A DNA stretch of 64,000 nt, from assembly GCA_949752745.1 (NCBI GenBank), contig OX457033.1, forward strand, positions 12,695,301 to 12,759,300, in the 5' to 3' direction. Positions 1 through 64,000 of the stretch are shown piece after piece. Source of the DNA: Protula sp. h YS-2021. Taxonomy: Eukaryota > Annelida > Polychaeta > Sabellida > Serpulidae. Position numbers and translations under genes: made by a program. The notes below the pieces were generated by a model. The model saw only the letters and a program-made list of their open reading frames with translations. It made no database searches and was not told the origin of the DNA. Position 1 is the first letter of the stretch; the number at the start of each line of letters is the position of its first letter.

Positions 1-20
1 GCCCTCGCATTTTTTAGATC

Positions 21-428
21 TCATCTTTCCCCGAGAAACAGGATGTCTTGTGTGGGAGACTGAGTTCTGATTTGGGTAGATTCCAGACCTACCTGTAGGG
101 CTTTTAGCACTTGCGTTAGGGTCTGCTGATGGGCTACTTTTCTGTCTTGATGGGCCAGTAACCAGTCTTCTAAATATTGAAAAACTAACATGCCTTCTAG
201 ACGGGCCCATGACTTTAGTACTTTTATTACTTTTGAGAACACGTACGAAGCCGTGGGCAGGCCGAAAGGAAATGCCCGAAACCAGAGCCGTTCTCGACCT
301 ACTTGGAATCTCAGAAACATTTCGGCTGAATGGTGTAATGGGATACAGAGATATGCATCGGATATTACTATCGAAGTGCCCCACGTGCCTGCCTGTAGGC
401 TTTCTTTTATGATTTGAGCTGTGTCCAT
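21..428 (-). pseudogene. DIRS reverse transcriptase core, fragment
   Basis: 136 codons with RT fingers/palm motifs in order: a DAY box (IVISDAYLCIPL), the FPFGLPTASYVF box and the catalytic YLEDW box. It is out of frame by one base with the preceding RVFLIPKK segment. Template copying would be its role in an intact element; here it is broken. Confidence 0.8.
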
Positions 429-568
429 CTGGAATGACGTTGTCAGTAGAAATTCGTTGTTGGAAGGAGAGATCTATTACTAGTCTCCATCCTCTCGATT
501 TTTTGGGTATCAGAAAAACCCTGCTGAAGAAGGCTGCCTGGGTTTCTTGCATTTCCTTTATGGCCGCT

Positions 569-2813
569 TTATCTTTCAGAGACGCAAGCATTACTTGGAG
601 TGCCAGGACCTTGTCTGGGTAGGAGGTGGCTAGGTTCTCTGAGGTCTGTATTGACAAGGGATTGAGAGGTTTGTGACCACTCGGGTCCTGTTTGAAAGGG
701 AGGGAGTGTCCGTTTCTGCGCCATCGGACCACAGGACGGGTGGGGGAGCATTTCTGCCAATGTCTGCCAGAAGTTGCCTAGTCTTCCTCCTACGGGCAAG
801 ATGGCGTTGTAGGGACGCAATTCTTTTAAGATTTTGCATCTTTTAAAGTATCGCCAAGAGACCAACGAATCTCGGTACTTTGGTTGACTGCTACCCGTTC
901 TGCTGTGATAGTACCTCCGACCTGTTGTCACAACTTGGTTTTGATTTCTTGGCAGGTGGTGGTTGGGTTTGGGACCTGGGCCCTGCCGATGAGGTCTTTT
1001 GCGTTTGAGAGGACGCCGAAAAGATGCATGGGACATCTTTGACATTAGCGCTCTCCTGATTTACCCTTTCGATTTCCGTGGGAGGAAATATTTCTTTCTC
1101 TCCTAGGATGGGGGCGTGGCGCATCCCTTAGCCCTTTCGTACTTGACCAGCAGTGCTGTAAGAACGCGTCCCATCTGAGGAAGACCATATATGTCATGAG
1201 GAAGGTAAACAGTTTGACTACGTCCCTGGTCACCAGCTCAAGACTTTTCAGTAGTTTGGAAACCACTGGATCGTTGAGGCGCAAATCATCCCATCGCGTT
1301 TTTAACACTTTTAAGGTGTGATTTTGAAAGGACGTAATGTTGAGGATGTGTCGGGAAGAGGCCTCAAAGGTCTTAGGGTCCTTCTCCACTAACAGTATGT
1401 CTGAATAGCTGCGGACGGAAGGCGTCCAAACTGTCAGTTTTAAGAGCTGCTTCTGACGGTACCAGTTCGTCTGATGGTCCATAGTCACGGTCTTACAGCA
1501 CAGTGTCTCAAAGCGTGAAAACGCGATAGGTACGACCTTCGCTATTGTCCAACTTTTGAAACTCCTTCGACCGTACTGCTATGGCGTTGGCCATGCCTTT
1601 GCTGGTGGGAAGTGCAATGAATGGGTCTTAGTGTAGCGGCGCGATTTGAGAGGTCATCCAAATTGGAGGTCGTTTTTCTCGAGCAAATTGGAGGGTCCTT
1701 TTTGTCGAGGGACGGGGATCCGGCTGTGACGTTTGCCAAGCGAGCGATTTCCTGGATTGAGTCCCGAGAGGGCACGTCCACCGGGGCCATCATTGATGAT
1801 GTTATCGAGGGAGTGGCATTCTCACTACGAGGCGTGAGATCCGGAGAGGGGGTCCTGATTTGGTGTCTGCCTGCCACTGCTGGATCTTTCCAGAGCTTTT
1901 GGCTACTACCCGGAGACCTAATATAGTCCATCTCTCTGCGGTGAAGGCGGAATTGGGATGATTGTGATGTGTCTCCCGTCTCTCCGCCAGTATTCTCTGC
2001 CTCTGATTCTTGCTGCTCCAAGTCCAGTTCAGGATCATCTTTGTGTTCTTACATGAGATGGGATGTCCCCTGAGGGCGTGTAAATTTCATGTTCCCGGTT
2101 GAGGGAGATTGAGGATAAAGGGGATGTTACTGTCTGTAGTAACCCGTCCTCTTCCTCTTCTGCTAAGCCTGAAACTTGTCTAGACGGGGGGAGTTCTGAG
2201 AATTCGGCATTGCTGATTACTTCCACCTCTGCAGGTTGACTGCCTGGACCCAACGGGGGAGGGGACCCTGTGGGGGGAAGGCTGTGTAGCCGGTGGTGGG
2301 ACAGAGAGTGGCCGACGGTTTACGCTTGTACCTGACTTGTGGCTCCGAATCTTGCCGTTGCATCTGTTGTTGGATTCTTGCAGTTGCTTTTGCAATTGGG
2401 ACTGCAAGGACAAAAAGGCCGAGAACTCAGTGGGTAAGCTTTGGATCTGTGGGGAAGAAGCCAGTTCTGCTTGCGACGGAATTCCCAGTCGGCCTGTCAT
2501 GGTTGCAAAACTTGACCCCGAGCCCGTGTGAGTGACCGTGACTGGCTCCAGGGAGGTTTTAGCTTTCGGTTCTGTTTCTTGCTTTGCCGGGATCTGTGCT
2601 GGTAAAAGCCAATGCTTTCCTTAGGGTTTCCATTTCTTTCGCTTCAGGAATGTCTAAATCGGCCACAGTTTCGGAATAAGCTTTCGGATTCCGCGACTTT
2701 TTGTCTTTCTTGTCTGCAATGAATGCGTCCGATTCGGATCCCATATCCATCCTGATAGGAATGGAAAGTTGTTCTGGAATCACTGAACTAGCTTTCCGCA
2801 TAGTCTCTTCCAC
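569..2813 (-). pseudogene. DIRS gag-like region, broken into several frames
   Basis: Open stretches at 2813-2559, 2500-2180, 2253-2035, 2021-1542, 1488-1045 and 1045-569 lie in changing frames. The protein is Ser/Pro/Arg/Gln-rich with a basic stretch (RRPLKRKRP) just before the RT start. Assignment to gag rests on position upstream of the RT, not on a recognised domain. Confidence 0.55.
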
Positions 2814-2900
2814 AAACTCAGGAGTAATAAATAGAGCTTACGCAAGGCTTTGCGCCTGTCCCTTCTGCGATCGTTGCGTATCCTGTTTCTGCGAATCAGT

Positions 2901-3470
2901 TTCCACTTTTTAGCTGACAGATGGTGGCACTAAAATATGTATTCCACTCGTCACAAAGAGTCAAGTCGCTCTTCTGTCTTCAACGGTCGCAAATCGAGTG
3001 TGGGTTGAAAGCTGATGGAGGGTGTGTGCACTGCGAAAGCGTAGGGGGATCCCGCAGGCTGGCTTCTATCATATCTGAAAGGCAAGCAGAGAGAAGAAAA
3101 TTGTCAATGTCACCAGCAGGCGTACAGATAAATATAATAGCACATAAGATGCTACTTCTTATACTGTGATTCAAGAGTGGAAGCACATGGTACAACTAGA
3201 CCGATTTCGCAACCGAGTTGCGAAACAAACACTTGGGATACTAAAAAAATACTTATAGGCTGAGCTAAAAATTTCTTATCTTATTTCAGTTTTTAAATTC
3301 GCATTTTGATTCTTGATTCTGTTCCGGTTTAGGTTTCCATGGAGAATGAAAATTTTCAGACATAATTAACATTCCTGTTATAATTTAAAATTAGATGCTA
3401 AAATTAGATATTAAATAAAACCTAGCCATTTGCAAATCATTAAAGAACACAGCAATACTTTATAGAAAAT
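2901..3470. other. Spacer without recognised feature
   Basis: AT-rich single-copy-looking DNA between the retrotransposon and the AGGTCA-rich repeats. It may include the element's terminal repeat, which I could not delimit. Confidence 0.4.
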
Positions 3471-3489
3471 CAATGATGTCAGAAGCACA

Positions 3490-3619
3490 TGCGAACTGTT
3501 TTCGAGATAATAGTCAACTTCCGGTTTTTGACCTTGACCGTGCTCCAAAAGGCCAAGGTCACCAAGGTACCTCTTATGTAACGTTGTTTAGGCCCAAAGG
3601 GTCGAAAATGAGCTCAAAA

Positions 3620-3694
<75 letters not shown>

Positions 3695-3960
3695 GATGTC
3701 GAGATAATAGGCAACTTCCGGTATTTGACCTTAACCGTAACCCAGAAGGTCAAGGTCACCGCGGTACGTCTTATGTAACGGTTTTTAGGCCCAAAGGGTA
3801 GAAAATCTCTAACGCTTTTAGAGGTAGTAGTCAACTTCCGGTTTTTGACCTTTATTGTGACCGAGAAGGTCAAGGTCACCGATGTACCTCTTATGTAACG
3901 TTGCCTAGGCCCAAAGGGTCCAAAATGAGCTCAAAATAGCTCTATCTCTAACCGTTTTCG
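3490..3960. repeat. About 125-bp tandem repeat, three units, with AAGGTCAAGGTCA motifs
   Basis: Three related units begin near 3497, 3698 and 3823. Each has CAACTTCCGGT, TTTGACCTT, AAGGTCAAGGTCACC, CTTATGTAACG and TTAGGCCCAAAGGGT in that order. Unit 1 is separated from unit 2 by a CT microsatellite. Confidence 0.85.
3623..3690. repeat. (CT)n microsatellite
   Basis: 68 bp of uninterrupted CT, sitting between units 1 and 2 of the 125-bp repeat. Confidence 0.97.
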
Positions 3961-4104
3961 GTAACGGCACATGAAGTCACGTGACCTATGACCTTGACCC
4001 TCAAGGTCAAGACTAGTGATGAAAGATTTCCTCCCACAGATCACATTTTATTTATTCAAGCTGGGATTTGAGCACCTTTGTGGCTACTTTTCGTGATTAA
4101 TAAG

Positions 4105-4430
4105 CATTTTAAAAAAGTATTTTGACCCACTTTGACCTTGACCTCTGGGGATCCAGGTAAAACAATTTTGCAGATTTCACGACAACTCATTACCCTCTAT
4201 GTCTCTGCCACATGCCGTCTTTCGACGACAAACTCTGTAGGAGGGGTTTTCTGGAAACCACATTGAGATAGAAAATACTTTGACCTCAATTTGACCTTGA
4301 CCTTCAAGGTCAAGGTAAAAATTTTGCGGATTTTACGACATTCCATCATCCTCTATCACTGTACCAAATTTTATCGCCCTACGTCAAATAGCGTAGGAGG
4401 GGTTTTCTGGAAACCACCGTGACGAAAAAA
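4105..4430. repeat. About 155-bp tandem repeat, two units, with GACCTTGACC motifs
   Basis: Both units contain TTTTACGAC or TTTCACGAC, CCTCTAT and the shared block GTAGGAGGGGTTTTCTGGAA (at about 4229 and 4389). Palindromic TTGACCTTGACCTTCAAGGT lies between them. Confidence 0.8.
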
Positions 4431-5415
4431 AGAACGAAATATGAAAAAAATTAAAAAAAGGGAAGAAAAGAGAAGTTACGGAATTCGCGGAAATTTAAAA
4501 TCTCCTTGGGACGTTGTCGCAAGTGTAAACTATTCACTCTCATCATTCAGGTGCCAAAATAATGCTTGCAGGTGTATTCGGGACCGTTTGAAGCGAGTGA
4601 TCGAGTGATCCCAAAAATTGGATCTGACCGATGGGCCCGAAAATGGGACCTAAAAATGGGACCCAAAATTAAGACAAAGAATGGGACCCCTTGGGCCCAT
4701 CTCCTGGCACTCCCTGGATCCTGTAGCTTCCGTGTGGAGAAGATAGGCACACTTTCCGGGACGAAAACCGGTGTCACCGCTACGTGTAAACTCAACAACT
4801 ACCAGACCGAAGTTACCAGTGCCAAAAATTGCTTAAATCATGAACCAATTTATCCAACTTCTTCAGAGAATAAACAGTACTCCTTAAAATATAAATAAAC
4901 TGATCTAAAGAAAATTCGCACCTTGAACTATTTCTCTTTTTCCATTAAAATGCGAAGGACACAGAATGGCGTGTGTTGCAAACACCACGTTTGAAGGGAA
5001 TGAATGATGTCTCCACATGATGCAATATTTAGTATTCCTTCATTCTCATTGGTCGTATGAATGGAGAGTGAAATAGGGCTATTCGAACTGCAAGAAAAAT
5101 TTCATTTTTATTGCTCGATAATATATAACCGTAAGGGAACCCATCTAAAAGTGGAGATAAGCGAATTCAAAGCTTTTATGAAGTAAAAAGTGAGTTTGAA
5201 AACATTCTCTTCAAAAATACTTAACTATAGTAGCGATTTGCTATATTCGTCTGAATTGAGAAATGTGATATTTCTTATAAAACACTTGATAACTGATAAA
5301 TGGCAATGTAGGATGACCAGTCATTATATTTTTCAATAATACTAATCCAGAAACTTTAGGATTTTTTGTCTGTGGCTAATTATATAAACATTACTATTTT
5401 GTGTACTTTTCGTAG
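4431..5415. other. 5' flanking or intronic DNA, no feature recognised
   Basis: No coding pattern with EGF or NIDO signature. A 110-codon + strand open frame at 4566-4898 is low complexity in character and lacks splice or domain support. Confidence 0.5.
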
Positions 5416-5555
5416 GTATGTACCAATGGCATCTTGGCTTTTGGTGGTGGTGTTAGAAGCTACAGTCCAACCCCGTTTCCAATCGCCAGCAACCCAGTAG
5501 TGGCGCCCTTTTGGGGTGACGTTGACATCAGATTCTCAGGAACTATCAAATACGG
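5416..5555 (+). CDS. E1: NIDO domain, first visible exon
   Basis: Phase 0 to 2. Encodes VCTNGILAFGGG and, further on, NPVVAPFWGDVD, the NIDO hallmark (N-G-x-(L/I)-x-F-G ... APFW-D-D). Acceptor is tttcgtag, donor gtactc. The N-terminal part of NIDO normally precedes this point, so at least one upstream exon is missing from the window. Confidence 0.85.
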
Positions 5556-8500
5556 GTACTCATGTTTCCGTGTTCTCGCCTTTATTTATTATTTATATAT
5601 AATTTATTTCATGAACAGTCACATATTATCACGTAACAACTATGACGTCTGCTTTCTAAATGGCTGGTTTGCAGTGTATCTATTGAAATCATTGGGATTA
5701 TTTATTCATTTATTCTATTTAAACAGGTGTATATAACGAAATGTCGAGTTACTTCCTTTTTGCATGTACGTGCAATTTTCCTTGGAGTTATTAATTTTGC
5801 AAGAAATTTCTGCCCTTTTCATTGAAATAACCAACGCGAAAAGGGAAAGATTTTGTTTATGTGTAGGGTAGGGTGGGGCAGGAGATGAGACTGTCGTCTG
5901 TTTTGGAAACTTCTGTGCTAAGTAACTATCCTGGCCTACTCCCATCCAATCACTTTCTCAGTACCCCATAAAATAGGAATCGCCTTAACCTAGTGACTTC
6001 TATCTACAACTATGGCAGGCACAAGTTATCCGTATGTACGTATATACATATGTCAGCTTTTATTCAAAATACTTCTTCATCTTCACCAGATGTTACTGAA
6101 TTGCTTTCAAATTTTCCTGGGCAGTCCTGAAACTGGCCAAATGACACCTCTAATAATTTTTGGAAGCCATTTTTCATAACTGTTGTTTTGCAACATTTTG
6201 ATTTAATTACTTTAAATGTTGATTGACTCTTTCCTATTAAGATTTTCTTGGAAAAATTCCGTTTTCGTCGATCAACAAAAACCTGATTAAAAAGGCAATT
6301 TTCCCATTTTCTGAGGCACTTTTTTGAATTGTTCTGCTCCCAGTTTTAAAGGGGATGCTCTTAAAATTTTAAGAATGTTCTTTAGTTTATCCAAAGTCAA
6401 TCTCTGCGGTATGCTATTATAACAGTTTGTTCATTCAACAATTCTCGTCCATTTGGGGAATCGAAATCGAAAAAACTGAAAAAACTGTGCCATCCTAAAT
6501 TGTATTTCAATTTATCTGAAATTTGGTAAGAGACTAGTAAAGGTGAAGAAAAAAGATATTTTTCCTAGTTTGAATTTTAGAAAATTTGGCGAATTAGCAA
6601 CATCCATAGTTTGGCAATTTTCAAAACTGTGCCCAGTAAACATTCCGATGTCAATACCACGTCCAATTGAAAGTGCGTCATCGATCGGGTTAAACTGCAT
6701 CGTTGAGTCTGGTTGTGAATTGATTGTGACTGGTCCCGACCAAACAATAACGTTTATTTAATGTGATTTAATTTGAATAGATGTTGGACAAGCAGCGTAG
6801 TTTACAAGTAGCTTTAGGTCGCAAACGAAACCCAGTTCCTTCGACGTCTAATCAACGTCTTTGGGGCAATGTTGAATAAACTTCTGAAAATCGACATTTT
6901 ACAGGCGTCTAATAATCGACGTTGATTATATATTGAAAATATAGATGCCGGGATCACAACCAAACAATAGTTTCCTTCTGTAAGTGCTTACCGAAAAGGG
7001 AAGCAATGAGCTGTCGTTTTCATAACAGACGAAAATGAGAACGTAAAATATGAAAATTTCAGGAGCACAAATTTTTTTTTTTTTTGTTTCTGTAAAAAAG
7101 TAATTATGAAAGTAGATTTCATACATGTCCCGCGTTACCTGATGACCAAAGGATGGGGTACTTTAACGAAAGTATGACCACAACACCTTATCATTCTCAC
7201 GGTAAAGCTGTCAAGATGGTGCTTCTAGGCTAATATTTTCATGACGTCTATACAATTTCGTTCTCCCCAGGCCTATACATCCCTGGAAAACATTTGCGAC
7301 CTTTTCGCAATGTTCATTAGAAATCTGATAAGCGACATATATCCAACGTCGACAGCAGGCGTTGTTTGGACTTCCATGATGAATCTAAATCCGACTTTGA
7401 TTCATCATTGGATACGACATCTATCCAATGTTGATTGAACAATGCAATATCTACTGGGTAGCGCTAGTAGTATTAGCTAAAGCAATGTCAATAGCACAAG
7501 TATGAGTACGAGTGAACCATAGAATTATGCACAAGACCACGGTTATTGTTCTGAAGATTTCAATTCTTACATGTTTTTATTTATTTAGAGCTATTTCTGG
7601 GAACGATTTAGCTACAGCGGGCAATACAGTGTCTCCTGGATGGGTTCCAACCAACGGCTTCGTGTGCTCATGGGAGAGTGTGCCGGCGTACCCCGGGCGA
7701 GGAACTGTAAGTTCTGGCTTAATTGTCTTAGTTCTGTCTTAATTGAAACACAAACTAGACTGGCCAGTGTTTTTGCTAAAACAAAACAAATGTTTCGTCC
7801 GCCCCGCCCCCCCCCCCCAGTCACGTGGGAAAAAAATTACTTGCTTAAAAGTACAACATTGGGGAGCCAAAAACATTTAAAAAATCGCCAAAAATACATT
7901 TTTACAGAAAATGAAGAAAGACTTCATTTGCACTACATGTAGGTTCTTCTTGCTATGTTTCAGCATAATCCAACAAACTGTTTCGGAGATATCGCAACAA
8001 TATGGCCAGAAAAAACTTAAAAATCAGAAAAATAAAAAATCGCCAAAATGCATTTTAACCGAAATGAAGAAAAACTTTGCACTATACATTTGCGCTACAT
8101 GTGTGTTCTTCTTGCGACGTCTGAGCCTTGTCCAACGAACTATTTTGGAAATTTAGCCTGTCGAAATGACAAAAAATGCACGAAACCCCTCCCCCCCCCC
8201 ACCCACATGTTAAAAAATTGGCCAAAAATGGAATTTTTAAAGAAACGAAAAAAAAATAACACGGGCATCATCTAGACATGTACCCCAATATGTATGTATG
8301 TTTTGAGAAAAATCGACTCATTAATTTTATAAGAACTCACTGTGGACACACACGGACAGACAGACGGACGGACACACCAAATACTATATATGTCTCCCTT
8401 AGGTGGAGACATATAATTCCATACTAGGACAACAAAAAAATTAGTTTATTCATACAGTACAATATCACCCCTATGGCAAATGAAATGAAATTACTATAAC

Positions 8501-10552
8501 AGCATAAATGGTTTTTCCAAAACAAACACAAAATTTTGATGGTTAGTGCAATTGGTAAGAATGTTGGCTTGGCAATCCCAAGGTCCCTGGTTTGTATTCG
8601 AGCAGGGATAGTAGGCAAGGGATTGGCGTTATGACGAATGCGGTGACCCAGATTACCACTTAAATCAAAGTTATTACCATTCAGTTTGGCATCCCTTCAA
8701 GACAAATGACAAAAAGGAAAGCCAATATCCAACTGCAATATCTATACAACCCCAGGGTAATATATACATATCTGAGCAAGAGGCAGACAGCCTATTTTAA
8801 TATTAACGGTTTCAACTGTCCTATAATAGGACTAGAAGGAGTTATTCAAATGTGGGTAAAATATAGTAGTTATCAACCTTGGTTTACACTATTTACAACT
8901 TAGCTTTAAAAAGAAAGTAGCAATGAAAGTTTAACTGGGCCTGTTTTATATTCCTTTTATTCAGTTATTGTTAGCAATAGAATACTTTTATTTCAATTCC
9001 TCGAACTGATAAGAATGCCACTTTATAACGCTACAGACGAACATGTCCAAAAGGAATTTGAACTCGTCGAGAAATATACATAGTGAAGTAATATATAAAG
9101 TAATCTACAAACAAGTCATTGCAAAACCTGAATTGGCAAAGATATACAGTAAATTCGATTCCACGCAACAAGCTCGGTGCATGAAATATGAAAGAAAATA
9201 ATATACAATATTAAATTAAATATTAAACAGTACCTTGCACCTTGAAAACGATTTACATTGCTAGCAAGTATCTGAATACACAGGAAGAACTTTCCAGCGA
9301 GTATAATCAAACAATTTTTTAATCAAAAGTATGAAACAAGTGACACAGGCAGGGACCGCATTAAAACAGGGGTAGTCTAGAAAGTACACACTTTGTAAGT
9401 TCACACTGAGTTATTGTGACTTAATAATATCACATATTTTATGTCTTTCAAATTCAGAATTGACACCGATAATGCTTTCATATATTTATAGCTGTCAAAT
9501 ATTACAACAATAACCAAAATGCGTACATACTCAGGTACAGTAACAGATACAAGCACACTGTACGCAACCAAGTGTCTTGGGACCAAATCACCCCCACCAG
9601 CCCCAATCGTGCGTATGTCCTTACCCTATTACTTTTCAAATGCCCATTCTATACTACCCGCTTTTATTTGCAGCAAACAAATACTTTCCAAGCTGTGCTT
9701 GTGAATGATGGGACTACTTCCTTCATCATATTCAACTATGATTCAATCCAATGGTATGCAGGATCGGCTAGCAGTACTCCAGCGCAGGTAACTCGCAATC
9801 GTTTTACTAGAATTCCCGGATGTAGCTTTTCCGGAGTGGGCAGTGGCACTAATTTATTTGTAGTGGGATGGAGTAAGTGCCAATTTAACAGCACTGCTAA
9901 ACCTTGGTGAGGTGCAAATTCACGTTTTGGTTATATCTTGTCCGTAACTTAGCAATTAGAATTAGAACGCTTTTATCGAAAACCAGCATGGGGCTACCAT
10001 TATGGGAAAAGAAAGATAAATACTTGAAGCGAATGTAAAGAGTTGATGGGCCGGGTAGAAGCTTGGCTACCATGGAACTGCAAGAATAATCTTGGATGTT
10101 ATGACCCCATGGCAGTAAATTTGGCAATCTCATATCTTGATATTTTTGGTCTTGCTACAGATGGGTTTTGATGCTGGAGACCGCACAAACTCGTATGCCC
10201 ACCAATGGTCAAGAACGGCATCGATCACCGGTCTACCAGGCAGCTCCAACTGCGGTCAAACTGGGCGATATATTTGGGGCGTCGGCTCTCCTGTTATCCA
10301 GCCCGTAAACGAAGGTTACCTTAAGCATTATTATGTGTCAAATTAGCGTCAAAATTCATCTAATCAGAAAGCATTGACCCCACTTTCCCAAATTCACAAT
10401 ATCTCCCCCACCCAGGCATCTGAACTTGTAACAAATCACTGTGAGGATACAATTTGGTTAAATCTTGCTGATAATTCCTTGATAGAGCAGGGCAAAAGGG
10501 AAACAGGTAGAGTTGCTCAAAGTCGAAAAGATCTCTTCCACAAAAATCTTGA

Positions 10553-10590
<38 letters not shown>

Positions 10591-11482
10591 TAATAATAAT
10601 AATAGTAATAATAATAATAATAATAAAACAAATAATTTAAAACAAATGCCCCGGTCGGGTCATACCTAAGACTTTAAAATTGGTACCCCTCCTTGCTACC
10701 CTCTGAGGCACTCCACATATAGGGGTTATAAGGAGGGCAGGAATGCCCCATTTCAGTATAATGTGGCAGGGGGATCCCGACATGACCACAGCAGTTGAAA
10801 AGGATCTAAAGAGCAATGCAATGCAATTAAAACAAATGCTTTTTCTCCATACAAGTGCTATTAAATTTGTTACAAAACTATAACTCCAGTAGCTTACGTG
10901 TCCATATGGATCGTCACACAAATGCTGATATAGAAGTTTTGCCAATTGTTTTCCTGCGGTGTTACTGGGCGATATATTCATGGCGTAGGGTCAGCTGTTA
11001 GCCAGATTGTGGAAGAAGGGTTACCTTAAACATATTATTCATGTGTCAAATTTGTCAAATTTCTTCTAATAGCAAAGCCTTGACCCCTCCATTCCCAAAA
11101 ATGAACACGACATGTCTCCTCCACCCAAGCATCTGGACTTGTAACAAATCACTGAAAGAATAATACCCATATACATCTTGGTTAAATGTTTTGATCAATC
11201 TTTGGTATAAATGTAAGGGAGGGGGTACCGGGAAAGTGGTGGCAAAATCGAAAACATTTCTCTTACAAAAATCTTGAATCAATTCCTATACGTTATATGT
11301 TTAAAGGTTTTGCAGATTTAATACTGTAGATATATAAAATGCTAATGATACTAATATTTATAATTATTATTATTATAAAAGTAATAATGGAAGAGCGGAA
11401 AATTGTATTAGGAAAGGCATTCGTCAGCCCCTCCTCTCTCTCTCTCTCCCTCTTCTCTCTCTCTGTTTCCCCCCCCCCCCCC

Positions 11483-11539
<57 letters not shown>

Positions 11540-13982
11540 CCATTGTTTTCTGTCTCATCGCAGCATCAGATCGGATATCTTTTGACGTTAATGTTTCCAA
11601 AGCTGCCTCCCCCAGCAAATTTCCTTTGTTGTCAAATTCTTCGAAAATTGTGAACATGGCGGAATTTTACAGCTTGCTAAAGATCTGAAAGCATTGGTTC
11701 CAATGATTGATAGATTTTCTCAAGGTTCATCTTATTGCATTAAATAATTTTCACAAAATAGTTTTTCTGCTAAAGTTTCGATCAGATTATTTTGAAGTTT
11801 GATGTGGACAGTTCGATCACCTTAATTTTCAAAAATTATCAGCATTATTAGATGCGTTTATTCCTATAATAATTTGCTTTGAAATTTGTAGAGATTCTTC
11901 TGTGATGTAAGACTAGAACAATCGTAAAATGAGTCACCGGTTTACGCTTTAAAACTTTTCGAAACAAAATGTCGCGACTTATTGGCTGAGATAGGTGCTG
12001 CAGAGATGACGGTTTTCTTATTTTTGCTTATTTTAAACTGTGAAATAAGCAATAAACCTTAGTTAAAGTGGAGAAGACACATCTCATAGTTTGATCGGTT
12101 TTAGAGGCAACATCCATTCATTGATCGAAAGTGTCGTCCATGGGCGACGTTTTAGCGCCTTTACTTCCCTCCCCCTTCCTTGACATTAAAAAAGTTTTAA
12201 AGCCAGAATTGAAAGCATATTTTCTTTAAGAAAGAAACCATAATTTAATCAACAACAGACAAGTTTTTTTAATGTGTGTTAGGCACGCCTGGTTTTGATA
12301 GCAGTTATATCCGTTAAGAACACCAATGCGGGTTAAAAAAATGCCAAACAAAAGCAGCACCTTTCTTAAGTGAAATTTAAACACTCCGTGCCTACCGCGT
12401 TAATTGGCATCCCTTTCCTTCCACGCATAGTAACACATATTCTAACAAATGCCTGTCTCTTCTCCAATCCACCTGAATCCTCGTAAATTGTAAATATTTG
12501 AAGATGACAAGACAAACTCCATTCTCATGCACAGAGCTATATTTCACCATCTTGTCCGTGGTCAGATCAAAGTATTTTGCTCTAATCTTGTTTTTAAAGA
12601 AGCTGACAAACGTTTCAGCACACGTTCCCTGATTGGAAACGTACATCACTGAATATTTCTATATAAAGGATTCTTTTTATCACAAAGGAAAGGCAGAGTA
12701 AGAATTCAAAACCTTTAGGTGTATTTACCTAAGCCATTGTGAGTGGTGCTTGTTTTCCGATTGGGCCGGGACCGTGCATTTTTTATATGGCGTGGTATTA
12801 AATATATTGATCACTTGAAACTATAATTTAAGAAAAAAACTTTGCAAAAATTGATCACCATGCAGTCTCACTACAAACTTTTTATAAAACTTGTCGCTAC
12901 GTCCATTGATGAATTGTTGTTCGATTAATCATCGCTAGATCGTTTGCCAAGATGAAAATGTTCCCTTTTGTTGCATTTATAATTATTAACAAATGAAATT
13001 TTAAAATATCACATATTGGATAATGATAGCCCTTTGTGGATCGAATACTTTTTTATACACGGAACAATTAGAGTGTTTAGAAACGTTGACGTTTACAAGG
13101 GATCGCATTTTACGAAACGGAACACCTGCAGTGATTTGCTGGGAAGGGGGACGGGTGGGGGCGTCGAAGGTATTGCTAGTCAAATGTCCATACCATTTCC
13201 CTCACAGCTCACAAATAATAATAAGCTTATTATACAGATAATATGTATGTTTTCAGCCCCGCCTCCGGACCCATGTGCCGGCATCACATGTAGCGGTCGT
13301 GGCACGTGCAGCGGAGGCTCGTGCTCGTGTAACACTGGCTACCAAGGCTCCAACTGCGAAACCCAGATCAATTACTGTGCGGGACAGTCATGCAGTGGTC
13401 GCGGATCATGCAACAACCATGTAGGCTACTACACCTGCTCATGCAATACCGGCTACCAAGGGACCAACTGCGAGACGCAGATAAACTACTGTGCTGGGCA
13501 ATCATGCAGTAACCATGGCAGTTGTAATAACCATGTCGGCTACTACACTTGCTCTTGTTCCCATGGCTGGCAAGGAACGAACTGCGAGAACCAAATTGAC
13601 TATTGCCCAGGCGTCACATGCAATGGAAGAGGCACTTGCGTCAATTACGTGGGTTATTACTCATGCGCTTGCGTTCATAACGGTTACTATGGCACTGACT
13701 GTCAGAACATCGTAGACTGGTGTTCTGACCAAGGCGAGGACTGCAGCAACCACGGTACCTGTTCGAACAATGGTGACAACTCCTGGTGGCAATGTGCTTG
13801 TCGCCACTCAGGCTATTCTGGGACCCAGTGCGAAATCATCCGGGATTGGTGTTCCTATAGCAGCATCAACTGTAACAACCGAGGTATGCTATAATAGTAA
13901 TAATAATAGTAATAACAATAATGATAATGATAATAATAACAGTAATAATAATAATAATATTTATAGTTATAATAACAATAAC

Positions 13983-14051
<69 letters not shown>

Positions 14052-14373
14052 AATAATAATAATAATATGATTATGATGGTGATGGATTTCAATGAAATCC
14101 CTTGAGAATATGTTATATGAGTAAACGATTCAAAATATACATTTTGATTTATTATGTAACTGAGCTTAATGGAACTTTACGTACAAATAAAACAAGTTGC
14201 AAAATTGAAACACAGCTTAGAGAGTGAAGAACTGGTGTTTATTTTTAATTTTCATTTCGTAGTGAAGCAAGTACAATTTGTGCCCATTCTCGCCTGTCTT
14301 CTGCTCAATATGTGGAATACTTTTGCCGTAACTCAAGCTAAATCTTACTCTTTTGCAAAAACCCGTCAACATT

Positions 14374-14408
<35 letters not shown>

Positions 14409-15522
14409 ATAAACATTCAGGCGTTTCTCTAGATATACATTCTCAGCAGCATATAGTCTTTAATTGGTGGTCACTTGATCGGTAGTCAGCTGTCTAGAGG
14501 TCATTTGATAATTACGACCTCCCCCCCTCCCACCCCATACAACCGCCCCTCTCCGTACGCCCCCTCTCCATCCGCCCACTTCCTCCCAACGCCCCCACCT
14601 CCCCCTTTCCCTACAAACGCCCCCTCATTCGACCCCCCCCCCCACATCCCCCCTCCAATCACCGCCCACTTCCCCAAAGCCCCCCTACAACCGCCCCTCC
14701 CCCCCGCCCCCTCCCCCATTCACCCCGTCCTCTCACCGCCCCCTCCCGCTACAACCCCCCCCCCCCCGCCTCCCCCGACATCGGACCACTTGTTCGACTG
14801 AACTGATTTGTGTTAATTTTAGCACTGCTGTGCACTGTGTGTTCGGTGGTGGTAAACTGACACAGTTTTTTATTATTATTATTATTCGCTTTTACTTCTC
14901 ATTCGTTCACTTCCATTCAGTCACCTTTTACTGACAGGGACTTGCAGCAATAGAGCCGATAACGACTACTGGCAATGCGCGTGCAGGCACAGCGGTTACT
15001 ACGGCGACCAGTGCGAGCACATCAGAGATTGGTGCACGACAGAAAGCGAAGATTGCACCGGCCATGGCACATGCTCTAACAGGCCAGACAATGACTTTTG
15101 GCAATGCACCTGTCGCCATGCCGGTTACTATGGTACCTCCTGTGAGCACATCGTTGATTGGTGTACCACTGAGAATGAAGACTGCAATAACAATGGTGTT
15201 TGCGACAATTCCTATGACAATGTATGGTGGGAATGCGACTGTCACCCTGGTTATATCGACACCGACTGTGACGACCAGCTGTGCTGGGGCGGTATCTACT
15301 GCTACAATTTAGGAGTGTGCGGGTAAGTTTCTTTGCATTTCTTCATTGTGCATGATCTGTATTAATTAGGTTTTATATGCCAGGACTTGCCGGGTAAATA
15401 CAGACGCCGGATTCAATGAAATACCGCACCCATTACTTCTTGATTATCAGTCTGTTTTTGTAACAGTCCTAGATTTTCCAACACCTTTATCAGCTTATCG
15501 TTTGCCATTTCAAAAGCGTGTG

Positions 15523-15572
<50 letters not shown>

Positions 15573-18500
15573 TGTGTGTATGTGTTAAGACTGGATAAGA
15601 CTTAAATGTGCATATATGCAGTGTAGAAATGACAAATATAAAAAAAAAGTTGGAAGTTCCCCTTGCTAACACCTTGCTCTGCATCATGTCTTTACAGTGC
15701 AGACGGCTGTGAGTGTGTATCTCCGTGGTCAGGGGATGACTGTAATACAAACAACCCATCCTGTACCAATGTTGACTGTGGGTACGGCACCTGCTATGGA
15801 AACGGTAAGAAGGGATGGCGCCCTGGTGGTGTAATAGCAATGACTATAAACCACTAGAAACAGTCTTTGGTAATAGGCAGGGGGTGGGAGAGACCGGTGT
15901 GTTTGTGGAGATTGCTGTCCCGTAAAATTTTCATAAAACAATATACTTATATATTAGCGTATGTTGATCCACATTGTTTGATCAACGCCGTAGAAACATC
16001 GTTAAGAAACATCGTTGCTACGTCGACACTCGTTATAGATGTCAATTTAAGTGACAGACTTTTAAATAATCTCTGCGAGAATGAGGTTGTCAAAGGTGTA
16101 TGGAGAGGTTGCACAGACAAGTGGGGAAATTAGCAAAAAATTTTAGCTTATTTTTTTTAAGTTCCATCATGACTGCTACTTCCAGGTAAAAGAAGTTTCG
16201 GTACTGAACTCAAATAAACATTGAATTGACACCGAAGTGTTACTCTTTATGTATGTTTATGAAGGGCTTTGCAGTTGCGACTCGGGCTACACTCAGAACT
16301 CTGCGAGCAGTCCATGTAATGGTGACGTGTGTTCCGGGTATAGCTGCTACAACGGCGGTACTTGTATATCCGGCGGCTGCATGTGTGAAACCGGCTGGAG
16401 AGGCGATCAGTGTACTGAATGTAAGTCACTATGACACGCTGTTGGCACGTAATATGGCTTAATAATTTCCTTTAATATTATCACCTTGCATACGGCGGAG
16501 AACGTATACAAGGAGAGAAACATGAAATTGAAGAGCACATCGTAATGGGCAAAACTGAAAATGTGCTGTTTTAATGTAAAAACAGTATTTACACCCATTA
16601 TATAGTTCATTTGCCAACCAGAAGCTACGCATTTAACCACGACATTCTTATTATAAGTCACGATAATGGTGAAATTCTTATTATAAGTCACGATAATGGT
16701 GAAATTCTTATTATAAGTCACGATAATGTTCTGCCGCTAGCAGACCAATATTTGTAATTTAACCAATTACGATGTGCTGTTTGAACGTTCTTTGCCTCGT
16801 CACCTCGTGATAGTCTTACCCATTTGAAGCGTAGTTAACGTATTCTTATATATAACCATACGCATCAACCGGTAGATAGATTTGGTGATTTGGAGTTATC
16901 TGTCGAATAAGACGATTCACACTTTTGGCGTTCCCAGTAAAAAATGTGCAAAAATTCTGCATTTTGAATAAAATTAACCGGGTAAATCATGAAAGAAATG
17001 ATAGAGAAATTTCGCCTAAATGTCAAATTTCTCTTGCACCAATTAAAGAGCAATCGGGTTTTTTTAACAACCCGTTTGCTATTTTAAAAATTTATTAAAA
17101 GTTTTAACCAATAGTTTAAAGTTTCAATTTCTTTTATGTTCCGAGTATGAATTGCTTTTGCGATATTTCTTCTACTTTTTTCTATCATTCGGATCCTTTC
17201 ATTTTTTGACCCGGTTCCCTCGCAGCCGAAATTCAAAATTCTTGTGCATTTATTCGAAAAAAACCGCAAGTGTGATTTGGCTTGTTGACATGAATTAGTA
17301 ATGATACTTATAACAGGCTCACTAAAATCTAATGCTCCCTCCCTATCCCCGAGTCTAGAAAGTAGGCGGATAGTTGAATAATATCACCCATATGTATGAG
17401 AACGGAGATGCAGATATAATACTCCTAATATAAGGTTTATAAGAATTAGACGTGAATCAGAAAAATAATGAAGCAAAATGTATGTAGCATGATGTCAAAT
17501 AACATTTGCCGCATTTTCGTAGACGATGCCTGCCAAGGTACAACGTGTAGCGGACATGGCCAGTGTTTTGTGTTTAACGGTGCGGCCGTTTGTCGATGTG
17601 ACGACTCTTCATTTGGGCCCGAAACCGGGGACCTCGCCCAACAGTGCAGTCAGCACACGTGCGATAACGGTGTCGTCTGCTATAATGGCGGTGTCTGCAA
17701 TGCGTAAGTCTCTTTGTTTTAAACACTAGACGGTCAATTGCTATAATTCAGCTACAATTTTGTTTCGCTCGTATAAAAGTGTGTGTTACTAGAGCTTTTC
17801 ACCCATTACTTTAAAATTTTTGCTACAGTGGTGCAGTCTGCAATTCGTAAGGCTTTTTTTTTTTGTTTGAAATAATAGACGGTCAAGTGCTATAACTCAG
17901 CCACATTTTTGCTTCGCTCATATGAAAGTGTGTGTTGCTAGACTCCTTTTTAAAACTTTTGCCTTAGAGCAGTGCTGGGCTTGTTACAGATTACGATACT
18001 CCACCACTCTAGCTCTACTGTTGTTTCTTTAAATTTTAGTGCCGGAGGGTGCGACTGCCCATACCCCCAGACAGGTTCTACGTGCGGGTCCACGGACTAC
18101 TGCTCTGGCATCGACTGTGTCCATGGAACATGCTCTCAAAGTGGATCAGGTATAGATTATTAATTAATAAATTGTGAAATATGTGAAAAGAAGCAACACA
18201 TTATTGTGATATCTCCTTCTGAGACATGTGTTTTGAATTTTAAGATGTTTACATATTTTTTAAATAGCCCAGGACCAATACAAACTTTTTTCTCATAGAC
18301 ATTAATTGCTGTTGTTATCGCTAATGGATGAACTTATATTTATTGGCAAAATACAGTATTTTTTATATGCTAAAATCGTGTTTATATGCATTTTATCGAA
18401 GCAAGTTCCTGGCAAGTTTTAACACAGTGCATGGGTCATTGATTTATTTCACACACTGCCTGTATTTCACGGTTAACCAATTGGCAGTGCTACTGTATAA

Positions 18501-21500
18501 TTTTGAATCTGTAAATAAAAAATTTTTCAACTAAATCTTTTAAAGTTGATTTAAATTATATTACAGTCGGACCTCGTTAATTCGACATCGGGCGGACCTC
18601 CGATTTTATGTCGAGATAGCGGGGTGTCGAGATAAGCGAGTTTTTGAAATAAAACGTCAATTATTTTAAAAGTGATGATTTTTTTTCTTTTTGTTTTCAT
18701 AGGCTTCAGAGGCTGTCCTTATTCTTTATTCACATCGAAGTATTATTTCCGTCGCAATTTTAGATTTTTTTTACTCTTCTTTCAATGTTTTGTAATGCTC
18801 GGTATCTCACATCCAGGGACATGTGCGAAAGGTTACGTTTTTTTTTATTTTTCGTCGAATCATCTTTATTTTACAAACTCAAATTTGAAACAACGTTTAG
18901 TCCACTAACAATTAGCAAACACTGGTTAGCGTGAATAATAGGGCTTATCTGCTATACAGAGGCATGCACTGGGCTACTTCATTGTTTACACAAGCAGGGG
19001 TGTTTACAGTCATTTAGGGAGTTCATACTGCACTGCAGCCTATGCAGATAAAGTCTGCTATAGGATATGGAGAGATGAAGAATTAGCAAACACTGGCTAG
19101 GGTGAACAAAAGGGCTTATCTGCTGGCATGCACTGGGCTACTTGTTTACACAGGGAGGGATGTGTTGTTTACTGTGGGTACATACAGCTGACTGTAACAA
19201 GCAAAATTTGGATACTGCATAAATGCATTTTTATGATATCCTGTACGAAATTCGCGATGTATGAGTACGTTATTTTATACAAAAAGTTCTATATGAGGGC
19301 ATTATAGCTAGGTTAATTTATGTCGAGATAAAAAAATGTCGACATATCCGAGCTTTTTATCATACAAATAGACGGGACTGAAAAAAAACGTCGAATTAAC
19401 CGAAATGTCGAGATATCCGATGTCGACATAAGTGGGTCCGACTGTATAACATTTGAATGTTATAAAGTTAATGTTTTATATGGTAAGTACCTGTACATAT
19501 ATCTATACGTTACCAATAAATACGTGATGTTTGCAATTAAATATTTGATTACTTTTTACTTTTATATGTCTCCCCCTAAGGGAGACATATATAGATTATT
19601 TTTTTATTTTCTTGTTTTTAATTTTGTGTGAAAGAAAGCTTAGGCAATTTTTGCCCCCAGTAAGGGCGTTTATTTGTAGATAGGAAGTTGTTTGGTGTGT
19701 TTATGTTATTTAGTCACATCCAAGTGACATATTTCATGATTAATATCCTTTTCAATATAGTGTTTTATTTGATATGTGGATTTATAACAAAAACTGCAGA
19801 TATACAATCGGTCGGACTACACATTAATCGAAAGGAAACCCTTAAGGGAATCGTCCCAGCCTAACAGATACTTAAGGGAATCTTCCCAGCCTAGCAGATA
19901 CTTAAGGGAATCGTCCCAGCCTAACAGATACTTAAGGGAATCGTCCCAGCCTAACCGATACTTAAGGGAATCTTCCCAGCCTAGCAGATACTTAAGGGAA
20001 TCGTCCCAGCCTAACAGATACTTAAGGGAATCTTCCCAGCCTAACAGATACTTAAGGGAATCGTCCCAGCCTAACAGATACTTAAGGGAATCGTCCCAGC
20101 CTAACCGATACTTAAGGGAATCTTCCCAGCCTAACAGATACTTAAGGGAATCGTCCCAGCCTAACCGATACTTAAGGGAATCTTCCCAGCCTAGCAGATA
20201 CTTAAGGGAATCGTCCCAGCCTAACAGATACTTAAGGGAATCTTCCCAGCCTAACAGATACTTAAGGGCATCTTTCCAGCACAGAAACTGAAGACTTACC
20301 GTATCACACTTTCTTTGCTTGAATACATTTCTTGAATCTCTGAAACTGGTCCTGGGCGCAGTGTTGGTGATGCCCAGTCAGACATATGTGTGACCACCAC
20401 CCGTCTTGCAACAGGTTTGCTCTCGGCTGTTTTGTATCTTCCTACTGTACGTGAAATATATGTTCCATAACTTCTTGCCCAGACTTGAGGCAAAACTAGC
20501 TTTTTTTTATATTAATAGATAAATAACTCAATATGTTGTTTACAATTCAGGATTTGTCTGCACGTGTACAAGCACCAGCTACTGGGTTGACCCCGCGACT
20601 GGTCTGTGTGACATCTCCGTGTGTGCCGGAGAGACAGTCGTTTGCAGAAATGGCGGGGTATGCAGTGGCAGTCAGTGCATTTGCCCCAACGGCTACTCTG
20701 GTGACAGTTGTCAGAACTGTGAGTATTTTACTGATTTTTAACTTGCTCATTTATAACTTATCGATTGAGAAGACACTGTTCCGTATTTAGAACTGCAGAA
20801 ATAGTCGCTCAGAAACGCGAGCATTTCACAGAGAGAAGAAAACTAGCCTTAATATTTATGCCGTTTATGAGGGAACAGGGATGTATATGAGGGAACAGGG
20901 ATGTATTAATAGAATTTGCAGTGTGGAATGGATGATCACGCTCCAGATAAACAGTCATTTTGCTGAAAACACTCAGTGACACAAAATAATAATATTTTTA
21001 CGTAAGTTCATGATAGGGAAGTTATCACATGCGGTTAATGCCTTTCAAACAGATCATGTGGTTTTTACACCCAAACGGGGTGGGGACTGTTGGTTGGGGG
21101 ATGTCGTTTTATCGGTTTTCTAGCCATCCTTCTGTCTGTTTGATCATTGAGGGCTGTTAGTCCAACCCTGTTAATTCGGTTCTTATGAGATTTCGTATAT
21201 AGATGACCTATGATCGTGGGTAGGTGCACGTTATTGTTGTTTAAATTTTGACCCAATTTCAAAAATCTAAAACATCATTAAGGTCAATCCTAAGGTCATT
21301 AAGGTCAGTCCTCAGATGGTTTGATAGTGCAGTCCAAAAACTTAATCAAAGGCAGCGACAGGTTCTGTCTATTTGTCAGGAACTGACATTACATTCAATG
21401 TCGATTCATCTCCACCACTTATAGCTTTGCAGCACTTTATAAGTACCTTGTTTTGCGGGGCAGTGGGCTGGGAGTCATGGACGGTCACTAATGACACTCA

Positions 21501-24500
21501 TCATGAGATCTGCTTTGAAAGGGGACCCCTGTTACGGTATCACATGCTACAATGGCGGCACCTGTCGGGACAACCAGCACATAACTGATGGCGACTTTCT
21601 CTGTGATTGTGACTTCGGTTTCCATGGACGATACTGTGAGCTGCAGCGCTGCACCAGTGGCCACACTTGCTATAACGGCGGGATCTGCACGTGCGTATAT
21701 ATTGGTCTCACTCTGTGCTGGCTCTCCTCACTCTTTCTCTCCACGTCTTAAAACCATCGACCCATCTCACAGAAAAAGTAAGCGCCAAGATAAGAACAGA
21801 TTACAAGAATATCGCTGTATCCTGTTGTCAGACTGGCAAATCCGGGCAGTGTGGTTTTATAGATATGTGACGGGGATCCTGGTGGTTTTGTTGAGATCCT
21901 ATAACCATTAGCTATTCTTTTCCTAGAGGGATATTTCTATCGAGATCATAATGACTTGTTTCGTGACGTAAATATAGATCGAAATATTAGCAACTATTAG
22001 CTCGCGCTGCTGAAGTTAAAAAGAAAAAATGTTTTTTAAAGAATGAAGATATTTGCTGTGAAAGACGCCAAGATTAAAGTATAAAAATTATCTGTTGTTT
22101 TAATGAACAGATCGGATGGTTGTAACTGCCCCATTGAGTGGACTGGAGACGAGTGTACTGAGTCTGTACCGTCTTTTTGCCAAGGGTACGACTGTGGTAC
22201 CGGTGGTACTTGCTATGGCACCTCATGTAAGTACTTAACTCATTATAAAGCCGTTGGTTAACGGGGCGGGGTGTAGTGGGGGAGGAGGGAGTGGCTGACT
22301 CATCTGGAAGGGGATGGGGGAATGTGAAGCCGGGCTCGTTACGCTATCGGGAAGATTCCAATGTTTCGCATCCATCCCCCGCCACCCTCCACCCTCCGTT
22401 TAGATGTAAAATTGCAAGTACATTTTTGAAAACTGAACCAAGTGTGATGTCAATATATCGACACATAAATATCCACCAATCGACCAATTGCAAGAAACAA
22501 AACATAAAAGGAAACAAAAGTGTCAAGGACGGTACAAAATTCGAGTAATTAATTTGTTTTAGAGAATGGTCTTTTAATTTTTAATGTTTGTGTTTTTTTG
22601 GCAAAAAAACTGATGCAATTAAAAAAAACTGCAAAAATGATCTTTTTTCTGTACGATGGGCTGTGACAGTGTTGATCTTGGGTTGAGAACCTATGTGCAC
22701 GTGTATGCATGCGAATGGGTAAGTTCTCCAAATTAAGGTCGTTTTCGAGAGGTCCCTATGACAGTCCTTATTCTACTGTATTTTCATGCTGTCATTTCTT
22801 CCTGCGACAGCTGCCACATGTGCGTGTGAGAGCGGCTATTCACAGGACTCGGCTGCAAGCAGGTGCTACCTCAACTGTGGTGATCTGATGTGTCAGAACG
22901 GAGGAGTGTGTAGCGACGATGGCACCTCGTGTCACTGCCAGCCGGGCTATTTTGGCAACGAATGTGAAGAGTGTAAGCATATTTTTGTGGCCAATGCATA
23001 AATTAGCAGTAAGAAAGCAAGATGTCTAAAGCGCAGAAAATTTAATGCATTATTATGGGAATTGTTTTGAAAATTCGGAGTGATTGTTGTTATTCCACAA
23101 ATAAAATGGTGTTTTGAATTTACTGGTTTTTCACATCTACTTATAGCTGACTTGTGTGGGTTGGTTGAGTGTCATTCTGCGCGAGGCAGCTGCGGTGAGT
23201 ACCAGGGTGCATCGGCGAGCTGTACGTGCATCCTAGAGCAGTTCACAGGCTCGGATTGCTCGACGGAAATCTGCTCATCTGGACCCCAGTCACAGTGCCA
23301 AAATGGCGGCACCTGCACATCGTAAGAGCTTCAGATTTCTTATGAAGGGTGAGGGTGGGTGGGGGGGGGGGATTAGGCGTGGGAGTGGGCAATATGATAG
23401 TGGGAACGTGGGAAATAGTGAATTGGCGTGACTGGCTTGATTAATTGTGTTACTTTTCGATCCCTTGTTTTATGGCGAAATCCGAATTACTTGTGTGTGT
23501 TTTTTCAGATCTGGATGTACATGTCCCTATCCTTACGAAGGCAGCCAGTGTCAGACCACCAACTATTGTCCATTGGGATACTGCGTCCATGGATCCTGTT
23601 CCGTCAGTGGAGACGGTATGTTTTTCTACGTCTGTGTACAACTGGGGAAACAAATAGCTGAATTTATTGGCGTATATCGGGTTACTTTTTATTGCCAGAA
23701 GCATTAAGAGAATCTCGGGTGTTGACTGCAGGATTAAAGACCCCCCCCCCCCCCCCCCACCTCCCCGTTCCCCTTACTACCACTTCCGGTATCCATGAAC
23801 TTAATCGTTTAATGAAGGGCATGGATCGCTTTTGAATTATGCCTTAGAATTAAAAGGAGCTCAGGCTATTTCTGCTTTGTGAACAAGCATTTTGAATACA
23901 TTTAATTACCTTGTTTTAATTACTGCTATATTTTGCAATTAAGAGGGAGGCGGGGGTGGGGGGCAGCTCGCAGGGGAGAGAGCTTTAGTCCTACAATTTT
24001 ATATATATATTTTTATTTGGGGATTGTCGCAGGTGGATTCTTGAAGTCATTCTTATTTTTGAGATTAAAGTTTCAGATTTAATAAATGGTCATTGGTATT
24101 AAAAAACATATCAATGTAATAAGAGATGTGTTATTTTCAATATATCCTATGTCCTGCGTAACGGGAAGTGCTCTCTTTACTCTGTCGTGTGCACAACGAG
24201 AGGTGTTTCATTTTGGGGGGTCCGTGTGCAAAAATTATTTTATTTCAAATGTTGCGTTTATTACACTTTGGCTGAATACCTGGATGCGGAGAAACAAAGA
24301 GGATATCTTCATTTTGAAATGATAAAGCCTCAGAAATCGGTTCTGGACCTGTTTAATGTCCCGTGTGTGTTACTTTCATTTGTATCTTTTATGCTAGCCG
24401 CCCTATGTTCCTGCAACGATGGGCACATTGTGGATCAGTACACTGGACTGTGTACTACACAGTACCCGTGCGCGGATGGGTACACATTCTGCCAGAATCG

Positions 24501-25457
24501 AGGAGAATGCGTTTCTTCCGGAACAGCGTGCACCTGCCCGGAACATTACTCTGGAACCAATTGCGAAATACGTGAGTCATTATTATTCTCGAATAATTGT
24601 TAGAAAAATAAACTCCTCACAGGCGAAATGTCATTTCTAGAACTTTGGCCTCGAATGCACTCGTATATGTGTGGCCTTCGGATTCCGTGTATCTCCTTGA
24701 TCATACCTGAACTGAAATGTTCCTTTGTTACTTAGGGTTCGAATCTATAAATGTGATGTATCAAGTTTCCCAAGAACATGTGATGACATCATTACAACGC
24801 TTTATCAGTCCGCTGATTAAAAAGCTTGTGAAGAAAAAGGCACAGTAATTTTTGTGCAACTTCGTTTGGTCAAGTCGAAACTGGTTATATACCGAGGAAA
24901 CTGGTCCTTGAGTTAAAACATCTTTACTTGGGCATTCAATAGAAAAACAAAAAGTGAATGGACACTACAAGCAACAATTGTGCACTAGGGTCCCTGACAA
25001 CCTTTCCATTTTTTGGCGTTTTCTGTACGTCTCAGAATCGTATCTATAAATTCCTGCAAAAAAACAAAAACAAAACAAAACAGGTGGTCGTTCGGTAAAA
25101 AATACTGAAGTTCTAAACCATGTGTTTCCCCCCGTTTTTGCTTTTAAGGTGACTTATGTGCTAACCATGAGTGTGTGAACGGCATCTGTGTTCCTGATCA
25201 AGCCCTCGTCACGTACGACTGTGAGTGCGAACCTGGCTGGGTGGGCGGCATCTGTGATATGCAACGTTGTACCGGGGAAGTCGTCTGCCAAAATGGAGGC
25301 TCTTGTGGGTATGTTGAACAACCATACCTCCTTTTTTTTATTCGTTGTCGAAATCTATCGATTGATTATCGATCGACTATCGACCGATTATGGAAAATGT
25401 TACCGTTAAAGTCTTTTTCGCCGTCAACAAATTTACATCAGGGTAAATTGGCAATGA

Positions 25458-25506
<49 letters not shown>

Positions 25507-26594
25507 ATAATTTGATAAATGCTGTGACGCTTCGTTCTCGAAGACGACTGTGTTCGCAGCACTTATACCGTTATCAACAATTTTTAACAAGTCTCTGATC
25601 GATATTTGATCGATTGATCGATAATCGTAGATATAACCATTGAGTATCAATCTCGCTATCGCTAAGCATGTTCCGGAGTATTGATTTTGAGAACAATACG
25701 TCAGATTTGGCTGACCATCAAATCAATCATCCCAAATGCTAACATAAGTAAGTAAATTTGTTATAGATTTGACAAATGAGTTTCTTCCACGAGAAGTTTA
25801 AAAGTTCATGTGGTGATCATTTTGTTTCACAATGTACAGGAAAACTTTGTCATTGGACCACCCTGCAAACCGGACCACTTTGCAATAACTCGATCCGTTC
25901 TCAGTTCTACATAAAAAAAACCACAAGTAGAACGAATCCGGAAGTTGGACCACTTTAGCACTGGTGGACCTACTACCAAGATTCACCTGTATATATTTGA
26001 CTATACTTTATTTAGGGATAATAAACTGATCCTGTTGACTCAGTTACTGAGAACTACTCTCTACGTTACAGTACACACGGCTGCATTTGCATGCCCGGAT
26101 GGACTGGTTCCGGCTGCGAGACGCCCTTGGATCCAGCTTGCTACACGGCCACCGAAAATGCGGACTGTGGACATGGCGATTGTGGATCTGGTATATTACA
26201 ACTTAAATACACGAAATGCTTTAAAGTTCTTAACTCCATCAAATTCTGTAAAAATTATACTTGAAGTTTTCTCCATTTTGGGACTGTTAACATAAAATAT
26301 TGTTAATTGATTTAAATTAATTTTAAACCTTTAAAATATAACCAAAATTAATTCACCTACAAAAAGTGCTTTATCACATAAATTGTGAACACGTTTTCTG
26401 AAAATGAGGAAAGTTAGCGAGAAAGTGCGAGATCGCGTTCATTACAACCCTGTAAACAGCAGATACCTTTTGTCCAGTTCTTTTGCCAGTTCACTTCCTG
26501 GTAACTCCGTCATAGAGATTGGTGAATTTTGCTACAGCATTTTAAACATTCGCAATTGCAATTGCGCTGTACTTTTATTCTAACTGCAAGCTCC

Positions 26595-26675
<81 letters not shown>

Positions 26676-28502
26676 TCTTGGGTCAAGTCAACCCTCGACC
26701 AACTCAACCCATACCAACTCAACCCACCCTGAAAGTCAACTCAATCCAGTTTTTCATACCAACTCAACCCATCCTGAAAGTCAACTCAACCCATCTTGTT
26801 TTATTCTTTGATTAGTCAATTTATTATTAATTACTCTTATTTTGGAGGGAAATAAAAACAATAACGTTTATATACAATCCAAATTTATTTCTTTTTACGG
26901 CAATACGCATCATATTTTACACACCTAGCTGTGTCTGGTCATGATAATTCATAAATTTATTTATATAAATATAATATATATAATTACAATTTGAAACTGT
27001 TTTTTGCTTTTGGTGGGCTTCAGGAGGCACTTGCAACTGTGACGCTGGCTATAGCAGAGCCTCTGACGGCCGGTGCACCGTCGTCAGTTGTGGTGGCATC
27101 TCGTGTCAAAATGGCGGCACTTGCGTAGACGGGCGCTGTGATTGTCCAGTTGGTTTCTATGGAGACGACTGTTCTGGTATGTAGAAAAAAAAAATAAACC
27201 AAAAGATGCAGAATATAAAAAAAGGGAAAGAAAAATTATTGGCAAGCAGGGGTTAGCACAATTAGGCAGGGGTTAGCACACGTAAGCAGGGGTTAGCACA
27301 CATAAGCAGGGGTTAGCACACGTAATCAGGGGTTAGCACACATAAGCAGGGGTTAGCACACATAAGCAGGGGTTAGCACACGGAAGCAGGGGTTCGCACA
27401 AATAAGCAGGGATTAGCACACCCAAGAGCGGTGCCACTGTCCACACGGAAATAAAATAAGGCCAACATGAAATTTGGTTTTGGTAGATGCTGACTGCCAG
27501 ACAATGAACTGCGGAGACAATGGTCGGTGTGTGAGAAGCTATGACGGTTCCAACCAGTGCTTGTGCGATGACCTGCGATGGCTGACACCAGACTGTCTGA
27601 CGGAAGTGTGTGCGAATGGTGACCGCTGCCACAATGGCGGCTCCTGTGTCAAGTATGGCTGTCTTTCTCAGAAATAAGACACTTAACACAAACATCACAG
27701 ACATATCTGTGGTTACATGTAGAACACAGTCTTTATGCTCTTGTATTTACCGTCATTATGTTATACGTTTGTTGTAAATGGGATGCATACTTTTAAGTTA
27801 AATACTCTGAATGCTTTTACACAGTCAAGTTAGTATTTGTTTAACTTCCTGCATAGTCAGTATTCGCCTTACCTGATTCTGCCAGGGGTTTAGGCTGAAT
27901 CTGTGCTGATAAGTGGTAAAGTCGAGCATACAATAGGACCGCCGCGCAAATGCCGTGGTTCCACTAGATGCGGGACAGCACCACCGCGCAAAGACCACTT
28001 TTCATAAATCCCGTTCTAGCTGCATTCCGCCATGATGGATCCAGAAAATCGGGACTATTTTTTTGTGCAGTCCTACTGTTAGTTTCATTTCCTGGATTCC
28101 ATTGTGTTAACTTCAAATCTGACATAACTAGAAGTTAAAAAAAAAAAAAACAAAAAAAACAAAAAAAACAAAAAAAAAACTAAGAATGAAGCTGAGATGT
28201 GTGAATGCGTAATGCCATTGCAGCGGAGGGCAGCCGTGTGCTTGCGTGACCGGATACTCCGGAAACGACTGTGGGACTGTGGATCACTGTGCTGGCGTGC
28301 TGTGTCAGAATGGCGGCACTTGTCTGGACATCGGTTCTGGTAGGCCATACATGTTGTTGGATGACGTAAAACTTTAAAAGTTTTTTATTTTATTTTCCAG
28401 GCCTCTGGCCATTTGCTTCGAATGCTGATTTAAAACGGAATGAGGAAGGAACTTTAGAGCAAAATATAAAGAATAAAATGTGATCATTTATTGTTACCTA
28501 TT

Positions 28503-28540
<38 letters not shown>

Positions 28541-31500
28541 GTTCTGATCTTTTAATTCCCTTGATCATCACTGCTTAATTGATAATTATAAAATTCACAT
28601 TGACTTAATTCCTTAACTTCTTGTAAGAAACATAATTTTATTCATTGTGATAAATTTTGTGACAAAAGTTCCTCAAAACCAGCTCCAACACGAAATTAAA
28701 TGCGATATATAAGTTTTCCCTATCACATGTGTTTTTCTCAGTCCCTTTTTTTTTTTACCATCTTACCTTGACCTTTGTCACTTTTCCTAAGCAGGTTTTG
28801 TTTACCTTTGTCCCAAGGCTTTTGCCAATTCTCCTCAACAGGTTTTGTTTGCCTTTGTCCCCCTGAGCGTTTCCTTTTACCAAAACAGGTTTTGTTTACC
28901 GTTGGCACATCGGCCTATGTTACCTTTCCTAAACCCGGTCTTGTTTACCGTTTTCGCACGGTCTGTATACTTTTATCAAACAGGTTTTGCTTACGGTGTT
29001 TCCCCACGGCGTATGTGACTTCTCTTGGACAGGTTTTGTTTGCCGCTGTCCTTCGTCTTACGTCTCCTCCCCGGACACGGGCCTATGCACGCGTCAGGAA
29101 TGCACGGACGGAAGCCACTTCTGTCTGAACGGGGGTACATGCAATGGACCATCCAACTGCAACTGTCCTGGCGGTTACAGTGGAAGCAACTGTGAAATAG
29201 GTGGAGTTTTTTTATTCAGAGAATTGCATGTGGTCTAGCATAAAAATGCGAGTTTTAAGTCAAAGGGGATAAGCTATTAAAGCAATTGTTTTTATGAAGT
29301 TGCGTTTATAGTTCCAGCGAGTATGTTACACTAGCGCATGTGCTGTACTGTTGGATAGGTTGTACTAGCGTACGTGTGGTTCTTTTAAACACATCGTACC
29401 TGTTGTACATGTTGCACTAGTGAATTCCTTGTATTATCGTGTATTCTGAAGTATTGTATCATAGTATCCATTATTATCCATTTCTTAAGAGTGGTCGTTT
29501 TCCATACAAGCTTATTTACCTACGTATTTTATTGGTTACAGTGGACTACTGCTATGGAAACATATGCACAGGCCAGGGCACATGCCGCGAAGCCTATGAC
29601 GAATCAGGAAACAGTCTAAGTACATACGAGTGTGTTTGCAATGACGGTTACCATGGCGATGACTGCCAGTACGCGTTCTGTACTGATGAAATTGTGTGCT
29701 TCAATGGCGGAACCTGCAGGTACTTAACTTGTTCAGACTTTTCCCCAAAAGCGGTAAAAAACAATGACGGTATTGTTCCTGCAATGGCTAATATTGTGCA
29801 TAAACTGCCCAATATTATTTATGTGATGCATTACGATGATCAACGTCCGTTTGCGACTAACCTTGACCTTTTACCTTTTTTCACTTAAAGATTTAATTAT
29901 TTTATAATGAATCTGTTTCTCTTTTCATGCATGAACCACCGTTGAGGGGGGTGGGGGGGGGGGCGTGTGTTGCTATGCGTGTCCATAAAAAAGCAAGGAG
30001 AAATGGAGGTGATTTTCAGGTCAGACGAGTTCCACGCGGAGCGTCAACTTCGTTAAAAAGGAGGGGAGCAGTTTCCATTCAGCACTGCGCGTTACCCACA
30101 ATACGAAGGGGTGTTATTTCTAGCTTAACACTCCGTGTTTAGGGGCCTTTTTAAAAAGTCATGGGCACGCATGGTATCCGGTTGGTACCTGAGAGGCCCC
30201 CCTCCCTCCCTCCCTCCCCCCCCCCCCCCGGGCACGAATCGTTAATTGGCCTAGACCTCTGCTACTTTTGTGTTATGAGATTTTAATTTTCTAAACTAGA
30301 GGGGTGGATTAGAAAATTAAATGCTATTTGCCACTTGGTAGCCAAATGGTACACCTATATTCGTGCGAAATGTCTCATTTTTCGAAGAATCCAAACATAA
30401 ACGTTTCTCAGCATAAATTTGGTAACTGGCTCATAGGCGCAGAAAACCAATTCCGTCTTCTGTGCAATTACTTGTTGCTACACACTAGAACAGTCTGAGG
30501 AGCCCCCCCCCCCCCCCCTCTCCCTCTGCCCCGCATCCACGCTCATTAAAATTTAGAAAGTGGAAGAATTAAAAGAATATTTGAAGTTGTTTCGGACCTT
30601 TCTTTCTTTACTTTACTAGTCCGTCATTTTGACTTTACTTCTGCTCTGACCATACTGGTCCAAATTACCCACAAACGCAGTACTTGATCTGAAGTTGTGC
30701 ACCTCGCTTTTTGTTTTCGCCTTTGTTGTCATTTTCATGATCAGAATGCAAAGCCAAAAAAAAAAAAAAAAGCAGTGATTTTTTTAAATCAAGAAATGCA
30801 GCAAATAAAGGCTGCAGCAGCACTTGCACAAGCCTCTCGCATCTGCTAACAGCCACACTACGCATTGCATAAATGGTGTGTGCCAAATACATTGAGCACA
30901 GACAGATGCTTGTGTTGGTTTTATAAGAACGACGAGTGGATGTAAAATTTTACCTGGTCATTTTAAGTACACTGAATATTCATATAAATTATCAGCTTCA
31001 GTAATACACTATTTTTGGTGAGAGTTCGGGGGGGGGGGGGTGCCGTTTCATAGAGTAAGTAGCAAGTCTTGTCTGAAAAGAAAAAGCCAACCAAAATCAG
31101 ACTGACATTTTTTTTTAATTCAACAACGAAGAGAGAATGTACTTTCAAGAATATTATTTCTTAGCCAAGTGTTTAATATTTCGCCTTTGAGATATACTTT
31201 CTCATTGTTATATTGATGTTCATCACTGTTTTACAGACAAGGTGGTTGCTCGTGTACAACTGATTGGCAGGGTCCATCATGTGAAATTCCAATGCCCACT
31301 GCTTGCGCTGGCATACACTGTATCCACGGCGAATGCAACAGCGCTGGTTTGTCAATGTTTTAAGATTGTTCCGAACTAAACGAAAAGCATTCGTAAATCT
31401 AAGGCTTTTTCTAATGATCATATATATATATATATTTGTTTCTTGGTAATTCGTATTTCAAGCAGTGGTAATGATAGTCATCTCTGTTGCCAGGCAACTG

Positions 31501-32751
31501 TGAGTGTTATGACCAGTACAGCGTGGGACCATCAACGGGACTATGCGATACTCACACTCCCACTTCGGGCGTGTGTACGGGAACCGGCTGTCAAAATGGC
31601 GGCACTTGTGAAGAGCGTGTGAATTTCTACACCGGCGTGACTGAACCAATATGTGTCTGTGTAACTGGATGGACGGGCGATTTATGCGAAATAGGTACTT
31701 GATTTGGTCTTAAGAAGCAGAAAGAAGGGATCAGTTACTGATTGATTTATTCAACAATATTTAAAATATTTAATGCGGTCATTGAACTGTATTGGTTCTT
31801 AGCTAACCGTTGAAACTGATATCCCTGCGGGTCTGTTTACAGCGGATCAATGTGCACAGTACGATTGCGAGGGACACGGCGAGTGCGTGATGTATCAGGA
31901 CACGACCCCGCGCTGTGTGTGCGACGGTACGCGCTACACGTCGACAGATGGCGGCACTCTGTCCTGCGACTTGGAGACTTGTTCGGATGACTCCCTCTGC
32001 TATAACGGCGGCAGTTGCTTGTACGTGTATCTCTGTATACTTGTTACCAGCTGGCAAGTCGAAGACTTGTAAAGAGTCTATTGAAGTTGTGCAGGGCTAA
32101 TGTTTCGGATCTTTCTTCCCTCTTTCCTTTACTGGTCCTTCGTTTTGTCTTTGCTACTCCTCTGACCATATTGACCCAAGGACTCCGAAATTTCGCACAT
32201 ATGCCGTACTTGCTCTAAAGTTGTTCACCTGTTTTCGTCTTTTTTTTTTCATTTTCATGATCAGAGCGCTAAGCATAAAAACAGTGGGTTTTTTTGGGGT
32301 CAAGAAATGCAAAGCGTGAAGGCTGCATCAAGATTTGGGCAAGCTCTCACATATGCCGAAAGCCGCGCTATGCATTACATAAATGATGTATGCTTTATTT
32401 CCATAAGCCAAATACGCTGAGCATGGTGAAATACTTATAGCTGCTTTTATAAGAAGAACGCGTTTATGCAACATCTTACCTGATGTTTCCAAATACGATC
32501 AATGTTCTTCTAAATTATCAGCTTAAGTTACCCGCTATTATTCGTGCGAGACCGGGGGGGGGGGGGGAGGGGGGGGGGGGCTATGACGATACCATTTCAT
32601 AGAGTACGAAGTAAAGGTATGCTTTTTCTAGAAAGGTTTTGAACTGGAAAAATTCTTAGAAAAGTTTTAGAATCTGAAAAAAAAAAACATTATTTTATCT
32701 GTAAATGAAAAGCAAAACAAAATATTATTCTTCTTATTATTGTTGTTATTA

Positions 32752-32804
<53 letters not shown>

Positions 32805-35049
32805 TATCGTTGTGGGAGATCCGTAATAAACGCATGCAAATATTTCGATCTTTGTGACCCTCTCCCCCCCCCCCCAACACAACATGTCAACCGTATCATT
32901 CATGACACAACAATGTTAGTGTGAAGCCCAGACCTCACCCCACCTTCCCCCCCCCCCCCATGCGTACGCACTTTTTGATGACCAGTTTACAAACCAAATC
33001 TTTAACCTGACAAATAAACAACATACAACTGTCAAGGAAAAAGCAACAAAAAAAAACAACAAAACAATTAATATGATAACAAAATTTTTACGACGATAGC
33101 ATTTTTACTATCTTGAAAAATCCGGTAAAATCAGTTACCGTCATGTATTTATATTTTTCCTACAGCCATAAACAACTGAAAATATGGGGTTTCAACAATG
33201 ATCAAGCAGTAAATTTTGACCAGCAGCTAACATTTTCCAGCAGCTAAATTTTATCCAGCTGTAAACATTGCCCAGCAGCTGACTTTGTCCTGCGGTTTAC
33301 TTTGTCCAGCAACTAAGTTTTGCCGTTTTTGCTCTTCATTTGCGCAGTAAAACACATTGTTGCACATTTTTATATGTCTTATTTACAGGTCAGACAACTC
33401 TTGTGAGTGCCCTTACCCATATGAAGGTACTCGGTGCCAAACGAGAAATGTGTGTCCATCCGGGCGATGTGAGCACGGCACTTGTTACGAAGGTGTGTTT
33501 GTGAAACGTTCTAGTAACAAATCAGAGCTTTTAATTCTTTATGGATTTGTAAGCTCGATTGTAGTCAATGAATAGGGTAAAACAATGTATATGCTTTAAA
33601 ATTCGAAATAAAAATTAATATGTCTTTTGAATTTGCCTCCTCACGTGTGTCCATACGTTTTTAAAACGACCCAGTAACCTCGGAGTGTCAAGTTTTAAAA
33701 TACTGCTAATTGTAAATAAATGGAGACACTTTACACCCCCCTGGCGTGCCCCCCCCCCATCCCCCCCCCCCCCAGTGTTCTTACACTGGAGGAGTTCTAT
33801 GCACTCTGCACTTGGTTAAAGAGAGGGTGTAATTTCAGAATTAGCAACCCTCGTTTGGGGGCCATTTTAAAAAGCCATGGACATTGATCGTAACCAGTTG
33901 GTGCGTGAGTGTTCCCTCGGGTACCTATGCCACCAGGTGGTACAAGAGTACCCGCTCGGGTACCTGTGTTACTAGGGTACGTGAGTGTCCCCCGGGGTAC
34001 CTATGCTACCATGTTGGATTTAAGATCCCCTCGCTTATGGCATCCTACATAAATTTAGTCTAAAAATTTGCTTTCTTAATTGTTAAAGCTTGCCCTCGTA
34101 CTTTGTTAACACCACACAAATAAAGCGAATGAGTTATGATTTTAGCAGTGCTGCATTGCCTGGTGACGTCACGTTGTGTAATAGAATTCCTGGGTCATTC
34201 GTAGCTTAAGATATAAAAAGTAGCAAATTTTGAGTTAACATGAAGATATTATTTTGGAGATTTTACTGGCCAATAATATGTTCATGCTGACCCAAAATAA
34301 GTCAGTGTGTTTTGTTACGTGACGTAAATGATGTTTTGTTTGCAAATATCTACATTTTTGTTATGGTCAACATTGAAAAATGATTGACTTGGGAATCGAC
34401 CAATCAGATTGCAGCATTTGTATAAGTCATAACGGTTAATTAATTCACCTTGAATAAACAGTTACGCCTGTGTTTGACCAGAGAAACAGTGAAAATTTAA
34501 TGTGTCCTATAGAACTACAGAAGATACTGTTGTTTACGTGACGAAAAACTACGCTATAAAATATGAATATGCTCTGCTGTTTTAGCTTCCGGAAACTCGG
34601 CTTTTATGTGGGGCTGTATGTGTGACGAGGGCTACACGTACAACGAAGACACAGGCTTATGCGACACCGAGCGTTGTGCGGACGGGACAACATTCTGTAT
34701 GAATGGGGCCACGTGTAATGACGGCGCTACATCCAGCACTTGTAACTGTCCACCTGGCACCACTGGAACACGCTGCGAGACTGGTCAGTTCTTATCTAAT
34801 CTCAGTCGTCATTTTGCTAACTTTTTCCAGTTGGGATCCTTCTTCTGGGGAGGGAATGGCATCACACAATTTTCTTACGTTATTTTGCTCATTCCGCTGT
34901 TATTCTCATCATAACTACTGCCAGTTTCATTTACAGTCAGCTTTCTGGCTTCGGCCTCCGTCTCACCTCCAGTCTCACAGTCCTTGTCATGCCCAGCCTC
35001 ACACCCATTCCGGCACACCAAAACCAAGCCTCACACTCATTGCAGTATC

Positions 35050-35141
<92 letters not shown>

Positions 35142-38100
35142 CCCGTGCGTAAATACTTCAGGGACGGTCCCTTTCCCTTTGTAAAAAACGACGAACAAAT
35201 AAATCTAGACAAGATATCGATTGTCATTGCATTGCAGTGGACTACTGTTACGGAGTGGATTGTCACCAGGGCCACTGCGATAACTTCCAGAATGGCTACG
35301 AATGTCGCTGTCTGGAGGGCTGGGAAGGTCAAGATTGCTCCCTGCACCACTGCATGGATTCAATTACATGCTTCAACGACGGAGTGTGTGGGTGGGTGTA
35401 ACTGCTACCTATACCTCCCTTTTACCTATAACGCCACGTAATATCAGGTTAAGTAACTACTTTAAATGATATATTGCTTCAGCAAAATAATAATAATAAT
35501 AACAATTTAAAGAAGAAACAAGTTAGATATATAGATATTAGAATTACTCATAGATAGTGTAAATACTGTACGTTTCTTATCTGTAATCGGTCAGAAACGA
35601 GCAACTCTTATGCAGAGTTTATGCCAGGAGTAAGTATAGGTCCTTGAATGGTCATATCACAAAAACACAAAATCTGTCTTAAGATGACCAAAGGTGACTG
35701 GTAACCATGTTAAAAGTGGCTGGTAACCATGTTAGAGGTGACTGGTAACCATGTTAAGGGTGAATGGTAACCATGTTAGAGGTGCCTGGTAATTATGTAA
35801 TAGGTGACTTGTAACCATGTTCAAAAGTGGCTGGTAACCATGTTAGAGGTGACTGGTAACCATGTTAGAATTAGTTACGCTGATTGGCTGATTAGTTACG
35901 CTTTGAGAAGTGACTGGTAATTTTTGTGTGACCCTAGCTACGAAGGATGCCGCTGCACGGATGAGTGGGAGGGCGAATCCTGTGAAATCCGCCGCCCCAG
36001 TGTTTGTGAAGGCATTGATTGCATCAATGGTGATTGTATCGAATCCGGGGGTGAGTTGAGCATTTATTATTGTCTAGCTTTTGACAAGCCAACCCCTATA
36101 CAATTCACTCAAAATCTGGCATCTTTCCGCTTTTGTTACAAACGCAGCTATTTTTTGTTTATCTTTTTTTGTTCATAACTGCTTGGCTTTTCACCTCCAA
36201 ACATTTCCACTTTGTCCATGCTAGTGAGCATTAAGCATTGATCGTTAGCCTTTTAATTTCAGAACTTGAGATGGTTTCGCAAAGGGCGAAAAAAGTAAAA
36301 TCCTTGATTTTTAATGTGGCAATTACGTAATGCTTTCGTTCTTTGGATTGAAAAAAAAACTGCGATCTTTTCTATTTATAGTTTTCAAATCTGCGGGACT
36401 GTGGCACTTAAACGCAAATATTTTTGACTTATCTGATCTAATAATCCTTTATATATCTATGTTAATTATTGGTTCTTACAGGCACCTACGAATGCAGATG
36501 CGATAGCGGCTATACAAACCAAAACCCCCAAGACGTATGCGACATCAGGAGCACGTACATAGATGGTGGGTCGTCCACAATAGCATGCCAAAATGGCGGC
36601 ATACCGTTAGAAGCTGAGGGCAATACACCTGAGCGCTGCGATTGTATGCCGGGTTATGACGGAGTGAACTGCGAAAGTAAGTTCTCTAACGTAATGCGGG
36701 AGTAAGTTCTCTAATGGTCGTGGCCGTAAGTTCTCTAATGGTCGTGGGAGTAAGTTCTGTAATGGTCGTGGGAGTAAGTTCTCTAATGGCCATCGGAGTA
36801 AGTTCTCTAACGTAATGCCGGAGTAAGTTCTCTAATGGTCGTGGGAGTAAGTTCTCTAATTGCCGTGGCCGTAAGTTCTCTAATGGTCGTGGGAGTAAGT
36901 TCTGTAATGGTCGTGGGAGTAAGTTCTCTAATGGTCGTGGGAGTAAGTTCTCTAATGGCCATCGGAGTAAGTTCTCTAATGTAATGCCGGAGTAAGTTCT
37001 CTAATGGCCGTGGCCGTAAGTTCTCTAATGGTCGTGGGAGTAAGTTCTCTAATGACTGTGAGAGTAAGTTCTCTAATGGCTGTGAGAGTAAGTTCTCTAA
37101 TGGCCGTCGGAGTAAGTTCTCTAACGTAATGCCGGAGTAAGTTCTCTAATGGTCGTGGGAGTAAGTTCTCTAATGACTGTGAGAGTAAGTTCTCTAATGG
37201 CCATCGGAGTAAGTTCTCTAATGTAATGCCGGAGTAAGTTCTCTAATGGTCGTGGCCGTAAGTTCTCTAAACGTCGTTGGAGTAAGTTCTCTAATGGCTG
37301 TGAGAGTAAGTTCTCTAATGGCCATCGGAGTAAGTTCTCTAATGTAATGCCGGAGTAAGTTCTCTAATGGCCGTGGCCGTTAGTTCTCTAATGGTCGTGG
37401 GAGTAAGTTCTCTGATGTAATGCCGGAGTAAGTTCTCTAATGGTCGTGGCCGTAAGTTCTCTAATGGTCGTGGGAGTAAGTTCTCTAATGGCTGTGAGAG
37501 TAAGTTCTCTAATGGCCGTCGGAGTAAGTTCTCTAACGTAATGCCGGAGTAAGTCCTCTAATGGTCGTGGGAGTAAGTTCTCTAATGACTGAAAATAAGT
37601 TTTCTAAAGGCCGTGGGAGTAAGTTCTCTAATGGCCGTAAGTGTAAGTTCTCTAACGTACTGGAAATTTTTTGAAGCCGCTTATTGTAATATGTTTTACA
37701 CTGCGGTAAGGTTAAGGAGGAAAATTGTTATCTCATACTATTTTAGAGGCAAGAAATCCGATAGTCGAATCTCCCATTTTTCTGGGTCGCCTGATGAATT
37801 CCAAAACATTCGAGACTTTCAAAAACATTTTTATCTGTTTACCGTCTTTAAATTGTAATTTGAATAACACACCCTCGTGAGATATATGGAATAATGTTAT
37901 TTTATGTTATTATTTCAACATTTATGGCATCGGAGATTCTGAAGTACGACATTATAAAAGAACTCTCAGCTGTTAACAGAGACCTATATTGTACCAATGA
38001 ACAATGTTCTCGAGATCATATCTAGAATTATTATATACTTATAAATATTCATGAGCACTCGTCCAGTAACAAGGCAGCTTTCTTATTTCGTCGTTCTGTA

Positions 38101-41100
38101 ACGGCTGTATGTCCTTGCAGTTGATTTGTGCGTTGAAACTGACTGCCACGAGCACGGTCGCTGTGTTTTACTGGAGAACGGTAGTCCCCAGTGCGTTTGT
38201 GATCAAGACAGATGGACTCACTCTGGCGGGCCTGATGCCACTCCGGGAGATTGCTCCCTTGAGACGCATCCAGACACTCCGGGAGTCACGTGCCAACATG
38301 GCGGCAGCTGTGTGTAAGTATTACATCACTTTGTAGTATCAAAAAAAAAAAACTTCATAGTGGGGAAACTCATGCTGCCAGGGTACCCATCCGTTTCCTA
38401 TTTAGCTTTACGCAGACAGTATGCTGTGGAACGTTTATTGCAACGTCATTCTTAACAAGCTGTAGTATTCGATCGAAATGTTTCAGTAACATTGTTTTTA
38501 TTTTGCCAAATCATTTCTACCAGATCGAACAGTCTCTTTGTGAAGCATATAGCATAACATGACCTGGAATAAGAAGCACATTAAATTAAAGCTGTTTCAG
38601 TTTGACATATTAAGAGAATGCATGTGGCTGATCCACAAACAATGTGATAGCTGGAAAACACATGATTACTTGAAATATCGTATGGTAGATATCATCAGAC
38701 TCCACTGAAATTAAAAAGAAAGAAATGGAGTTATGTGTTGGGAAACTAGATTTCAAGTATAGTCAACAGCCTCGCACACTGTATGCCACAGAATGACAGA
38801 ATAATATATTTTTTAAATTAGGTTTTCTATCAGAATTTAAATTTTTAATAGATTCTTTAAGGCAGCGAATTTTTTTTTTTGCTGAAGAATACTGTTTATG
38901 TTTAAGGATGAATGTTCATTAGTTCAAATTAGCAAATATACTTAATTTTATATTTGATATCTGAAATTACGTTTTAATAGTGACCGATGCACAGCAAGTC
39001 CGCCGTGTAGCTGCCCTTTCCCGTGGGTGGGGGCCAACTGTGAGACAGACGCCCCTTGTGATGCCTCATGGAACACGTGCGTTCACGGTACCTGCCACCA
39101 TGATGCTAGAAATGGCAGAGGTAATCTTTTTTTGTGTTTTGAAACAGACCCATGTGGTGCGTTTTGACATAGCGAAATAACAGAAAATCTTTTTACTATT
39201 ATTGTCAACGGGATTGAAAGAAAAACGCTTCAAACCTTTAAATGAAGGGTTTCAGTATCGAGAATCAAGGAATTAGACTTTGACGGTTGCCGCACTTACC
39301 AAAGTCAAGGGAATGTACTGAGCCACATGGTCTGTCACTTAAACCATAGCTGCCATTTGACTTTTTGACAATCTATTAATCTATTAATTAAATAAATACT
39401 CCATTAAATAAAATTAAATTGATTTTTTTTTCCTATTTTTATATCTGCCAATAGATTTCTGGTGCTATTGTGATGACGGCTATATAGAAAATCCGGACAC
39501 CGGTTTGTGCACGACGCAAATGTGTGACGGCACCTTTTGTGCTAATGGCGGCTCCTGTAACGGCGACGAGTTGTCATGTACATGTCCCCCTGGCACCACT
39601 GGCGACAACTGCGAGGACGGTATGTTTCTAGAGATAAGATAACACATTCAAAAGAGTACCCAGTCTAAACCTGGCCGTGACAAGATTGTTTGTCATAAAA
39701 CAACACTTGGGATGAAATTTCTGTTTAAGGTTGAGAATCAGTCATAGATTATGATTTACTGGGACATGCCAGTGTAGAAATATAAGTAGATTAGTTAGCT
39801 AAGTAAAATTTGAAAGTTTTGATTAATTACCTAAGTAAAATTTGAAAGTGCTCTCGTTTGTTATGGAGTATATCTTTGTAAAAGACTAAATTACAATAAA
39901 GAAATGCTATTTAGGTGGAATTTTATTTTGTTGTAACTTACTGTTACTTACTAAAAATATATTTATGTTTTGAGTGATGCGTCAATTGGAAGCAAGGAAA
40001 GGAGCCAATAAAAACATTAAACATTAAAAAATTAACATCAACGTCTTTCAAATAAGCGTATATTTATTTAAAGAATGATCTTATTTATTTCTTGGGATAT
40101 AGCCACAAATTCAATAGGAGCCCAATCTATACCTGGACGTGACACGACTGTGTACCACGAAGAACTAAAAATAATAGCTAATCACACAGTAGTATCAGAA
40201 TATAGGTGTTTTTTATTGCAAACATAAGGCATATAATTCAGTGAAAGCTTTCTTAATGTCCTTTAAAGAAGCGCGGATTTATTTATGAAAGTGTATTCCA
40301 AACAGATTTTGTAGAGCATAAAGAACAATCGGTACTGCAGATATCGAACGTTTTAATGCTAGAACTTCTAGAAAAAAAAACACGAAGTCATTAAGGCTTT
40401 TAAAGAAGTAAATTTCTCTGGGATTCCAAGTCATGTGGGAATTCGAGGTAACGAGATCGCTGATAGCGGCGAAAAAGGGGCTAATTGAGAATTGTTTTAA
40501 TTTCGTGATCCCATACCCAGGTTTTAAAAACCATATCTCAATATATAAAAAAAGTTTTTTGTTACTGAAATTTTAACAGAAAAGGAATAACAAGCTGTTT
40601 GAAATCATTTTCAGTATGCCAAGTGGCAAGAAAGTTATACACTGAAAGATATTTAATAGACTGAACGGATCTCTAAAACATTTCAGAGCTGACTGTTTAA
40701 AGGAGCTCTTTGGTGAAGAATTACCTATCAAAATTATAATTTTTTAAACGAAATGAACCTGTATCAGTATTTCTGGAAGCTATTTCTTATTGTAGTACAT
40801 ACACGATTTTAATTCACGCTGGATTTTATCTGTGATATTACTGTTTTCTTGTCATTGCCACATCTTGACACGACGTAACCCGCTAGAGGTCGGTCCTGTC
40901 GTTAAACAAATCATATAATTGACTAACTAATTAAACCTGTAAAAAGCTCTTGTGGGTACTGTGTGTGGATTGCATTTGCTTCTAGTGTGGATATTTAGCC
41001 TACAGAAACAACGATAAATATCTATCCCAAATTAAATGGTTCTGATTACGTGTTATATTCATATTTCAGGTGAAATTAAAAAAAAAAAAATTTTCGACAG

Positions 41101-44100
41101 TTGTTTAAATTATTATTTCAGTGGACTACTGCTATGAACGCGATTGCACCGGAAATGGTATCTGCTATATAAGGCACGAAGAGGAGTCTAATGATGGCGG
41201 AACGTTCATCGAATCCAGTTACGAATGCGTCTGTTATCAAGGCTGGCGAGGCGTCGACTGTGAGTTGCAGGTCTGCACTTCCGGTCTGACATGTTTCAAT
41301 GGCGGTTCCTGCGAGTAAGTGCACTATGTATCACTAATCAATACACATTAACTAGGCAAACGTCACAATACGACATCTGATCAACCTTGAGCGATCGTTG
41401 AATATTGAAATCAAAACAAGTAATAGATATCGGAGGAGTAATCTAAATTGCCATGAATATTTTTTCAAGGCAAGGTTAAAGACAATTTCTGAACTCTTGT
41501 CATTTTTTTTTCATTTTTCGTTCTCGTTTTGGCCTTTTTTGTAAAATGTTTGTTAATCTGAAGGGGCTGTGAGTTTATTGTGCCCCAACGTTTATATGCT
41601 CCGTTATCACACGTCAGACAAAGTGGTCGTTTTGTTGCGATCAAAGGCAAAGTCCAAACAACATTACTTATAGAACTTCCATCTAAAGTTGATTAGACTT
41701 ACATAGATCACTGACATGCTTTTGTTATACCAATCACAACCGAATTACTAATTTTTCTAGCCGACGTCTAAACTCTAATTCAATATTGGCTCGAACTTAG
41801 AATGTTTGATGGCCATATGTATCCAATTTTGATTGTGTTTTCGGTCTTACTGGAGCATATAATTATATATCTATTTCAATATGATTATTTCCACCTTTTT
41901 TTATATATCCTTATCCGTATGAGGATTAGCTTTTTGTTAAGAAATAACGACTGTGATGCATGAAAAAAGAATACGTGTTTGCTGTCTGGAGACCATGTGC
42001 AAAAGTGAAGCTGTCTGGATCTGTGCGCCTCTCTCATGTCTGGATCTGTGCGCCTCTCTCATGTCTGGATCTGTGCGCCTGCCATGTGATTCCGAGTGAC
42101 GTGGACTGATGGGAGTATCCATAACTGTAGCATTATCCTATTTTTATTCTTAGACCTACTGGCTGCGTGTGTCCAGATGAATGGCAAGGCACGTCCTGTG
42201 AGATCCCCGTACCCCCTGCCTGTACAGACATTCGGTGTGGTCACGGCACATGCAACAGAGCCGGTATGTCTCATTTCGGATCCCTTCTTCCTACCATTCA
42301 CATATCGAAGGCCGCCGTGTCAGAGCATATTGTTTATTTTTTAAACGATTTCTACCCTTCCTATCAAATAATAACAATAATAGCTAAACTAAATAAATAA
42401 ATCAAATAAATAAATAAAAGGTGATAAAGAGGTTCATCGCTAGTTTTTGCTTGAGTCGACAAGTTTGCCAATCACAGATGTCTCTTGCCTTACGATGACA
42501 ACAATAAAATGATGACAACAATAAAATAGCAAAATAAGAAAGCATAACCAGGTCCAGTCGCTAGGCTCATCGTCCTTGAAAACCATTTATGGTCAATAAG
42601 AAAGAGACCAGGTATTATTTTCGTACAGTATAAAGCGTAATTGATATTTAGCATACATGTCTTATATACTACAAATCTCAGTGATAACTAATATAATATA
42701 CCGATAAACAGGAAACTGCGAGTGTTACGACGAATACAGCGTGGGGCCTGTCACTGGAATCTGCGACACGCACACGCCATCTACGGGCGTGTGCTCGGGC
42801 ACTAGCTGTCAGAATGGCGGTACATGTGTCACACTGACAAATCTCTTGACATCTGTAGACGAGCCGCGTTGTGTCTGTACCACTGGCTGGATGGGTGACG
42901 ACTGTAGCGTCGGTAATCTACCTGCCTAGTTTTAGTATTCTCTGAATTTTTAATGATATGGTGAAAGCTTATTTATATGTATCAAATGAAGCTCATGTTA
43001 ATAAGAAGCTGCTTTCGCCACTTTGTAGACGTTCAGTAGACTCGTATAAAGAAAGACTTTGTTAGTCTATATGCTCGCGCTGTTGAAAAAAGTACTATAT
43101 ATTGCTTATACATAAATGTAAAATATTCCTATAAAATTTTGCATAGGGATTTTTTAGTCTGACCTTGACTTGTTAAACATTGCCGGTGTAAATATGTTGT
43201 TGACAGCACAACACGAATATCTATATCCAGCATGCTCTACAGGGAAAGGTTAGGTTCAGTAAACTACCTATTGACTTTCAGCCGTCACATTGTTAGGTAC
43301 GGGCTTGTGTGTGAAATAGTGGAGTGATTGATAGTGTATGTTTGTTTTCTACAGTGGATGAGTGTGATGCGTACGACTGTAGCGGTCGTGGCGCGTGTGT
43401 CATGTACTTGGGAACGACACCGCAGTGTAATTGTGACGACCCGCGCTTCGTTGCTGGCGACGGCGGCACTCAGGATTGTGATGCAGAACAATGCTCGGAT
43501 GGTTCTTTCTGTTACAATGGCGGAAGCTGTCAGTAAGAATAATCAGCTTCTTTCCATTGCAAAGAACGCACTACTAACTGATTTGTACAATAATGTCTTT
43601 TTTTGGAGATGAAAGATATTACACCAACATTTTAACGATCTTTGTCAATGAACTTTTAGTTTAAGCACAAGCATTATTATTCCTAAGTACGAATGCAACG
43701 ATAATCAATAAAATATCTGTGGTTTAATCATGAATTAATGGATGTTTCAGTGTAGCAATATTTAAACTATGTGGTGTGAGTAGGAGACACTTGTTTGATA
43801 AAAGGGTTTCATTGTTTATTATTACACGATTTTCATGAATTATGTATGGTGCTTTCCACTTGTAACATTATTAACGGATAATAATAAAAAAAAGATCACT
43901 GGCAGGCATTCAGACCACACTTTGCGTTCAGTTCGTTTTGAAAGTCTTACTTGAACTGTGTTCAACATTTTTACACCTGCTCATTCATGAAAAAAAATGT
44001 TGTTGAACTCGAACGCTGCAGCAAGTCATTTCTTGGTCGTTCTGCTCAAATCACAAAATACAATAGATTGTTGTCTGCATTGTTTCACCTGTCAAGCTTA

Positions 44101-44304
44101 GGTTATTGCACACAGGTCAGTGTCTTTCCAAGATCGATACATGACGAATATGATGTGATTTATAGGGTTGGGATGTCACCCTCTTGTGTCTGTCCTTACC
44201 CGTACACGGGAGGAACTTGTCAAGAAATAGAGGTGTGTCCAGAGAACCGCTGTCAGTATGGCTGGTGTACGATCAATGATGGCTGTAAGTCTGTCATTTG
44301 AAAC

Positions 44305-44358
<54 letters not shown>

Positions 44359-47300
44359 CAAGAATTATTTAGTACTTATTGAACCAATGTGCCCAATTTT
44401 ATCCATATCTGGATCAAATATATCCATATTTGATTTTAGAACTAACCATTATTTGGCAAGAAAAAGGCATAAACTATAACAACAGTTTTGAATGCATTAT
44501 TTATGTTAATTTTAATCGGCTGTATTTGTGTTGTTAACATTGGCCAGAAGAGGAAACAGGATTGAAGTGATTTAAAATGTTTCATGAAATGAATTTTGAT
44601 ATTGCTTCGCTCATGTTCTGCGTGTGTCAAGAAGCAAATCCAGATTGTGTCATTTGATATGAATGCGAAATGATCCACAATCAATCTCATAGAGTGAAAA
44701 CTGATTTTCTATAGCCATCAGCAGCGATACACATTTCAGGATATATCCTTGATTGTTTTATCTTCAAGTTCTAATCATGTTTTAACGTTAATATATGTGG
44801 TCATTTCAGTGGGGAATTTCGAGTGGGACTGTGAATGCTACCCTGGATACATCTACAATCACGTGACTGGATTGTGTGACACAGAGCTCTGCGCAGACGA
44901 TGCCACCTTCTGTTTCGGCGAAGGTTACTGCGTTGACGGACCCACGAGTAGCACGTGCACTTGCCGTCCAGGCACCACAGGAACGAACTGCGAAAACGGT
45001 AAGTTATATGCACCTTATATGCATATCAGTGCATATCATATTTACGTGTTCTTGTGACAACCAATGGGAGCACGGTATCTAGTGTGTATCCCATTTTGTC
45101 TATTTGTTGTACGACATTTCCTACGAGCAGCAAGCAAACTTATCGTCGAAGAACCACGGGGACCATCTTTGAACACGGTATAATAACTACTTGTCATTTC
45201 CCTCTCATTTGCCTCTCATGGCTCAGTTCTATTTTCTATCCGCCTAAGTGGTATTCACTAATCCTAAAGCCAATCGCTGACAGTTATTTCATTTTATCAG
45301 CATTTCAACAAGTGGATCCTAGTTAGATTGAAGCTGTAAGCTGATGATCCATTGGTTTATTCTAAATTTTATTTCAAAATAATTTAAAATTTACTCAACC
45401 AATGTCGGTAAAGGTTATATTGGCAACGAATCACTTTGGCCTTATCTGTGAAATATTCCAGGGAAATGACGTTATTTTATCAAATGACACCGCGTTGTAG
45501 TTGTTGCTATCGATGCAATCTCTCTTTCTGGCAAAGTTACAGTAGAAACGCTTGCTAGGCTGAATCCATTAAGAGGACTAAATCGCGAAATTTGTATACT
45601 ACCTGAGTTATTTCTGGAAACGAAAGTTAATTTTTGGTGTTTAATTTGTTTGTTAGTTGACCATTGCCACGGCGTGGATTGTCATAATGGCTACTGTGAA
45701 AACTTCCCTACGACGTATCAGTGTAACTGCCTGGAAGGCTACGAAGGAAGCCACTGCACGCTGCAGCATTGCACTGAAGAAAACACCTGCTTCAATGGCG
45801 GAGTCTGTGGGTAAGTCGGTTCTGTCAGTGCCCCCTTCTGTCCCCAGTAACACACCCCCCCCCCCCCCCGCTCATGTCATTGCGACGAAGTGTGTGAGTA
45901 AGATAGTTATATCAAAGTCACCCCTCCTGCCTTTTCCCCACAGTCACTGCTCCTGCAACAGTGGGGAAGTCTGTGTGGGTCAGCCTGTGATATCTATGCC
46001 CCCATATCCCTCCCCCCTCCCCCCCCCCCCCCATGTCAGTCTAAAATGTATTCATAGATGGCAAGGTAAAGGATTTTAAATCTTTATATCTGCAAAAAAA
46101 AAAAGATAAATAAATAATAAGAGATGTTTTATAAAATGACTTTAGTGAAATGTTTTTCCACATACTTTTGTGAATAACCCATCCAACAAAACCGCGGATC
46201 AGTGCATGGGCTGTGGTGCCGGTCGTGTTGTCATGCAGTGACCGACAGAGGGCAGCACGAGTTATGACGACACGTGTTGTCACACTGCTCTTTGTTGTTC
46301 AGGCATGAAGGCTGCCGATGCACGGACGATTGGGGGGGAGAGACATGTGAAGAGAGACTTGGTTACGGATGTGAAAATTATGACTGCGGCAACGGTCGCT
46401 GTGTATCTCCGCGGGGTATATTACTCACTAATTTACCTAGAACTATATTTTCTAAATATTAAGCAAAGTTCCGCACATTTGGAGAGGTTACTGTACCATT
46501 GATTAATACGCAAAATTATAGCATGTCGTTAATACCATATGACTTAAAATAGACTTAAAATAGCTTGCGTCCAACTTCACAAAAGAAATTCAGCATTTAG
46601 TATTCACTCAGAAAGAGAAAAAAAAAAGAAGATTTCATACAGGTCCCCTTATTCGATTTTTTATATGTTAAGACTGAGTTGATTTTGCTTTTGCTTTTTT
46701 AGTGTGTGCAGCCGAAGATTCAGCAGTTTTAAGCTTTACCATCAGCGGCCAGTCTTCTGGAGAAGGATCCGGAAATCAGTGGTCTGGAGCAGATAACGAC
46801 TGGTCTGACTGGGACATCGAATGGATAGAACTTGACCTTGGCTCACAGAAGCTGGTGCCCAAAGTGATCACCTCTGGTGTCGGTGATTCGTGGATCACCA
46901 CGTTCACATTAGCGTATAGGGACAGCACGGACGACGATTGGACACCTTTTCGCGGTACCCCAGGAACCGACTCTGTGTAATTTATTTGTTTCTTTTTTTT
47001 TTTTTTTTTTTTTTTTTTGTATTCTGATTGCGGATCAGTCTCACAGCGTTTATTAGACCAGTAAATAAATTGTATTTGCCTTGGCAAGAGGAAACGGGGG
47101 GGGGGCGGGGGGGGGGGAGATTGCCCTCAAAATATAACACATCTTGTAACAACGCTCGCATACAAATTGCGCAAAAAAGATAGTTATACAGTTTTGTAAA
47201 ACGTCACTGTTGAGGATCACAAAAATTGAAGTTTTGCTTAATTTGAATTATCGGTGAAGTTCACGATTATAAAGAAGTCCTTATACAGATTTTTTACCTC

Positions 47301-48912
47301 ACCAGCTAAAAAAAAATATAACAAATGATAGCGTCAGTAATATCATGATTTGACTTTAATGCTACAATCCACCAATCATATTTTCGACCTATCGACAACC
47401 TGGCGAACTAGACTACTTTTTTTTGGTACCTACTGAAAGCATCTAGTTTTTATGGTAAATATTTGGGCAGATATTTACCTTTGCACCTCTATATCTCTTG
47501 TTTTCAAAATGTATAACACGTTCACAGTTGTGCAGCGTGCATTTTTAAGATGTTGCCCACAGAATTCAAGTTTAATTCTCATAAGATTACAAATATGAAT
47601 TATATAATGTGTTATTTCGAGCTAATCAATTTAACGGTTAAATTTTTAGAACATTTTCAAATGGGCAAGGGGAAACAATGCACACAGTGAATCCACCCAT
47701 CCTCACGCGCTATTTGACCTTCATGGCTGTTTCTTGGCATCAATCGATAGCCTTGACCTTTAATATTTACGGCTGTAACTACAACGCTGGAGGCAAGTAT
47801 GCGCATTGAATGCGCTTCTCTCTACCGGGTTACTCTTGAACATGCACGTAAAGACTGCGTTAGCTACAGACTTCTTTTAAAGTTTCTCCAGTGCCATCTC
47901 TTGTCGTACTTTACTATACAGTGTTTGGAAAGGAGAAAAGTGAGCATGTTGCTCCCTGCGTTGGCTACAAGACAATATAAAATAAATGTCAAAGAATATT
48001 TGACACATTTAAAATCAATACTCTTTACACTACAATATAATAATGCTTTCTGCAGACCCCGTGTCGTGCCAGTGTGACAGTGGTTATACCCAGCAGTCCT
48101 CTGGCAGTCCATGTATAATCCGCGTATGTGAAACACTCGAATGCCAAAATGGCGGCCAGTGCGTGGAACCCTCCGGAAATACACCGGAACACTGCGATTG
48201 CATGCCGGGATACGAAGGCACGCTCTGTGAAGGTAAGCTGCATTTTAAAAACCACTTAGCTATTATTTGGTCAAAACAACAACTGCTAATAAATAAATCA
48301 GAATATTTAAAAAAAAAAAAAAACAAATCCGAAAGGCTGAGTATCGTGGTTTTGTCTTTGGCTGCTGAGAAAAAATATATGCAAAACAATTGAGCAAAAT
48401 AGTGAAATCGTTTTGAAATAAATAAAGTTGTTGTAAATGCTTTTTAATAGAGTCACAATAGTGTCACAATAGTATCCGCTCGACATAAAAGATTACATGT
48501 CTAAATCTATCAGGAAACATCAGCATTAGGACTTGGTTTGTATTTATACTAAAGCAAATGACAGGATTTCAGTGTAAGCGTGCGCATTGTCAGCTGTGAC
48601 ATGGTTCTTTTTATGGTGATTTCCATTGCACCATTTCAGCGACACTTTGCGTGGGAATCGATTGCCATGGTCACGGTCACTGTGTTCTACTACACGATGG
48701 CTCTCCACAGTGTGTGTGTGATCATAGCAGATGGACCCACTCGGGCGGAGACGAGGCCAGGCCGGGAGACTGCTCTCTGGAGACGCATCCAGACACTCCG
48801 GGAGTCACATGCCAGAATGGCGGCAGTTGTGTGTAAGTTTTGGTTTGGTTTATCTCGATCTGTTTTAAATATTTCATGGATTTTTTATTTCGTTTGATAC
48901 TTAATGAATTTA

Positions 48913-48982
<70 letters not shown>

Positions 48983-50206
48983 TGACACTTCTGTGTTATT
49001 CTTGAAGCCATTTTGCTTCTTTTTGATCATTCTCAACATTCAAAGTAATGATATGAAAAGAATAAGTAACTAAAACACCACAGAAAAAATATAACACAGC
49101 AGACTGTACCGTTTTTTCTCCACGAAGTCTTCACCATTAATTAAAAAAGGCCAGCCCACTGTGTATTATTGATATTTGGTTCTGGGAGATATGGCTGGTT
49201 TCTCGGAATGTTCTCAATGAATTTTCCAGTCTTAGCCTCTGTGCTAAAACAAACATAGTGTTTAGTGTCGAAGTTCTAATTTAGAGCTAATTATCTAATA
49301 AACACCTTTTCAGTACAGTAAATAGTCTGATGGAATGTGGTGTGCCGACATAAAATCAGATCTTTTTGAAATTATAATTTTTTATGCGTCGATTTATGAC
49401 TGTGTCCGTTCAGATTTGATCAATTTTGAAAAAATAGTTTATATTTCATATTACTCGGGGTTGGTAAAGAAATCATATTATTTTCAGGTTGATTTTACAA
49501 AGAGTTTGGGAAAAAAAAGCTTCAAATCTGTTACAACTTTGAAAAGTACGATGAGTTTTACAGTTGAAAACTTAGCCATTATTCCTATTAAACTGGTAAA
49601 TTTCCAAATTTCCTGCTTAACCTCATTTTTTTTTAAAAAACTGAGGAGTTTAATTAGTGGGAACCCTTTCTGGCCATCAACCCAACGCTAACATCTAATG
49701 AATTAGGTCTGTTGTATTTAACTCTCAGGGACCGATGCACAGCAAGTCCGCCGTGTAGCTGCCCTTTCCCGTGGGTGGGGGCCAACTGTGAGACAAACGC
49801 CCCTTGTGATGCCTCATGGAACACGTGCGTTCACGGTACCTGTCATCACGAAGCCAGGGATGGCCGAGGTAAACCCTATACTACTTAACACATTGCAAAA
49901 TCCAATAGTTGAGATAGCAAGGTAGGTGCTGGATAACGTATAGATGTCGGTTTGTCGGAAAGATATATTTTTTTTCTATCATTTCCAGTGGCATATTCAA
50001 GGAGAGAGCGAGGTGGGTGGGAGGAGGGGGGGTGGGGGGAGGAATCGTTCAGGAGTTGCAAATGCGAAACAAAATGTTGACTGTTGAACTTAAGGTTTCA
50101 CTGGTAAAATCGCTTCTTGTGATGATTATTTAAAATTGACTGCTCGTCCCCGCCCCCCCCCCCCACCTCCCACTTCTTGACCAAAACCTATATTCTAAAC
50201 TGAATT

Positions 50207-50272
<66 letters not shown>

Positions 50273-53200
50273 CATTCTTCAACATATTCTCCCTCTTTCT
50301 CTCTGCAGACTTCTGGTGCTACTGTGACGAAGGCCACATTTTGAATGACGACAGCGGCACCTGCACCACAACGATGTGTGACGGCACCTTCTGCATGTAC
50401 GAAGCCCCCTGTGGAGCCGATCAGCGTTCCTGCGATTGTCCGCCCGGCTATTCTGGCGATCACTGTGAAATCGGTATGTTGTGTCGTTGCTCCTACAATC
50501 ACAGCGTTAAAATATACCACATGAATCTGTAATTTACCGTGTTATGTTGAAAAATATTACACGTATTTACTGCCCAAAGTTGATGCTTTCTGTGCAAATT
50601 TTGCAAAGCAGTCTATAACTACAACTGTGCAGTTTTCTATATTAATATAAAGCATTTTAATTTATAAAAATCAAACTGAAAGCCACATATCAATGACACT
50701 TTGAGCTTCATAAAATGTTAAAAAAGTTTTATGGTATTACTTCAATTAGTACGCGAACTAAACAGTTGAGATAGAACTAGCATGTTTACACATTACGATA
50801 TGGTATTCGTTATTGCACTTCTGAATTTAATGCATTAGTTCAGAATGAGCAACACTTCCAGAATCTTACTTTTCGCGTAAATCGTGATCTATTCCTACTA
50901 ACTAAGCAAAACAATATGACCCCCTTTATCAAATATGATACCGTAATGCTATTTTTTCTGCCTGTAGTTGATTACTGCCACGAGCGGGATTGCACAGGCC
51001 ATGGTATATGCCGTATCCGGGACCAACTATATTACGAGTGTGTTTGCGAGCAAGGCTGGGTGGGAGTTGATTGTGAGCTACAGCGCTGCATCGGTGGTGA
51101 GACCTGCTTCAACGGCGGATCATGCTTGTAAGTGCATACATCCACAATGAAATAAAATAAACGGCTATATACCTTGTGTTCACGCTAAAGCTCTAACACC
51201 TAAAAAAAAAGTGTCATTGACTAGGGTGTCTAAATGCTTTATTGGTGTTAGAATGCTTTATCGTGGAATTCCGGTTTTATATGAATGATAGATCGTTTAA
51301 CTGAGTTATTATTTTCTGTGTTAAACGAGAAATTCATTGAAGTCCTTTTTGAAAGATGAGCGGTCGTTTGATTGGTATTTTGTTATTTAACAGTGATACG
51401 GGCTGTGTCTGCACCAATGAATGGCAAGGACGGACGTGTGAAATCCCCCTTCCCGCTGTGTGCAACAATGTGCACTGTGGTCATGGCACGTGTAACGACG
51501 CCGGTATGTCCCCTCCCCACACCCCTCCCCTGACCTGGTCATGGCACGTGTAACGACACCGGTATTTCCCTCCCCACACCCCTCCCCTGACCTGTGGTCA
51601 TGGCACGTGTAACGACGCCGGTATGTCCCCTCCCCACACCCCTCCCCTGACCTGTTCATGGCACGTGTAACGACACCGGTATTTCCCTCCCCACACCCCT
51701 CCCCTGACCTGTGGTCATGGCACGTGTAACGACACCGGTATGTCCCCTCCCCACACCCCTCTCCTGACCTGGTCATCGCACGTGTAACGACGCCGGTATG
51801 TCCCCTCCCCACATCCCTCTCCTGACCTGGTCATGGCACGTGTAACGACGCCGGTAGGTCCTCCCCACTCCCCTCCCCTGACCTACATTCATAACCACTT
51901 GCTTAACACACATTCCTTGTCCATGAGGATGGAAGGGAGTGGATCAACTCATCCCTTTTACAGAGCTGATTTTCTTCAGCTAACATGAATGTCTGTAAAG
52001 TACGCATACACGAAGTAAAGTTCAGCGGAATGGCGGGAGGGAGAGCTAATATCGCTCTGCATATAGTACAATAGTCACTGAGTTACGTCACAGATATGCC
52101 TACAGAACTGGAGGGTGCAGAAGGGTGAACAGTATTCAGTTTCACTAGTAATGACAAAAATAATGGCTCTAATGACGATTTTATGAGATTTTACTGTACA
52201 GTATCTAATTACGATAAATTATGATAGTTAAGATAAAAAAAAAATTCTATGAAGCTTTCCAAATATTTCGAAAAAAATGATCTCAAGCATTACGTTTTTG
52301 TGACAGGTAACTGCGAGTGTTACAACGAATACAGCGTGGGGCCTGTCACTGGAATCTGCGACACGCACACGCCATCTACGGGCGTGTGCTCGGGCACTGG
52401 CTGTCAGAATGGCGGTACATGTGTCACACGGACAAACGCCTATACGTCCGTTGACGAGCCGTTTTGTGTCTGTACTACTGGCTGGATGGGTGACGACTGT
52501 AGCACAGGTAAGTGTACCTTAGTTGTGCCTTTGGGTAAGTTTAGTTTACCATGTATATAAAGGGAAAACACTTCTTACGTCTGTCAATGATTGATGTCCT
52601 TCTCTTTCCTTTTTTTTTATTCCCCACAGGGAAATATTCGATCGACCGCGTGTGTCTGTCGGTCTGTCGGTCGGTCTGTCATCAAGAGCTTGTTAACACG
52701 ATAACTTAAAAATTCATGTAAGAATTTTAATGAAACTTGGTGTGTATAGCTTCTATGGGAACAAACACAGAGCGATATTGTAAATGGGCCAGGTTCGTTC
52801 AAGGAAAATGGACCAGCTGGACTTGGAAAATTTCAACTATTGATGGCCGTGTTTAACTGATGGGGGGGCCTGTGAGGAATATGTGGGCTTGCACACTGCT
52901 CTAGTTTTTTTGCTTATATAGTGGATGAGTGTGCTGAGTACGACTGCAGCGGTCACGGCGAGTGTGTCATGTACTTGGGAACGACACCGCGCTGTAATTG
53001 TGACGACATCCGCTATGCCGCGTCAGATGGCGGAAATCAGGATTGTGACCGCGAGTTGTGCTCCGATGGCACCTACTGCTACAATGGCGGCCGCTGCCAG
53101 TAAGCCCTTTGTACTACAATAGTCTACATTCTATAGTTTGTTCTTGAATGTGTCCTCACCAATACCGTTCGTCCTCGGTGAGCAAATTTAAGAGCAATTA

Positions 53201-53689
53201 ATGGGTCGGAACTCTAGCGTCAATAATCCAAGCAAATTTTAATGAAATAAAAATCGCCTTGCTTTCAGAGATGCTTTTCCTTTTTTATTTATTTTGTTGC
53301 AAACTGTTGTGTTGAAAACTATCTGAAGTTATTTAGAGGAGCCCTTTAAACCGTATTTGTTAATACACTAAAGGGAGCTTCAAATGCCTTTGTTTCAAGC
53401 CAAATTTAGCCTTGTAGCAAACTCATTGTGCCTTGCTCTTAAACAGACATCAGTTTGTAGTATTTTGATGTTGACGGCATTATCTTCCATTCAAAACCCA
53501 GATTAAAAAATATATTTCCAGCTTCTCATTTTTTGTGTATATTTTATTGCAGGACAGGAATAACCCCACCCTGCGCTTGTGTTTACCCATACACAGGCGA
53601 AAGATGCGAGGACGTAGAGGTTTGTCCACAGAGCCACTGTGTGTATGGGTGGTGCACGAGCAATGATGGCTGTAAGTTTTTCACTAGAA

Positions 53690-53755
<66 letters not shown>

Positions 53756-56700
53756 GGAAGTAAGTTCATCCGCATGCATACAGCTCTGACTTCTCTATTT
53801 AACTATTTAAAATCGTCTGAAAATGGAAGAAATCGTCTTGATTAACATAATTTCTTTTTGAAAAGTAATAACTTTAGCACGTTTTGTTTGACTTGATTAA
53901 TTTTGTATTCACATTGCAAGATTTTCTATAGCATCGTTTATTATTTTCAGCCGGAGATTTCCTGTGGGACTGTGAATGCTACCCTGGATACATCTACAAT
54001 CACGTGACTGGATTGTGCGACACAGAGCTCTGCGCGGATGGTGCCACCTTCTGTTTCGGTGGTGGCTACTGCGTTAACGGACCCACGAGTAGCACGTGCA
54101 CCTGCCGTCCAGGCACCACAGGAACGAACTGCGAAAACGGTAGATGATATACATCTCATTTGACATCACCTTCTCATATGTTTTGAAATCTTTATATGTC
54201 ACAGTTTCTTATGTTAGAACCCTCTGACTTAAAATTTCGTAGTCTGAAGAGATGAAGGTCGCGCCTGTGAACAATACAGGAAGGCTACGGAATGGATTGA
54301 AATGAGTGTATATTTTACTGCAACATATAACGTCCTAAATATAAATATGAGCAAATGCACACCTAGACAGGTAGTACCAATGGCTGTAGAGGCTGGTATT
54401 GTGCTTTGCAGTCGATTATTGCCATGGTGTTGACTGCCATAACGGCCACTGTGAGAACTTCCCGACATCATACCAGTGCAACTGCCTGGCCGGCTGGGAG
54501 GGAGAGCACTGCACCATCCACCATTGTGTTGGTGGCGTGACCTGTTTCAACGGTGGAGTTTGTGGGTACGACAACAAATAAATTAATGACTTTTGTTTGT
54601 GTTCGTTGACGATAACTGCAAATTCTATGATTAAAGAGTGAGTACCTCAAATGGTACTGTGTCTGATTTAAATTGAATCTGCTCAAATATTATCCTTATT
54701 GTATCCGGCGGCAATTTCTTAAATATTCTCGTGACCTTACAGTTTACTTGTAAATGCCATTTACCGCACAGCATCATAGCAAAATAGTGCTCATATTTTT
54801 AAAATTGGTTTCATTAAGGATTTGTATTTTAAAAATAATTTTTTCTTATTTCTGATTGTAACGATAATGTATGTATATGTTACAGCGGATCTGTCAAATA
54901 TTTTTTTTTGTTGAAAATTTCAGCGGCTTTGTAAAATCGCTGGTTCACTTAGCGGCTTTGCAAAGCTACTAGAATTTTCATCGGCTTTGTAAAGCCGCTG
55001 GTTTTAGAGCTCGAAAATTTGACAATTCCGCTGAAATGATAAAGTAGAAACGGCATAGGAATATGTATTACACATCCTTTGTGTGTGTTTGTACCTGTGT
55101 ATATGGGTCTATCTTTTCGGATAATGCACTCTTAAAATAGGACTTTTTCTAATCCAAGAAGAACTAAAGTATAACACCGACTTATAGACAATAGACTTAG
55201 GAATGACGTGGTATTGTTTAGATATGAGGGCTGTCGTTGCACGAACGAATACGAAGGCCGGTCGTGCGAGACGCGACGCGGTTACGGCTGTGAGGGCTAT
55301 GACTGCGGCTTCGGTGACTGCATTTCCCCTCGAGGTATGGCACATTCTCAAGAAACCAAACTTGTTTTTGCTTTTATTTATTTGTTTATTTTATTTATTT
55401 TTTTTTTTTGATTTTTTTTATTTTGATATTTTTTGTTTGTTTTATTGTTTTAAATGCAGGCATAGTTTCAATACTTGTATTGTTTTACAGTATGTCCGGT
55501 ATTCATACAGTAAGAGTACAAACTCCCGTCCGCCCCACTGATGGCGATAACTCTCACCCGTACTGATGAAAATACTCAGTGAAATCCCTTCTGAGGACTA
55601 AAGACAATCGCTTCTTGTGTGTTTTGTGTTTTTTTTTCAGCTATCCTCATTACCATGATAATATAAAAGAAAAGACAATATAAAAATCTATTGGCGCAAG
55701 GTGGCACAGTTAACATTTGTCTATTGTTTTTATTATGATTATCATTTACATCAAGGTATTACCTGCAAAACTGAACGCAAAAGTGCCGTAAAGGTGACAA
55801 AAAAAAAAAAAAAAAAAACAATTTTAAGCAATTAAACAGAGCAGCGTAATCTTTTACAGACCAGTCATAGTAGACAACAGCAGAGTATGTTTCTAGAAAA
55901 TAGAAGCCAGCGCTTCGCTGTTAAACGTTTGTGTTTCAATCACAAAGCGAAAATCTCAAGAGAAAATATTTACTGATATATTGCAGTTTGTCCAGCGGAG
56001 TCATCTGTACGTCTGAGCATCACCAGCACTGACGTGTCCAGTGGGAGCATGACGTCATCAGAGTGGTCTGGAGCGGATAATGATCATTCTGACTTTGACT
56101 ACGAATGGGCTGTCTTGTCCTTGTCCGGAGTTAAAATGGTGTCCAAACTAACGACATCGGGATCATCTGGAGCTGACGTGACGTTATTTTATCTGTCGTA
56201 TCGATCAGATGGTGGCAATTTTGTGTATGTCAGAGACTCCACAGAAAGGTGAATTTTATTTGAAAAAATTACAGTTTTATGTGTATTCCGTAATCGTATG
56301 TAATTACAATGAAGAGAGAGAGAGAGAGGGAAAATATTATTATTGCTCCCAGCCACTACTGTTTCCAAGTTTCCACGAAGTTCACAGAGCTATACTGTAC
56401 AACAGCAAAATACTTCTCTTTTATCCCACGTATCCAGACCCTATTTTAAGGTTGTGATTATGCTACCGGAAGTAGGAAAGGCCACAGAAATCAGCTGCTT
56501 ACACTTCACATTGTTTCTATTTATATGTCGAGAAGCCGACAGATTGGCCATCACTTGATTATCAGAATTAAATCATAAGTGTGAAGACATACTGCAAGCT
56601 TTATAGCTTTTTTATGGTTTAGAAGATTGCAATAATGTTTATCTTGCTACGTGTCACTGTTTGTGTAGTATATTATGTTTTCTCTACTAAATTGCCGTCC

Positions 56701-58800
56701 CGGGTTCATATGTGGCTACCATGCGTGCCCAAAAGGCGGGGGAGGGGTAATTTTGATACCAGACGCGATGGGTGCTGAGTGCCAATTTCGTCAGGAAAAA
56801 AGAGAGGTTATTTTCATCGATTACTCCTCGTTTTCCTCAAAAGGGGTGTTTCTCGTAAAGGCACTGCGGTGTTGATTGAAAAATGGGACAGTATTTAAAA
56901 ATTAGCACTCTGTATTTAGGGACCATTGTAAAAAGTCATGGGCATGCATTGTAATCACTTGGTACGTGAGTGTCCCCCACCCCCCTCTCCCCCCGGACTA
57001 AATTTAACGGCGAATATCAGCTCTGGTCAGACAACTATGTTTTGTGAGATAGATTGCTTATCTTGTTCTCCAAGAATCAAATACGATATACTATTGCTTA
57101 TTTCAGTCGAACGGTGTTCGCCAACGGTGACACATCGCATGATTTAGCTACCGCATTCGTGGCCAATCAGATTAAGGTCGAAGCTCTCACGTTTCACTCT
57201 AGCATTGTAATCGAAATCTACGGATGTGATTATAACCCAGATGGTAATTGCATAGAGAATATTAAAATAACACAATGTGTATAATTTGGTAGCTTATACT
57301 GTAAGAAAGAGAGAGAGAGAGAGAGAGAGAATATTTAATACACAGATGAGTATTAAACGATTCTGATCTTATCTTAGTGAGAGATAGTACAATATCAGCA
57401 TTACAAGATAACATGTAATGCAGAAGCCGTAAAATATGTAGTATTTTGGGTTTTAACTGAACTCATTTTAACCGAAATGATAGTAATACGTCATTCATGT
57501 ATGTGTCATTTTTAGCATTTCCGATCTCATGCAAAACACATGTTCCAATCTCAGGCTAAAAAGATGCAAAATGTAAACAAGTCATTTTGTTGTTAGATCC
57601 TGTCAGGTGCGAGTGTGACGTCGGCTACGCACACCAAGACACTTGGGACAATAGCAGCTCATGCACCACTAGAACATGCCGCACACGCGCCTGTTACAAT
57701 GGAGGCTCCTGTATTGAGGAGTCTGGTAATGATCCAGAACTCTGCGACTGCATGCCTGGATACGATGGCGAAAACTGTGAAAGTAAGCGAAACCTTTCTT
57801 TTCTGTTTTGCATATTTGAACATTAATGTTTAGATATTTGTTTAGTTTTGTAAGCAGTATCTTTTATAGTGGATGTTTTTGGTGCACTGTAATATAACTG
57901 CAAAAAGTGAAAACACATTGATGGCCATGTCGCTATATTAATCAAAATTATAAAAAAAAACTTTAAGTAGAAAATTAAAGTCTTCATAAAAATAGTCCTG
58001 AAGGAATCAAAGAGAAATGACTTTTATTTCTTTACAAATATGGACGTACGAAATGACATTAATTGGCTTATTGGATTGAAGCTAAGGTCTTTTTCTGTTC
58101 TTGGAAAATATTTAGAAAATTGTCATTAATTATGTTATTAGTTCTCACTTGTGTTGGCGTTGACTGTCACGACCACGGTCGTTGCGTTCATCAAGAAAAC
58201 GGCGCTGGACTGTGCGTTTGTGATCAAGACAGATGGACCCACGCTGGCGATGCCCCTCCGGGAGATTGTTCCCTGGAGACGCATCCAGACACTCCGGGAG
58301 TCACGTGCCAACATGGCGGCAGCTGTGTGTAAGTCAAGTCTTATTCTAGTATTGTCTCTACCGACAAATAAATATTCGTTCAGCCAGGAGTACTCCTCTA
58401 CTTAAGTTTTCTATTGCTATTCGACCAAAGAAGGAGGCTCATGTATTATGCGATATTGTATAGTTTGTGAATGACAGAACTGTTTCATTCCATAATCATG
58501 GTCGTTTTCATATGAATAAGAAGTTTGATGAGGAAGTGATATATTTCTCCGTGTCTCACTGTACATGAATTTTAGCACGCCTCTGTTTTGGGATTGTTTC
58601 GTAATAATGATTTTCTTTTTTTTTTTTTTTTTTGTCTGCTTGTGAGATCATAAAAACGACGCGATTATTTTATGTATAATGAAAGAAATTGTTTATGTAT
58701 AATCACCATTATATAATATACGAAAGCAGAAATATTGTTAATTTGCCAATTGGTTTTAGGCATAACAAATTGAACAGGATTTTATATATACAAGTACCAG

Positions 58801-58898
<98 letters not shown>

Positions 58899-59647
58899 GT
58901 CTTTTTCGAATTACTTAATAGTGACCGATGCACAGCGAGTCCGCCGTGTAGCTGCCCTTTCCCGTGGGTGGGGGCCAACTGTGAGACAAACTCCCCTTGT
59001 GACGCCTCATGGAATACATGCGTCCATGGAACCTGTCACCCAGAAGACAGAAATGACCGAAGTTTGTTTGTTTTTTATTATCGTACTAGAGATTTTTTAA
59101 CTAAATTTTTAAATTATGCATAAATTATAAATAACTACAGTTTTGGTTTCCAGTACATTTTTTTTTTTATTTTGGCGTAGAAAGTCAACACATTCAGTTT
59201 TCTTCTGAAAAATGATATGTAATTTTTTTTGTTTATATACAACAGTTTGACCCTTGTATGAGACAAAATAACCCCTGTAGCAAGTTTGGTGGTAATATTG
59301 TATCGAAATTAGTTTCTAATGTATTGTCCTCTTTGAATGATCGTAGATTTCTGGTGTTGCTGTGACGACGTATTTTATTTGAATGGTTGTGAGTTTTCGG
59401 GTGTGACTGTGACAGCTTATTTCTATGTCAATGATTGATCGTAGATTTCTGGTGTTACTGTGACGACGGCTACCTCGAGGACCTGGATACGGGACTGTGC
59501 ACGATTGAAGAGTGTGACACTGGCTTCTGCATGCATGGCCAAAGCTGCGCAGACGATCAACAATCCTGTGACTGCTGGCCCGGATATTCTGGAATTAATT
59601 GCCAGACCAGTATGTTTCCCTTTTTTAAATGAATTTCAAAATCTGAC

Positions 59648-59707
<60 letters not shown>

Positions 59708-62700
59708 TATTTGAATAAAGCTATTTAGGAATATGTCTCAGCACAGAGGTACGATGTTGTTTAATATATTCTATGATGCACAAAAAAACAGCAATCTAAA
59801 ATATAAACAACCTGTCCTTAACAATTATCCATTGTTATTGCTTCTTTACAGTTGACCACTGCCACAACAGAACGTGTACCGGACATGGCCGATGCGAAAT
59901 ACGAGAAGAAAGTCAAAGCTTAAGCCAGATCGACAGCTTCTACGAATGTGTCTGCGATGATGGGTGGGTGGGCGTCGATTGTGAGCTCCAGTTTTGCCAG
60001 GATCGTATCACGTGCTTCAATGGCGGCTCGTGCTCGTAAGTCAGATTCTCATCGATCACCTGTGTCGTTAGTGATTGTTACTTGACTGTTGTAAAAACCA
60101 GCGGCCGTGTTTTAAAACAGCTCAAAACGTGCCTTCAAACAGAACAATAGGTAATTTCAAATCAACGGAAATTGAGCAAATAATAGCCGAACACCAAACC
60201 AATATTCATTAATAGTTTTATCATTATTACTCATAGTCGTTTTTTAGAATAAGACGAAAATAATTCATCCCTCCCATTCATTTTGGTTGTTTCATCATTT
60301 TGCCTACCATAAAATATTTCAAATGCAACTCTTTGAAATATTGAATATGGCCATTAGGCGTGATATAGGCGTTAAGAGTGGCATGGACCTTAAGTGTGAA
60401 CTGGCCATTAAGTGTAATATGGGCATTAAGCGTGACATAGCCATTAAGCGTGATTTTTTTTTCAGCACGGACTATAACTGCGAGTGCCTGGAAGGTTATG
60501 GTGGCCCGTCATGCGAGCTCGTATATTCTGAACAATGTACAAGCTATTCTTGTATCCATGGATACTGTGACGACTCATCTGGATCGCGTAAGTCTCGGAG
60601 ATTTCACGATAATAGTTTACAAGGTCACCTTCAAACAATTAACTAATTTTAAACATTTTAAATAATTTAAAATAAAATGCTTAACAAAGTGTTTGAATAA
60701 AATTATAGTTAGAGTGGAATGTGTTATGTCTATAAATTAGCTACATGAAACCATAATAATAACAATACTAATAATAATAAAGGCTTTCTGTTTATTCTTT
60801 AAGCGACGTGTGTCTGTTACGGTGCATGGGCTGGGGATGACTGCAACACGCATACCTGTTCTGACGGAAATCTGTAAGTAACGATTGAAACGCCTAATTT
60901 CTATTTTCAACAAATGCCCCATCCGCTTGGTTTAAACATTTTTTAAATTTGACATTTAGCGTAGATAATGGAATTTATAACCCAGCCTACTTTGTCGGAC
61001 TAGGTTAGTCGTATCGCTATAGGGGACTAGAATGTATGTGCGTATTTTAAACTTTTTCTTTAAAATGCTACTCCTCCTACAGTTTTACACCAATCTTTTA
61101 GATGTTACGCAGGGATGTTTCCCAGGGGTTGCCTACCAGGCTACTATTTTTTTCGCGGTTCGCCAAAAACTGGCGAAATGGCGGAACTTTGAAGTTTGGC
61201 AAAAACTGGAATAAATGGTAGTAAATAACTGAATTGTCAAACCATTCATTAACCATTTCTCTCATTCTTTTTCAAATAGTTATAAAATTTTAATCGAAAG
61301 TTTCTTAGGTGCTTTTCCACCTGGACTTTGCTTTTTTCGCAAATGACAAAAAAAAAAAAAAATACCGAATTGGTGGAATTTTAAAAATTTTGTAAAATTT
61401 GTGTAAATGTCGGTAATACATGAATCGTCATAACCCAACCTCTCCAACATCCCTTTTCGGGTAGCTTCCAAATTCGAATTAAATGCATTTTACATACTTC
61501 ATTTTTTGGCCTAACAATATTCGTTTCAGAGTTTTTCTCTCTTTCCTTGTTTGGTAACTCGGCTGGGTCATGTCCTTGGACATGCCTGTTTATCCTGTGC
61601 CTTTGTGCACAAGTACACGCAAGGACGGATTAATTACAGATTTAGCTCGACGGATTAGTGAATTTGGTTAAGATATCACATAATTCCACTCACGCAACTT
61701 GGATTTCGTCAAAAAAAAAAACCCCTAGATAATTTTGATTCGTGGACTTTTTCAGATTTACACAATGGAAGTTTTGCTCCGGCTCAATTCAATTCATGTA
61801 AATAATCGTTATACATGAAAGAAAAACATACCATCCATTTACACCGCCCACCCAAATACCCCAAATTTCATAAAATTTGATCCCATATACACTTGGCTAA
61901 TCCGGGCATGTTCAATGCCTTTTGTCGCACATGTATGTTGTATTCTGGCTGTACCGAGGACTGGGTTATGTCTGTAGCAGTCCATAAAGAAGCGGATGTT
62001 CTGTCTGAAGGGTGTTTGGTTGGGGATTCCTTTTTGGTCATTTACTGAAGACACATTTTTACAGTGAGAAGGGAACAAGGGAGGTAAAACTGACATTTTC
62101 AGTCTGATATTACAAAAAAAAAAAAAGATTTAATTTGTTTTTTTTCCTGACAGTGGTTGTCAAAATGGTGGTACTTGTGTGGATGCTGAAGAAGGTGACG
62201 TCACAGAAGCGTTGTTCCCATACAACCGATGTTACTGCATACCTCCCTTTGGCGGCGACGACTGTTCAGAAGGTTTATAATTCCACACATATTTCTATGT
62301 TATGCCCAAACAGTCACGTGATATATGCTTCCCATATACATGTTATATTCTACCGCTATACGTGCTATATCCTACCCATATGGGTGATATATTCTTCCCT
62401 ACGATCAATCACTGATATAAAATAAGTTGTCATGGTAACACCAGATATCCACAACCATTCATTCTACCCATTCAATCCATACAGCGATATAATTTATCCA
62501 TACAGCGGTAAAATCTACCCATACACGTGATATATTTTATTCATACACATGATATATTCTATCCATACGCGTGATATATTCTATCGACACAGGGATATGT
62601 TCTACCCATACAGGTGATATATCCTACATGACAATGTTAAATAACTACGATTTCACGAATGAAAATGACATCGTTTTGAAAGTTTTGAAGCCTCCAAGTT

Positions 62701-63650: not shown

Positions 63651-63919
63651 GTGCGTTTATTTCAATGGTTTTTTTTTTAAACACTATTTCATTTTGTTAA
63701 AGTTTCATGGGCATACAACAAAGTGCACGTGCACTAACACGAATTACCAGGATGCATGCTTATAGAAAGAAACTTGTCTAAGGCGTCATTGATGGGTGTA
63801 TCTGGTTGACCTGGTTAAGTGCTGTAGCCTGATTGGTTGTTCCTAAGTCAATACTTTATAAACATTAACCGGAATGTAGATATCGATAGCAGTTATTACG
63901 TAATCAAAACGCCACTCCT
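63651..63919. other. Intron after E69, no recognised feature
   Basis: Non-coding DNA following the E69 donor, leading into a family R repeat. Confidence 0.5.
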
Positions 63920-64000
63920 TTCACCCAAAAGGGTGAAGGGTGGGGGGGCAATTGGTATCATGTGTGCTACCATGCGTGTCCAAAAAACGCGGAGAAAGAG
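63920..64000. repeat. Dispersed intronic repeat, family R, copy 4, cut by the window end
   Basis: TATCATGTGTGCTACCATGC then GTGTCCAAAAAACGCGG matches the 5' part of the copy at 56695. Confidence 0.7.

What the first reader, a model, noticed from the sequence alone, without database searches (positions are those of the whole stretch)
46303..48232. A discoidin domain nested inside an EGF domain, repeated in two places
E43 ends after Cys3 of an EGF (YGCENYDCGNGRC). A whole F5/8C domain with its own opening Cys and closing YGC follows (E44-E45), and E46 supplies Cys4-6 (CQCDSGYTQQSSGSPC). The same arrangement occurs at E57-E60. In the older paralogous block, E31 joins E32 directly and the EGF is unbroken. 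Exon phases (1-2, 2-1) make the pair a phase-1 insert. Known exon shuffling usually adds domains between domains; here it falls within one, between Cys3 and Cys4, where the EGF is already split by an intron.
Basis: partly seen in the sequence, partly recalled or inferred. Interest (0 to 1): 0.85.

Follow-up and report, generated by a model that had tools for sequence, protein, structure and literature searches.

The report
Discoidin domains nested inside EGF domains
In an unnamed animal genome, a giant predicted extracellular gene carries whole discoidin domains encoded in the middle of EGF domains, at the same point each time, which suggests exon shuffling that builds side branches on a rod rather than adding beads to its string.

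Summary
E43-E46 (46303-48232) and E57-E60 (55222-57782) read in phase as EGF Cys1-3, a whole F5/8C domain, EGF Cys4-6. No exon that would complete the EGF halves was found between them. In paralogous block A (E31|E32) the same EGF is uninterrupted.

The gene runs on about 57 kb past the window. In the extended draft, 8 of 37 readable EGFs split by a phase-1 intron at Cys3|Cys4 hold F5/8C-type inserts (9 domains; 8 reach a Pfam cut-off). A ninth EGF holds an unidentified domain. No insert was recognised at 37 phase-1 introns between EGFs, nor at 37 phase-2 introns at Cys3|Cys4.

An inverted gene copy keeps one nested unit in the same order (discoidin dN/dS 0.36). One host EGF lacks Cys2 and Cys4, on opposite sides of its insert, as expected if the halves still pair.

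The mechanism is ordinary class 1-1 shuffling; the address is unusual. Laminin L4 sits at the same point of an LE domain, so the kind is known; discoidin in plain EGF, many times in one gene, is the variant. RNA, folding, function and species are untested.

The parts
46303..46415 (+). E43, type a (2->1): Cys4-6 of one EGF, then Cys1-3 of the host EGF (block B)
46703..46976 (+). E44 (1->2): first part of the nested F5/8C domain, opening Cys
47650..47792 (+). E45 (2->1): rest of the F5/8C domain with closing YGC; GC donor
48056..48232 (+). E46, type b (1->1): Cys4-6 of the host EGF, then a complete EGF
55222..55334 (+). E57, type a: Cys1-3 of the host EGF (block C)
55987..56248 (+). E58 (1->2): first part of the second nested F5/8C domain
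57107..57243 (+). E59 (2->1): rest of the second F5/8C domain
57597..57782 (+). E60, type b: Cys4-6 of the host EGF
35938..36050 (+). E31, type a, block A counterpart without insert
36482..36676 (+). E32, type b, block A counterpart; joins E31 across a 431-bp intron
31237..41314 (+). block A, E25-E36 (12 exons, no insert)
42154..51127 (+). block B, E37-E50 (12 EGF exons plus the two discoidin exons)
51394..60035 (+). block C, E51-E64 (12 EGF exons plus the two discoidin exons)
13257..60587 (+). exons E5-E65 of the host gene, continuing to about 121 kb counted from window position 1
5416..10304 (+). NIDO-domain pieces upstream, likely the N-terminal part of the same gene
   Evidence: joining to E5 not shown

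Best explanation
The gene encodes a very long extracellular rod (probably a NIDO domain, then roughly 150 EGF domains by cysteine count). It is built from a three-exon cycle, c (1->2), a (2->1), b (1->1), in which a|b introns are phase 1 and cut an EGF between Cys3 and Cys4. Discoidin modules flanked by phase-1 introns entered such a|b introns, probably more than once, and tandem duplication of 12-exon blocks copied at least one of them (blocks B and C). In the protein the discoidin domain, whose two ends lie together, replaces the tip of the EGF hairpin between Cys3 and Cys4. The host EGF still closes around it, so the rod stays continuous and the discoidin stands out sideways as a ligand-binding branch, as laminin L4 does. 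Shown: exon structure, phases, domain identity, coding constraint, one unit conserved in an inverted gene copy, no recognised insert between EGFs. Inferred: splicing, folding, binding.
For: Open in-phase draft of 138 exons, 7888 aa, 0 stops with all resolved inserts, and 117 exons, 6404 aa, 0 stops without them (one exon end, 89725-89797, uncertain by up to 24 codons). Nine F5/8C-type domains at 8 a|b junctions; Pfam bits B3 48.9, C3 32.3, D3 40.5, E2 23.4 (below the cut-off 28.2), E3 36.7, F2a 32.7, F2b 37.4, F3 42.9 (PF22633, cut-off 27.8), H1 77.1. The 11 insert units built are multiples of 3, stop-free, phase 1 in and out. Inserts at 9 of 37 readable a|b junctions (38 with one unreadable), 0 of 37 b|c, 0 of 37 c|a (tally; search for inserts); Fisher 9 of 37 against 0 of 37, p 0.002, though junctions are not independent. 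Inverted copy (L017): order a-X-discoidin-b kept; for 6 of 7 exons equal lengths and conserved AG/GT sites; discoidin 122 of 151 identical, dN 0.111, dS 0.306, ratio 0.36, approximate p 3e-4. B against C discoidin dN/dS about 0.2 with dS saturated. Of 38 a|b EGFs two lack Cys2 and the same two lack Cys4; one is the host F3, whose two cysteines flank the insert (assignment by eye). Linker lengths equal in B and C. Internal introns of 6 of 9 discoidins lie within six alignment columns, each phase 2.
Against: No RNA or protein data. Joined host halves reach the PF00008 cut-off in only 2 of 9 cases (B3, G1); F2 matches no EGF model. The Cys2/Cys4 evidence rests on one inserted EGF and could predate its insert. 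The absence of inserts elsewhere rests on profiles of the known inserts and on a simple exon finder that scored some accepted insert exons low (E2 second exon 3.8), so other kinds could be missed. Discoidins other than the B-C pair are 9-26% identical and their tree is weak, so the number of arrivals is uncertain. Several downstream exon ends were chosen by hand.
Confidence: 0.8

Rival explanations
1. The discoidin pair is an optional cassette: the same EGF exists intact (skipped) and branched (included) in different isoforms.
For: Each unit is symmetric 1-1 and the frame stays open when all are left out. E45 has the only GC donor of 61, and GC donors are enriched in alternatively spliced genes (PMC2490688, abstract). 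The four discoidin donors rank low: 9, 7, 13 and 16 of 57 others score below E44, E45, E58 and E59.
Against: Symmetric phase is expected of any shuffled module. Acceptors are mixed (54, 6, 29 and 54 of 57 below) and the donor test was made after the fact.
Confidence: 0.35
2. The host EGFs are broken remnants: the halves do not pair and serve as loose linkers on either side of the discoidin.
For: Few joined halves reach the Pfam EGF cut-off (2 of 9).
Against: 8 of 9 hosts keep all six cysteines and the ninth lacks a bonding pair. In H1 the host exons are 101 of 108 identical to the inverted copy with dN/dS 0.18, although exon a alone is 0.38. The uninterrupted A counterpart also stays below the EGF cut-off (20.5 bits).
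Confidence: 0.12
3. The discoidin exons are decaying or never-spliced passengers in introns.
For: Copy C has lost several typical residues, E2 lacks the terminal cysteines and falls below the Pfam cut-off.
Against: No stops in the units built, conserved phases, B-C dN/dS about 0.2, H1 against its copy 0.36 with conserved splice sites.
Confidence: 0.05
4. Block A lost the insert rather than never having it; the gain predates the A-B-C split.
For: The exons flanking the insert do not resolve A, B and C (best A+C 60/56; B+C AU p 0.34), and block exons 9-12 share most sites between A and B.
Against: The whole-block tree groups B with C (93/94; A+B AU p 0.035, A+C p 0.077), the more distant block E13-E24 also lacks it, and the A intron shows no remnant.
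Confidence: 0.2

Closest known systems
Laminin L4 (domain IV) inserted in a laminin-type EGF (LE) domain
   Same: A globular domain interrupts an EGF-type domain 'between residues three and four', read in context as cysteines (PMC9788559, passages seen). From recall, L4 is also a jelly-roll beta-sandwich and occurs in perlecan.
   Different: Host here is a six-cysteine EGF, not an eight-cysteine LE; the insert is F5/8C, not L4; eight hosts were found in one gene, with several insert types, beside many uninterrupted paralogues.
Class 1-1 exon shuffling in metazoan extracellular proteins
   Same: Phase-1 flanked modules entering pre-existing phase-1 introns, 'as a rule' (PMC3927616, passages seen).
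   Different: The examples in those passages are described as domains added to an architecture; here no recognised insert lies in a phase-1 intron between EGFs, only inside EGFs.
NIDO-EGF proteins such as SNED1
   Same: NIDO pieces lie upstream of the EGF exons; a SNED1-annotated protein is among the EGF matches (P0006).
   Different: Other SNED1 domains were not looked for; nested discoidins are not part of SNED1 as recalled.
Proteins with in-line EGF and F5/8C domains (MFGE8 and EDIL3 by recall; P0117 and P0125 fetched)
   Same: The same two domain types in one protein.
   Different: P0117 and P0125 are the two of 174 fetched proteins listed with PF00754; read by eye, 0 of 2 have it nested, in both it follows a complete EGF.

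Membership tests
F5/8 type C (discoidin) domain, PF00754/PF22633 | profile score above the curated cut-off | tested here: met
   8 of 9 domains reach a cut-off; E2 does not, 23.4 of 28.2 bits
F5/8 type C (discoidin) domain, PF00754/PF22633 | opening and closing cysteines that bring the ends together | tested here: inconclusive
   by reading the translations, both present in B3, C3, D3, E3, F2a, F2b and H1, absent in E2, not in that form in F3; pairing not testable
EGF domain split by an insert | Cys1-3 before and Cys4-6 after the insert | tested here: met
   8 of 9 hosts (including G1) complete; F3 lacks Cys2 and Cys4
EGF domain split by an insert | joined halves recognised as EGF by Pfam | tested here: inconclusive
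   2 of 9 above the PF00008 cut-off, most others weak, F2 none; the uninterrupted A counterpart also below it at 20.5 bits
Class 1-1 exon shuffling | insert flanked by phase-1 introns within a phase-1 intron | tested here: met
   the 11 units built; the start of the G1 unit was not resolved
Laminin L4-in-LE | eight-cysteine LE host | tested here: not met
   six-cysteine EGF hosts
Laminin L4-in-LE | L4 domain as insert | tested here: not met
   Pfam lists F5/8C families for the discoidins, nothing for domain X or the Cys-rich exon, and no laminin IV family
SNED1-like NIDO-EGF protein | NIDO domain spliced to the EGF array | tested here: inconclusive
   two NIDO pieces above and one below the cut-off upstream; joining to E5 not shown

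The most novel reading that the evidence does not exclude
The phase-1 intron at Cys3|Cys4 of EGF domains is a docking address: this gene has repeatedly taken in globular domains (three forms of F5/8C and an unidentified domain X) inside EGFs and not between them, because only a side branch leaves the EGF rod intact. If the cassettes are optional in splicing, the animal would tune how many branches its rod carries.
Probability: 0.35. Interest if true: 0.82.

Novelty: new variant of a known kind. Interest (0 to 1): 0.68.

Why it matters
Domain insertion is usually seen only as an end product. Here one gene holds inserted and uninserted versions of the same EGF side by side, intron phases included, so the step can be read off directly. 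It also suggests a rule that can be tested in other genomes: in EGF rods, globular domains are tolerated inside the Cys3-Cys4 hairpin, as in laminin, and here were not found between EGFs.

Tried and rejected
Extra exons completing the EGF halves: none found. A discoidin remnant in E31|E32 or another intron of the window: none credible; the best other match has E 0.16 by profile and 0.74 by tblastn. In the extended sequence a profile of all nine discoidins gave 17 exon matches at E <= 0.5, each belonging to a reported insert. Relatives in other animals: (453 aa, 940 candidates) had no significant hit; two searches returned EGF proteins (148 with E <= 0.001, 120 listed; and 60), and none was found with a nested discoidin, but only the two listed with PF00754 were examined for it. 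These searches admit only proteins of 0.55-1.75 times the query length, so an orthologue as long as this gene could not have been seen; absence elsewhere is not shown. Viral contigs: nothing. Literature: searches listed no paper on a discoidin nested in an EGF; a survey of domain insertions does not contain the words EGF, discoidin or laminin (PMC13114784, term search only). Only open-licence papers are held. Domain X: no Pfam or NCBIfam match and no credible PDB match. Alternative donor GTGTAA for E44 (phase 0): rejected, E45 then runs into a stop (frame visible). Flank-exon tree: unresolved. Donor-strength argument for alternative splicing: weak and post hoc.
Full report
What was checked. 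The window is animal genomic DNA, G000:C10:12695301-12759300 of an unnamed assembly of 863 Mb in 218 contigs. From E7 on, apart from the four discoidin exons, it repeats three exons: c (phase 1->2, one EGF plus Cys1-3), a (2->1, Cys4-6 plus Cys1-3 of the next) and b (1->1, Cys4-6 plus one EGF). Both the c|a and the a|b intron therefore cut an EGF between Cys3 and Cys4, in phase 2 and phase 1; b|c introns lie between EGFs in phase 1. Twelve exons make a block; blocks A (E25-E36), B (E37-E50) and C (E51-E64) are tandem copies, and E13-E24 is a more distant one.

The finding itself. In blocks B and C the seventh block exon (E43, E57; type a) is followed by two exons that encode an F5/8C domain, and then by the type-b exon (E46, E60). 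Phases are 1->2 and 2->1. Pfam scores are 48.9 and 32.3 bits against a cut-off of 28.2, and the nearest solved structures of copy B are C domains of coagulation factors V and VIII. The discoidin keeps its opening cysteine and closing YGC. Linkers to the host cysteines are 5 and 9 residues in both copies; the 16 uninterrupted a|b EGFs of the window have Cys3-Cys4 loops of 5-12 residues, and without the insert the B and C loops would be 8 (residues shown). E45 ends in AG|GCAAGT, the only non-GT donor of 61. No candidate exon in the four flanking introns holds three cysteines. A gene finder trained without the discoidin exons found three of four exactly, and 56 of the 61 model exons.

Age and selection. 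A quartet tree of whole blocks groups B with C (93/94, not counted as shown by the tree tool; A+B AU p 0.035, A+C 0.077). The two flanking exons alone do not resolve this (best A+C 60/56; B+C AU p 0.34), and in block exons 9-12 A and B share most sites (28 against 11 and 17 at the protein level). One gain in the B-C ancestor is the simpler reading; loss in A is not excluded. Discoidin B against C: 54 of 121 residues identical, dN 0.62, dS 3.2 (saturated), ratio about 0.2; EGF exons on either side 59 of 97, rest of the block 398 of 534. The insert diverges faster than its host but under constraint.

Beyond the window. I fetched the next 80 kb and modelled it (positions counted from window position 1). 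The cycle continues to about 121 kb. F5/8C-type inserts recur at a|b junctions: D3 (two exons; 71.3-74.3 kb), E2 (two exons; 80.8-82.3 kb; below the Pfam cut-off), E3 (two exons; 83.8-86.0 kb), F2 (two successive single-exon discoidins; 93.0-95.6 kb), F3 (a Cys-rich exon and a three-exon PF22633-type domain; 97.3-100.7 kb) and H1 (an unidentified domain X in three exons, then a two-exon discoidin; 112.5-116.0 kb). Domain X also appears, its start unresolved, at G1 (103.0-105.7 kb; E 0.0034 and 0.043 for two pieces). Pfam bits in this order: 40.5, 23.4, 36.7, 32.7 and 37.4, 42.9 (PF22633), 77.1. One a|b junction (65.8-69.9 kb) contains 3287 N and is not counted. The draft with the resolved inserts is 138 exons, 7888 aa, no stop; without them 117 exons, 6404 aa, no stop (one exon end, 89725-89797, uncertain by up to 24 codons; the G1 unit left out).

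Where inserts go. Of 38 a|b junctions 37 are readable: 8 carry F5/8C-type inserts and one more carries domain X. Of 37 b|c junctions (35, plus 2 in which b is itself split) and 37 c|a junctions, none carries a recognised one (tally; profiles of the inserts; exon finder). The exon finder proposed some unassigned exons there; I judged them by their low score, low complexity or minisatellite make-up. It also scored some accepted insert exons low (3.8 for the second E2 exon), so this absence is firm for discoidins and less so for other domains. Fisher 9 of 37 against 0 of 37 gives 0.002, and 0.02 with five events counted; copies are not independent, so this is an indication. c|a introns cut the same place in phase 2 and are empty, as phase compatibility predicts. 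b|c introns have the right phase and lie between domains, yet are empty; that is the surprising part. My inference: a side branch within an EGF hairpin keeps EGF-EGF packing, while an in-line bead would not.

Do the halves still pair? Of 38 a|b EGFs, two have one cysteine short in exon a and no C-x-C start in exon b; by eye they lack Cys2 and Cys4 (Fisher 0.0014, same caveat). One is uninterrupted (77.8|78.8 kb); the other is F3, whose Cys2 and Cys4 positions lie on opposite sides of its insert. EGF pairing is 1-3, 2-4, 5-6 (recalled), so the paired loss in F3 suggests a bond across the insert. A third EGF (108.3|108.8 kb) lacks the C-x-C start with exon a complete; by eye it lost Cys5 and Cys6. 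The loss in F3 could predate its insert. Joined halves reach the PF00008 cut-off in 2 of 9 hosts.

The inverted copy. A search of the genome with discoidin B found, besides itself and copy C, its closest relatives on the minus strand of the same contig: 90% identical for E44 and 82% for E45, and a second pair at 45% and 41%, the level of copy C (47% for E58); other listed matches are at most 34%. The fetched piece L017 covers the H1 counterpart: exon a, X, discoidin and exon b in the same order. Of seven exons six mapped with equal length and conserved AG and GT; x2 did not map end to end. Across the insert region DNA matches are confined to exons and short flanks, whereas beyond exon b a 2.7-kb stretch with introns aligns at 85%. 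Discoidin: 122 of 151 identical, dN 0.111, dS 0.306, ratio 0.36; domain X (two of three exons) 0.34; host a+b 0.18, exon a alone 0.38. The inserts are thus maintained as coding sequence. The B and C region of that copy could not be fetched.

Number of arrivals. Six discoidins (B3, C3, D3, E2, E3, H1) share a phase-2 intron within six alignment columns; F2a and F2b have none; F3 has two introns. Their tree is weak. Several insert types and positions argue for repeated arrival, but transfer between junctions by unequal recombination is possible.

Known relatives. [quoted passage not shown] Class 1-1 modules enter phase-1 introns as a rule (PMC3927616, passages). So mechanism and address both have precedents; the combination (discoidin in six-cysteine EGF, many times in one gene, with uninserted paralogues beside it) I did not find in the searches named under Tried and rejected, which cover open-licence papers only.

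Limits. No transcript, protein or fold evidence; species unnamed; the protein database could not show an orthologue of this length; hand-set exon ends downstream may shift by a few codons.

Noticed in passing
window 51475-51884: A 58-bp minisatellite of about 7 copies repeats the end of exon E51 together with its 5' splice site (...TGTAACGACGCCG|GTATGT), again at an EGF Cys3|Cys4 boundary.
   Followed up: partly
window 36676-37655: A 24-bp minisatellite of about 40 copies starts at the E32/intron border and its unit holds the donor-like AGTAAGT.
   Followed up: no
G000:C10:12490001-12562825, minus strand; L017: Pieces of an inverted copy of this gene lie about 130-205 kb upstream of the window start, nested inserts included; its full extent was not seen.
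   Followed up: partly
113735-114674 and about 104207-105238 counted from window position 1 (L013): Domain X: about 150 residues in three exons (1-0, 0-0, 0-1), nested in two EGFs, without a Pfam, NCBIfam or credible PDB match.
   Followed up: partly
window 5416-10304: NIDO-domain pieces upstream of the EGF exons suggest a NIDO-EGF architecture of SNED1 type.
   Followed up: partly
window 21-473, minus strand, and neighbouring ORFs to about 2600: Broken retroelement ORFs; one has a reverse-transcriptase match (PF00078, E 1.1e-8). DIRS-like by eye only.
   Followed up: no
108332-108489 and 108810-109028 counted from window position 1: An EGF that by eye has lost Cys5 and Cys6 together, a second kind of paired cysteine loss.
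   Followed up: no
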